DNA of 64,000 nucleotides from Bolinopsis microptera (Eukaryota > Ctenophora > Tentaculata > Lobata > Bolinopsidae). Of the stretch, positions 1 through 64,000 are shown piece by piece (position 1 is the first letter of the stretch; every line of letters begins with the position of its first letter). The notes under the pieces are model-generated. The model was not told where the DNA came from and did no database searches. It worked only from the letters and a program-made list of their open reading frames with translations. Made by a program: the position numbers and the translations under genes. Where the stretch lies: positions 14,568,667 to 14,632,666 of the forward strand of contig NC_087074.1 in the NCBI RefSeq assembly GCF_026151205.1, in the 5' to 3' direction.

Positions 1-1244
1 GGCAGGAGTTTTTCAGGCATTAAGACTCATCGGAAGTCGTTCAGCAGATTTATTTTTAGTTCAAAACATTCTAATTTGATGTCAAAGATGACAGGAATAA
101 AAAATAGTTATGTTGAGATTTTTAAGAAATTTGCATAAAATACTCGCCAGCACTGTTATACGAAATTCGGTAAAAAACCCAAAATCGCCATATTCAGGTG
201 CCTTAAAAACCATGTTAAAATTGAATTAGAGATCTGAAATTTTTCAGGGCGTCTAGACGTTGACCAAATCGACTGCAAAAAAAGTTACAGGTTTCAGGAG
301 CATCGGGAAGTGGGTTTTCTAGAACCCCTGTTTTACGATAGATTGTCGTGATATATATATACATACATATTCAGGGATAGACGCTTTGCCAGTCAATTGT
401 AACCTGTATTTAAGTGTCCATAGATTCAAAAGTATAAAAGATACAGCCATTTCCGACCACAGGTCTTGCAAATAATTGTTTACACTTTAGTTTACATTGT
501 ATAAAAAATTATTTGACGTCATAAACACCCCTTGATGACGTCATCAAGTTGTCCGTTTTTAAAACTTGATTTTTAACAAAGTAATAACTTTAAAAATTAA
601 TTTTACACCATTAAGGAGTAATTTTATTCAAAATCTGAGGAAATTTGCATCTTAGATAATTGTTCAAGCATTCTGAAAATCTACCGGAAAGTTTTTTTAG
701 CTTGCTCCTTCATAAAGATATTCGTCATTGAAGTTTGTGCTTTTTTGAAGAATTATTTTATAAAAACGTCAATTTTGCGATTTAGTATTCTCTGGTGTTG
801 GGCCATGCCTTGGGTTGTGGAGCTCAGTTCTGCTTTTTATAGGTATAAATTGTGCATTAGGCTAGTTTTAAAGTTGAAAATCGAAAAGTTGCACACGTGG
901 GGACACGCCCAAATTGATAGAAAATTGCTAAAATCACTGAAAATTGCTGTTTTCGTCATTTTCTGTCAACTTTAGAGTGCCGTTGTGATTACAGTTCTTC
1001 TTGAAATACTTTGAAACTTTGCATGCTTATCAAACTATATATAAAACACCATCATGCAAAAATTTACGGCGATTCAATATTGGATGCGCACGCAACATCC
1101 GCTCAAAGTTTGCACGTGCGAAAGGTGAGAATTTTGCTCATTCGTGATTTCAAACACAAATTTTGCTTTGCCACGACAGTTTAATGTCATTATATATGAA
1201 TTTAATGCCAACTTGAATGAGTATTAAGTGGCATATTCACTATT
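1..1244. other. AT-rich stretch, no gene seen
   Basis: I see no coding region here. Short open frames lack splice sites or recognisable domains. The one distinct motif is an 18-bp perfect palindrome at 531-548 centred on TGACGTCA, the consensus CRE (CREB/ATF) site. A second half-matching TTGACGTCAT lies about 20 bp upstream. The segment 1245-1400 reappears inverted at 44.94-45.13 kb, so the right end of this stretch belongs to a repeat family. Confidence 0.5.
531..548. promoter_or_regulatory. CRE-type perfect palindrome
   Basis: The 18 bases read identically on both strands and contain TGACGTCA. Known bZIP factors (CREB/ATF) bind this core. No gene start is visible nearby, so a regulatory role is only a possibility. 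Confidence 0.3.
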
Positions 1245-1400
1245 CAGTCAGTGATCGACCGATATGCTTCCCTAAACACAAGGAAATGTTTTTAAAGGAA
1301 AAATTTCGAAATCGTTGAAACTTCCTCCTTATTAATGAAGATATCAGTTTATATTTCGACTTTATAAAGTACCCTGACATTATAATCAAAAAGAGATGAT

Positions 1401-1930
1401 ATTTTACCAAAACCCATAATCATGGGTAGAGTGGACCGCTGCCAGTGTCTCTCTTTCCCAAACAAAAGGAAATGATATTAATTTGATTGACCGTTCTCAA
1501 ATGCAAAATGATACCGAGAATGAAATCGGTCGCTCGCTTTTCCCATCCATTTACAATTGTAATAGATTAACTTTAAGAAGAACTGCCCAAAGGCAGCTGT
1601 ACTCGGCAATAAAGATTCAATAAACTTCAGCTTATTCAATAAGTTATAACTACCACCCTTGTCCCTTATCCCGAAATACTAGGTATCGACCCGAACGCAA
1701 CCCAAAGAGATTTTTACAGCATCTGATTGATGTAATCAATCGAAACTTATTTATACAATTCGTAAGCCGTGAATGAATGGGAAAAGCGAGCGACCGATTT
1801 CATTCTCGGTATCATTTTGCATTTGAGAACGGTCAATCAAATTAATATCATTTCCTTTTATTTTGTTTGGGAAAGAGAGACACTGGCAGCGGTCCACTCT
1901 ACCCATGATTATGGGTTTTGGTAAATATTA
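1401..1930. mobile_element. MITE-like element with ~150-bp terminal inverted repeats
   Basis: The arm at about 1401-1565 is repeated as its reverse complement at about 1750-1930. Both arms run from ACCAAAACCCATAATCATGG through a stretch ending near the GGGAAAAGCGAGCG motif. The core between them is short and has no transposase. A diverged relative lies at 44.66-44.94 kb, and the left-hand flank (1245-1400) is also shared with that second copy, inverted. This is a non-autonomous TIR element. I could not settle the target-site duplication, because the bases next to the arms are themselves partly complementary. Confidence 0.7.
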
Positions 1931-2331
1931 AATACGCATATTGGTAACATTGGTGTCCGTGTTGTCTAAACGATCGAACGGTCGAATGAGAGGTCACAGC
2001 GAGTCAATCAACTATTTGCAGACGGATGGAACGATATTTGCAATAAACCTCCTTTCGCGCTAGGTGGTCTATTGGCCACTAAAGGCAGTCTTTTGGTTGG
2101 TGGTCACGAGTGCTTCAAGTTCAATACTCAACCACCACCCTTTTATTGAAATAGCCATCTTTTCTGGTCCATGTTAAATAGATTGTTGCAATTTATCTGG
2201 TAACGCGTTAATGGTACCTAACGCGCGATGTAGCTGGTAGCTGCAGTATAATATAAGAGCTGACCTCTAACTTTCTCTAACTCAGTTCCGATTTAGGTCA
2301 ATTCCTTGATCTAACTGAAATTATTATTTTT

Positions 2332-2365
2332 AAATAATAGTGTGTTTAAAAACACACTATTATTT
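2332..2365. repeat. Perfect 16-bp inverted repeat (hairpin)
   Basis: The arms 2332-2347 and 2350-2365 are exact reverse complements separated by two bases. The arm reads AAATAATAGTGTGTTT. It could be the end of a small foldback element; no gene is adjacent. Confidence 0.6.
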
Positions 2366-2547
2366 AAGTCGCCACTGCACCGCACTCGAGCTTACCTTTT
2401 ATTACGAGCGTCAAATGGGCGAGGTCCATTTAAAATGTCAGGGTTATATTAGAATTTTGGAGTAAAATATCGCTTTCATTTGCCATGTTTAAACGACTAA
2501 ACGTCCAGCTCCAAGCCGTCTAATAGATCAGTTGCGTGAACAGGGGA

Positions 2548-3530
2548 TTTGTAACGCACGGTATAAAATAAATAACGGAACAGCTGAACTCAGTTCTGAG
2601 TTCAGTTGATTGCTTCAGTTAATTCAAAGTTTATATCTTCCGTTTGCTGACGTGGGCATGTTGCCAAAGTAGGCTGTGACAGCTGGTGACAACGACGTTA
2701 AAGCTTAAATACTTCTATCAAAATGTGTGTTTAAAATGCTCTACAATAGCAGAAGTTAACAACTCCCTTTTAAATCGGAGACCCTAACGAGCTGCGAGGT
2801 ATTTAACGCAACTACTCCATTTCACCGATTTCCCTTGAGAGCCCCTGGTTTAATTTTCAAGATTTATACACCGGCCCTCAGTGCACATTGCACTGGCTCT
2901 CAGTGCACATTGCACTGGCTCTCAGCAAGTTTTGTAACGCACGGTATAATATAAATAACGGAACAGCTGAACTCAGTTCTGAGTTCAGTTGATTGCTTCA
3001 GTTAATTTAAAGTTTACATCTTCCGTTTGCTGACGTGGGCATGTTGCCAAAGACTGTGACAGCTGGTGACAACGACATTTAAGCTTAAATAAAAAATACT
3101 TCGATAAAAAATGTATCCCTGGAATCAGGAAGCAGTGATTAATCGCTTCCTCTTTAATACTACTTGTAAACACCACTTTAAATACCACTGGTTCCAGGTT
3201 CCTTGTTAATACTACTAGTTTAAGAGAGAGGCTGCATCTCGACTTAATTATAAATTTATTAAACGGATTAAACGGATTTAATCTCACTTTTAAATCGGAT
3301 ACCCTAGCGAGCTGAGAGGTATTTAACGCAACTACTCCATTTCAACGATTTCCCTTGAGAGCCCCTGGTTTAATTTTCAAGATTTATGCACCAGCCCTCA
3401 GTGCACATTGCACTGGCTCTCAGTGCACATTGCACTGGCCCTCAGTGCACATTGCACTGGCTCTCAGTGCACACTGCACTGGCTCTCAGTGCACATTGCA
3501 CTGGCCCTCAGTGCACATTGCACAACTAAG
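2548..3530. repeat. Direct tandem duplication (~380-490 bp) ending in 21-bp repeats
   Basis: Sequence starting TTTGTAACGCACGGTATAA at about 2549 restarts at about 2933. Both copies contain the near-palindrome CTGAACTCAGTTCTGAGTTCAG, the phrase GCTGACGTGGGCATGTTGCC, and a tail of a 21-bp unit (about 2.5 units at 2876-2925, about 6 at 3391-3523). The second copy carries about 100 bp of extra internal sequence. No coding function is apparent. A long open frame across the tail exists only because the unit length is a multiple of three. Confidence 0.75.
3391..3523. repeat. 21-bp minisatellite, each unit self-complementary
   Basis: About six units of CTCAGTGCACATTGCACTGG (plus one base) follow one another. 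Inside every unit CAGTGCA pairs with TGCACTG across a two-base spacer, so each unit could form a 7-bp hairpin on either strand. Units differ by single substitutions (T/C alternation in the CTC/CCC spacer). Confidence 0.85.
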
Positions 3531-3832
3531 CAAAAGCCCTGATTCATTCAGTGTGTCTGGTAGATTATCTGGTAGAGTATATTTATTTTTATTTTTGTAA
3601 AGTATTCATGAGCGAGAACAGTTAAATTTTAGTAGTAGGGGTAAGAGTCTGAGCACATTTAGCTTTTTTAAATAATGGGGTTACATATTGTGTGATCGTT
3701 ATCGGGTTTTCTAAAATATACACGCACAACTTTGTCCAAGATTTAGCGCTGGGTATACGTACTACTTATGTTTGGGACGAAGTCAGAGGTCAAAGTGACT
3801 ATTCCATATAACTTTAGTGCACCTCAATTAAA

Positions 3833-4185
3833 TCTAAATCCAATTCAATCAAAATTCAATTCGATCAAATTTCAATTCGATCAAATTTCAATTCGATCAA
3901 AATTCAACAATTATTCATTATATACAAAGGTGTGTTAATGCCAAAAAGATATTAAAATTCTTTGTCCACGTGTGAATCACATGTTAGGGAGCGCCCAAGC
4001 CACATAAATCACGTGATGATTAAACTTCGAACTTTAGTGCACCTAAATTAAATCTAAATCCAATTCAATCAAAATTTCAATTCAATCAAAATTCAACAAT
4101 TATTCATTATTATATATACAAAGGTGTGGTACTGTTAATGCCAAAAAGATACTAACATTTTCTGTCTACGTGTGAATTAGGAAGT
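3833..4185. repeat. Tandem duplication of ~190 bp with internal 15-bp repeats
   Basis: A block opening with ACTTTAGTGCACCT and ending near ACGTGTGAATT occurs twice, at about 3833 and 4032. The first copy holds several consecutive CAATTCGATCAAA-type repeats; the second has fewer. No gene is visible in or beside it. Confidence 0.7.
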
Positions 4186-4592
4186 TTCAGTTATGCTCAA
4201 TGATAACATTCTATGTGGAATGAGTTTGAGTATCAAGACTCAAGAGTCATCATTGTTATCGCCACTCGACTGTGTTTTTTTTCTTTTTGTTGTTGTTGAT
4301 GTAGATTGTAGAGCTACTTGCCATTTAGGTCCAGGATCATTATTATAATACATAAAGCCGGACTTCTAGGCATGGTGCTTGGTTGTGGGACACACTCAAC
4401 TAAGTAACGTTGAGAGACCTCAAATCTCCCAAAAGAGATATCAACAGAGTTTGAGCCAATCGACTGTGTTATTTGCTGTTTTAATCGCCTTGATGCTGTT
4501 TTGCATATTACATATAGTGACTTTAAAACGGGCTTCTCCGTCTCGCAGCTCGCCTCACTCAATTAATTTACGATAGATAACGAGGCGTGAGA

Positions 4593-4699
4593 TTATAGTA
4601 GATTATAGTAGATCATAGTAGATTATAGTAGATTATAGTCTGATGATAGTAGATTATAGTAGATTATAGTCTGATGATATTAGATTATAGTAGACTAGA

Positions 4700-4700
<1 letters not shown>
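4593..4700. repeat. 10-bp tandem repeat (AGATTATAGT)n
   Basis: About ten units of AGATTATAGT, two of them replaced by CTGATGAT variants. A short echo of the same unit occurs at about 5296-5320. Non-coding. Confidence 0.8.
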
Positions 4701-6071
<1,371 letters not shown>

Positions 6072-6386
6072 ACTTTTGAATTATGATGTAAATGATTTTA
6101 TCAAAAAAATACAAATCGTGCAGACCTAGAAATTACTCCAATTTATTATATCAAGTTTAACGAGATTTGAAAATAAACATAACCCACCTAAGCGGTTGTT
6201 GGGATTACGTTTGAAGACTGCGCGTAGCAAGCTCTGAGCTTTTGATGACAGGAATTGAGGCATTCCTAGTTTCGCCCTGAAAAGTTAGAAATTCAGTATT
6301 TTAAAAGTGATATATTTATTTTTAAGCTTTCAAGCTGTAGACTATTTGGTATTTTGTTTTCTATATTGAATATTCTATTAGACTTT

Positions 6387-7038
6387 GGGGGGGGGGGGGG
6401 GGGGGGGCCAACCATATTAAAGTATATTAAAATGTAGGATTTTTTCCAATTTTGACCCGGGGATATACTTTAATATACTTTAATATACTTTAATATACTT
6501 TAATATACTTTAATATACTTTAATGTACTTTAATATACTTTAATATACCTACATTTTCTCCATTAAAATTTTGAATCCATGTTACTTACCATATACTTGA
6601 CCAATTTATGAGCCAAAATATATGAATTATGAGTTCAGAGGACTAGCAACTGGCTTATCTTCTAATCTACTAATTGTAGGTATATTAAAGTATATTAAAA
6701 TGTAGGTTTTTTTTCCAATTTTGACCCGGGATATACTTTAATATACTTTAATATACTTTAATATACCTACATTATAAAAAATTATGTGAAAAATTTTGTT
6801 TTATTTAATGTATATATTAGATTTACCTTTCATGTAAAGTTAGTCTTGTTCAAAGATATTGATACTTGACTAATTTATGAGCCAAAATATATGAAGTATG
6901 AGTTCAGGGGACCAGTAATTGGCTTATCTTCTAATCTACTAATTGTAGGTATATTAAAGTATATTAAAATGTAGGATGTTTTCCGATTTTGACCCGGGGA
7001 TATACTTTAATATACTTTAATATGGTTGGCCCCCCCCC
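6387..7038. mobile_element. TIR element with poly-G/poly-C ends and 7-bp direct repeats
   Basis: The left end is 21 G followed by CCAACCATATTAAAGTATAT. The right end is the reverse complement, ending GGTTGG followed by a run of C. Both sides are flanked by AGACTTT (6380-6386 and 7039-7045), consistent with a 7- to 8-bp target-site duplication. The interior consists of several blocks in which GACCCGGG is followed by runs of a 10-bp unit TATACTTTAA, with two copies of a 90-bp segment containing CTTATCTTCTAATCTACTAA. No transposase is encoded, so this is a non-autonomous element. A 7- to 8-bp duplication would suit hAT-like mobilisation, but that assignment is inference. Confidence 0.65.
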
Positions 7039-7145
7039 AGACTTTTACTTAAGTCTAGTTATACATTACTTTATCATATTTTATTGATCTTAGGTGCAGT
7101 ATTATATATTGCCAGATACCAGTTCAATTTGTAACGGAGTTTTAT

Positions 7146-7460
7146 CAAGAAATCATAACACATTGCACTAAAATTACATGTGACGGTGACACGTCACAGA
7201 TATGACATCGCTTATAATAGAGTAATAGTCCGTCAAAGTAATATTGATTCGAGGTTTTAAGTCTTTTAAAAAACCGAGCCTTTATCAGTTATCAAGCCAG
7301 AAAAACCAAAAAGCTTTTTAATATTTATCGTCTCATCAAGAAATCCTAACACATTGCACTAAAATTACATGTGACGGTGACACGTGCACAGATAAGACAT
7401 CGCTTATATCGCCTCAAAGTAATATTGATTCGATGTTTTAAGTCTTTTAAAAAAAACATC
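7146..7460. repeat. Direct duplication of ~120 bp
   Basis: The block containing ACATTGCACTAAAATTACAT and GTGACGGTGACACGT occurs at about 7150-7275 and again at about 7340-7460 with small indels. A C-rich run follows at about 7478-7488. No gene is apparent. Confidence 0.7.
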
Positions 7461-7689
7461 CCAAAAAAAAATTGGGCCCCCCCCCTTCCAACTTTTTTTT
7501 CATCTGCGATCTTTTCTCCGTCTTTGTCTCGATCTGAATAAATTTCATAGTAACATTATTTTAATGATACGATGTTTTAAATTTCATCACATTACGCATT
7601 GCAATACTAATAACTACTGTATAAATCTAGGTAATGTTTAATGCGAGTACTAATAGAATAAATCTGACTAAATAGAACGTGGTTTCCTC

Positions 7690-7915
7690 CTTCGTCATCG
7701 CCGGATCCCAGAGCCTCCTTCGCAACCTTTATTGGACCTGCCACCTCGACTCCTTTAGAAAGGGTGAGGGCGACAACTCCATTACTTGCTGGTTCACCAG
7801 CACTGCATCTTTCTTAACATCGATCACAGCTATGCGAGGAGACTTGAAAATCTTGTTCTTGACAACAGTTTGCTTAACAACGTAACAGTCTGAGTCACCA
7901 AACTGATCGGTCGAT
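7690..7915 (-). other. Possible exon, unidentified
   Basis: On the minus strand the segment reads as an open stretch with motifs such as FKSPRIAVIDVKKDA. After a one-base frame change near 7800 it continues as GVVALTLSKGVEVAGPIKV. The composition looks coding-like (alternating strand-type residues) and is better than chance for this AT-rich region, but splice sites are not clear. It lies downstream of the two candidates at 8067-8248 and 8462-8666 in minus-strand order and could belong to the same gene. A GAIN-type extracellular domain is one guess; I do not claim it. Confidence 0.25.
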
Positions 7916-8066
7916 CTATTTATAGGTTAGATTTGTGAGGTGGCTTGTGTTCTTTTTAATGTACAAATGATGAAATAAATTCAGAAAGATTAATAATGTA
8001 TGATGTCGAAAAATTTTGAGTATGGTAGAAAATTCCTCACAAAAAAAAATCAAAACAATGTACCCG

Positions 8067-8248
8067 TCACAGATCTTGCTGGCGAACTGGTTCAGTGTCG
8101 GTTATCAGCGTTTTAAAGTCGACTTTCACAAGGTTAGACACGGTGTTTAGGACGCTCTGGGCCACTGCCTCGGAGATTTCCCCGCTTTTGACGATGGATT
8201 TTAGAACATTAGACACCGCCTCACCGTCACCGATACCGTTCTTACCTC
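8067..8248 (-). other. Possible exon, helical, unidentified
   Basis: The minus strand is open for about 60 codons ending in a stop at 8067-8069. It includes AVSNVLKSIVKSGEISEAV followed by a second helix-like run with VSNLVKVDF. This pattern resembles the helical part of GAIN domains in adhesion GPCRs and polycystins, but the match is by eye only. It could be an internal exon that continues into intron, so the stop may not be used. Confidence 0.3.
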
Positions 8249-8461
8249 TTTATTTGACATACTTCTCCGATCTGTGCCGTCTTATCTTCATATCGAGGCA
8301 GTCTGAGGATAAATGTAGTTAATGACCGGCCATCAACTTAAACATTGGAAAATTAAACTATGGTTTTAAGCTAGTTGTATATGGATACATATTTAACTTT
8401 TTGTTAACTTTTTAACTGACATGAGTCATACTAAACTTTTCGTTTGGCTAGTTGTTCTATA

Positions 8462-8666
8462 CTATCGTATTTTTAGTGTTCTTGCCAATAGTAAGTCCCC
8501 TCCACATATAACTCCTGTTCCTCCTTCATCTTGCAAGTGAAACACCGCCGTGAAGTCCATCAAACTGACATTCTGTACTGGAGCTTTTACCGAGCCCCAG
8601 CCACAGTGGCTGGAATGTTCCGTACTGCGTTCGATATGTTCAGAAACACAGCCTTGTCCAATACCA
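8462..8666 (-). other. Possible terminal exon, unidentified
   Basis: A good acceptor (TTTCAG) at 8667-8671 precedes 68 open codons. They begin GIGQGCVSEHIERS, pass through HCGWGSVKAPVQNVSLMDF and GGTGVICGGDLLL, and end at a stop at 8462-8464. The GC content is higher than in the flanks. I do not recognise the family. Exons at 9.2-9.4 kb and 8.1 kb lie on the same strand and may belong to the same gene. Confidence 0.35.
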
Positions 8667-8883
8667 CTGAAACATAGATCATTTTATTTTTAAAATTAAA
8701 AAAAATTCATATTGCACTCTAAAAGTAGAAGGAGTAAAAAAAGGGTGCATATGCGATGTCCCCCGGGTCCACTCTTGACTCTACCCAATTTTTGTTTGCT
8801 TCAAAAATTCAAAATGTAAAATACGAAGTTTAATTTCGAGCATCTTATTAACCTCAAGCATAAGATATCATACTAAAACTTGT

Positions 8884-8951
8884 AACCTGGTTTTGGCAAC
8901 TAACCTGTTTTGGACAACTCACCTGGTTTTGGACAACTTACCTGGTTTGGA
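8884..8951. repeat. ~19-bp tandem repeat, four units
   Basis: Four successive variants of ACCTGGTTTTGGACAACTT, the first and last truncated or shortened. Non-coding. Confidence 0.7.
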
Positions 8952-9169
8952 CTATAGGCTCCGCTAGATAAGTAAAAGCGTCTCCAGACGTGCATGTCAC
9001 TTCACTGCTCCCTTTGTTGAGAGCTCCCAGAGTACAGCATGTTAACTTCACACGTGTTGAGCACACTCCACCTCGTTACAGTGTATCACAAGCCTGATAC
9101 ACACTTTTGGTGAGGGTGAAAACGCCATATCTTTCCTGCATCATCGGGGGAGGTGTTATGGAGAAGTTA

Positions 9170-9395
9170 GACCAGGAAGGCTTGCTCCCAGTCGAGTTTG
9201 TATTTTAGAGTTTCGCCGAAGTGTGTTGATCCATACTTTCCTGCATTGTACTTCCAAGCAGAGTATAAGGACTTGTCCAGGTTATCTAGACTCTGCAAAC
9301 TCGCTTGTTGGTTAACTTTAAAGGTACTTAGGCCCAGGCCCCATTCTACTACGCATCGTCCATCAGGTTGCACTGGTAACCAACCTGTGTGGTAT
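9170..9395 (-). other. Possible exon, unidentified
   Basis: The minus strand is open from a plausible acceptor (TACCACACAG near 9390) through GRCVVEWGLGLSTFKVNQ, then LDNLDKSLYSAWKYNAGKY and FGETLKYKLDWEQ, to a stop near 9170. The amino-acid composition is natural and aromatic-rich, with beta-strand-like alternation. The donor is uncertain. I do not recognise the family. The CRE minisatellite begins about 10 bp beyond its upstream end. Confidence 0.35.
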
Positions 9396-9403
9396 TTAAT
9401 AAA

Positions 9404-9525
9404 GTGACGTCACGTCTGGTATAAGTGCGTCACGTCTGGTTAAGTGACGTCACGTCTGGTATGAATTGACGTCACGTCCTGGTATTAAGTGACGTCACGT
9501 CTGGTTATTAAGTGACTCACGAGAA
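9404..9525. repeat. ~20-bp minisatellite built on CRE palindromes
   Basis: Five to six units of AAGTGACGTCACGTCTGGT with small length changes (19-23 bp). Four units contain an intact TGACGTCA core; one has lost a base (GTGCGTCA) and the last is truncated. The repeat packs several consensus CREB/ATF sites into about 120 bp. Confidence 0.8.
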
Positions 9526-11010
9526 CTGAGAGAAATGAATCTCAATCAGTGTGAATTTTTGTGATAGCACACCTCCGCAATCAATGTAATACAAGGTGGT
9601 CCTATATTATTGGATTTACGGTATAAAAACACGACAGTGAAGCAGAGACTCCCCTGACAATAATTCTATATGCCATTATATTTTATACTATCGATTTGTG
9701 CTGTTTAGAGTCAGTATATAAACGAGTCAAACAGCATACAAACAGATTAATCAGCCAGACTTAAGATTCGTATCTAAAGATTCTAAGAACTGGTTGTTAC
9801 TTTCACCCAGCTCGGTTTCAGTCCTAGTGCATTCTGGTGGAGTGTTTATAGCTAATCAAACAATCCATCAGAAATATCGTTTTTATATCAATTTAACCCA
9901 AGCACGTACCAACTCAATAACAGATCAATTTGGGATCATATAACCTTTGGTCCCAAAACATGACTTATAAGCTGTAAACAAGCCCGACCGGAACCAATGT
10001 CCACTGTACTTTAATCTATAACACCTGCCTCCTGGTCCAATGAGCTGGGCATATAAGTAACTGCTAGAACAAAGTCCTCTTCATTAACAAACTATACAAT
10101 CGTTCTTGTTGATCAGGATTTTCTGTCCCAATTCGGTATAAAGTCTCCTATGTTACCGGTGTTATTATGCCAGCAACCTGACATTACTAAGGTAAGTAAC
10201 ATTTTTCACAACGATAAACCCCCTTTTGAGTCTTGGTATTTCGTTTAAATTTGATAAGCGACAATCATTCTATTATGAAAAATTGAATATGTATCTTGAT
10301 TCAAAGTCATTTCAAAACTAGAGATTAGGGTTAAAATGATAATGTAAGATCTTACTAATACCTTCGTGTTGCAGAGTGCAGTAAGTACGCTATGAAAACG
10401 ATAACCAAGCTTCATGGTAAACGCTGAACATTCTTACCTGGAATAGACAAAAACTTTTTGATTGATGTTTAATGATCTCAGAGGACTTTGAAGACGTTCA
10501 ACCGAAATTAAGAAAATTTCGTATGCAGAGCCAGACACTAGAAATAGAATACCCTTTATGATCTTTTTCTTCGACATCTTTCACTGTGAATAAAGTTCGT
10601 TACTATGTACTAACCATTAACGCTGTTCAAATATGAGAGCGAGCCAAGGAAACTCCGCTGAATCCTGCCACTGATAGACGATAAAAGTTTACTAAAAGGA
10701 CCGATTGATCTAGCGTGTCATTAGCGCCCATCACCTTGCTCGATCCAGGTAAAGCATTCACCATTTTTGAAGCTGTAGTCTTTTATTCTACAGAATGCAT
10801 AAAATATCACGGCGCCTAACGAACATTTCATTGTTCGAGATAACTAATGCTCGATCTAGGTCTTGTGTGAGAAGAATCAGTTCCTCGTCTTCTAGTGCTG
10901 CAGATTTGAATATTTATCGAGAGAATCGGGTCTCGTCTTCTAGTGCTGCAGATTTGAATATTTATTGTTACTAGAAAACCGCCGAGAGCTTTGTAGTACA
11001 CGGCATGTAA
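9526..11010. other. No gene seen; left flank of the 4-kb array
   Basis: There is no convincing exon. A 33-bp phrase containing TCTAGTGCTGCAGATTTGAA is directly repeated at about 10883 and 10932. The array begins at 11011. The bases immediately left of that point do not match the sequence preceding the same position in the later units, which defines the array boundary. Confidence 0.5.
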
Positions 11011-12265
11011 TAAAGATGGCAGAATCGTGAATGGCAGCTAACTTACTTATAGGCCATTTGTATGAGATCAAGTTAGTCATGCTCGGCATTAAACTTATAA
11101 GCATTGCCCAACATACCTAAGAATCTAAGATAAAGAGTCGGAGTTATTTCTTACGATGAACAAAGTTGGTGTGATTATTACTGATCAAGAAACAATGAAA
11201 ACTACTCGTTACTTTATAATTTGGTCCAAAAAAGGTTTATTGACACTCCATAAAGAAATAAAAAACGGTAACAACTCATATTCCATTATCTATCATGTAT
11301 AAAACAACATAAAAACCGTTCTTTACAATAATAGACCGGATCTAATTAAACAACATTACAGCTCAATCGTAGTATTGTAAAACTTCTATTTTAATTTTGG
11401 TCTATTGGAAAAAATTTGTTTAGTTTTTACAACTACGAATATAATACTATAATAACTTATCGTATCAAATAAATAAATTAGACAGAACTCAATTAATACA
11501 TTTCCAGAATGGAGGGAAAATTAACCCGATTTTTAGATCAATAACAACTACGTTACCAAATATTTCAAAACTGACAAATCTATTACAATTATTGATTAAT
11601 ATCATTATGTAATGGAGGGAAGCGTTTTAACCAGGTGTAGCTAGTCCACATCCCCTAGCTCTATAATAAGAAGTAAAATGTTTCAATTCTAACTGAAAAG
11701 CTCAAATATAATAAATCACAATCTATTATAGAAATTAGGGATTCACCGACATGATGAAGAACCAGTTCTGGAGTAGCCCGAATCAATGCCACCACAGGAT
11801 CGGTTAACTATATAAGACTCCCAGACAATGTCCAAAGCAAATCGGTATCACGGGTGATGTGTTGTTTCACTAATAACAGTTTTCACTTCAAAGTATCATA
11901 TCAATCTTTGTCAAAATTCAACTTATTATAGATTTAATCAAAAAGTTTTATACCAAAATGCGGTTCTTAGGCGCATGCAATGTTAGACAGTTACTTGATT
12001 TATAACTTAATTACAGCATACGGAAATATTTACCCTTCTGTTAAGGCAAACGCAGAAAGCAGATAGATCTTCTAAATTTAATTTATACTGTTCTAATGAT
12101 TTTCACAACTTTTAATTCTTTAAAGAAATTGACATAACCCGTGGTATGCGCTGGCAATACCAATTACTTACAAGAACTGTTATTACGATTGCAAGTAACA
12201 AACTAATAAAGTTAAACCATAGAAATTTAACGCATTTTAAGTTTATCAATTAAACGACTACAAAC
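11011..12265. other. AT-rich spacer of the array unit (copy 1)
   Basis: This is the part of the unit downstream, on the minus strand, of the VPS13D-like stop codon. It contains no exon I can support. Low-complexity A/T runs and short phrases such as AATTAATACATTTCCAGAAT are conserved in all copies. It presumably holds the 3-prime UTR and polyadenylation site of the chimeric gene; TTTATT/AATAAA-like motifs are too common here to choose one. Confidence 0.5.
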
Positions 12266-12269
12266 TGTG

Positions 12270-13983
12270 CTATCTTGTGTCCCTTTCCACTATTTACTGA
12301 AATTTTTGCCACCGCTAACTAAAAAAAGCACCTCTCTCTTCAGATCATAGCATACTGAATGTCCTGACTGATCTTGAGGCTAGTTTTTCTGAAGTTACGT
12401 TGAGTTTGGGACACGAGTCAGGAGCCATGTAAAACTCCTGGTGAGGAGAGTATCTTAGATCTGTAAAGCTAGGTTATGTTCTGTAGTTCCCACCGATAAT
12501 CCGGGGAGCATACACGCACTGTCCCTATCGAGTCTACATGATCTCCTTACAACCTTGTACCAGATTTCACTCGATAAGTCTGACCCGCCTCACTTGACAA
12601 ACCAGGATCTTGAGGCGGGTGTTCACCACACACCATGAAATGAACTGTTCCTCACGTGACTTGCGGTCAGTTTCACAGAGTAGCCAGCCCTTTGCAGTGT
12701 CTGTGGAGAAGATTGCCAGGTTCTCTCCACTTCAACATCGAGGCATGCCGTATTCTTTTATCTCTCCTGAGAAGAAAAGAATATCGATATGTTTTCTTCC
12801 TTTTATTGTATTTGTAAAACAAAACGTGTTACACAAATTAATGGTGCTTCTGATTGGTTGTCAGTAGAATTACTTACCGATACTGTGACTAGATCAGTAC
12901 TCTGCGTATGGCCAGTGTAGTCCCTGAGGCAAAGTCGAGTAAACCAGCAGCTGGTTTAAGCAACAGTCCAATGAGACCCTTTAGCCTAGTCCGGTCACTG
13001 CCCCGTTCACCCGGTCTTGGTTAAACCCTCTCACATATAGAACTGGGAAATGCTGTAAGCCCTCCGATAAAGTTCCACTTTCTTAACCCCTGCCATCCTG
13101 CACTCAGACAGTACACTTGAACCATCCAAAACCCTCAGAGCTCGCTCCACTTCAACTGTGAAGTCTATGTGTCCGGGGTGCCTAATCAGGGTTCAACTGG
13201 TTACCTGGGAAAAAAATGGAATTTCCACAATTTATTCATACTCTTGATTATTTCAAAATTAAAAAGATGAAAAATGTATTTAACAAGTTGGAATACTACA
13301 TAGCATCCAGTTAATCAAAACTTAACTCGTTTCAACCTCCCAACCTTTCCACAGCAGAGATGTAGCAGCAGAATTAATTGGTGATTCCTCGCTGCTTCTC
13401 CGTGTCCATAACTGTCCATCTTAGGCTCCTACACCGTCCCTTACCTGAACAAACATGTCTTAAACGAACCGACCTCTTTAAATTGGGAAAATTTTGACGG
13501 TAGTTTATTGTTAGTAAGAATATATACGACGGACATTAATTGACCTAATAAATAGCAAATGATCGTGAACCAGAAACAACAAGTTACCACAAACCTTTGA
13601 CATCGTAATAGCGTCTATTTCTCCGCCGTAGAAGGTAATTCGTTCTGGACAACCGTTGTCTTGCCGGAGTCAATATGTGGCTGACTTTCCTGACGAAGTT
13701 AGTATAAGTATCTATGACAAAACAGTCATACTTTAAACAGATTTACCCGGATTTATTATTCATTTTTTCAAATACGATGCTTAGAGCTTGTGAGCTAGCT
13801 TTTGACCTCCGGCGAAATCTCGGCCAACTCAATCATCTTTTAAATCGAATTTGAATAAAATGTTTCAAAAATCCAACAAACCAATATTTCCGATGTTTTC
13901 TTCCTACTTTAGTAAACGCAGGGTTTGAAGACATTTGATTCTGAAAGACGGCGGAATGGGAGACGTCTGGTATAGTTTTTCAT
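12270..13983 (-). CDS. Chimeric GFM1-VPS13D-like gene, array copy 1
   Basis: The predicted product is about 330 residues. Exon positions (minus strand): about 13882-13983 (start codon, basic Ser/Thr-rich presequence-like MKLYQTLTTSAVFRIKSST, then VENIRNIG), 13595-13689 ([18 protein letters not shown], the P-loop), 13345-13444 (GVGAKMDSMEL and QRGITINSAAT), 12878-13204, about 12440-12766, and 12270-12388. The first part follows mitochondrial elongation factor G1 through its [18 protein letters not shown] motif. At about 13121 the exon switches in frame to VPS13D-type sequence ([31 protein letters not shown]), then RIRLPRCC and LKILVSSERVRLIE, with the terminal helix DIQYAIDLKREAA before the stop. 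The splice phases I could check agree, given one extra base in a few C/G homopolymers. The GTPase part lacks the G4/G5 motifs, so it should not cycle as a translocase; organelle targeting of the VPS13D tail is inference. In this copy the base calls are noisy. Confidence 0.72.
13121..13123 (-). other. Fusion point EF-G1 / VPS13D-like (copy 1)
   Basis: On the minus strand the coding sequence passes from GAGGGTTTTGGATGG (EF-G1, Val-Leu-Asp-Gly) straight into TTCAAGTGCAAGTCTGAGAG (VPS13D-like) with no intron. The equivalent points are about 17226, 21243, 25212 and 29196. At 33361-33362 the VPS13D side continues instead into native upstream sequence. Confidence 0.8.
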
Positions 13984-14039
13984 CTCGTACCTCGAAAACA
14001 CTAATTTTGAAAATTAGAAATATTCAGAAAATGTGTTAT

Positions 14040-14160
14040 TGGACTGGTTTGGGGAGCGGCTAGGGCGCTTTAATAATTCTTGCCCATCTTCACCGCTGCC
14101 CCGGTCCCCCGAGACTTCATCTTTACTTTCGTCTGTTTCACTCTCTGTTTCAATCATCAG
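14040..14160 (-). other. Conserved exon-like block upstream of the chimeric start
   Basis: The minus strand reads ESKDEVSGTGAAADDGQELL followed by KRPRPLPKTSP after a possible acceptor, and stops just before the predicted start codon. All units keep it (near 18180, 22200, 26170 and 30180). It is richer in GC than its surroundings. It may be 5-prime UTR, an upstream open frame or an alternative first exon; I cannot decide. Confidence 0.35.
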
Positions 14161-14359
14161 GTACTAGCTATGTAACATGATAATCGAGCTGAGCTAAAGT
14201 TTCAACGTAACAACGATTCGAGTATGGTTACAGACAAACCAAAAACCCCCACGCAGCAAACGCTCTAACCATTTGAACAACAACCATTGCACTGCCAACT
14301 GTACACGGTCCTCACACACTTCTTAAACCAAGTACTTTTATACCCACATAGTTGAACGG

Positions 14360-14830
14360 AACATTTACTTTGGCGTAAGGCTGCCCTGCAAGCGATAACT
14401 GATGACCTAGCTCCTCATATAAGGCGTGTAATTTAGGGTGCAAATATCGACGTGCTAGATGCAGCAAGCTAAGAGATACCCTGCAAGTGATTACACCGGA
14501 GCTAGCTCAACAGTCCCCCTGTTAATTATGACTTATCTGGCCCCGTAATACCTTGCAAAATCACGTGCTAATCCGCCACTAAGCGCGCTCAATCGCTATC
14601 TCGTGACTCTCACGTGACAGCTATCAAGAAATTTCCCTATATGCGCTCCGTTGAAAACTAGGCAAGAGCTAGTTTTGAGCATTAACTCGGCAGGACAATT
14701 CTCAATCTGTAGTTTAATCTGAATAGTTAACGACTCAAACAGTCGACGATGGAACAGATATTTTGCGAGCTTTCTCTACGAGAAATAGCACGCTTCACAA
14801 ATTCTGGCGAACCTTCCTTTAAAGGAGGAC
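14360..14830 (-). promoter_or_regulatory. Promoter-like block of the array unit, with E-box palindromes
   Basis: Between the start codon and the next spacer, each unit keeps a block of higher GC with CACGTG-type E-boxes. These include ATATCACGTGCTA and CTCTCACGTGACAGCTATCA, followed by CCTATATGGCGCCTCC. The positions in copy 1 are about 14560-14650. The block lies 0.4-0.8 kb upstream of the chimeric start codon on the minus strand. E-boxes of this form bind bHLH-ZIP factors (USF/TFE/MYC). Calling this the promoter is inference from position and conservation. Confidence 0.35.
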
Positions 14831-16370
14831 CCACAGAAAGTTACATCAGGAATTATAGTATGGATTAAGTTTAACAATAAAGTAAAATTTATGACTGGAC
14901 AAGCCTTGCGGCAATCACTCAATGTGAGACTCATATTTCAAATTGTCCAGGATTCATATCAATAGAAAAGGACCATTTTGTAAATGAAACCCATAGTGTC
15001 AACATATTAGAACCATTCCAATTTCCGTGATCTCATTCAACACAAGAAATAAGTTAAATTAATCCGCCATTGTGCTAGAGCCTATCCTGTAAGACTGTTG
15101 TAAAGATTGTGGGCAGATCGTAGAATGGCAAGCAATCTTAATTATATGCCATTGTATGATATCATGTTACTCATTCTCGCATAAACTTATAACAGTGCCC
15201 AACAACCTAAGAATCTAAGATAAAGAGCTCTGGAGTTAATTTCTTACGATGAACGAAAAGTTTTGGTTTTGATAAAAAAAAAAAAATATTACTGTTGAAG
15301 AAACAATGAAAACAACTCGTACTTTAATATTTTGTTTCCAAAAAAGTTTATGACACTCCATAAAGATATAAATAAACGTAACAACTCAATAATTATTATC
15401 ATCTGTAGAAAACAACATAAAAACCGTTCTTACAATAAAGACGTGATCTAAATTTAAACTACAGTTACAGCTCTATCGTAGTAAATGTAAAACTTCTATT
15501 TAATTTGTTTCTTCTGGAAAAAAATTTGTTTAGTTTTACAACTTACAATATAAATATACTATAGAAATCTTATCAGTCTCAAATAAATAATTAGACATAA
15601 TCAATTAATACATTTCCAGAATGAGGGGAAAAATTGAACCGATTTTATATCAATAACAACACGATTACCATTAATTACAAAACAACAAATCTGTTACATT
15701 ATTGAGTATATCATTATGTAATGGTATGGAATCTTTTAACCAGGTGTAGCTAGTCCACAGCCCTAGCCCTATAATACAAGAAATTGTTTCAATTCTAGCT
15801 GAAAAAGCCCCCTGTCCTAATAAAAATAAAAAATAAATCACAATCTATTTATAGAAATTAGGAATTCCCCGACATGATGAAGAACCAAGTCTGATGAGCC
15901 CATATCAGATCCACCCACAGGATCGGTTACTATATAAGGACCTCCAACCAATGTCAAAGCAAATCGGTATCACGGGTGAGGTGTTTTTTCACTAATAACA
16001 GTTTCACTCAGTATCATATCAATATGTCAAAATTCAACTTATATAGATTTAATCAAAATTTTATACAAAATGCTGGTCTAGCGCTATGCAATGTAGACAG
16101 TTACTTGATTTAACTTATTTACAGCATAGTCTGCAAATAATTTACCTTCTGTAAGCAAACCAGAAAAATAGGATTTCTAAATTTAATTTATACAGTCTAA
16201 TGGATTTACCACAACTTTTAATTCTTTAGAAGAAAATTGACATAACCGTGTATTGCGCGGCAATACCAATTATTACAAGACATGTTTAAAAGATTGCATG
16301 TAACAAACTAATAAAGTAAACCATAGAATTTAACCCATTAATTTATCAATTAAACGACTACAAAACTGTG

Positions 16371-18051
16371 CTATCTTGTGTCCTTCCACTATTACTGAAA
16401 GTTTTGCCACGCTAACTAAAAAAAGCAGCCTCTCTCTTCAGATCAATAGCATTCTGAATGTCCCTGACTGATCTTGAGGCTAGTTTTCTGAGAGTTACAG
16501 TTAGTTTGGACACGAGTCAGGAGCCTGGTTAAAAACACCTGTGAGGCAGATGTATCGTAGATTGTATAGCTAGTTTATGTTCTGTAGTCCACCGTTATTC
16601 CGGGGACATACACACACTGTCCTATCGAGTCTAACATGATCTCCTTTACAACCTTGTACCAAATTCTCTCCTCGATAAGTCTGTCCCTCTCACTGGACAC
16701 CAGGATCTTGAGGACGGGTGGTTCACTAACACATCAGGAAATGAACTGTTCCTCACGTGACTGCGGTTGAGTTTCCACAGAGTAGCCATGCCTTGTGAAG
16801 TGTCTGTGGAGAAGGAATTGCCAGGATCTCTCCACTGGCAACATCGAGCAGCCGTAATTCTTTTTATCCTCTGAGAAGAAGAAGAATACCGTTTATATGT
16901 TTCCTTCCGTTTATTGTAATTGTAAACAAAACGTGTTAACCCAAAATTAAGGTTATAACTGTTTGGTTGCTGAGAAGAAATTAACTTACCGATACTGTGA
17001 CTAGATCGAGTACTCTTGCGTTATTGCCAGTGTAGTCCTCTGAGCAAAGTCGAGTAAACAGCAGCTGGTTGAGCACAGTTCCAATGAGACCTTATCTAGT
17101 CCGGTCCACTGCCCCGTCACTCCGTCTTGGGTTAATCCCTCTCCTATAGAACTGGAATGCTTGTAAGCCCTCCATAAGTCCACTTCATAACCCCTGCCAT
17201 CCCTGCTCTCAGACTTACACTTGATACCATCCAAAACCCACAGACTCGCTCCACTTTCAACTGTGAATCCTATGTGGTCCCCGGGGTGTCTATCAGGTAA
17301 ATTTATTCATACTCCTTGATTTAAATATTCAAAATTAAAAAGAGGAAAAATGTATTTGATTTTAACAAGTTGGATACTACAGACATCCCAGTTAATCAGA
17401 ACTTAACTCGTTTCACCACCAACCTTTCCAAAGAGAGATGTACACAGATTTAATGTTGATTCTCGCTGCTCTCCAGTTCATAACTGTCCATCTTAGCTCC
17501 TACACGTCCTTACCTGATACCAAACATTTCTCTTAAACCTAACCGACTCTGTAAAGGGAAAATTTTGAAGGTAGTTATTGTTAGTAAGAATATATACGAC
17601 GGTCATTAATTGACCTAATAAATAGCAAATGATCGTGAACCGAACAACAAGTTACCACAAACCTGACATCGTGAATAGCGTCTATTCTCCCCGCCCCGTA
17701 GAAGGTAATTCGTTCTGACACCGTGGTCTTGCGGAGTTCAATATGTGCTTGACATTCCTGACAGATAGTTTAGTTCATAAGGTAATCTAGTGACAAAACA
17801 GTTCATACTTTAAACAGTTTAACCGGAATTTTATTTAATTCAATTGGTTTCAAAATAGATGGCTTAGAGCTGTGATCTAAGCTTTTTGAACTCGGCGAAA
17901 TCTCGGCAACGGTCAATCATCTTTATATCGAATTTGAATAAAATGTTCAAAAACCAACAAACCATATTCCTGATGTTTTCTACTTTAGTATCGTCAGGTT
18001 GAAGACTTGATTCTGAAGACGGCGGATTTGGTGAGCGTCTGTAAGTTTCAT
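16371..18051 (-). CDS. Chimeric GFM1-VPS13D-like gene, array copy 2
   Basis: Same exon order as copy 1. The start codon is at 18049-18051 and the stop at 16371-16373 (CTATCTTGTG on the plus strand). The P-loop exon lies around 17660-17760 and the QRGITI exon around 17420-17515. The fused exon is 16998-17300, with the fusion near 17226. The C-terminal exons are around 16530-16870 and 16371-16490. This copy is informative for homopolymers. The plus-strand run after the YGG codons reads CCCCGCCCC here, against CCGCC in copy 1, so the missing base that breaks the frame in copy 1 is probably a sequencing undercall. Several other one-base gaps prevent an uninterrupted reading. Confidence 0.65.
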
Positions 18052-20397
18052 CTGTACCATGAAAAACACTAAAATTTTGAAATTAGAAATTTTCAGAAAA
18101 TGTGTTATTGGACTGGTTTTGGGGAGCGCCTAGGCGGTTTAATATTCTTGGCCCATCATCGAGACCGCTGCCCCGGGCCCCGAGACTTCCATCTTTACTT
18201 TCGTCATTTTTCCACTATCTGTTCAATTCATCAAGTTACTAGCTAGTAACATGATAATCGAGCTGAGCTACATTTTCAACGTAACAACGATTTCGAGATG
18301 ATTTCATACAAACCCACGCTCTAACCATTTGAACAACAACCCAGTGCACAGCAACTGTACACGGTCCTCACACAATTTCATTAAACCAAAGTTACTTTTA
18401 TACCCACATAGTTGACGAACCATTGACTTGAGCGTACGGCTGCCCTGCAAGCGATAACTGAAGACCTAGCTCCTCCTAAAGGCGTGTAATTATGTGTGCA
18501 ATATCAAGTGCTAGATGCAGCAAGCAAGAATACCCTGCAAGCTTCACCGAGAGCTAGCTCAACATCCCCCTGTTAATTATGAATTATATGGCCCGCGTAA
18601 TTCCTGTGCAAATATCACGTGCTATATGCCGCCACTAAGGCGCGCTCAATCGCTATCTCGTGACTCTCACGTGAACAGCTATCAAAAGGAAATTCCACTA
18701 TATGGCGCCTCCGTGTAAACAGGAAAGAGCTTAGTTTGACATTAACTAGCAGGACAATTCTCAAATCTGTAGGTTTATCGATTACGTTTAACGACTCAAA
18801 CAGTCGACGATGGAACAGAATAAATTTGCGAGCATTTTCTCCTACGAGAATAGCCACCGCTTCACATATTCTGGCGGAACCTTCTTTTAAAGGAGGACTC
18901 CAAAGAAAGATACATCAGAATTATAGTATGGTTTAAGTTACTAATAAGTAAAATTTATGATCTGACAAAGCCTTGCGGCCATCACTCATGTGAGACTCAT
19001 ATTTCAAATTGTCAGGTTTCATATTTCAATAAAGAAGGAACCATTTGTTAATGAAACCCATAGTGGTCAAAATTTAGAACCATTCCCAATTTTCCGTGTT
19101 CTCATGCCACTCAAGAAATAATTAATTAATCGCCATTGTGCTAGAGCAAATCCGTTAGACCTGTTGTAAAGATGCAGATCGTGAATGGCAAGCTATCTTA
19201 CGTATAGGCCATGTATGATATCATGTTTAGATCATGCTCGCAATAAACTTATAAGCATTGCCAACATACCTAAGAATCTAAGATAAGAGCTCTGATTTAT
19301 TTCTGACGATGAGACAAAAGTTTGTTTGATATTACTGATTAAGAAACAATGAAAACTAACTCGTTACTTTATATTTGTGTCCAAAAAGGTTTAATGACAC
19401 TCCATAAAGATATAAATAACGGTAGCCCCCGCAACTCATATTTATTATCTATCTGAGAAAACAACATAAAAACCGTCTTTACAATATTAGACCGTGATCT
19501 AATTTTAACTCAGTTACAGCTCTATTCGGTAGTATTGTAAAAACTTTCTATTTTAATTTGGTTCTTTTGGAAAATTTGTTTATTTTTACACTAACGAATA
19601 TAATAGACTTTAGAAATCTATCGTATCAAATAAATAATTAGACATACCACATATTAATTCATTTCAGAAGCGGGAAAATGAACGATTTTAGATCAATAAC
19701 AACACGATTACCAATTAATTACAAAACTACAAATCTGTACATTTATGAGTATTATCAATTAAGTAATGGAATGGAAACTTTTAACCAGGTGTACAATCCA
19801 CAGTCCGAGCCCTATACTACGAAGAAATTGTTTCATTCTAGCTGAAATCCTACATATTAATAAATCCACAATCTAATAAGAAATTGGGGATTCACCGACA
19901 TGATGAAGAACCAAGTTCTGATTAATCCCATATCAGATGCCACCACAGGAATTCGATACTAATAGAAGACACCAGACAATGTCAAAGCAAATCGGAATCA
20001 CGGGTGAGGTTTGTTTTCACTAATAACAGTTTTTCACTCATATCATATCAATATTGTCAAAATTTTTAACTATTATAGATTTATTTTAATTTAACAAAAA
20101 GCTGTCATAGCGCATGCAATTTAGACAGTAACTATGATTTAACTTATTTACAGATATCTGTCAAATAATTTACCCTTCTGTAAGCAAACCATAAAGCGAT
20201 AGTCTTCTAAATTTAATTTATACTGTTCTAATGAAATTTTAGAACTTTTAGTTCTTTGCTTTAGAAGAATATTGACATAACCGTTTATTGCGCTGGCAAT
20301 ACCAATTAATTACAAGAACACGTTTTAAGATTGATGAAAGTTAAACCATAGAATTTTAAACCATTTAATTTATCAATTAAACGACTACAAAAATGTT

Positions 20398-22085
20398 CTA
20401 TCTTGTGTCCCTTCCACTATTACTAAAAGTTGCCACCGCTAACAAAATAGCACCTCTCTCTTCAGATCAATAGCATACTGAATGTCCTGGCAGATCTTGA
20501 GGCTGGTTGTCTGAGAGTTACAGATTAGTTGGGACAAGAGTCAGGAGCCATATTAAAAACACCTGGCGGAGCAGAGTATCGTAGATCTGTAATACTAGGT
20601 TATGTTCTGTAGTTCCACCGTGATTCCGGGATCAATACACACCTGTCCTATCGAATCTAATATGAACTCCTTCACAACCTGTTACCAGATACTCTCTCTA
20701 TAAGTCGGACCCTCTCACTGGACACATGATCTTGAGCGGGTGTTCACCACACACCAGGAAATGAACTTTCCTCACGTGGACTTGCGGTTCAGTTTCCACA
20801 TGAGTAGCCATGCATTGTGCTGTGTCTATGGAGAAGATTGCAGGATCCTCTCCATGAACCATCGAGGCAGCCGTATTCTTTTTATCTCTCCTGAGAAAAG
20901 AATAATATCGTTATGTTTCTTCTTGTTTATTGTAATTGTAACACAAAACGTGTTAACACCAAATTATGGTTATACTGTTAGGTTTGCCTGAGTAGAAATA
21001 CACTTATCGATACTTTGACTAATCGAGTACTCTGCGTAATGGCCAGTTAGTCCCCAGAGGCAAAGTCGAAGTAAACCAGCAGCTGGTTGCAACAGTTTCC
21101 AATGAGGACCTTTAGCTATCCGGTCACTGCCCCCTCACTCCGTCTTGGTTAATCCCTCACTATAGAACTGGGAATGCTTGTTAAGCCCTCCGATAAGTCC
21201 ACTTACTTAACCCTGCCATCCTGCTCTCAGCTAGCACTATGAACCATCCAAACCTCAGAGCTCGCTCCACTTCAACTTGAAGTCTATGTGTCCTGGGGTG
21301 TCTATCAGGTTCTACTGGTTTACCTGTTGAAAAAAATGGAATTTCACAATTTTTTCATACTCTTGATTTATTTCAAATTAAAGAGGAAAAATTATTTTAA
21401 CAAGTTGGATACAACAGAGCATCCCAGTTAATCAGAACTAACTCGTTCACACCAACCTTTCACAGCAAGATGTAGCAGCAGATTTAATGGTGATTCTCGC
21501 TGCTTCTCAGTCCTACTGTCCATCTTAGCTCCTACAACGTCCTTACCTGATACAAACATTCATTAAACCAAACCGACTCTGTAAATTGGGAAATTTTGAC
21601 GGTAGTTATTGATAGTAAGAATATATACGACGGTCATAATTGACCAATAATAATGCAAATGATCCGTGAACAGAACAAAACAAGTTACCACAAACCTTGA
21701 CATCGTGAATAGCGTTATTCTCCCGCGTAGAAGAGAATTCGATCTGACACCGTGGTCTTGCCGAATCAATATGTGCTGACCATTCCTGAACAGATAGTTT
21801 AGTTTTAATGAAGGTAATCTAGTGCAAAAACAGTCAACTTTAAACAGATTTACCCAGATTTTATAATTCATTTGGTTTCAAATAGATGGGCTTAGAGCTG
21901 TGAGCTAACTTTTGAACTCCGGCGAATCTCGGCCAACACAATCATCTTTATATCGAATTTGAATAAATGTTTCAAAAATCCAACAAACCAATATTCCTGG
22001 ATGTTTTTCTACTTTATAATCGTCAGGGTTGGGGAAGACTTGACTCGAAGACGCGGAATGTGGTGAGCGTCTGGTATAGTTTCAT
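20398..22085 (-). CDS. Chimeric GFM1-VPS13D-like gene, array copy 3
   Basis: Start codon 22083-22085, stop 20398-20400. Recognisable blocks in minus-strand order are the P-loop exon around 21675-21790, the GVGAKMDS/QRGITI exon around 21440-21560, the fused exon about 21000-21330 (fusion near 21243), the RLPRCC exon with the PH-like segment around 20560-20895, and the short terminal exon. The base before the fusion is intact, but the VPS13D side has local scrambling (CTCAGCTAGCAC), probably consensus error. No copy-specific lesion is shared with other units, which argues for errors in the assembly rather than old, fixed decay. Confidence 0.62.
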
Positions 22086-24357
22086 CTAGTACCTCGAAAC
22101 ACTAAATTTTTGAAAATTAGAAATTTTTCAGAAAAAGATTTATTGGACTTGTATTTGGGGATCGGCCTTAGGGCGCTTTAATATTCTTGCCCAAGCATCA
22201 GCCGCTGCCCCGCTGGTCCCCGAGACTTCATCTTTACTTTCGTCTGGTTTTCCACTCTCTGTCAATCATCAAGTTTTACTAGCTAGGTATCATGATAATC
22301 GAGCTGAGCTACGAGTTTTCAACGTAACAACGATTTCGAGATGGTTCAGACAAACCCACGCTCTAACCATTTGAACAACAAAACCAGTGCACTGCCAACT
22401 GTACACGGTCCTCACACACTATCATTAAACTAAGTTACATTATACCCACATAGTTGACGGAACATTTTCTTTGCGTAACGGCTGCCCTGGCAAGCGATAA
22501 ACTGATTACCTAGCTTCCTCCCATAAAGCGTGTATTAGGTTTGGCAAATATCACGTGCTATATGCCGCCACTAAGCGCGCTCAATCGCTATCCGTGACTC
22601 TCACGTGACAGCTATCAAAGGAAATTCCTATATGGCGCCTCCGGTGTTAAACTAGGAAGAGCTAGTTTGAAGCATAAAGTAGCAGGACAATTCTCAATCT
22701 GTAGTTTTAATCTGATTACTTTAACGACCTCAAACAGTCGACGATGAACAGATAAATATGCGAGCATTTTTCTCCTACGAGAAAGCAAGCTTCAAAATTC
22801 TGGGCGAACCTTCCTTTAAGGGAGACTCCAATGAAAGGTACATCAGAATTTATAGAATGGGATTAAGTTACAATATAGTAAAATTTAAGAATCTGACAAA
22901 GCCTTGCGGCAAATCACTCAATGTGAGACTCATATTTTCAAATTGTCCAGAATCCATATGTCTATAGAAGAAGGAACCATTTGTAAAGAAACCATAGTGT
23001 CAACAATTAGAAACCATTCCAATTTCCCGTGTTCCTCCATTCAACTCAAGAAAATAGTAATTAATCGCCATTGGGCTAGAGCCACCTGTAGACTGTTTGT
23101 AAAGATGGCAGATCGTGAATGGCCAGCTATCTTACTTACAGGCCATTGTATGATATTTATGTTATTCAGGCTGCAAATAAACTTATAAGCATTGCCCACA
23201 TACCTAAGAAACTAAAATAAAGAGCTTCTGAGTTTTTTCTACATGAAACGAAAAGGTTTTTGGGTTTGATTCAGCTTACTAATTAACGGAGAATCTACTC
23301 ATATAGAAACAGCCCTCGTTACTTTATAATTTGTGTCCAAAAAAGGTATTGACACTCCTAAAGATATATAAACGGTAACAACTCTATTTATTAACTATCT
23401 GTAGAAACAACTAAAAACCGTCTTTACAATAAAGACCGTGATCTAATTTAAACTACAGTTACAGCTCAATCGTAGTATTGTAAAACTTTTATTTTAATTT
23501 GGTTCTTTTTGAAAAAATGTGTTTTAGTTTTACAACTTACGAATATAATTGACTATAGAAATCTTATCCGGTAATCAAATAAATAATTAGACAGACACAA
23601 TTAATACATTCCAGAAATGAGGGGAATATTGAACCGATTTTTAAATCATACCTACACGATTACCAATTAATTACAAACTACAAATCATTACATTTTTGAG
23701 TATTATCAATTATGTAATGGATGAAACTTTTTAACCAGGTGTAAGCTATCCACACCCTAGCCCTATAATACGAAGGAAAAATTGTTTCAATTCTACTGAA
23801 ATCTCTAATATAATAAATCACAATCTATTAATAGAAATTGGGGATTCACGACATGATGAAGAAACAAGTCTGATGTAGCCATATCAGATGCACCACAGGA
23901 TCGGTTACTATAGAAGACTCAGACCATGGTCAAAGCAAATCGTTATCACGGGGTGAGGTGTTGTTTCACTGAATAACAGTTTTCACTCAGTATCAAATCA
24001 ATATGTCAAAATTTACACTTATTATATATTTTAATTTTAATTTATACAAAAAGCTGTCATAGCGCAATTCAATGTTAGACAGTTACTTGATTTAACTTAT
24101 TTACAGGATAGTCGCAAAATTGTACCTTCTGTAAGCAAACCAGAAAGCAGATAGATCTTCTAAATTTTAATTTATAACTGTTCTAATGAATTTTAGAACT
24201 TTTAGTTCTTGCTTTAGAAAAGGAAAAAAAAAAATGACATAAACGTGTATTGCGCTGGCAATACCAATTAATTACAAGAACACGTTTTTAAGATTGATGA
24301 GTTAAAACCATATGAATTTTAACCATTAATTTTTATCAATTATCGACTACAAACGTG

Positions 24358-26059
24358 CTATCTTGTGTCCTTCCACTATTACAAGAAAGTTATGCCAACC
24401 GCTAACTAAAAAAGCAGCCTCTCTCTTCAGATCATAGCATACTGAATGTCCTGCTTGATCTTGAGGCTGTTTTTCCTGAATATACAGTGAGTTTGGACAA
24501 GAGTCCAGAGCCATACTAAAACACCTGCGGATGCAGAGAACGTAGAATCTGTATAGCTGAGGTTATGTTCTGTAGTCCAGCCGTTATTTCCGGGGAGCAT
24601 ACACAAACACTGTCCCTATCAGTCGTAATATGATCTCTCACAACACTTGTTACCTGATTCTCTCTCGATAATTCTGACCCGCTCACCTGACACCGGATCT
24701 TGTGAGGGTGTTTCACCACACACCAGGAAATGAACTGTTCCTCACGTGACTTGCGGTTCAGTTTCCTCAGAGTAGCCATGCCTTGTGCTGTGTCTATGAG
24801 AAGATTGCCAGGATCTCTCCACTGCAACATCGAGGCAGCCGTATTCTTTTTTATCCTCCTGAGAAGAAGAAGGATTAATCGTTATGTTTCTTCTTGTTTA
24901 TTGTAATTTGTAAAACAAAACTGTAACACCAAATTATGGTTATACAGTGGGTTGCTGAGTAGAAATACACATACCGATACTGTGACTAGATCGAGTACGC
25001 CCTGCTTAATGGCCAGTGTAGTCCCTGAGGCAAAGTCGAATAAACCAGCAGCTGGTTTAAGCAAACAGTGCAATGAGACCTTTAGCTATCCGGTCACTGC
25101 CCCGTCACTCCCGTCTTGGTTAATCCCTCCACTAAGAACAGGGAATGCTGGAAGCCCTCCGATAAGTCCACTTCTTAACCCTGCCATCCTGCTCACAGAC
25201 ATGCACTTGAACGATCCAAAACCCTCAGAGCTCGCTCCACTTTCAACTGTGAGTCTATGTGTCCGGGGGTGTCTATCAGGTTCAACGGTTACCTGTGAAA
25301 AAAATGGAATTTCACAATTTAATCATACTCTTGATTTATTTCAAAATTTAAAAAGAGGAAAAATTTATTTAACAAGTGTGATACTACAGAAGCATCCCAG
25401 TTAATCATAACTTAACTCGTTTCACCACCAACCTTTTCCACAGCAGAGATGTAGCAGCAGAAATTAATGGTGATTCCCGCTGCTGTCTCCAGTTCCATAC
25501 TGTCCAACTTAGCTCCTACACCGTCACTTACCTGATACAAACAATTCTTAACCTAGCAGACTCTGTAAATTGGAAATTTTTTACGGTAGTTATTGTTAGT
25601 AAAAATATTATACTCAAAGTAATTGACCTAATAATAGCAAATGATCGTGAGACCGGAGAACAACAGTTACCACAAACCTTTGACATGTGAATAGCGTCTA
25701 TTCTCCGCCTAGATGAGAATTCGTTCTGACCGTGGTCATGCCGGAGTCCAATATGTGCTTACATCCTGACAGATTGTTTAAGTTAATAAGGTAAACAAGT
25801 GACAAAAACAGTCATACTTTAACATATTACTCCGATTTTTTATTAATTCATTTGGTTTCAAAATAGATGGCTTTAAGAGCGGTGAGCTAAGCTTTTGAGA
25901 CTCCGGCGAAATCTCGGCCAACTCAATCTCTTTATATCGATTTTGAATAAAATTTTCAAAAATCCTACAAACCAATATTCATGATGTTTGTCTACTTTAT
26001 ATCGTCAGGTTGATGACTTGATTCAGAACGGAGATGTGGTGAGGTCTGTATAGTTTCAT
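24358..26059 (-). CDS. Chimeric GFM1-VPS13D-like gene, array copy 4
   Basis: Start codon 26057-26059, stop 24358-24360. This copy gives the longest continuous read of the VPS13D PH-like region. At 24516-24830 the minus strand is open and shows [26 protein letters not shown] and parts of the following helix. At 24952-25073 it shows [16 protein letters not shown]. The upstream exon with the acidic linker and NIRNIG-equivalent is at about 25970-26059. The fusion lies near 25212, where one base (CGATCC for CCATCC) differs from the other units. Relation to EF-G1 and VPS13D as in copy 1. Confidence 0.65.
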
Positions 26060-28357
26060 CTAGTACCCTCGAAAACACTAAATTTTTGAAAATTAGAAAT
26101 TTTCAGAAAATGTGTTATTGGACTGGGTTTTGGGGAGCGGCCTAGGCGCTTTTAATAATTCTTGTCCCATCACACCGCTGCCCCGGTCCCCGAAGACTTC
26201 ATCATTACTGACGTCTGGTTTTCCACCTCTCTGTTCAACAACAAGTTACTAGCTAGGTAACAGAAAATCGATCTGAGCTACAGTTTCAACGTAACAACGA
26301 TTTCGAGGATGGGTTCAGACAAACCCACGCTCTTACCATTTGAACAACAAACCAGTGCACTGCCAACTGTACACGGTCCGTCACACACCTTTCATTAAAC
26401 CAAAGTTACTTTTATACCCACATAGTTACGGAACATTTACATGTGCGTAGGCTGCCCTGCAAGCGATAAACGAGACCTAGCTCCTCCCATATAAGGCGTG
26501 TAATTAGGTGTGCAAATATCACGTGCTATAGGCCGCCCACTAACGCGCTCAATCGCATCTCGTGACTCTCACGTGACAGCTATCAAAGTAATTCCCTATA
26601 TGGCGCCTCCGGTGTAAACTAGGAAAGAGCTAGTTTGAGCATTAGTAGGCCAGGACAATTCACAAATCTGTAGTTTATTCTGCTTACGTTAACGACCAAA
26701 CATTTCGACGATGGGAACAGATAAATTTGCGAGCATTTTCTCCTTCGAGAATAGCACGCTTCAAATATTATGGCTAACCTCCTTTAAAGAAGGACTCCAA
26801 TGAAATTTACATCAGGAATTATAGTAATGGGATTAAGTTTACAATAAAGTAAAATTTAATAATCTGACAAAGCCTTGCGGCCAATCACTCATATGTGAGA
26901 CTCATATTTCAATTGTCCAGGATTCATAATTCAATAAAAGAAGAACCATTTTGTTTAAAGAAACCCATAGTGGCAACATTTAGAACCATTTCCAATTTCC
27001 GTTTTCTCATTCAACTCCAAGAAATAAGTTAATTAATCGCCATTGGTGCTAGAGCTATCCTGTAGACTGTTGTAAAGAGGCAGATCGTGAAGGCAGCTTA
27101 TCTGTACTTTACAGCCATTGTATTATATTATGTTTATTCATGCTCGCAAATAAACTATATAGCATTGCCCAACATACTAAGAATCTAAAATAAAGACTCT
27201 GGAGTTAATCTTACGAAGAGACGTAAAAGTTTGGTTTGATTGATTACTAATTAAGAAACAATGAAAACTACCGTTACTTTATATTTGTTGGCCAAAAAAG
27301 GTTTATTGACACCCATAAAGATATAAATAAACGATAACAACTCATATTTTATTATCTATCTGTAGCAAACAACATAAAAACCGTTCTTTACAATAATAGA
27401 CCGTGATCTAATTTTAAACTACAGATACAGCTCTATCGTAGTATTGTATAACTTTAATTTAATTTGGTTCTTTGGAAAAAATGTGTTTTAGTTTTACAAC
27501 TTAACGAATATAATAGACTATAAGATATCTTATCGGTATCAAATAAATAATTATACAGACCAATAATACATTTCCAGAATGAGGGGAAAATTGAACCGAT
27601 TTTTTTAGAACAATAACAACACGATTACCAATAATAACAAAACTACAAAATCTATTACATTTATTATTATTATCAATTATGTATGGGATGGAACTTTTTC
27701 AAACCTGTGTAGCTAGTCCACACCCTAGCCCTATAATACGAATAAAATGTGTTCAATTCTAGCTGAAAAGCCTAATAAAATAAATCACAAATCCCCCTTA
27801 AATTTTTTTTATTTAAATTAAAAAAGAAAAAAAATTAGGAATTCACACGACATGTATGAAGAACCAAGTCTGATGTAGCCATATCATATGCCACACAGGA
27901 CGGTTACTATAGAAAGACTCCAGACAATGTCAAAAGCAAATCGTTATCACGGGTGAGGTGTTGTTTTTCACTAATAACACTTACACTCATATCATATAAA
28001 TATTGTCAAAATTTAACTTATTATGATTTAATTTTTAATTTTATCCAAAAAGCAGGTCAAATCGCATTCAATGTTAGACAGTTACTTGATTTAACTTATT
28101 TACAAGGATAGTCGGCAAAATATTTTTACCCTTCTGTAAGCAAACCAGAAAGCAGATAGATCTTCTAAATGTAATTATACTGTTCTAATGAATTTTAGAA
28201 CTTTTATTCTTTGCTTTAGTATAAAAGTTGACATTAACCGTGGTATTGCGCCTGGCAATACCAAATAATTACAGAACACGTTTTTTAGATTGATGAAGTT
28301 AAACCATAGGAATTTTAACATTATAAATTTTATCAATTAAACGACGACAAAACTGTG

Positions 28358-30075
28358 CTATCTTGTGCCCTTCACTAGTAATAAAAGTTTTTGCCACCGC
28401 TAACTAAAAAAGCAGCCTCTCTCTTCAGATCAAAATCATACTGAATGTCCTGGCAGATCTTGAGCTGTTTTCTGAGAGTTACAGTTGAGTTGGGACAAGA
28501 GTCAGGACCATATTAAAAACACCTGCGGAGGCAGAGTATCGTAGATCGTATAGCTAGGTATGTCGTAGTTCCACCGTTTATCCGGGGAGCATACACAACA
28601 CTGTCCTATCGGTCTAATATGATCTTCCTTCACAACCTGTACCAATTCTCTCTCGATAAGTCTTACCCGCTCACTGGACACCAGGATCTTGAGCGTGTGT
28701 TCACCACACACCAGGAAAGAACTGACCCACGTTGACTTGCGGTTCAGTTTCCACAGAGGTAGCCATGCCTTGTGCGTGTCTATGGAGAATATTGCCAGGA
28801 TCTCTCCACTGCAACACAGGCAGCCCGTATTCTTTTATCCTCCTGAGAAGAAGAAGAAATCGTTATGTTTCTTCTTGTTTTTATTGTAATTGTAAAACAA
28901 AACGTGTTAACACCAAATTATGGTTATACTGTTTTGGTTTGCTGAGTAGAAATACACTTAACCGATACTGTGACTAGACGAGATACTCTGCGTAAGGCCA
29001 GAGTAGTCCGTGAGGCAAAGGTCGAGTAAACCCAGCAGCTGGTTTAGCAACATCCCAATGAGACCTTTAGCTATCCGGTCACTGCCCCGTCACTCCGTCT
29101 TGGTTAATCCTCTCCACTATAGAACTGGGAGCTGTAAGCCCTCCGATAAGTCCACTTCTTAACCCCTGCCACCCTGCTCTCAGACTTGCACTTGAACCAT
29201 CCAAAACCCACAGAGCTCGCTCCACTTCATCTGTAAGTCTATGTGTCCGGGGGTGTTTTTTTATTAAATTATTTTTTTTTATTTTGTTTTTACTATCAGG
29301 TTCAACTGGTACCTTGAAAAAAAGGAATTTCACAATTATTCCATACTCTTGATTTATTTTCAAATTTAAAAGAATGAAAAATGTATTTAACAAGTTGGAT
29401 ACTACAGAGCTATCCCAGTTTAATCAGAACTTAACACGTTTCACCACCAACCTTTCCACAGCAGAGATGTATCAGGCAGCTTTAATGGTGAGTCCTCGCT
29501 GCATCTCACCGTTCCATACTGTCCATCTTAGCCCTACCCGTCCTTACCTGATACAAACAATTTCTTAAACATAACCGACTCTTAAATTGGGAAAATTTTG
29601 ACGGTAGTTATTGTTAGTAAAATATTTACACGGTCATTAATTGACCTAATAATAGAAATCATACATCGTGACCAGAACAACAAGTTTCCACAAACCTTTG
29701 ACATCGTGAATAGCGTCTTCTCCACGACGTAGAAGAGAATACGTTCTGACACCGTGGTCTTGCGAGTCAATATGTCTGACATTTCCTGACAGATATTTAG
29801 TTAATAAGGTAATCTAGTGACAAAAACAGTCAATACTTTTAAACAGATTTACCCGATTTTATTAATTCATTGGTTTTCAAAAATAGATGCTTAGAGCTGA
29901 GCAAGTTTGAACTCCGCTAAATCTCGGCCAACTCAATCATCTTATACGAATTTGAATAAAAAGTTTCAAAATCCAACAAACCAATATTCCTGAATGTTTT
30001 CTAACTTTAGTTTCGTCCAGGGTTGAAGACTTGATTCTGAAGACGGCGGATGTGGTATCGTATGTATAGTTTCAA
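28358..30075 (-). CDS. Chimeric GFM1-VPS13D-like gene, array copy 5
   Basis: This copy is the clearest direct evidence for the fusion. The minus strand is open through VERALWVLDG (EF-G1) into [20 protein letters not shown] (VPS13D-like) across 29079-29250 without any frame correction, with the fusion at about 29196. The P-loop exon is at about 29695-29780 (KTTVSERILFY is open). The stop is at 28358-28360. The start codon region reads CAAT instead of CAT at about 30073, so the ATG is broken by one inserted base in this copy. An extra T-rich insert of about 35 bp sits inside the G3 exon at about 29257-29292. The promoter-proximal region carries the G-rich patch at 30341-30507. Confidence 0.68.
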
Positions 30076-30337
30076 TCTAGTACCTCGAAAACTCTAAATT
30101 TTGAAAATTAGAAATTTTCAGAAATGTGTTATAGGACGGTTTTGGGGAGCGCCTAGGGCGCTCTAATAATTCTTGCCCCATCATCAGCCGCTGCCCCGGT
30201 CCCCGAACTTCATCTTTACTTTCGTCTGGTTTTCCACTCTCGTCAAATCATCAGTTACACTAGGTAACATGATAATCGAGCTGAGCTACAGTTTTTCACC
30301 GTAACAACGATTTCGAGATGGTTCAGACAAAAAATAA

Positions 30338-30508
30338 GAGGGGGGGGGGGGGGTAGATGGGGAGGGGGGATGGGGGGGGGGGGGGTGTGGGGGGTGGGGG
30401 GTTGGGAAAGGGGGGGGGGTGGAGTGAAAGGTGGGGGGGGGGGGGGGGGGGGGGGGGGGAGGGGATAGCAGGGGGAAAGGGGGGGGAGATTATGGGGGGT
30501 GGGGGGGT
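30338..30508. repeat. G-rich low-complexity patch replacing unique sequence in copy 5
   Basis: Where the other units have about 55 bp of ordinary sequence (ACCCACGCTCTAACCATTTG and following), copy 5 has about 170 bp composed almost only of G with scattered A and T. The flanks on both sides resume the normal unit. It could be a real expansion, but an artefact of consensus building at a low-quality position is at least as likely. Proline- or glycine-rich frames across it are meaningless. Confidence 0.7.
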
Positions 30509-32503
30509 AACGTCCTCTAACACACTTTCAATTAATCCAAAGTTACTTTTATACCCACTTAGTTGACGGAACATTTACTTTGTGCTACAGGCTGCCCTGC
30601 CTAGCATAAACTGATGACCCTAGCTCCTCCCATATAAAGGCGTGTAATTAGTGTGCAAATCACTGCTATAGTGCCGCCACTAATCGCGCTCAATTGCAAT
30701 CTCGTGACTCTCGACGATGACAGTCTATCAAAGGAAATTCCCTATATTGCGCCTCCGTGTAAGGACAGAAGGAAAGAGCTAGTTAAGAGCCATTAAATAG
30801 CAGTACCAATTCTCAATCTGTAGTTTTTTAATCTATTAGTTAGACGACTGCCAAACAGTCGACGAAGGAACAGATAAGTTGCGATGCATATTCTCCTACG
30901 AGAATAGCACGGCAACAAATATTCTGGCTGAACCTTCCTATAAAGAGGAGCACCAAAGAAAGTTACATCAGAAAAGTGTAAGGGAGTTAAGTGTACAATA
31001 AAGTAAAAATTTATGAATCTAGACAAAGCCCTTGCGCCAATCACAGTCAATGTGGAACACAAATTTGAAAAATTGTCCAGATTCATATGTCAATAGAAGA
31101 AGAACCAATTGTAAATGAAACCCATAGTTGTCAACAATTAGAACCATTCCAATTTCCGTTTTATCATCAACTCAAGAAATAAGTTAATTAATCGCATTGG
31201 TGCTAGATGCCTATCCGTAGACTTTGTAAAGATGGCAGATCGTGAATGGCAGGCTATCTTACTTACAGGCCATTGTAAGATATTATGTAATTCATGCTCG
31301 CAATAACTTATAAGCATTTGCCCAAACTTATTTTTTAAACAAATACCTAAAGAATCTAAATAAAAGAGCTCAGGAGTTATTTCTTAACGATGAGACGAAA
31401 AGTTTGTTTGATATTACTAATTAAGAAACAATGAAAACTAAACTCGTTAACGTTATATTTGTGTCCAAAAAGGTTATTGACACGCCATAAAGATATAAAA
31501 TACACGGTAACACTCATATTAATTATCTATCTGTAGAAAAAACATAAAAAACCGTTCTTTACAATAATAGACCGTGATCAACTTTAAACTTACAGTTACA
31601 GCTCTTAACCGTAGATTGTAAAACTTTTATTTTAATTTGGTTCTTTTGGAAAAAATGTGTTTAGTTTTACAACTTACGAAATATAATAGACTATAGAAAT
31701 CTTATCGTATCAGATAAATTAATTAGACAGACTCAATTAATACTTTTCCAGAATGAGGGGAACATGAACCGATTTAGATCAATAACAACACGATATACCA
31801 ATTAATAAAAAACTAACAAATCTATACATTTATTTGATTAAATCAATTATGTAATGGGATTGAAAACTTTTAACCCAGGTGTTGCAGTCACAGCCCTAGC
31901 TCTATAATACGAAGAAATTGTTCGATTCTAAGCTGAAAAGCCTCTAAACTAATAAATCCCAATTAATATAGAAAATAGGAATTCACCGACATGAATGAAG
32001 AACCAAGCGATTAGTAGCCCATATCAGATCCACCACATGATCGGTTACTATATAAGACTCCAGACAATGTCAAAGCAAATCGGTATCACGGGGTGAGTTT
32101 TGTTTTCACTAATAACAGTTTTCACTCAGTATCCTTATCAATATGTCATAATTCCAACTTATTATAGATTTAATTTAAAGTTATACAAAATTGCTGGTCC
32201 TTAGCGCATGCAATTATAGACAGTTACTTGACTTAACTTATTTACAGGATATCGGCAAATAACTTACCCTATCTGTAAGCGAAACCAGAAAGCAGATAGA
32301 TCTTCTAAATTTAAATTTAATACTGTTCAAATGGATGTCACAACTTTTAATTCTTTATAAGAAAATTGACATAACCGTGTGATGCGCTGCAATACCATTT
32401 TAATTACAAGAACATGTATTTTAAGATTGCATGTAACAAACTAAAAAGATTAAACCAAGAACTTTAACCAATAAATTTATCAATAAACGACTACAAAACA
32501 GTG

Positions 32504-33409
32504 CTACTGTGTCCCTTCCACTATACTGAAAGTTTTTGGCCACCGCTAACTAAAAAAGCAGCCTCTCACTTCAGATCAAAACATACTGAATGTCCTGAAT
32601 ATCTTGAGCTAGATTTTCTAGAGTTACAGTTGAGTTTGGGACAAGAGTCAGGAGCCATAATAAAAACACCTGGTGGAGGCAGATATCGTAGGATTCTGTA
32701 TAGCTATTTATGTTCTGTAGTTCCACCGTTTTATTCCGGGGAGCAAACACACACTGTCCTATCGAGTCTAACATAAACTCCTTCACAACCTTGATACCAG
32801 ATTCTCTCTCGAAAATCTGACCCCTCACAGACACCAGGATCTTGAGGCGGGTGTTCACCACACACCAGAGAAATGAACTGTTCCTCCCACTTGACTTGCG
32901 GTCAGGTTTCACACAGAGTAGCCATGCCTTTTTTCTGTGTCTGTGAGGAAGATTGCCAGGATCTCTCCACTGCAACATCGAGGCAGCCGTAAGCTTTTTA
33001 ATCTCTCCCTGAGAAGAAGAAGAAAATCGTTATGTTTCTTCCGATTATTGTAATTGTAAAACAAAACGTGTTAACACCAAAATTATGGTTAGACCTGTTT
33101 GTTGCTGAGTAGAAATAAGCTTAACCGATACTGTGACTAGATCGAGTCTGCTGCGTAATGGCCATTGTAAGTCCCTGAGGCAAAGTCGAGTAAACCATCA
33201 GCTGGTTTAGCAACAGTCCACTGAGACCTTTAGCTAGCCGGTCCACGCCCCGTCACTCCGTCTTGGTTAATCCCTCTCACTAAGAACTGGGAATGCTTGG
33301 TAAGCCCTCGATAATCCACTTCTTAACCCCTGCCATCCTGGCTCTCAGACTTGCACTTGAACTCTGGTATCAGTCGGAGAAATGGAAATTTGGTTGCTTC
33401 CACAATCGA
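32504..33409 (-). CDS. VPS13D-like C-terminal exons, native right-hand copy
   Basis: This is the partial sixth unit. In minus-strand order it has an exon ending the VPS13 adaptor/ATG2-like C-terminal region (GLRSGLIGG, then KGLIGT and KPAAGL-type segments), an exon with [19 protein letters not shown] and VKEFMLDSIGQCV, and a terminal exon with QDIQY and the stop near 32504. VPS13D is a bridge-like lipid-transfer protein acting at ER-mitochondria and peroxisome contacts. Unlike the array copies, its first exon is not joined to EF-G1. Upstream of 33361 lies CCAG, a usable acceptor within two bases of the array break; another acceptor is at 33410-33411. Base-level errors remain. Confidence 0.6.
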
Positions 33410-33610
33410 CTGCATTAATAAAAAATAAATATGATACAAAAAGGAATTGGAAAGAAAAAAAGTAAGAAAAGAGATCGCATCAAATAGGAAAGAGCACACG
33501 AAAGAGAAAGAGACGCACAAGAAAAACAAAAGATAAAAAGTCTCCTACCTGGAAGCACTAAGTCTGTCCTCTGTCCGGCCTCTGGAAAGCAATCATCTCC
33601 ACTAACATAC

Positions 33611-33723
33611 GTTAAACACAGAACTAGCATTGAACTGAGTTACTGGCGGTATCTGACATGCCGTGAGCAACACTCTTTACCATTCCTGACACGTCCCATC
33701 CAGCCCCACTGAGAGACCACTCG
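33611..33723 (-). CDS. VPS13D-like upstream exon
   Basis: After an acceptor (TTAACGATTACAG), the minus strand reads GWDVSGMVKSVAHGMSDTAS, followed by a donor (AAC/GTATGT). The pattern Gly-x-Val-Lys-x-Val-x-His-Gly-x-(S/T)-(D/N)-x-(A)-(A/S) is the segment that precedes the glycine-rich repeat of VPS13D C-termini, so order and strand agree with the exons at 32504-33409. One in-frame stop near the 3-prime end requires a single-base correction. I found no further VPS13D exons beyond about 33.76 kb, although the full gene should extend over many kilobases; the locus is therefore broken or rearranged here. Confidence 0.5.
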
Positions 33724-33779
33724 CTGTAATCGTTAACAGCATTCCTATTTTACCTGTGTCATGTGAGGGGAAAGGTTGT

Positions 33780-34600
33780 TTAAAGTTTACGTTATCATGG
33801 TAAGTAACTAGTAGAAACAATGAAATATGAGGTAAAAGTGATGAAATCACGAAGAAGGTAAAGTGTCAAACCTGTCATTTCTGAGTTGAGTGACTATTTT
33901 TGAGTTTATGTCCAACTGCGCAGTCCCTGTAAGTGTCGTAATGATGTTGTCCCTTATAGTTACTAGTAGCTGCTATCACATACTGGTATGGTATCTTGTT
34001 GCAGCATAAAAGTAACGTCCGAGAAGTTCAATAAGTATCTCATTCTAATCCTTGTGTGGATGTCCTTGAGGTCGTCCCTCTAGAACTGGAGCCCGATCAG
34101 ACTGACATTAACCTGGGTCTGGTGAAATTAACAAACTCTCAACTAACACGGGATTGTAACTCCAACTTCCCGTACTCAACTGTACTCCGCTTCTGGATCG
34201 TACTTGGTCGTCTTTTACTTACAACCCAAGAAGAGAAGCCATCTCAAAAACTGTATTAGTTTTCAGAATAGACCCTCGTCGAGCTTGGGAGCTTAAGTTT
34301 TGCGAACAGAGCCTGGACCTCGGGTACACGAACGAACCCTGCCATCGCTCCTAACCTCCAGATCATCTGAAGTGTACTGTATGTTTTCTCCATCCTCATT
34401 CACCGGTTAGATAACAACAGGAACCATTGCCGCCCTACACTGATTATCACCTGTAATCCTAGCAAGATCAAAAACAACCGTTTAGTCCATTTTTTCGAAA
34501 TTTTGAGATATTGGTACCAAAATTTTCAGAAGAAGATTCTCTTCAACAATCAAGTTATGAAAATACTGTTTTAGCTGCCACGATAGGCATTTAGTCACAC
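33780..34600. other. No assignable gene; short open frames
   Basis: A plus-strand frame at 34056-34259 and minus-strand frames around 33990-34110 (DDLKDIHTRIRMRYLLN) and 34290-34410 look somewhat coding-like, but I cannot link them to a family or to firm splice sites. They could be remnants of the VPS13D-like gene. Confidence 0.3.
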
Positions 34601-34629
34601 AAAACGTGACAATTTAGCTAGTTATCCCG

Positions 34630-34790
34630 AAACCTTCCCTGAGAAAAGGCATTAAGTCCATTTGATTGCCTTTTCTGCGAGGGAACTTTTTCTGTTCCCT
34701 GAGATGCCATGAGAAAAGGCATTAAGTCCGGACTTACTGCCTTTTTGATGATACAGAATTACCTAGAACTGGACTTAATGCCTTTTTGTA
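34630..34790. repeat. Cluster of hairpins built on AAAAGGCATTAAGTCC
   Basis: The 16-mer AAAAGGCATTAAGTCC or its complement occurs four times. At 34712-34743 two of them abut head to head, giving a near-perfect 32-bp palindrome with one mismatch. The outer copies (about 34635 and 34775) could pair across the cluster. This looks like a small foldback element. Confidence 0.65.
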
Positions 34791-35010
34791 ATTCGTATTT
34801 GTATCAAATGCGATCATGAGGTAGGTGGTTTCCTCCACGTGAACGATGGTTAATTGGTTAATAAGGGGTAGTTAACGATTCCTAGTTTGAGTGAATCAAG
34901 TAAACAGGAAAATTTTCAAATACTCGAGTGTTGAGGTATAATTTAAATTATGTCAATAATAATACTCTGATCGTCCACGGTAAATCTGATTTCAATGCCA
35001 AACTTGCTGT

Positions 35011-35402
35011 TTGCTCTTTTATATACGGACGAGACATTTCCTGATTTCCAACCTTGTTATTAATATTATGAGTCTTCTCACCCTGGTCCCCTTTACTATT
35101 ATAATCACCGTGATTAACACAGTCCCGTGGGCTTATGTGAGTACGTATTTAAAGTCACATACGGACACTCCACTCAGACCACCACAGCCCTGGTCACAAC
35201 CGCGGCGGTTACAGGTCTCTTCTGGGTGATGTGGTGTCCTACTGCGGTACGGTTCCACCTCTCTGCTATAAAAGGGGAAGACTGGATACCGGCATGGCTG
35301 GAAAAAATGCGGTATCTCTACATCTTATTGTTGGGAGCGTTAGTACCTAAACCCGTTTATCTATACCTTGACATTTTTTCATCGCCTCAATCAATTCTTT
35401 AA
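35011..35402 (+). pseudogene. GPCR fragment, TM5 to TM7, one-base frame break
   Basis: The frame opening at about 35020 gives a hydrophobic helix, MSLLTLVPFTIIITVINTVP, like TM5. A change of frame at the A-run near 35150 leads into TTAAVTGLFWVMWCPTAVRF, a TM6 with a WC-P motif, and then ILLLGALVPKPVYLYLD, a TM7 with KPVYLY in place of NPxxY. It stops at 35400-35402. A single extra A at TTTAAAG would join the frames. TM1-TM4 are not visible upstream, so this is either the last exon of a split gene or a decayed copy. It lies 0.44 kb upstream of the LDLa-GPCR on the same strand. It is a class A-type receptor of unknown ligand. Confidence 0.45.
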
Positions 35403-35839
35403 AAATCTATAGATGCAATGCCCGAGGCTGCATGCTGCAGCAGTAGCCGCAACAGCAACTAAAGACACCACGATAAAAATTTATTAAATACAGAATAAAT
35501 GTTTATTAATCCACGAATCAACGCTCGCGGATCGCGCTTTCTCACAAATCAACGCTCTCTTACTGATCAGGATCTTATTCTTAGTGCTTAGTCTTACAAA
35601 GTTATTTTTCGATACAGCATCAAACATGGAATAATTGCTATTGATCAAATTATATTATTTTGCTGAGTGGTGTATCTTAAAAATAATATCTTCAAGAACG
35701 CGAGCGTTGATTCGTGTATTTATTCTGTATTTGATAAACTATCTTAGATATAGGGCAGTCGAGTTTTCTTCTTCTTTCTTTCAACGTTGGACAGCACTCG
35801 TGCATATCGAATTTTTGGCAGTCCTCGAAAATTAGTGCC
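35403..35839. other. Intergenic segment upstream of the LDLa-GPCR
   Basis: The phrase ATCAACGCTC-GCG and its complement flank 35515-35715, forming a loose inverted repeat (CACGAATCAACGCTCGCG against CGCGAGCGTTGATTCGTG). The latter pair is an exact match over 18 bases, so a small foldback element may sit here. No exon is seen. Confidence 0.45.
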
Positions 35840-36352
35840 ATGACAAGAATTAGGAGCCATTTAATAATAGGAATATTAATTCAAGTTTTCATCCTTGACC
35901 TCGTCCTCGGCTCCAATGACCCGCGAGAACCCTTGTCTAAAAGTAAAGAAAAGGTAATTGTAACCAGGGAAACGTACAAAACTCCACCTATTCCCTCGTT
36001 TGGGGCATTTTTTACCACAACTTGCGAAGATCAAATTCACTTTTTCCTTCGGAATGTCAATGACACCAGATGGACATACAATAGACCATTTTATAACAAC
36101 GTAATGAAGAAAAGGGACACATTTCTTCTATCACCTGAAGACATTCATGCTTGCCCCATGTCGATACACAAACATCAAGTATTGGACACAACAAATTGGA
36201 CGTGTTTGATCCCTGTAGAAAAAGTCTGTGATGGTTTCTCTAGTTGCCTAACTGACGAGTGTGGTTGCGGAGAGGAGACTACCGAGCAGTCAGTAACCCA
36301 GACTCCGGTATTCTACTGTGTTCAACAGCCTGGATGTGTTTCATTTCCACAG
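35840..36352 (+). CDS. LDLa-repeat GPCR, exon 1
   Basis: This exon encodes 171 residues from an ATG followed by a signal peptide (hydrophobic residues about 8-24). An extracellular part follows with NDT and NWT glycosylation sites and a first LDL-receptor class A module (Cys 105 to 143, core VCDGFSSCLTDECGC). Its end starts a second module (FYCVQQPGCVSFPQ). The donor CAG/GTAACG lies at 36352/36353, and the intron runs to 36776. The phase is 0, and the next exon continues with ICDNNEDCLDGSDESFC, completing the second LDLa. LDLa modules bind calcium through their acidic cluster. The start is chosen because it is the first ATG and is followed directly by the signal peptide. Confidence 0.85.
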
Positions 36353-36776
36353 GTAACGAAAACATAAGACAATATTTTTCTTTATCAATACAACGTGACA
36401 GTGCGATTGATCACTAATTAATGGCGACATCCCTATAAATTAAATGACAAACCTTATCGCCCCTAACTTCTGTTCGTCGGTAGATTACCTGGTCATAGAT
36501 TGGGCAGCTTATTGTGTCTCATTGTGGTCAATCCATAATCGGGCCTTATATAATTTCGTGCATTAAGCATGCTTAAGAATCCTAACCCTTTAGTTTTGTG
36601 CGTAAGTGATCGAAGGGTCAACAGTCACTGATAATTTACATTTAAACGACTCTTAAATTTAAACGATCATCGACAGATTACTAACTCCCCACTTGTTTAT
36701 CGCACGTTTCTGATAATTATAAACATATTCCTGTTTGTTTTATGAATATGACTGCACCTCCCGGCTCCCACCTCAG

Positions 36777-38263
36777 ATTTGCGATAACAACGAAGACTGT
36801 TTAGACGGTAGTGACGAGAGTTTCTGTTCAAACAACGTCAACGATCAGATAGAACAGAATAGTTTAATAAGGGACAATCCAATTGCGCAATGCATATACA
36901 ACATGAGTCATTTTGAAAATATAATAGTGTATTTTCACCAAGACCAGCAATTAATAATGTTATGTGAAAATAATTGCAGCAGTTATTTTTCAAAATCAGA
37001 TCAATGGTATAAGTTTTGCAAGCTCCTATAGGCTTTAACTATAATTCGGAATTTATGCAAATTCCTGCACTATCTTTTTGTCAAAGCCCTGATGGTTCTT
37101 CTATGCCCAGCCTGGAATCAATTTGTGACAATGAAATAGACTGTACAAATGGTGCAGATGAAGTTGGATGTCCGGGCAGATTCTACTGCTATAACCACCT
37201 TGAAAATGTGTCCACAAGCGAAAGGACAATGTCGGTTTCACCGGATAAGAAATGCGATCAAGTTAAAGATTGCCCAAATAATATTGATGAGTGTAATATT
37301 GACTGTGACCTAGGTAACATAGCTTCTCCAAAATCCCTCATAAAATCGAACGCTCTCTCGTGTTTAAATTTCATCTTTGGATTAGCTGTTTTGATTCTGA
37401 ATGTAAGGAACGGTTATAAAGCAATGAAACGCACAGCCACTAATGTTAGTGCGAAAACTGATAGACTTCTTTGCATACAAATATTTGCATATGACTTTAT
37501 TATGGGAATTTATCTTTGCTTCATCGTACTGGCATCCCTCGTTCTCCGATATACTGGAGGCTATTGTGTACGATCTGACTGGTGGAGGTCGAGCGTTTAC
37601 TGCGATATTTTTGGGGTAATCTTCTCTTTTGCAAGTCACGGATCTCTCTTGATAGTTTCTTTGATGAGTATTGTAAGGAGCATTCAGTGCACTGTATCAT
37701 TTATCAGGATTCCTTATAAAGCCATAATTTTAAGTTCCTGCATCATTTTCACCCTCAACTTGATTCATGCAATACTTCCAGTTGTAAAGCTTCCCCTAAT
37801 TGAACACATCTTCAAATCGAAAATCTTCATGGAGAACATTGCCGAAAATCCCTTGTTGAGCTCTTTTGATGAACAGAAGATAACAAATCTGCATAACAAA
37901 TTCTTTCCAAACCGGACTACTGAGTACATTACAACGATGCTGGATGATTTGAAGCAAATAACGAGCATGCCTGAGATCTTCGACTTCAGAATGATTGGGT
38001 ATTATGGGACCACGCCAATTTGCATAAGCGTTATATTCAAGGATCAGGAATCTTACCGAGCTTTTAAAATTGGATATTGTACTGCCATATCTGTGCTGTT
38101 AGCTGTAGTTTCAGTATCATATATTTTAATAGTGGTGAAGCATAACAAGTCAGCAGCAATTGCAAACGACAACCAGGAAGATCATCAGCAAAACAACGAC
38201 CTCCTTATCAAGGTTTGCTTGATGATCGGATCTCAACTGGTAAGCTGGGTGTCCCTAATAATA
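36777..38263 (+). CDS. LDLa-repeat GPCR, exon 2 up to the transposon (TM1-TM6)
   Basis: The acceptor CACCTCAG is at 36769-36776. The exon completes LDLa 2, then has LDLa 3 (CQSPDGSSM to GADEVGC) and a fourth, weaker Cys-rich module (KKCDQVKDCPNNIDEC). These lead directly into TM1 (about 37350-37410), TM2, an extracellular loop with DWWRSSVYC, TM3 ending SLMSIVRSIQC, TM4 and TM5, and TM6 (VCLMIGSQLVSWVSLII). The W-x-S-x-x-x-C motif and LDLa modules point to the relaxin-receptor/GRL101-like group, but no leucine-rich repeats are present. The E/DRY triplet is replaced by VRS. A one-base gap in the T-run at 37014-37017 breaks the frame; five T instead of four would restore YKFLQAPIGF. Gene symbol unknown. 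Confidence 0.82.
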
Positions 38264-39101
38264 CCTTATCGGACCTTATTTGGACGGACATTACTTGAAC
38301 GCTGGAGGCCCTAGCGTTCATCTTAATGGCCGTTCAAATAAAGTCCGTTCAATTAATGTCCGTCCAAGTTAAAGTCCGTTGAAATTTTTTCAAAAATTTT
38401 TCCATTTCGAACTTTTTGTCCAGAATATGACAACTTTGAGAACTTTATTGTGCCGTAAGTTAACGACGGAAAGGTTCTCCTTGGTCTGCCGAAGGCACAG
38501 AAAACTCTACTAGTATATAATGTTTTCAAGGGTCACTTGGCGGAAAAAAGTCAACGAAATTATGGCACTCAACAACATAGTTCATGAGCTAGTCCCCGCC
38601 AACATGACAAACTTGTTCCAGCCTCTAGATATTACGGTAAATCGTGTTGCCAAGGACATTTTCCGACGTTGTTATAGTTCATATTACTGAGGGGAGGTAA
38701 TGAAACAGTGCTAGGAAAGCTCCACGTGATGTTAAGGTTAACCTAAAGTTGTCTAAGATAAAACCACTTCACGACGAATGGCTTGTAAAAGTTAACAATG
38801 AAATGCAGGACCGGGGTAGTTTGATTAAAAAAAAGGTTTCCACAAAGCTATAAATCACTGATGCTTGTTTAAGCATGGACTATTTCATCCACGAAAACCC
38901 ATTTAATGAAGATGATATGTGATATTAGACACTGATCATGTACACATATTTTTACTAATGACTGCTTTTCTTCAAAAAACGTCAAAAAACTGAAAAAATT
39001 CGGATTTTTGATGGTTTTGAATGCCTTCGAGCGTTCATATTAATGTCCGTTCACAATTATGTCCGTTCATGTAATGTCCGTCCAAATAAGGTCCGATAAG
39101 G
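38264..39101. mobile_element. 838-bp pogo/Tigger-like DNA transposon inserted in the GPCR exon
   Basis: The terminal inverted repeats begin CCTTATCGGACCTTATTTGG and match over about 38 bp with one mismatch. They are flanked by TA on both sides (38262-38263 and 39102-39103), the target duplication of the Tc1/mariner superfamily. Sub-terminal repeats of AATGTCCGTTCA occur at both ends. Inside, the plus strand encodes a remnant of a DDE_1 (jerky/Tigger/pogo) transposase: HELVPANMTNLFQPLDITVN at about 38583-38645, then LKLSKIKPLHDEWLVK at about 38750-38800. Stops interrupt it and the upstream catalytic region is missing. It is a non-autonomous deletion derivative. A 6-bp-stem hairpin near the left end includes GAACGCTGGAGGCCCTAGCG. 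Confidence 0.88.
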
Positions 39102-39103
39102 TA

Positions 39104-39361
39104 ACCGCTAACTATTTCATCGGCGCTGACGGAAGTTCTGTACCAGAATATGTATTTGAAGTTTTCGCCCTGTTTGTGATGCCCATCAACAGTTTGCTTA
39201 ACCCAATATTTTACAGTGATATGTATAAAATTGTCAAGCAGAAAGGTTCATATATTATTAGTGCTATTGTTAATAGAATTAACAAAAGAGTTAATCCATC
39301 TGACCAAACAGCAGAGTATGAAATGAACAATATCAATCGGCGAAGAAATTTAACAGACTGA
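39104..39361 (+). CDS. LDLa-repeat GPCR, 3-prime part after the transposon (TM7 and tail)
   Basis: If 38264-39103 (element plus one TA) is removed, the reading frame runs WVSLIITANYFIGADGSSVP without interruption. It enters TM7 (YVFEVFALFVMPINSLLNPI, with NPIFY for NPxxY) and a basic cytoplasmic tail (KIVKQKG, NRINKRVNP), ending at a TGA at 39359-39361. So the transposon sits in the third extracellular loop, between TM6 and TM7. With the element present, translation from upstream terminates inside it (WRP then stop at 38312-38314), giving a receptor without TM7. This assembly therefore shows a disrupted allele unless the element is excised or spliced out. Confidence 0.85.
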   Translation, partial: TANYFIGADGSSVPEYVFEVFALFVMPINSLLNPIFYSDMYKIVKQKGSYIISAIVNRINKRVNPSDQTAEYEMNNINRRRNLTD

Positions 39362-39659
39362 GGAAAGCTGACGAATATATGTCAATATCTCATAACATTA
39401 AGATATTATATGAATAATATGGGTCAGAATTATTGACACAAATATAGGTAAAAGCATTTAACCGCAATGACCGTAAAATGTAAAATAAACAAAATGTTAC
39501 TTGTTTTTTAATCAACATTTACCTTAAATAACATCAGTAATCGTGAGCTATTCATGCTGCTGATATTTATACACTATGGAGCCTTTTATCTGCTCAAGAG
39601 GGTTTATGCCAAGGATGAGCACATTGCAATAAATTATTTAAAAAAATAGAATAAAGAAA

Positions 39660-40080
39660 AAGAGAAAACAAATTTGACAACGTATTCAGTTTTGGGATAT
39701 GATAAAGCTGCTGTAGTGTTGATTGACGATGTCAATCCGTCGAGATCGTTGCTCTGCGAAGCAGAGCAACGATCGTCGACGGATTCGATGCGAAGCAAGA
39801 ATGCTAGTTTGCGCGGCGCGTCGAAGCGGCGAAGTCCTCCAACTGTAGTGCTGTATATTCGTTTTTATGTTCCGTTTTGTTAGTCAACGGTTTTATTAAT
39901 TGTGTGTTATTCAATATTCATGTTGCTAATATTTATATACTATTCAGCTGTTAAATGTTTGCTCTTTTTATTTGCTTAAGAATAAAATTTAACAAAAAAT
40001 CAGAATAAAGAAAAAGAGAAAAAAAAATTGACATTGACAACGTATTCAGTTTTGGGATATGATAAATCATAAAGCTGCTG
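39660..40080. repeat. Copies of the ~230-bp satellite-like unit
   Basis: Phrases such as TTTGACAACGTATTCAGTTT, GTTCCGTTTTGTTAGTCA and TAAAATTTAACAAAAAATCA, which recur at 43.1-44.65 kb, appear here about twice, split by the hairpin at 39734-39785. Non-coding. Confidence 0.65.
39734..39785. repeat. Long GC-rich hairpin (24-bp arms)
   Basis: The arm AATCCGTCGAGATCGTTGCT (extended by CTGC) pairs with GCAG followed by AGCAACGATCGTCGACGGAT, with a GAA loop and one bulge. It stands out from its AT-rich surroundings and lies about 370 bp downstream of the GPCR stop codon, inside a satellite-like repeat. It may be a terminator-like RNA structure or a transposon end; I see no further clue. Confidence 0.75.
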
Positions 40081-40095
40081 TATATTATACATTTA

Positions 40096-40260
40096 TCACA
40101 TGCCTTCTCATGCGATATCAAAACTTTCGCCCACGAGGCTTGCCGAGTTAGCGAAAGTTTCGATATTTCCCGAGGCTTGCCGAGGGTTATATCGACATTT
40201 TCAATCACGAGGCTTGCCGAGTTTTGAAAATGTTGATATCGCATGAGAAGGCATGTGATT
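40096..40260. repeat. Nested palindrome with three CGAGGCTTGCCGAG copies
   Basis: The outer arms CACATGCCTTCTCATGCGAT and its reverse complement enclose about 115 bp. Within lie inner inverted repeats (ACTTTCGC with GCGAAAGT; AACATTTTC against GACATTTTCAA-type arms) and three copies of CGAGGCTTGCCGAG. The structure could fold as a cloverleaf-like multi-stem. It abuts the first copy of the 735-bp duplication. Confidence 0.7.
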
Positions 40261-40987
40261 AATGTTTTATCACACTTTCTTTGGAGCCAAATTTGGCCGG
40301 GAAAGCAGAATTTGATCAAACGTTAGTTATAAATCTCACCAAAGCAAACTAGACATGTCCAACTTATTTATGTTTATAATGTCCAAGCTATATTATATAG
40401 CTCTCGATGAGTTAGTATTTCAGATATCGAAGATACATGAATACGTAAAATTAGGATCTCACGTTCCCACATTTATGACACAGTGAATGCTGTACGCCGC
40501 GCCCAATTTGCTTTCTATTGGTACGTTGTGCATCGGATATCAATATATTCACGCCTATGGGTCTTGTACTTATTGCATTCTAGAATATTCCACCACGAGC
40601 GCGTATTTTAATCATAAATTATTTCCTGCATATCAATCGATGTGAGGTGATTCTTATACTTTATTTCTGTTAGATATATTTTGAGTCATTAAACCTGAAG
40701 ATGTATAATGTATAGAACATCTGTTTTAGTGTTGATAACATCCTAGTCCTTATCATGTAATACTAATCTGCGATAAGGTGATAGTATTTCCTGGTTGTTA
40801 TATTTGAATTGGGCTGTGGCGCCATGATTGTCTATTCATAAGTCCAAATTTTCAACTGTTCATGTTGTACTCGTACTATAACACGCCCTAATTCATATAT
40901 CAACAATATTATCGTCCGTCTTGATTGTTTGTTATTTCAGAATGATTTATCACTGGAACTTGTAATCATTGACTTTTATTGAATTTT
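40251..40987. repeat. 737-bp direct duplication, copy A
   Basis: The sequence from GCATGTGATTAATGTTTTAT to GACTTTTATTGAATTTT is repeated nearly identically at 41384-42118. The few differences (GATAACATCC/GATAGCATCC, CTGTTAGAT/CTATTAGAT, a two-base indel) show a recent duplication. The start, TTTTATCACACTTTCTTTGG, also occurs inverted near 43085-43125, so it is probably a transposon-derived family. No coding sequence. Confidence 0.9.
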
Positions 40988-41383
40988 ATCGAGTATTATA
41001 ATAGTCTTCTAATATATTCATCTTGCCATCATTTGCTTCGCTAGAAATTATCATAACAGCCGTAATATAATGTATCTCTTCAATACAACTCTAGTTATTT
41101 TAATATCAAGAGCAGACATCCGTACTCTTTAGTATTGTTTATGAAAGTAACTCTTGACTTAATAGCCCGATAATCGGCCTGGTAATACCATTTTAGAACG
41201 CACTTCACCAGCCTTTTATAACCACCCTGGTCATTGCCAGGCAGTTCACCCGTACTGTTAGCAATATTGAATTGGTCTAAAGAATGGCAGCATATCAATC
41301 ATCGGACCTAAATTTGCCCCAGCGACCAGACCAATTTATAACCGGATTAGCAAATTAAGTTACGCCATTCGTCGCTTGATATG

Positions 41384-42118
41384 GCATGTGATTAATGTTT
41401 TATCACACTTTCTTTGGAGCCAAATTTGGCCGGGAAAGCAGAATTTGATCAAACGTTAGTTATAAATCTCACCAAAGCAAACTAGACATGTCCAACTTGT
41501 TTATGTTTATAATGTCCAAGCTATATATATATAGCTCTCGATGAGTTAGTATTTCAGATATCGAAGATACAATACGTAAAATTAGGATCTCACGTTCCCA
41601 CATTTATGACACAGTGAATGCTGTACGCCGCGCCCAATTTGCTTTCTATTGGTACGTTGTGCATCGGATATCAATATATTCACGCCTATGGGTCTTGTAC
41701 TTATTGCATTCTAGAATATTCCACCACGAGCGCGTATTTTAATCATAAATTATTTCCTGCATATCAATCGATGTGAGGTGATTCTTATACTTTATTTCTA
41801 TTAGATATATTTTGAGTCATTAAACCTGAAGATGTATAATGTATAGAACATCTGTTTTAGTGTTGATAGCATCCTAGTCCTTATCATGTAATACTAATCT
41901 GCGATAAGGTGATAGTATTTCCTGGTTGTTATATTTGAATTGGGCTGTGGCGCCATGATTGTCTATTCATAAGTCCAAATTTTCAACTGTTCATGTTGTA
42001 CTCGTACTATAACACGCCCTAATTCATATATCAACAATATTATCGTCCGTCTTGATTGTTTGTTATTTCAGAATGATTTATCACTGGAACTTGTAATCAT
42101 TGACTTTTATTGAATTTT
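41384..42118. repeat. 735-bp direct duplication, copy B
   Basis: Near-identical partner of 40251-40987, in the same orientation, starting 1133 bp further on. The 396 bp between the copies are unique in the window. Beyond the right end the two copies diverge at once (ATCGAG against CGCTCT). Confidence 0.9.
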
Positions 42119-43110
42119 CGCTCTTTATTGTACAGAATTTATAAGTCTCAAGTTATAAATCAGCCACGAATTTCGCAAGCCATTCTAGGGGAAGCCGGTT
42201 TGGAAAAGCCTAGTATAATTTCTGCACAATTTCTATATGGAATATGGCTCACAGAAGGGATCAGAGGGGGGTTAAAAGTGAGGTCTGAAATGGCTGAAAT
42301 GTGGCTAAATTAATATGCGAATGATCCAGGATCCCATATCGTAATGTATCACAATTTATTACGTTATGATTTGCTGACCAGCCCTTTATCAATTCTTGAC
42401 AATAATTTTCTTTCAAATATAACTACTTGACACCAAGATTCTTGTTTTGTGTGTTTTCTACGTTCGAATTAATCAAACATCGTTTAGTGTTTACTATTTT
42501 TTGTGAGGGCGACTGTAGTTTGTTCTGACACTTCCTTTTTAATTTCAAGTAAGCGATTAAGGAAATCAATTAGCCTGATTGATTGTATCGCTGACAAGTA
42601 CCAAAACTTTGTGCAACTTTCAAGTCTGCTTGTAAACTTTGATCTCGTTTTCAGTAATCTTAAGTCACTTAAAGCTCGTACAAACCAGGGAGTTTTTACT
42701 TTGTTTCATCATCCGAAGCCTAATTAGGCTTTGAACTATGAAGTGCAATAAAAAAGCAACAGCTTGAAAAAGTTTTACAACAAAAAATTGTATTTCGCTT
42801 AACACATCTCAAACGCAAGGAAATGTTTTTAAAACCAACTATAAATATACATTTTTCCTATTTCTGGAAAGTCCATCTGATCATTGCATTTACGGTCAGA
42901 GACTACTTCAGGTTGTTGATTTAAATCTTTATTTAAATCAGTACCTCACAGTAGTAGAACAGTTGTTGAGAGTGGGCTCCTTGTTCCTATGGGAATATCG
43001 GGCTCTCTCTGAGCAACTAATTGATATTTCATGCCCCCGGGTGAGAGCCAGTGCTCCCCATCTAATCGGGGCATGCAATATCAATTCTGCTTTCCTGCCA
43101 AATTTGGCTC
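42119..43110. other. No assignable gene
   Basis: Plus-strand frames at 42110-42313 (GEAGLEKPSIISAQFLYGIW) and 42503-42727 (SKRLRKSISLIDCIADKYQN) have natural composition, but I recognise neither and see no matching splice sites. An inverted repeat with ATATTTCATGCCCCCGGG and GGGGCATGCAATATCAA lies at about 43024-43083. Confidence 0.3.
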
Positions 43111-43119
43111 GAAAGTGTG

Positions 43120-44650
43120 ATAATAGTTTTTATGTTCCGTTTTTTAGTCAGTTGTTTTATCATTTGTATTTTATTCAATATTCATGTTGCTATTAATGTT
43201 TATATATATATATATAATACTATTCAGCTGTTAAATTTTTGCTCTTTTTTTGCTTAAGAATAAAATTTAACAAAAAATCAGAATAAATAAAATGAGAAAA
43301 AAATTTTCATTGACAACGTATTCAGTTTTTGGATGAGATAAAGCTGCTGTATATTAGTTTTTATGTTCCGTTATATGTTAAGTACTTTTGGTTTTTATAT
43401 TTGTTACTAGTATTATATTCATATATTGAGTATCTAGTTTTGGATTATATCGCGAGGCCAGCCGCTTTGACATCGGCAATCTTTATTTTTTATTTGGATT
43501 GTTGATATAAGCGGGATAAAAATGCTTTACTTCATTTCATTTCATTAGTCAGTTGTTTAATTAATTGTTTGTTATTCAATATTCATGCTGCTAATATTTA
43601 TATACCTATTCAGCTGTTAAATTTTTGTTTCTTTTTATTTGCTTAAGAGTAAAATTTAACAAAAATCAGAATAAAGAAAAAGAGAAAAAATTTGACAACA
43701 TATTCAGATTTGGGATATGATAAAACTGCTGTATATTAGTTTTTATGTTCCGTTTTGTTAGTCACTATTACTAGTCAGTTGTTTTATTAATTATGTGTTA
43801 TTCAATATTCATGTTGCTTATGTTTATATACTATTCAGCTGGTAAATTTTTGCTCTTTTAATTGCTTAAGAATAAAATTTAACAAAAAATCAGAATAAAT
43901 AAAATGAGAAAAAAATTGTCTTTGACAACGTATTCAGTTTTGGGATGAGATAAAGCTGCTGTATATTAGTTTTTATGTTCCGTTTTGTTAGTAAGTTTTT
44001 TTTTGTTAATTGCGTGAATATTTGACCATTGTTAATGATCTGACCCGGCGCGCGCTACTTCGTAGCTCTTGCCATCTTACGCTGTTCAACATATTTATGT
44101 TGCTAATATTTATTAACCTGGGGACCCCAGGCTATTATATTTAATTTTATGTTCATAATCCGAATGGAAATTTGGCGGAATGACAGGCTGTACTGAGCGC
44201 CGCCCAGTAAATATTTATATACTATTCAAGTTCAACTGTTAAATTTTTGCTCTTTTATTTTGTATTTGCTGGAGAGTTATATAAAATTGAACAAAAAATC
44301 AGAAAGAAATTTGACAACGTACTCAGTTTTGGATATGATTATGATAAAGCTGCTGTATAATTATATTATTATTAGTTTTTATGTTCCGTTTTGTTAGTCA
44401 GTTGTTTTATCAATTGTGTTATTCAATATTTATGTTGCCAATATTTGATATTTATATACTATTCAGCTGTTAAGTTTTTGCTTTTTTTTATTTGTTTAAG
44501 AGTAAAATTTAACAAAAAATCAGAATAAAGAAAAAGAGAAAAACAAATTTGACAACGTATTCAGTTTTGGGATATGATAAAACTGCTGCATATTAGTTTT
44601 TATGTTCCGTTTTGTTAGTCAGTTGTTTTATTATTTTTGTGTTATTCAAT
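43120..44650. repeat. Irregular tandem repeat, unit ~210-260 bp, about seven copies
   Basis: Each unit carries, in order, TTTTTATGTTCCGTTTTGTT, a GTTATTCAATATTCATGTTG phrase, CTATTCAGCTGTTAAATTTT, TAAAATTTAACAAAAAATCA, AGAATAAAGAAAAAGAG and GACAACGTATTCAGTTTTGG. Starts are at about 43130, 43360, 43740, 43970, 44380 and 44605. Some units carry inserts, including a GC-richer patch with CTGACCCGGCGCGCGCTA at about 44040 and an (AT)n run at 43201-43216. Satellite-like, non-coding. Confidence 0.8.
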
Positions 44651-44654
44651 TTGA

Positions 44655-45135
44655 CCAAAGGCGAAACTCATAATCATGGGTAGAGTAGACCGTTGGCGTT
44701 GCCAGTGTCTCTCTTTTCCAAAAAAAGGCCAAGGTAATGATATTAATTTGAATAACCGTCCGCAAATGCAAATTGATACCGAGAATCATGCAATCGGTCG
44801 CTCCATTTTCCCATTATGCATTCATTCACGGCTTACGAATTGTAATACAGCTTATTGAATTTGGAAAAGAGAGACACTGGCAACGGTCCACTCTATATCT
44901 TAATCTACCCATGATTATGGGTTTTGGTCAAATATCATCCCTTTTTGATTATAAATATAATGTCAGGATAATTCACTAAGTCGAAATGTAAACTCATAAC
45001 TTCATTCATATTAATTTTAATAAGGAGGTAGAAGAATTCGAAATTTTACCTTTAGAAACATTTCCTTGTGTAGGCATATCTGTCGATAACTGACTGAATA
45101 TGGCACTTTTTACTCATTCAATGCTCTTCATGATT
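44655..45135. mobile_element. Second copy of the 1.4-kb-locus MITE family
   Basis: Inverted arms with TCATAATCATGGGTAGAGT and ACCCATGATTATGGGTTTTG enclose a short core (44672-44920). The right flank to 45135 is the reverse complement of 1245-1400 (it contains CTTTTTGATTATAAATATAATG and ACATTTCCTTGTGT). The element is shorter and more diverged than the copy at 1401-1930. Confidence 0.7.
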
Positions 45136-45187
45136 GCACGGTTTGGAAAAGATAATGAGCACTTTGGAAGTGACTTTATGAGCTCTT

Positions 45188-46324
45188 AGTCTATGTAATA
45201 AGCGCCATGAGTTGGCACAGAATTTGTTGTCTCTGATTTTGATAAATTTGGTACCAAAAGTTGCCCCTCACCGTGTAGCACGATAACGTCGAGCTATATG
45301 TGGGCCTCCTGTGCATTACAAGAATGTCGCTCCTACTAAATCGCTCGCCCAAATTTTAAGAAAATTCTTGTGAAAAGGCCCTTTAGGCATGAAAGTGATC
45401 TGGATCGGTGTATTTTTGGACGCTGATTCCGAATCACCCCCCATGACGTAGGGTTAAAATGCTTCCCTGGAGAGTTATGGGCAAAAAACCGTTTTGGTCA
45501 CGTGACAGGCTAGTAAAACGTGAATTCGATTATTTAGGGCTCGGGTTAGGGTTAGGGTTGTGGTTAAGATTATGGATAGCTTCGGGGTTATGGTTAGGGT
45601 TGGGATTAGGGTTTATGTAAAACCGTTTTGTGCGGCTGCAAAACCAAAAAAACCAAAGTCACGTGAAATTTTTGGGCGATTTAGTAAGAGCCCAAGAATG
45701 TACAAAGGACGAAAAATGGGTAATTTATTGCTTAAAATGCCTATAACTCCTAAAATATTGAATATTTTGAAATAATTATTACAGTATCGTAATGAGCTTG
45801 TATCACGTGGTGACCCCCACGGTCGTTTCACTATAGTGTAGAGTTTCGACGATACAGGGGCCGGAGCCGCGCACTCTTGCGCGGCGGGTCATACAACGTT
45901 TGACAATAATGAGCGTAGTCAGACGCAACTTTTGGTACCAAAATTATAATATTTGAAGCACCAAATTTTTCAAAAATTTGTTCAAAATTTCACACGGGAC
46001 CTTGTGTTCAGATTGAAAAATTTTGAAAATAATTTTCATTTAAATCTTAAAATTTTAGTACTAAAAGTTTCGTCTCGATGAGTTGATTACGATGCCATAA
46101 TAATTATGTGATAATAACTGAAAATGTGAAAGTTATAGGCCAAAAACTAAAAATTTGCGCGAAAAAAGCACGCGCGGCGAACAAGCGCCGTGTATCATTT
46201 TTAGCGAAAATTGCTACACGGTGGATTAATTTTATTCACATTTTTAGACAAATTTTGGTACCAAATTTATCGAAATCGGAGAAAAAAAGTTCTGTGCTCG
46301 CGCTTGGCGCTTATTACACTGACT
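45188..46324. mobile_element. TIR element of ~1.14 kb with repeated GGTACC palindromes
   Basis: The ends AGTCTATGTAATAAGCGCCA and, inverted, AGTCAGTGTAATAAGCGCCA match. The inverted similarity continues inward through GATAAATTTGGTACCAAAA and CACCGTGTAGCA, over roughly 120 bp. TTTTGGTACCAAAA-type palindromes occur three times (about 45247, 45930 and 46250). There is no recognisable transposase. A 78-codon plus-strand frame across the right arm (46108-46344) is basic but looks incidental. No clear target duplication. Confidence 0.65.
45541..45612 (+). repeat. Degenerate interstitial TTAGGG-like tract
   Basis: Runs of GGTTAGGGTTAGGG alternate with diverged forms (GGTTGTGG, GGTTATGG). It lies inside the TIR element at 45188-46324. 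It matches the animal telomeric hexamer only in part. Confidence 0.6.
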
Positions 46325-46689
46325 ATCTAGCTGCCGCTCTTTAGAGAGCGTTCTGCGTTATTCAGCGTTGCAGTTGCACTAATCCCATCCTAAAAGCGGG
46401 TCTCACCACTGATAATGTCGCATTAAAAATGACTGAAAAATTGTCATGCGACAATTACCTCAGCATGAGTGATGAAGTAACCAGAATGTTTTTAACTCTG
46501 GGTGTTTGTCAAGCTTCCATAAAAATGTGTTTGAATAAACGTAGGCCGTAGCCATTACATAACTACAAGAAATTCGAATCAATGATGTACAGATTTAATT
46601 TCAATTATAGTTATGATGTTTTTAATAATTTATAATCAAAGCACAAAGCTTATATTAGTTTTCTCTCTCGATGTCGATCTATTTGTACC

Positions 46690-46845
46690 AGGAAAAATGC
46701 TTAATTACAAAAATAGGTATTCTCAAAATATTTTTTTGTGTGGAAACGGTACGCTAGATGGTCACTGAACTGCATATGAGGTCATTTGGCTTGGACGGCA
46801 CAAACCACTGTTTTGGTGTACGCCCCCTTAAAATCACATTCCAAG
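46690..46845. mobile_element. Partial copy (one end) of the TTAA/GGGGGCATA element family
   Basis: The segment from AAAAATGCTTAATTACAAAA to GTACGCCCCCTTAA matches the right terminal repeat of the element at 61844-62806 (GGTGTGGAAACGG, GGTCACTGAACTGC, ATGAGGTCATTT). It ends in TTAA. I could not find the partner end nearby, so it is a truncated or diverged copy. Confidence 0.6.
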
Positions 46846-47605
46846 GCACAGAGTCAGTTTCTTACTGTGTAACATATTATCCTTCAATCAATCGTTATTA
46901 TGGCATGAAAGAGGTCATATCTCTAAATTTCATTATGAAAAAGAAATTAATAAATCCAAATTTGTTAAGATAACAACATGCAACATGAACCAGGCATATG
47001 AAAACAAAGGTGCACTTCACGTATTCCTGGTTCATTCAGCAGTAAACCGTAAAGACAAACACAGAAGTCTAAATCTAATAGTCATCTATATTCTCAACTA
47101 TTAAATATTAATATATATCAATTCCCAAACAATTTAATTTCGCAGCAAATTCAAAACAGCCCAAAAATTTATGCACTCGACATTGTTCAGTAGGGTTGTA
47201 TCACCATATCAGACATCACCACATTTCTTCAATGTTAATGAATCAATGGTGATATACAACAGTAAATGGTAATATGCTAAAAAACAGGTTCAAATAAAAT
47301 TCGTCAGAGTCTTGCGGAGGTAATGTTCGGATTAGTAAGTTCTGGAAAAAGAAGAGGTGTCCTCAGGTGGGGGGAGGCGGTTTGGTGAATTGTATCATAC
47401 CCAATCCGACTCCCTTGTTAATATGTTGCATATACCTGGGAAAGTGAATCATCAGGGAATTTTATATGAAAACGTGATGTGAACCGATAATGAACGAATA
47501 GTTTGAATTCTTTCAGTTACACTAGAATAATTTCAAAATAAAAGATAAATCAATTCAAATTGGGGTAGTAACGCATCATTTATTTATCAAAGCTCTATTA
47601 GCTGT
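46846..47605. other. No gene seen; 3-prime flank of the SR-rich gene
   Basis: AT-rich and without recognisable exons. It contains the presumptive 3-prime UTR of the minus-strand gene ending at 47606; TTTATT motifs on the plus strand (AATAAA on the minus strand) occur around 47535-47585. Confidence 0.4.
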
Positions 47606-49429
47606 TTACCTGCTTTTCTCATACTCATTTTCCATAGAATTAACAGCTTCAGATGAGCGTAACACGCTCTCATCAGACTTTTTATAATCCTTTAAATCTG
47701 AAAAAAAAAATTTTTATAGGAAATATGAGATAAACAGCACAGTGTAATTCGACAAGAGTTTAATCTACGATTGTATCTGAACCTTAAATTGCTAAGACTT
47801 ACTGTCAGCAGTAACATCCCTGACTCCCATGAGTTTCAGAAACTTGGCTGTTTGCTCCCCTGTTTCGTCGTTTTTAAGGCATCCTGTTCCCCAGGCACCT
47901 TTCTGACTTGAAGTTGATCCCTCTCCATCCTACGTTTAATTATTATTAATTATGAGATTCACATCTAAGAAAACACAAAGTGTCATGTCTCTGATTTAAA
48001 ATTAAATTTCGACATTTCCCGTTATTTTGAATCTAAAAACACGTTTGAAACCATCCACTTATCATTTTAATGACCTCTTTTTTGCCCCAAAGCAATTTCC
48101 TCTTTTCTCGTTGAGCGGCCAGCTGCTTTGCGATGTTGTTGTCAAATGAAGTTGGAAGAGTTGAATCTGTCTTAACATCCTTCAGAGACTCTGAGAAAAT
48201 AGAGGCATACAAAAACTTCGATGAGTGATCATTTTTTAATTAGTATCTAGTTACTAATTTATTATTTAGTAATCATTGAACTATTTCCGTTTGATATTCG
48301 TTTAATTTCTTTAGTCATGATTTAAAATATTCTGTGATCGAAATAGGGATTCAAGGTTCAGATAATAATCCAATATTATTAATTCTTAAATAACTTTGTG
48401 ACTGTAGTAAAATAATATTTAAAGGTGGGGAAAAGCTAAAAATTAATCTGGAGAACATTATATTGTTCTGACCTGCGCTAACTTTGCCCCAATCTCTGCT
48501 ATCCCCATATTTTTTTCTTCTATATTCTTCAAATTCTCGGTCTTTTGCCTCCTGGCTGGCCGACCTATATAATAAAGTATTGATACAATAACAGCAACCA
48601 TTACAATGAATATGAAAGCATACTATTGGTGCTATTTTACGAATTCATTTCAATCGTATCACACGCATTTATGAATAATGAGCCCAGGAATAATGCGACC
48701 CACCTGTGCCTAGGAATAATGCGACCCACCTGTGCCTAAAGTCTGTGCGGTGGTCTCTACCGCGGTAACCTCTGCCTCTAAAGTCTCTGCCACCACGGTT
48801 GTCTCTACGTTTGTAGTCACGTGATCTGGAAAGTAATTTGCTTATAGGTCATACATGAATAATAATATGCGGTCGGGTTGGTCATGTTTTGTAAGGATAT
48901 AACTAGATTTACTAGAGTATATTATCTAGCCTAGTATAATAATACGACATGGAGCTGACACGTGACAGGACCGCCTATAACTCATGTGCTTTCTGTAGCT
49001 TATGTTGTGCTCCAGAAGGACTGAGGATAAGATAAGACAAATCATTGATCGGTAGGCACGGAAACTGTAAATACTGAATAGGTAAATTTAACTGTATACG
49101 AGTATACATTACAGAGAAGACATCTCAAACCTCCAATGTTAGCGACACCCTCCCCAAAATGTATAAATCTCACCTCTCGTGATCACGGCCTGATCTATCA
49201 TCCCTTTTATGGTGCGTGTGGTCCATTCTCCTCTTATCTTCCCGGTCTCGAGATCTGTCACTCTTATATTTGTCATCTCTTGACTTGTCGCCCCGGTTCC
49301 TGTCGTCACGTGACAAGTTGTCAGACGAGCGGACACCATGGTTCCTATTAGCTCGTGATTCATCAGAAGAGCTGGTTCTATCGCCGTGTTTGTCTTTGTT
49401 CTTTTCATCAGAATTACCGTCTGATTTCC
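47606..49429 (-). CDS. SR/RD-rich nuclear protein with SMAP-like C-terminus (RSRC2-like), 5-prime incomplete
   Basis: Six exons join with matching phases: 49174-49429, 48730-48825, 48473-48564, 48075-48190, 47803-47929 and 47606-47697, giving 258 residues up to a TAA. The first visible exon encodes an Arg/Asp/Ser-rich stretch (SRDDRNRGDKSRDDKYKSD) and the second an RGG-like part (NRGGRDFRGRGYRGRDHR). Later come EFEEYRRKKYGDS, AKQLAAQREKRKLLWGKKE, TAKFLKLMGVRD and a final SSEAVNSMENEYEKSR. The KFLKLMG and NEYEKSR motifs match the SMAP domain shared by RSRC2 and the small acidic protein. Such proteins are nuclear and linked to RNA processing; that role is family knowledge, not shown here. The start codon and N-terminus lie upstream of 49429 and were not found. 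Introns are 124-348 bp. Confidence 0.85.
48693..48740. repeat. ~24-bp tandem duplication at a splice donor
   Basis: The phrase GAATAATGCGACCCACCTGT (continuing GCCTA) occurs twice in a row. It includes the minus-strand donor CAG/GTGGGT of the SR-rich gene at 48729/48730, so a second, identical donor lies about 24 bp into the intron. Using it would add residues to the exon unless a stop intervenes. Confidence 0.7.
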
Positions 49430-51280
49430 CTGTGAATAAAATGTTATAGAATCAGTGATTGTACGGACAGTGCAGTGGACACAGAAAACGTGATTAATAA
49501 TGAGATCAACAAATTATCACTCTGTGTTCCACAATAACGTCTCTAGGGCTACCAAATTTCAGATAACATTGTAGATACGAGCTTTTAAAACTTCAGTAAT
49601 TCGATGGAGATAATTCAAGGCTAAAAAACGTGGGTGTTTAGTGTTTACGCTCCTCATTTAATTGAAGAAGTTAGGAACATAATTATTGGAATATTGCCAA
49701 ATAAGGAGAGTTCTTGTTTAACCTTAGATTAATTTTAGAATAAAATCCATGCCCTCTAGACCCTAGCTAAACGGCACGTGACGCGTCACGTGATCAATAA
49801 CGAGATGCGTGACAGGGCGAATTTTAGAGCTCAACCTCTTGCCTCTTGGGAGGCCGGAGGAAGAGTGCCATTAGATGCCAGAAGAAAAGTTGTACTTTTG
49901 TGAGAACTTTTTGTCTACATCACGAAATTCATATAACTCAACCCGCAAGAGTTGAAGATATTTTCACAATTTATGGGATTTTCAGATCACGTACTCGGCG
50001 TTATATACGAGATGCGCTATGTGCCGACCAGCTATAACAGAGACTCACGCAACTACGAGATATGCGTCAACGTAATTCAAATGCACGAAACTTAAACAAT
50101 TTTACTATCAATTTGGCGAGAACCTAGCGAATTAGTCATAATTAAGATTTAAGGATAATCCTGGCCCTGACTTCAAGCAAAGATGAATGTTTTCATTAAT
50201 TTCTGTCAACAATTTCGACGGTCCATGATAATGGATCTATAATTTAATTTTAATCATGTGTAATTCTGTGTAATCCATTAAGTGACGCGTTACATACCGT
50301 CTAGTTAAGGTCTCATAATTATACCAAGACTTCAGAGACCACCTCAGTGCTGAAGCTAAGCCTTTTCACCAATACAGGTTTCTCTTGACAGACATCTAAG
50401 TTATTAGCTGAGTAGGATACGTTACATTATTTTAGGGGAATCTACCTTTCTAAGGTCGCATTCATTGTATGAATTTATTGTTTGAAAGGTTATACCTGAA
50501 CCTCTACTCTCGCTTTTGATCTTGGATATATTTAGTGTTCCACTGTTGTGTTTTAATCAGTAATTTATCGACTCTATTCATGATTGGTAAAGTCGGGAGT
50601 TTTAGGTCTACCCTTCACCAAATTTTCTTTTATTTAAAGTTTGTCTCATCCGAAAATGTTAATATTTGACCAATTCATGGCCTAGAAGCTATCAAATTTT
50701 ATGCGTATGCCAAAATTTAAATATGGGCAGTTCTTCGATAAAAATTCAGCCTTTTTTGTCCAATTAGGTTAAAAATTATAGGTATTTTACCCAACAAGTG
50801 AGCAATTTCACTCTTGAGTTTCAATTTAATGTTTGGGTGCTTCATCACTGTTTAAGAACACAAGTAAAAAGAGTGAATAAATGGCGACAGAAATTGTCAA
50901 ATAAGTAATATAAATTATAAACTATAAAGTATATTATTACGGAAACACCATAATATGCATACTTTGTTTGTACTAAGACCGTTAAAAGATACAAAATTCT
51001 AAAATGAACTCCTTAGTGGCTGGCTGTTCACCTAAAATTGTCAGTTGTTATAAAAAATATTCTGAATCAGAATATGACAACGAATATGATTTTCCAAATT
51101 AAAACTGTTTAGTCCTGTCATGTTCTACTTAGTGAAACCTTTTTACACCGGGCATCTTGGGAAAGCAAAAAGTGCAAGGTATGAAAAACGTATCTGTATT
51201 CTGTACTCTGTAGCCTCACAGCTGATAACCTGTCAAGTGGCACGGCATAGAGAGATTTGACATTCGTAGAAAATTTACAT
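49430..51280. other. Mostly no gene; contains an E-box palindrome
   Basis: The upstream exon(s) and promoter of the SR-rich gene should lie somewhere here on the minus strand, but I cannot identify a start. A plus-strand frame at 49846-50037 has no recognisable domain. From 50040 to 51280 the sequence is AT-rich and featureless to my reading. Confidence 0.4.
49775..49792. promoter_or_regulatory. Perfect 18-bp palindrome with two E-boxes
   Basis: CACGTGACGCGTCACGTG reads the same on both strands. It consists of two CACGTG boxes around ACGCGT and lies 346 bp upstream of the first visible exon of the SR-rich gene. It is a candidate bHLH-ZIP site in a promoter; position and symmetry are the only evidence. 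Confidence 0.45.
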
Positions 51281-51288
51281 ATTATATC

Positions 51289-53100
51289 CTAGATTTTGTA
51301 CTTGTAGTCCTTTCTTCTTTCCTCGACATCTTGTCCAGTGAGAGGTATCCGCTCGTTTCCAGTCTCGACCAGCAGAAATGATCCCAGCATACAAAGGACC
51401 GAAATAAAAGCTAGGCCCCCAAGAGGTACCGCTTTGTGAGTGATGGGTGCCAAATTGTTGAATATGAACGGACCTATGAAGGAGCCAACTCTGGAAATAC
51501 CAGAACAAATACTGAACACAAGACCTCTGTGTGTTGTTGGTGCTATTTCTCCAGTCCAGAGAAACAGTCCCGCGTATGCTCCGGTAACAAATATGACTCC
51601 GATCAAACAGCTGACACTTTCCATTGTCCAGCCACTTCCAAATTCCACGTTTGGAATCGCTATGAGGTAAGTCAGAGCAGCCCCGAGAAACATGACTACC
51701 ATGGCCCTTCTTCTTCCCAGCCAGCCTGTAAAAGAGACGCACGTTAAAGAAGATATTGCTTCTCCCACACCAGCCATAATGTACCCTGAGTATATATCTG
51801 GCAATATCTCTCGCCAACCAAAACTGAAACCACAATAAAACATAGCAACAGATGGCCACAGGGCCATGAGTATTATCGTTTCAAGTCGAAGACTCGGGTA
51901 CCGAATAAATTCGGTCAGTTGCTGCTTGAAATTATGGTTTCTATCTTTAGCCTTTCCGACGTCTATAATTTGGATGTTTTCTAGATCCAAGTCTATGCTG
52001 TTCAATTTTGCTAAGGTTTTGAAGACTTTCTTGGCTGCGTTCACATCATTTTTTATCAAAAAGAATCTGGGCGATTCTGGGCAGATAAAGATTTGTAATG
52101 CTATGAGCCACATCATTATTGACGTTGCTAAAAACATGTTGTTCCAGCTTTTTATGAAGTAGCCGATTCCTACTGCAATGAAGTAACCAAATGAAGCCAA
52201 ACACCCTGACCAACCGTTCGTGATGTTCCTATGCTTGGATGGAATAAGCTCCGCTGTGAGAATGTACATCCCATCGGAAGCTAAAATATTACCAACGCCA
52301 ATGAAAAACCTAATTGCTAAGAGTAATTTGTAGTCATGACAAAATGTCCCCAATAGATGTGAAGAAGCTCCGATGAAGATGCCAATCATGGCTGTCTTTT
52401 TTCTTCCAATATTATCGTACAAGTAACCACCTAGAATAAACCCCAACAATCCTCCAGCAAACAAAATTGACGATAACAGGGTTTTCCGTGCCTTTCGGGA
52501 TCCGACATCGCAGTACAAATCAAACTCCACAGAAAATGAGGTATGCTCAAGACTCCATTCTATGTCCGAAGGTCCAAAAATTAGCTCTTCTTTGCCACTT
52601 ACTTCTTCCGTGATTTTGCAAGGAAATTTTTGAAGTAATGATGGATTAACTCTTGTCAATTCAAGACACTTTTCGGATTTGCATTTCCAAATATCGTCGG
52701 GGGTTGGGTCAATACCTGAAAAAGTATTTGCAAATTAGCAAAATTAGCTAAAATAAATACACACCATCTTCATTTTAGTACTAGAATGTAGATGAAAATA
52801 CATAAAATTGCAACACGTTTTGAATTTCTTCCCGATCTTGTACTTCTTGATTTATATCATACATAATGATCTGCGATCAGGCTTTTAAGTTATGTTATTC
52901 CAATCACCTGCGAATGCAGTTAAATAAATGTTTACGGTTTGTCCCGTCCATATCAACATCAGTGACATTATCAGAGCTGTATACTTCCAACTCCGGTTTC
53001 GGGTCAACTCCTCTAGCAAATCATCACTACTGACCGGTCCTTTATCTGCTTCCGGCAGGCTGGATTCATTAGTTGAGTGAACCTTATTTTCCACGATCAT
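51289..53100 (-). CDS. SLC22-like organic ion transporter, paralogue 1
   Basis: Exon 1 (52908-53100, start ATG at 53100) and exon 2 (51289-52715) give 539 residues. The donor is GCAG/GTGATT and the acceptor TTTTTCAG; the split codon encodes Gly 65. The protein is an MFS transporter. TM1 lies near residues 43-63, then a large first extracellular loop with Cys pairs (WKCKSEKC, FPCK, FDLYCD) as in SLC22. GGYLYDNIGRKKT is the loop 2-3 signature near residue 160; ELIPSKHRN, CPESPRFFLIKND (about 275-288) and TGWLGRRRAM (about 395) follow. The tail is GQDVEERRKDYKYKI. SLC22 proteins move organic cations, anions or carnitine across the plasma membrane; the substrate is not predictable here. Paralogue 2 starts 8.2 kb to the right on the same strand. 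An in-frame GTG two codons upstream is not needed. Confidence 0.93.
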
Positions 53101-53700
53101 CCTCACAACTAATGCTACCTTCTGTGTTATTCTTTGGTTTTTTACTGATCTTCAAAAATGCAAAGGTAATTCAGACGTATACGATTTAAACTACAACGAC
53201 TAGCAACGTTTAAATAAAGCTAAACTGGTAAGAAAAGGGTGCGCTTTGTAGCGGCAAGGAGATCGCAAAATAACCTATTGAGTATTGATGAGCACAGCTG
53301 AATGAGATCTGCGTATTGCTTCAAATTGAATGTTGGACTAGAAACAAACTAAACCCCATGACCAGTTCTTATAGAGGCTTCATACTTTGACTTTTAAATA
53401 TATATAATTCGGTGCAATATGATACCAAAATTATTTCGCAAAGATTAAGTTAAACACAAATCAGCCGACTAGATGGCGGTCTGAAAGTGATCACGTGATA
53501 TTCGAAAGCTTCACTGCGTTTAGAATTAGTGTTACAAAGAGCTTCCTGGAATACTCCTGTTTTTATTAAAGCGAAATACCCGATGGTATCTTAAGCCAAA
53601 ACGTTAAATATAATCATCACACTGTAAGATAATGGTATGTGAGTAATTATAGACGTTATTAAACGGAATTAAATTTGATTTCGTTATATTAAATTCTGTC
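53101..53700. other. 5-prime flank of SLC22-like paralogue 1
   Basis: No exon seen. This is the presumptive promoter region on the minus strand; I find no clear TATA box at a convincing distance. It contains ATCACGTGAT near 53491, an E-box palindrome. Confidence 0.35.
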
Positions 53701-53702
53701 AA

Positions 53703-54165
53703 TGCACAAAGTACCATCTTTAGATATAAACTCTTGAAGTATTTGCGGTTCTGACAAATGAAACGAACGTTTTAACTGTTCGAATATTGACTTTGCAGGT
53801 GTAGTGAGTGTACATAATATGGAGAAAATATAAAGTTAAAAAATACAACTCTTCCGTCATATCAAAACCATAACAGCATGCTTTTTTTCACGCTCCAATA
53901 ATTTGAAACGCTCCAATAATTTGAAACCGGAGTCTGTTATCTCTCAAAATCAGCCAAAACTTTAAAAATATTTTAAAAGCAGTTTTCTGTCCTTTTCTGA
54001 ACCATGTCTCTATATAGGTTAGGGTTAGGGTTAGGGTTAGGCCGGTTAGGGTTAGGGTTAGGGTTACGGTTAAAGTACCATCTTTAGATATAAACACTTA
54101 AAGTATTTGGGGTTCTGACAAATGAAACTAATGTTCAAACTGATCGAATATTGACTATGCAGGTG
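53703..54165. repeat. Direct repeat pair flanking a duplicated segment and TTAGGG tract
   Basis: A phrase of about 95 bp starting AAGTACCATCTTTAGATATAA occurs at about 53711 and again at about 54073. Between them, 53820-53990 (GGAGAAAATATAAAGTT to AAAGCAGTTTTCTGTCC) is homologous to 59226-59380, just downstream of SLC22-like paralogue 2. The segment 54018-54070 is a (TTAGGG)n-like tract of about eight units. This junction marks the edge of the duplication that produced the two transporter genes. Confidence 0.75.
54018..54070 (+). repeat. Interstitial (TTAGGG)n tract
   Basis: Two runs of TTAGGG, of about three to four units each, are split by GGCCGG and end in GGTTACGG. The sequence matches the telomere repeat of most animals. 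It could reflect break repair or be part of the mobile repeat beside it. Confidence 0.75.
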
Positions 54166-54890
54166 GCCCCACGAAAACCTCACCGAACCTCCACGCGGTG
54201 TGGGGTGGGTGGCTCGAACGGGAGGTGCATGGGTGTTTCTAACCTATGCAAAAGAAGGGACTAGCCATCTCTACAACAAAGGAAAGGCTCTAATAGCCTC
54301 TGCTAAACTTAGAACCGCAGCATAACCGCTCTTCCCACAGGCAAATAATACCTTCCAGGAAACTAACACGCTCACAGGCTTCCACGTCTCGCGTGCCCTA
54401 GGATTTGGTTTTGTATCGGATACTCAAAACAACGATAGAGGAGCCACTGGGAGACTTCGGTCCAAAATCCAGGTGTGAAGATCCCGTGTGAAAAGGCCTA
54501 GCTAAGCAATTTGGCAATAGAGATCATTTTCAAACACAGTTTCAAGAACGATTAAAATGATACGATTTTAAATGCATATTAGGGCCTGCAAGCAGCTCTT
54601 GCGAAATAAACTTGTAGTTCGAAAAGGGATGCATAATGCATTCTATCGAAAAACTGCTTCCAGAATTGAAATCTAGCAATGTGAAATGAAAAATCCAGAA
54701 AGATTTTTTGTACCAATTTAATGGTGAGAGGAAAAGTCCTGCAAGTTTTGAAAAATATGCTTATAGTAATAGGTCTCACTCTCAAAGAGGGTGCAACATG
54801 CAATGGGGAGAAACTGGAGCAAATTTTGGAAAATTTGTTTTAAGGAATGAATTCTAGCAATTATGTTATGCAAATTTGGACTACAAGGGG
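54166..54890. other. No gene seen; GC-richer block then AT-rich
   Basis: The segment 54166-54500 has clearly higher GC (CACGCGGTGTGGGGTGGGTG and similar) than its surroundings, but there is no open frame or RNA-gene signature I can name. The remainder to 54890 is AT-rich. Confidence 0.35.
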
Positions 54891-54892
54891 CA

Positions 54893-55413
54893 AACTGTGT
54901 CCTGTTAATTTAATCCCACGGCATTAAAGAGTAATCAGTAATGTTATCTGAATTTTATAATCGCTAGGCTTCTGAACTTCTGATGAATCCTGACACCAAG
55001 CTTTAATTCAGGGTAATTCACACATCGAAATTTTATCAAATTACTAATGTCCTAATAAGTAATATTACGTCTGTTATTTCATCGGATTACGATGTTATTT
55101 TATCAAAATCAGCTACCCGTTTAATATCAGAATATGTAATATAAATTAACAGATTTCTGGTTCATGCCAGCTGGATTGTGTCCTGCTAATTTACTTGAAA
55201 ATACTGAACACAGCATAGAAGAGTAACTAGCAATGTTATCTGAATTTTATAATCGCTAGGTTCCTGAACTTCTGATGAATCCTGACATGTAATATCGGAA
55301 TATGTAATATAAATTATCAGATTTCTGGTTCATGCCAGCTCACAGCTGGATTGTGTCCTGCTAATTTACTTGAAGATACTGAACACGACACAGAAGCGTA
55401 ACTAGCAATGTTT
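54893..55413. repeat. ~130-bp repeat, three copies, the third interrupted
   Basis: A phrase with GTGTCCTGCTAATTTACTTG, GCAATGTTATCTGAATTTTA and TCTGATGAATCCTGACA occurs at about 54893, 55175 and 55350. The third copy stops at 55413 and resumes at 58769 (TTTTCTGAATTTTATAAATC), which shows that the foldback element at 55416-58766 was inserted into it. Confidence 0.8.
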
Positions 55414-55415
55414 TA

Positions 55416-56369
55416 GTAAGGGGAAAAGTGGCATTCCGTTGGATTCGAATGTTCACAAGGATTTCTCAACGGAATATGGTAGTTAGGACCCCTACGAACA
55501 TAATTAGACTTGTTGCCAATTTTGTATCTCAACGGAAACACCACTTTTACCACTTTTTACCACCTTTGTACCACCTTTCTGGTTTGCCAAATATCTTTAG
55601 TTGTGAACATCATAGAAGGCTGCAAATTAACCTAGAATGTTTATCTTATCAAGGAGTAAAACTTTTGTATCAAAAATTTTTACATCGGACAATCAGCTAA
55701 TTGGATAATTACCAATTAGTTAATCACCAAAAAAAGTGAAAATTTTTTATTGGCTTAAAATGATTTAAATCGTTTGAAACACGGAGAAATGTAGTTTTTA
55801 GAAAAACTTCAAAAATTTTTCACTTAAAATTTTTTTTCGAGACTTCAAAAAAAAAGTTTGAAAATTTGAAAATATTTTTTTCCGCCAAAAGTGATCGAAT
55901 TGCATGAAACGTGGATAAAAATGCTTTGCAGAAAAACTTCGAAGATTTTTAGATTGGGGAATACTAAAATCATCAATATTTGAAGTTGGAGTTCAGTAAA
56001 TCTCGACATATTTTAGTAATTAGGAATAGCTTAGCGGAAAGGGCTGGACCTGAAAAAGGTTAACCACACAATATTAGAGTTTCATAACTAATTACAATAC
56101 AGCTTTATCAAATTCCACATAAAGAAACAGCACAAAAGGACCATTTAAGATCGAACCGATTTTACCTGCTGTACTATCATTTTATTGATTTCAATGATCA
56201 AAACCTCTGTCAATCTTGCCAATCTATACCGGGTATCTGAATGTACCGGACCTCTTATTTACCTCTATAATTAGACCCAGTTGTGCAAGAAATGCGATTT
56301 CTCACAGGGGTTTCTTTAAACTGTGCACTTTTTGTCACTCTCGCAACTCGCAAGAGGCCTGGTATTATA

Positions 56370-56406
<37 letters not shown>

Positions 56407-58766
56407 ATAGGAAGCGAGTGTAAATATACCTTCCATCATCCATTGTGGCTTTTTTGTATTGTGAATGCGCATGCCGCTTCGTTTGCTATGCCATATACCT
56501 CGAATAACCCCCATATGTCATTGCCAGGGTCGGGATAGAGCTGGAGATAGCATTGAAAAGTTGCTAGAAATAGCTAGATTTAGAGTAAACTGGTGGTAGC
56601 TGGGTGGTGCTAGCATGGATGTAGCAGAACGTAGCTACACGGGGTTTCATTGGAGTTGGTTATTTTAATGGCCAAAGAGTGCCGGAACTAAAGTTACTTA
56701 AGATTGCAGTTTAGGGGCAGTGTAAACCACGGTGTAGTCAGGGACACAGAGCTACAGCGCAGGAGTACTGCAAAAGAACAGTGCAAGTGATACAGTCTGC
56801 AACAGTAAAACTCCGAAGAAGGAGATAAGATTGTGGCTGCAGAGGAGGAGAGTAGCTGGAACCTGATTGTGTTTGTGTTGAAAGAAGAGGAGGAAGAAGA
56901 GTTTCCTGCTCTGGTAACTGTATTTTTGGAAGAGGTGGGGTGAGAACTTATTTTCAAGCGACAAGGGTGGGCTGGAAGCAACCAGATACAGCTATCCGAC
57001 CTATTAAGATCACCGTCCTGAGCTTAACAGCATTTCATCAGAATCTTATGAAAACAGAGAGACTGACCCACCCTTTTTAGATCCAACGAAACCCTTTATA
57101 TAAATCGACTTTTCTGCATGAATTACTTCATGGTATCTTCTTATCAAGGCTACAGACCTTGCCGTACCGGATTTATTGATCAAAGTGAGTCTCTTTAGCC
57201 CTCTTCTTGTTTAGAGCTTTAGGTTAGTGATCAAACTCTTCGCTACTCGCTCTTCACTGGATCTATCAGGACAGATTCACATCTTTTTAGGTCTCAACCA
57301 GCCTTAGTTTTCCTGTTTTCATCATGTAGTACGTTCTGCTACCTCCATTTTAGCACCACCCAGCTTCCATCAGTTCACTCTAAGTCTAGCTTCGTCGGCG
57401 TTTTACTGTTGCAGACTGTATCACTTGCACTGTTCTATTGCAGTACTCCTGCACTGTAGCTCTGTGTCCCTGACTACACCGTGGTTTACACTGCCCCTAA
57501 ACTGCAATCTTAAGTAACTTTAGTTCCGGCACTCTTTGGCCATTAAAATAACCAACTCCAATGAAACCCCGTGTAGCTACGTTCTGCTACATCCATGCTA
57601 GCACCACCCAGCTACCACCAGTTTACTCTAAATCTAGCTATTTCTAGCAACTTTTCAATGCTATCTCCAGCTCTATCCCGACCCTGGCAATGACATATGG
57701 GGGTTATTCGAGGTATATGGCATAGCAAACGAAGCGGCATGCGCATTCACAATACAAAAAAGCCACAATGGATGATGGAAGGTATATTTACACTCGCTAT
57801 AATACCAGGCCTCTTGCGAGTTGCGAGAGTGACAAAAAGTGCACAGTTTAAAGAAACCCCTGTGAGAAATCGCATTTCTTGCACAACTGGGTCTAATTAT
57901 AGAGGTAAATAAGAGGTCCGGTACATTCAGATACCCGGTATAGATTGGCAAGATTGACAGAGGTTTTGATCATTGAAATCAATAAAATAAAATGATAGTA
58001 CAGCAGGTAAAATCGGTTCGATCTTAAATGGTCCTTTTGTGCTGTTTCTTTATGTGGAATTTGATAAAGCTGTATTGTAATTAGTTACGAAACTCTAATA
58101 TTGTGTGGTTAACCTTTTTCAGGTCCAGCCCTTTCCGCTAAGCTATTCCTAATTACTAAAATATGTCGAGATTTACTGAACTCCAACTTCAAATATTGAT
58201 GATTTTAGTATTCCCCAATCTAAAAATCTTCGAAGTTTTTCTGCAAAGCATTTTTATCCACGTTTCATGCAATTCGATCACTTTTGGCGGAAAAAAATAT
58301 TTTCAAATTTTCAAACTTTTTTTTTGAAGTCTCGAAAAAAAATTTTAAGTGAAAAATTTTTGAAGTTTTTCTAAAAACTACATTTCTCCGTGTTTCAAAC
58401 GATTTCAATCATTTTGAGCCAATAAAAAATTTTCACTTTTTTTGGTGATTAACTAATTGGTAATTATCCAATTAGCTGATTGTCCAATGTAAAAATTTTT
58501 GATACAAAAGTTTTACTCCTTGATAAGATAAACATTCTAGGTTAATTTTCAGCCTTCTACGATGTTCACAACTAAAGATATTTGGCAAACCAGAAAAGTG
58601 GTACAAAGGTGGTAAAAAGTGGTAAAAGTGGTGTTTCCGTTGAGATACAAAATTGGCAACAAGTCTAATTATGTTCGTAGGGGTCCTAACTACCATATTC
58701 CGTTGAGAAATCCTTGTGAACATTCAAATCCAACGGAACCCTTAAATCGACCACTTTTCCCCTTAC
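55416..58766. mobile_element. 3.35-kb foldback (palindromic) element
   Basis: The left arm 55416-56822 and right arm 57395-58766 are reverse complements over about 1.4 kb, with few substitutions, around a spacer of about 570 bp. The ends read GTAAGGGGAAAAGTGG and are flanked by TA (55414-55415 and 58767-58768). Comparison with the uninterrupted repeat copies supports insertion with a TA target duplication. No transposase is evident; open frames in the two arms mirror each other and look non-genic. The spacer carries a partial third copy of an arm segment (CTGCTACCTCCATTTTAGCA). The left arm contains a 36-G insertion that the right arm lacks. Confidence 0.88.
56370..56405. repeat. Poly-G run (36 G) in the left foldback arm
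   Basis: The right arm has CTATAATACCAGGCC at the matching place without any C run. In the left arm the G run is followed by TATAGGA, so TATAG flanks it on both sides. It could be an insertion after the arms formed, or a sequencing or assembly artefact. Confidence 0.85.
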
Positions 58767-58799
58767 TATTTTCTGAATTTTATAAATCGGCAACTATCG

Positions 58800-59215
58800 T
58801 GCAGTTTGACTGCAGTTAGACAGGATAGGCCAAATGAGGCCAAAAGGTTTGCCCCTTTTAGCCCCTTTTCCAGATTTTAGGGGAGGGGGGGAGGGGGTGG
58901 TCGCCCACCTTCCCGGTGCCCCCTCTTCCTACACTCCTGAGTTGTACATAGAAGGCCATGACCTCCCCTGAAAGTCCCTGTCTCTCCGTCGTTAACCCGG
59001 CGGGGTTGCACCAGGGGCGGTGGTAACAGAACTTCAAGACTCCCGGAGTCTGTCGTCGATATCTATGTTTAATATATTTTAAATGGTATATAATTTGGGA
59101 GTCTCTCTCTCCAGCAGCAGGAGTTGGGGAAATGGGGACGTGTTGTGAAAGCCACCGTAAGGAAGGCTTACTGTCGACGCCGACCAATCAGAAGAAGACT
59201 TTGCAGGTAAGTGTA
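58800..59215. other. GC-richer block without a recognised gene
   Basis: The sequence 58840-59060 is G/C-rich (GGGGAGGGGGGGAGGGGGTG, CCCGGCGGGGTTGCACCAGG). A 109-codon minus-strand frame runs across it but has no domain I recognise and no neighbouring exons. I do not call it a gene. Confidence 0.35.
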
Positions 59216-59225
59216 CAATGTACAT

Positions 59226-59380
59226 ATGAAGAAAATATAAAGTTTTAAAAAATACAACTCTTCTTCTTATCAAAACCATAACAGCATGCTCAATTTCACG
59301 TTCGAATAATTTGAAACTGGAGTCTGTTATCTCTCAAAATCAGAAAAGCTTAAAAATGGTTTAAAAGCAGTTTTCAGTCC
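59226..59380. repeat. Segment shared with 53820-53990
   Basis: GAAAATATAAAGTTTTAAAA through CAAAACCATAACAGCATGCT to TTTAAAAGCAGTTTTCAGTC matches the flank upstream of SLC22-like paralogue 1. It lies just beyond the stop codon of paralogue 2, so it marks a duplication joint. Confidence 0.75.
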
Positions 59381-59477
59381 TAATATGAAGGTCTCTATGA
59401 TGTTATCTTCGTTATAATGGTAGGTAGAGTGTCGTTGCGGGGGAGTCCTGCCATGGTCTACTATACAGGGTACAATC

Positions 59478-61288
59478 TTAAATCTTGTACTTGTAGCCCT
59501 TTCTTCTTTCCTCGACATCTTGTCCAGTGAGAGGTATTCGCTCGTTTCCAGTCTCGACCAGCAGAAATGATCCCACCATACAAAGAACCGAGATAAAAGC
59601 TAGGCCCCCAAGAGGTACCGCTTTGTGAGTGATGGGTGCCAAATTGTTGAATATGAACGGACCTATGAAGGAGCCAAATCTCGAAATGCCACAACAACTG
59701 CTGAACACAATACCCCTATGTGTTGTAGGTGCTATTTCTCCAGTCCAAAGAAACAGCCCTGAGTAAGCCCCGGACACAAATGTAATTCCGTACAAACAGC
59801 TGACGCTCTCCAGATTCCAGCCCCTTCCAAATTCCACGTCTGGAATCGCTATGAGGTAAGTCAGAGCAGCCCCTAGAAACATGACTATCATTGCCCTTCT
59901 TCTTCCCAGCCAGCCTATTAAACAAACGCACATAAAATAAGCAATCAGTTCTCCCACACCAGCCATAATGTACCCTGTGTATCTATCTGGTAGTATTTCT
60001 CCCCAACCAAAGTTGAAGCCGAAGTAGAACATCGCAACGGATGGCCAAAGGAACATCAGAATTATCGTTTCGAGACGAAGACTTGGGTACCGAATAAATT
60101 CGATCAGTTGCTGCCTGGCATTATGGTCTCTATCTTTAGCCTTTCCGACATCTGCTATTTCGATGTTTTCCAGATCAAGGTTCATCTTGTTCAATTTTGC
60201 CAAAGCTTTCAAGACTTTCTTGGCTGCCTCTACATCATTTTTTATCAAAAAGAATCTTGGCGATTCTGGGCAGATAAGGGTTTGTAATGTTATAAGCACC
60301 AACATCACGGACGTTGCTAAAAACATGTTGTTCCAGTTTTTAATGAAGTAGCCGATTCCTACTGCAATGGGGTAACCAAATGCCCACAAACATCCTGCCC
60401 AACCATTTATAATGTTCCTATGTTTTGATGGAACAAGCTCTGCTGTGAGAAGGTACATGCCATTTGTTGACAAAAGACTACCAATGCCAAGGAAGTACCT
60501 GATTGCCAAGAGTAAGGAGTAGTTGTGACAAAATTTCCCTATTAAAAGTGAGGAGGCCCCGATGAACATGCCAATCATTGCTGTCTTCTTTCTCCCAATT
60601 TTATCGGGCAAGTAGCCACCAAGAATTAATCCTGATAATCCTCCAGCGAAGAAAATTGATGTTAACAAGGTCTTTCGTGCTTTTCGGGATCCAACATCGC
60701 AGTACAAGTCAAAATCAGCAGAAAATGAGGTATGTTCAAGACTCCATTCTATGTCAGAAGGTCCAAGAATCAGTTCTTCTTTGCCATCTTCTTCTTTGGT
60801 GATTTTGCAAGGAAATTTGTGTATTAATGATGGATTGGCTCTTGTCAAATTATAGCACTTTTCGGATTTGCATTTCCAAATGTCGTCGGGGGTTGGATCA
60901 ATACCTGGATCAAAATTTGCAAGTTAGTAAAATTAGATCATCTTCAGTAAATTTAAGTAGTTCAATAAATAAAAGTGATGCATACAAGAGAACATAGCAC
61001 GATTTTTATCAATTTATGATCTTGTACGTTTCGACCTATATGATACATCATAATCTGTGATTAGTCTTGCAAGTTATTTCAGCTGCAAAAATCACCTGCG
61101 AATGCAGTTATATAATGAATAGAAGGCCCTCCCATCCATACCAACATCAGTGACATTATGAGAGCTGTATACTTCCAACTCCGGTTTCGGGTCAACTCCT
61201 CTAGCAAATCATCACTACTGACTGGTCCTTTATCTGCTTCCGGCAGGCTGGATTCTATAGTTGAATGAGCCTTATTTTCCACGATCAT
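59478..61288 (-). CDS. SLC22-like organic ion transporter, paralogue 2
   Basis: Exon 1 (61096-61288) and exon 2 (59478-60904) have exactly the same lengths as in paralogue 1 (193 and 1427 bp), giving 539 residues. All signature motifs are kept: GGYLPDKIGRKKT, ELVPSKHRN, CPESPRFFLIKND and IGWLGRRRAM, and the C-terminal tail GQDVEERRKGYKYKI is almost identical. Divergence is concentrated in TM1-loop 1 (WMGGPSIHYITAF against WTGQTVNIYLTAF), in TM4-TM5 and around the second half of TM7-TM8 (GELIAYFMCVCLIG). That suggests change in substrate handling rather than decay. Both genes appear intact. The C-terminal quarter is more similar than the rest, which would fit partial gene conversion. Confidence 0.93.
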
Positions 61289-61839
61289 CTTCACAAGTAC
61301 TTCAAACTTCTGAGATATTTTCTGTTCTGTAACTGAACCTTATATACGTAGATCAATAAATTCTCCAAAGGTTGTTCAGTACATGGACAATTTAAAAACT
61401 GAAACGATACACAACGACGAATAAAATCGAACTTGGTATGACAAAATATTCAACAAGGAATGGATATTTAACGAGGAGCACATATCTAACGAGGAGTTTG
61501 TAGCACCGAAAAGGTCACATGATAAATTATAAATGAAATATGATTCAGTGAGGTACAACATTATAAATGAGCACGGCTCATCTTACACTGCTGAATGTTG
61601 CATAATGGTTACAAGGGTCAGAACACGGTCAGAAGAATAAAAGTAAAATTCATGTAGGCCTTGTACTTTGTAGGGTCACTAATAAAGTCTGTGCCAACTT
61701 GATTCTAATTTTATATATTAAAGGTGAATGTCTATAATGGGGTACTCCGTACTAGGTCCCAAAATGTGGACCCCAGTATATATATAATAAGTGAAAGGCT
61801 TAGTTGAGGTTCACAAACTTCAGATTGTGCATTGGTGAC
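61289..61839. other. 5-prime flank of SLC22-like paralogue 2; no gene
   Basis: AT-rich. TATATA-containing stretches occur at about 61341 (CTTATATACG on the plus strand), about 50 bp upstream of the start codon on the minus strand, a possible TATA-like element. No other exon is seen. Confidence 0.35.
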
Positions 61840-61843
61840 TTAA

Positions 61844-62806
61844 GGGGGCATACCCCAAAACAGTGGTTTGTGCCGTCCAGACCAAATGACCTCATAGGCA
61901 GTTCAGTGACCTTCTAGCGCACCGTTTCCACACCAAAAAAAAGATTTTGAGAATTCCCATTTTTGTAATCGAGCAATTTTCGGAAAAAATTATTTTGTGG
62001 TTGAGACGCTATAAGTTAATTATTTCTTGGGTGCAAAATAACCGCAACTAGCACATTTATCTATGAGTTATGAACAACAAAACACCCTAAAATGCTTCCC
62101 TTTGAAGTTATGAGAGAAAATGTGATTTTTTGGCTTTGCAGATAAAAAATCACATTTTCTCCCATAACTTCAAAGGGAAGCATTTTAGGGTGTTTTGTTG
62201 TTCATAACTCATATATAAATGTGCTAGTTGCGGTTATTTTGCACCCTTCAAAAAGTCACTAGCACATTCCTATCAAAATTTTAGAAAAATCAGTAAATAT
62301 TAAAAACGAAAAATGTGGCTAAATTTGTTGTTTGGCTTTGAGGTCCAATAGATCAGAAGGTGAATGAGTAAAAACATTTTTGAGGGCATCAAAAACTGCG
62401 CCAGAATTCAGAGAACAATTTGATGTCAAGCATCAAATAATCCGATCTTCCCTGACTGACTTTTTGTTAAAATAAGCCTGAAAAGGACAATTTTAGCTTT
62501 TTGACTTTAAAAATTCATAACACACCAGCCTTTTTAGATACGATATCAAGATTTTACACACACCTTGACATAGATGTGAATAAACGGCGAGCAAAATTTC
62601 AACTCGATACCGCAAGAAATGATTAACTTATAGCGTCTCAACCACAAAACAATTTTTTCCGAAAATTGCACTCTTAACCAGGAAATGCTCGATTACAAAA
62701 ATGGGAATTCTCAAAATCATTTTTTTTGGTGTGGAAACGGTGCGCTAGAAGGTCACTGAACTGCCTATGAGGTCATTTGATCTGGACAGATTTGGGCTAT
62801 GCCCCC
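61844..62806. mobile_element. piggyBac-like MITE (TTAA target site) with internal palindrome
   Basis: The element begins GGGGGCATA and ends TATGCCCCC, flanked on both sides by TTAA (61840-61843 and 62807-62810), the hallmark of piggyBac insertion. The terminal inverted repeats extend over more than 130 bp (GGTCATTTG, GCAGTTCAGTGACCTTCTAG, CCGTTTCCACACC, AATTCCCATTTTTGTAATCG), with a deletion in the right arm near the tip. A further outer-inner inverted pair contains GAGACGCTATAAGTTAAT. No transposase is encoded, so it depends on one elsewhere. Confidence 0.85.
62024..62255. repeat. ~100-bp-arm palindrome inside the MITE
   Basis: The arms 62026-62144 and 62145-62250 pair from GGTGCAAAATAACCGCAACT inward to AAAATGTGATTTTTT, with a short loop (GGCTTTGCAGAT). 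They match almost perfectly. Transcribed, this would give a long double-stranded hairpin. Confidence 0.88.
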
Positions 62807-62810
62807 TTAA

Positions 62811-63480
62811 ACTAGTTTTATACTAGCAGATTGCCCGGAGCCTCCTTGAAAATCACACAAAAGAAGTGTTGTTAGAACTACGAAAACTAGAAGAACCTTA
62901 CAAAATGTTCCTGGACTTTGTACGTCCTCCAGATCGAATAAAAACACGCAAGCAATTAAATCTACAAGAAGAACTTGTTACTTAAACCATGACAATTAAC
63001 TTATCTGCAATTTTATAAAACCACTGACTGAATGTAACACTGTAACTTGCCAAAAAATATGCGGGTATTAAATATTGAATGAATTTAAATTGTGACAGAA
63101 TTTTCTACCAACACATTCATTTTTTTGGTTTTACACTTTCATATTTTTCTATGATAATTGTAAATTTGTCAGATGATTTAAGATACTTATTTTGATTGGG
63201 GACCGCACTGGTTTTTGGTACACCGGCAAATTTTTACAAAAATCATATGATACATAATTATAAGTCATAACAATATAATTTTATCTAACATAAGTGAAAA
63301 TGAGAGTTGAAAATTATGAGTTATGACGTAACCTTTATCGTTTATTCTTTTTAAGAAAACCAACTTTAAAATTAAAACTTGCATATCATGATTTATTTAT
63401 TTACTAGATTTATTTATTTACTAGATAGTTAATAGGGTTAATAGTAAGTTAATATGTCTAGTCCTGTCGTGTATCTCAAA
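62811..63480. other. No gene seen
   Basis: AT-rich, without exon signatures. A short direct repeat TTATTTATTTACTAGAT occurs at about 63395-63430. Confidence 0.4.
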
Positions 63481-63483
63481 ATT

Positions 63484-63527
63484 TGCACCTTTAGTCCTTT
63501 CTCCGTTCCACGACATCTTGTCCAGTT
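63484..63527 (-). pseudogene. Remnant of a third SLC22-like gene (C-terminal end only)
   Basis: The minus strand reads LTGQDVVERRKD followed by a stop and RCKF. The two intact genes end LTGQDVEERRKDYKYKI or RRKGYKYKI, so this is the very end of a third copy, with Tyr replaced by a stop. Upstream sequence is unrelated. It shows that the transporter cluster once had at least three members here. Confidence 0.7.
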
Positions 63528-63761
63528 AAATAAAAATTTAGCATAAACTACATATTCTCTGCTGTTTGAAGCTCAATATGTGTGGAAATGTGGATACAAA
63601 ATCCAAAAAAGGACAAAACATGCACCCAATTATATCAAGATATTCACCATGGTATTATGTGAACAATACATTTTGCCTCGGTGTAAATATTTCACCAAGT
63701 AGATTCTCACCATTGTAGACACTTAAAAAAACGAAACTCCCGTATAAATGACTATACCAGT

Positions 63762-63805
63762 CCCCCCCCCCCCCCCCCCCCCCCCGGCCTCCCCCCCCCC
63801 CCCCC
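63762..63805. repeat. Poly-C run interrupted by GGCCT
   Basis: 24 C, then GGCCT, then 15 C. Similar G/C homopolymers occur at 6387, 7030, 30338 and 56370. It could be the head-to-head join of two such runs or a low-quality consensus. Confidence 0.8.
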
Positions 63806-64000
63806 ACATATCAATAAAATATAAAATTCTTATTTATACCTGCTGAATTTTCACTGCTTCGATCCGCGTGTTTGTCCTCCTGAAATTGAGCATCTATCAA
63901 TGATCATAGATCGAGAAGTTGTCAACTGATCGAAATGACGCGACTTGCGTGCAAGATTGGTCTACGCGGCGACGTGCGTGCATGATCGACGATCGATCGA

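Follow-up and report, generated by a model that had tools for sequence, protein, structure and literature searches.

The genome of the comb jelly Bolinopsis microptera carries a real, in-frame, Sdic-like tandem chimera, most likely a by-product that may be transcribed, in which exons of the mitochondrial elongation factor gene GFM1 run into the final two exons of a VPS13-type gene. We consider it fairly probable, taking all parts together, that the array arose by duplication at the 3′ end of the VPS13 gene together with a foreign GFM1-bearing piece, that it grew by unequal exchange, that its intact units are potential genes for a protein of 336 aa, and that the version found in the window (the whole 64-kb stretch of DNA analyzed, C3:14568667-14632666 on scaffold C3) is a misplaced raw read. 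The assembly searched comprises 264.65 Mb in 232 contigs, and nearly all matches fell on the large scaffolds C1-C13; the available sections of the assembly report (PMC10232365) give 13 chromosome-scale scaffolds holding 97.23% of the bases, a 1n size of about 254 Mb, and PacBio CLR reads, wtdbg, TGS-GapCloser, Purge Haplotigs, and pilon as inputs and tools. No account of a GFM1/VPS13 array was found in the accessible parts of the literature on chimeric and tandem genes, ctenophore arrays, and Helitrons.

Self-comparison of the window revealed a minus-strand array of five full units (3.93-4.15 kb) and one partial unit (2.1 kb), with register starts at 11011, 15101, 19167, 23100, 27073, and 31227. 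This bears out the first-pass annotation, which had reported tandem units of ~4 kb carrying GFM1 and VPS13 motifs on this strand. The features are as follows:

7501-34481, no strand assigned: noisy stretch with raw-long-read error, probably a misplaced gap fill; collinear with C3:18905379-18932192
11011-33362, minus strand: tandem array of five full units plus a partial one
11011-13122, minus strand: copy 1, final two VPS13 exons with 3′ flank
13123-13938, minus strand: copy 1, GFM1 piece running from mid exon 1 into exon 4
13939-15100, minus strand: copy 1, 5′ block with the dispersed module
15101-17227, minus strand: copy 2, VPS13 tail and 3′ flank
17228-18010, minus strand: copy 2, GFM1 piece lacking the exon 4 acceptor (33-bp loss, likewise in clean copy v2)
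18011-19166, minus strand: copy 2, 5′ block
19167-21244, minus strand: copy 3, VPS13 tail and 3′ flank, with AT for GT at the donor of the first tail exon, as in clean copy v3
21245-22043, minus strand: copy 3, GFM1 piece
22044-23099, minus strand: copy 3, 5′ block
23100-25212, minus strand: copy 4, VPS13 tail and 3′ flank
25213-26021, minus strand: copy 4, GFM1 piece
26022-27072, minus strand: copy 4, 5′ block
27073-29197, minus strand: copy 5, VPS13 tail and 3′ flank
29198-30034, minus strand: copy 5, GFM1 piece; AT-rich insert in exon 4, absent from the clean copy
30035-31226, minus strand: copy 5, 5′ block, interrupted by G-rich junk at ~30336-30511
31227-33362, minus strand: copy 6, partial, VPS13 tail and VPS13 upstream DNA; its clean counterpart corresponds to the native VPS13 gene end
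33363-34481, minus strand: VPS13 upstream DNA within the noisy stretch

The window copies were only 87-91% identical to their iterated consensus, with insertions (3.0-6.3%), deletions (2.5-3.5%), and mismatches (2.5-3.9%) all contributing. The fusion, said to be open without correction in copy 5, is so over a short stretch across the junction (a 114-aa frame, 29079-29423), but the remainder of that copy is broken by the AT-rich insert and the G-rich junk. Where the junk stands (30336-30511), the clean copy has ordinary sequence, and the junk resembles the failure of a single read.

A clean version of the array lies at C3:18908893-18931085, again with five full units and one partial unit (v1 to v6), at 98.1-99.97% identity over aligned bases. 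Compared with this locus (C3:18905379-18932192), window positions 7501-34481 showed 3.8% insertions, 3.2% deletions, and 2.2% mismatches at a uniform density throughout the noisy stretch, array flanks included. Window copies 1-4 each had their highest score with the correspondingly numbered clean copy. As a whole unit, copy 5 scored almost equally with v4 (6008) and v5 (6004), two copies with 99.97% mutual identity. With the VPS13-derived segment (segment A) alone, each of copies 1-6 scored highest against its own-number clean copy. Both the 33-bp loss in unit 2 and the donor change in unit 3 are present in the two arrays. The noisy fill starts after homopolymer junk, and the dispersed repeat to its left (6414-7023) occurs on many scaffolds genome-wide; among the best 40 of 568 candidates scored, 13 places were 98-99% identical to the window's copy, and the copy beside the clean array was 97% identical. 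The error signature, the matching copy order, the dispersed left repeat, and the use of PacBio CLR reads and TGS-GapCloser in the published assembly suggest that the stretch is most likely a misplaced raw long read of the 18.9-Mb locus put in as gap fill, and probably not a separate amplification at the window site, as had first been supposed.

Alternatively, the window could hold a true second array, by segmental duplication or as an alternative haplotype, rightly filled with one unpolished read. The assembled animal is diploid, and repeats flank the fill at similar offsets in both places: on the left, 6682-6982 (within the dispersed repeat) keeps the same offset, and on the right, 42442-43109 (92.7% identity over 668 bp) nearly so. 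As the right repeat keeps its place, and as the 40 scored left-repeat places fall short of proving misplacement, a true duplicate is a possible reading. However, copy-specific variants occur in identical order at both places, the left repeat is dispersed genome-wide, and no match of at least 150 bp between window and clean locus covers 6983-7500 or lies between 34482 and 40088; a second array is, therefore, unlikely in our estimation. The case serves as a warning that raw-read gap fills can mimic a second gene array.

The anatomy of the unit was read from the clean array and the parental stretches near the breakpoints. In minus sense, v3 (3972 bp) consists of a block containing a dispersed module (1-1052), a GFM1 piece (1053-1866; parent at C3:20376813-20375996), and the last two exons of VPS13 with their 3′ flank (1865-3972). 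The first two parts are referred to as G, and the third is segment A. The GFM1/VPS13 join is 2 bp (GT) common to both sides; it lies in frame within one exon and is identical in all five full clean units, and exons 2-4 splice in phase with one another and with the tail. Both the chimera of GFM1 exons with VPS13 C-terminal exons and a stop and the agreement of splice phases, as first described, are thus confirmed in the clean copy. The array is bounded by VPS13 upstream DNA on the right and VPS13 downstream DNA on the left.

The GFM1 part matched GTP_EFTU (E = 4.7e-33), and its best PDB chains were mitochondrial EF-G1 (6ydp, 6ydw, and 6vlz, about 7e-44), in line with the initial identification of the first motifs; the parent gene lies on the same scaffold, 1.4 Mb from the array. 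The unit keeps the G-domain motifs G1, G2, and G3. G4, G5, and domains II-V of EF-G1 are absent from it, the frame running from VLDG into the VPS13 tail, so that the description as a truncated GTPase without G4/G5 holds. An encoded presequence, in contrast, is improbable from the sequence: GFM1 homology begins mid exon 1 (window 13938, 18010, 22043, 26021, and 30034), leaving the parent's start codon and presequence outside. Exon 1 of the parent opens with a basic, presequence-like stretch. This stretch is missing from the unit, which beyond this point also shows a 9-bp in-frame loss relative to the parent.

Translation of a chimera could begin at exon 2, where all five clean units have an in-frame ATG in place of GTG in the GFM1 parent; none of them has an in-frame ATG farther upstream, as far as the nearest stop. 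From this ATG, the 336-aa chimera is intact with canonical splice sites in v1, v4, and v5. The other two full units carry splice lesions: v2 lacks the exon 4 acceptor, and the donor of v3 is now AT and would have to be used for the same frame. The “complete small gene” of the first-pass annotation is, therefore, unsupported as a description of every unit. If made, the 336-aa protein should remain outside the mitochondrial matrix and be devoid of GTPase function; at most, it would be predicted to compete with VPS13 for partners of the tail.

The 246-aa tail is open in all six clean copies. In PDB, it matched VPS13C (6.9e-12) and VPS13A (1.8e-10), and no VPS13D chain was among the matches; Pfam VPS13_C matched the noisy consensus (4.1e-5), and the clean tail gave no match to it at E ≤ 1. 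In a large protein collection, one relative of the tail (P0001, 56%) was found among 2594 candidates, under a length limit that would miss full-length relatives. A VPS13-type C terminus, thus, stands. Its assignment to VPS13D, in preference to VPS13A or VPS13C, is tentative and goes back to motifs typical of VPS13D C termini and to one VPS13D tail sequence, with which the tail shares 27% identity.

No match to the VAB domain was found inside the array; the matches lie upstream, in the adjoining gene. Of five VAB matches, the N-terminal part accounts for one (C3:18945574-18945951; weak, with E = 9.5e-6 and two TGA inside), and the C-terminal part for four (C3:18933323 and three on C11). Among the best 40 of 539 candidates, ~6.8 kb upstream of the clean array is common, in pieces, to C11:17.34 Mb, ~6 kb to C11:20.78 Mb, and shorter parts to C11:17.386 Mb and C3:21.235 Mb. 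These places are partial duplicates of the VPS13 3′ part. Since the N-terminal part of VAB is found at C3:18945574-18945951 only, the fullest VPS13-type gene likely carries the clean array at its 3′ end, and the C11 copies appear partial. This step is likely rather than proven because the match is weak and interrupted by two stops, and the lack of the N-terminal part on C11 could reflect a missed exon.

Under the explanation we favor, segment A (the last two VPS13 exons and downstream DNA, 2.1 kb) would have been tandemly duplicated with the foreign piece G at the join, G comprising the block with the dispersed module and then GFM1 from mid exon 1 into exon 4, derived from the parent 1.4 Mb away. 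Unequal exchange would then have produced the order upstream-A-[G-A]x5-downstream. An intact unit would constitute a potential small gene, using the GFM1 splice sites, the exon 2 ATG, and the VPS13 stop to encode 336 aa (G1-G3 plus tail). Of the duplication itself, the join is the sole primary trace. We rejected a model in which neighboring parents were simply duplicated in tandem: GFM1 is 1.4 Mb distant, and neither gene accounts for about 1.05 kb of the unit.

Comparison of the units indicated that amplification was not the last event. Between v1 and v3, the G part differs by 0.21% (4/1864) and the A part by 1.85% (39/2103), a ninefold excess for A within the same units, seen in coding and non-coding DNA alike. 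Segment A has, therefore, probably been exchanged with functional VPS13 alleles, to judge from these differences. As G and A of the same units differ in age, a single clean amplification is too simple, and later exchange between the A parts and VPS13 has to be added to the proposed course of events.

A functional new gene family, in which the chimera is expressed and kept by selection (e.g., as a decoy of the VPS13 tail), would agree with the in-frame join, the three intact units, and the largely synonymous changes in the tail. Synonymous and nonsynonymous changes, respectively, numbered 5 and 1 on the v1/v2 branch, 3 and 1 on v3-v5, 3 and 0 on v6, and 5 and 2 on C11; one further nonsynonymous difference fits no single branch. 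The tail pN/pS was 0.03-0.09 for array pairs with both kinds of change, at most 0.12 when array tails were compared with the C11 copies, and 0.32 for one pair of C11 copies. In the GFM1 exons, six synonymous changes and one nonsynonymous change separate unit and parent (P = 0.0009 if neutral), the single nonsynonymous change being the one that creates the exon 2 ATG. Trans-spliced leaders are frequent on ctenophore mRNAs (56% of Hormiphora Iso-Seq reads in the available part of PMC8527503), and by analogy, such a leader could cap exon 2. However, two of the five units have splice lesions, and the excess of differences in A extends to non-coding DNA; the synonymous bias of the tail is a weak sign of selection because it could be imported from the native VPS13 gene by exchange. 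Likewise, the GFM1 counts do not establish selection on the chimera, since the parent branch is itself constrained and the sole codon of this part that differs between units changed nonsynonymously (L to T). Thus, a selected gene family is decidedly unlikely, and the dosage selection or selfish role first suggested for the amplification is speculative, as exchange with the native VPS13 gene could account for the synonymous tail bias.

The block at the 5′ end of the unit is not confined to the array. With 1014 of its 1052 bases as query, 84 matches were obtained among the best 40 of 122 candidates, most of them ending at about one 3′ edge (939-952 of 1014). A translated search with a frame from the block gave 104 matches (113 of 113 candidates scored), which merge into 69 places. 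The window stretch and the clean array account for 5 each; of the remaining 59, 37 lie in 11 same-strand clusters of at least two copies. The spacing is near-constant in some clusters (3528 bp three times on C7, about 2.6 kb on C8, and three on C13); others are irregularly spaced or have one interval only. Among these other clusters, the neighborhood was read at C8:18453640-18455050, where the last exon of a different gene, with a hydrophobic segment, lies beside the module. This exon is present in seven copies in the C8:18.45 Mb array, each with the module 0.27-2.1 kb upstream in the same sense, and in six more at C8:16.5-16.6 Mb, where the module is 2-12 kb upstream in four and not within 70 kb in two. 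Neither Pfam (E ≤ 1) nor PDB gave it an identity (best E 0.24). A long, near-perfect hairpin is found downstream of this exon (C8:18453897-18453980), with weak microRNA-family scores, all below gathering.

The 94-aa frame of the module is unsupported as a coding exon: an antisense frame, one of five alternative frames of the same bases, matched the same eight places at 80-86%, compared with 82-89% for the sense frame, which was 1-3 points higher at each place and free of stops in all eight matches. The module was also rejected as a spliced-leader gene, as the leader given in the available part of PMC8527503 reached 12-13 in the clean units, below the 16 obtained with shuffled sequence; a score of 18 was seen at one site of the noisy array. 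No tRNA was found, and no Rfam family exceeded its gathering score. Outside the window, on the minus strand of C3:14563095-14563136, a sequence resembling that ctenophore leader scored 23 (shuffled maximum, 16) and is not followed by GT; it is perhaps a retrocopy of a trans-spliced mRNA.

The shared 3′ edge (among those best 40 of 122 candidates), the 59 places besides this array, and the different cargo on C8 would fit a mobile element, for example of the rolling-circle type, that picked up pieces of GFM1 and VPS13 and gave rise to the array as a concatemer. No element ends were found, though, inverted repeats in the block are weak, and the comparison with one other module copy extended over 22 bp only. 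Moreover, the cargo A is native to the place of the array, so carriage by an element is not needed, and we regard this origin as quite improbable. A bolder idea, to which we attach a low probability, is that a ~0.75-kb module recurrently comes to form the 5′ end of arrays in which truncated, 3′-terminal gene copies are repeated in tandem (VPS13 with GFM1 on C3, another gene's last exon on C8, and presumably further arrays), acting as a ctenophore factory of short chimeras, possibly expressed via the leader. If the module acts likewise on other genes, this would be a general route to new genes; it is, in any case, a more novel lead than the chimeric array.

Elsewhere in the window, plus-strand frames at 35738-39358 contain LDL-receptor-A-like cysteine repeats and several hydrophobic segments and resemble a receptor by eye; the two frames compared with Pfam had no match there. 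Two genes for MFS-type sugar/organic-ion transporters (minus strand, 51286-53148 and 59475-61336; 83% identical DNA) and an inverted repeat pair (55414-56821 and 57390-58768; 95% identical) were also observed.

If expressed, the array would offer a young chimeric gene in a comb jelly with both parents and breakpoints in hand, and would show terminal exons of a lipid-transfer gene turning into a separate small protein. With GFM1, the unit shares the G1-G3 exons and the scaffold of the parent, but not the presequence, G4, G5, or domains II-V; with the bridge-like lipid transfer proteins of the VPS13 type, it shares the C-terminal tail and stop, but not the lipid channel, N terminus, or VAB domain. 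In Helitron-type capture, a dispersed element lies beside fragments of different host genes with introns. The module is likewise dispersed beside fragments of different host genes, but no element ends were found for it, and an associated transposase would be hypothetical. The closest known case is Sdic of Drosophila melanogaster: in the available part of PMC3395120, this cluster is also a chimera of two genes that are still intact, in tandem beside a parent, with one repeat element upstream of each copy and a copy number that is hard to assemble. There, the parents were neighbors and the coding part came from one of them, whereas the Bolinopsis array, known from sequence alone, draws in-frame coding exons from both parents, the second of which is 1.4 Mb away. 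The array is ordinary in its mechanism and unusual in its parts.
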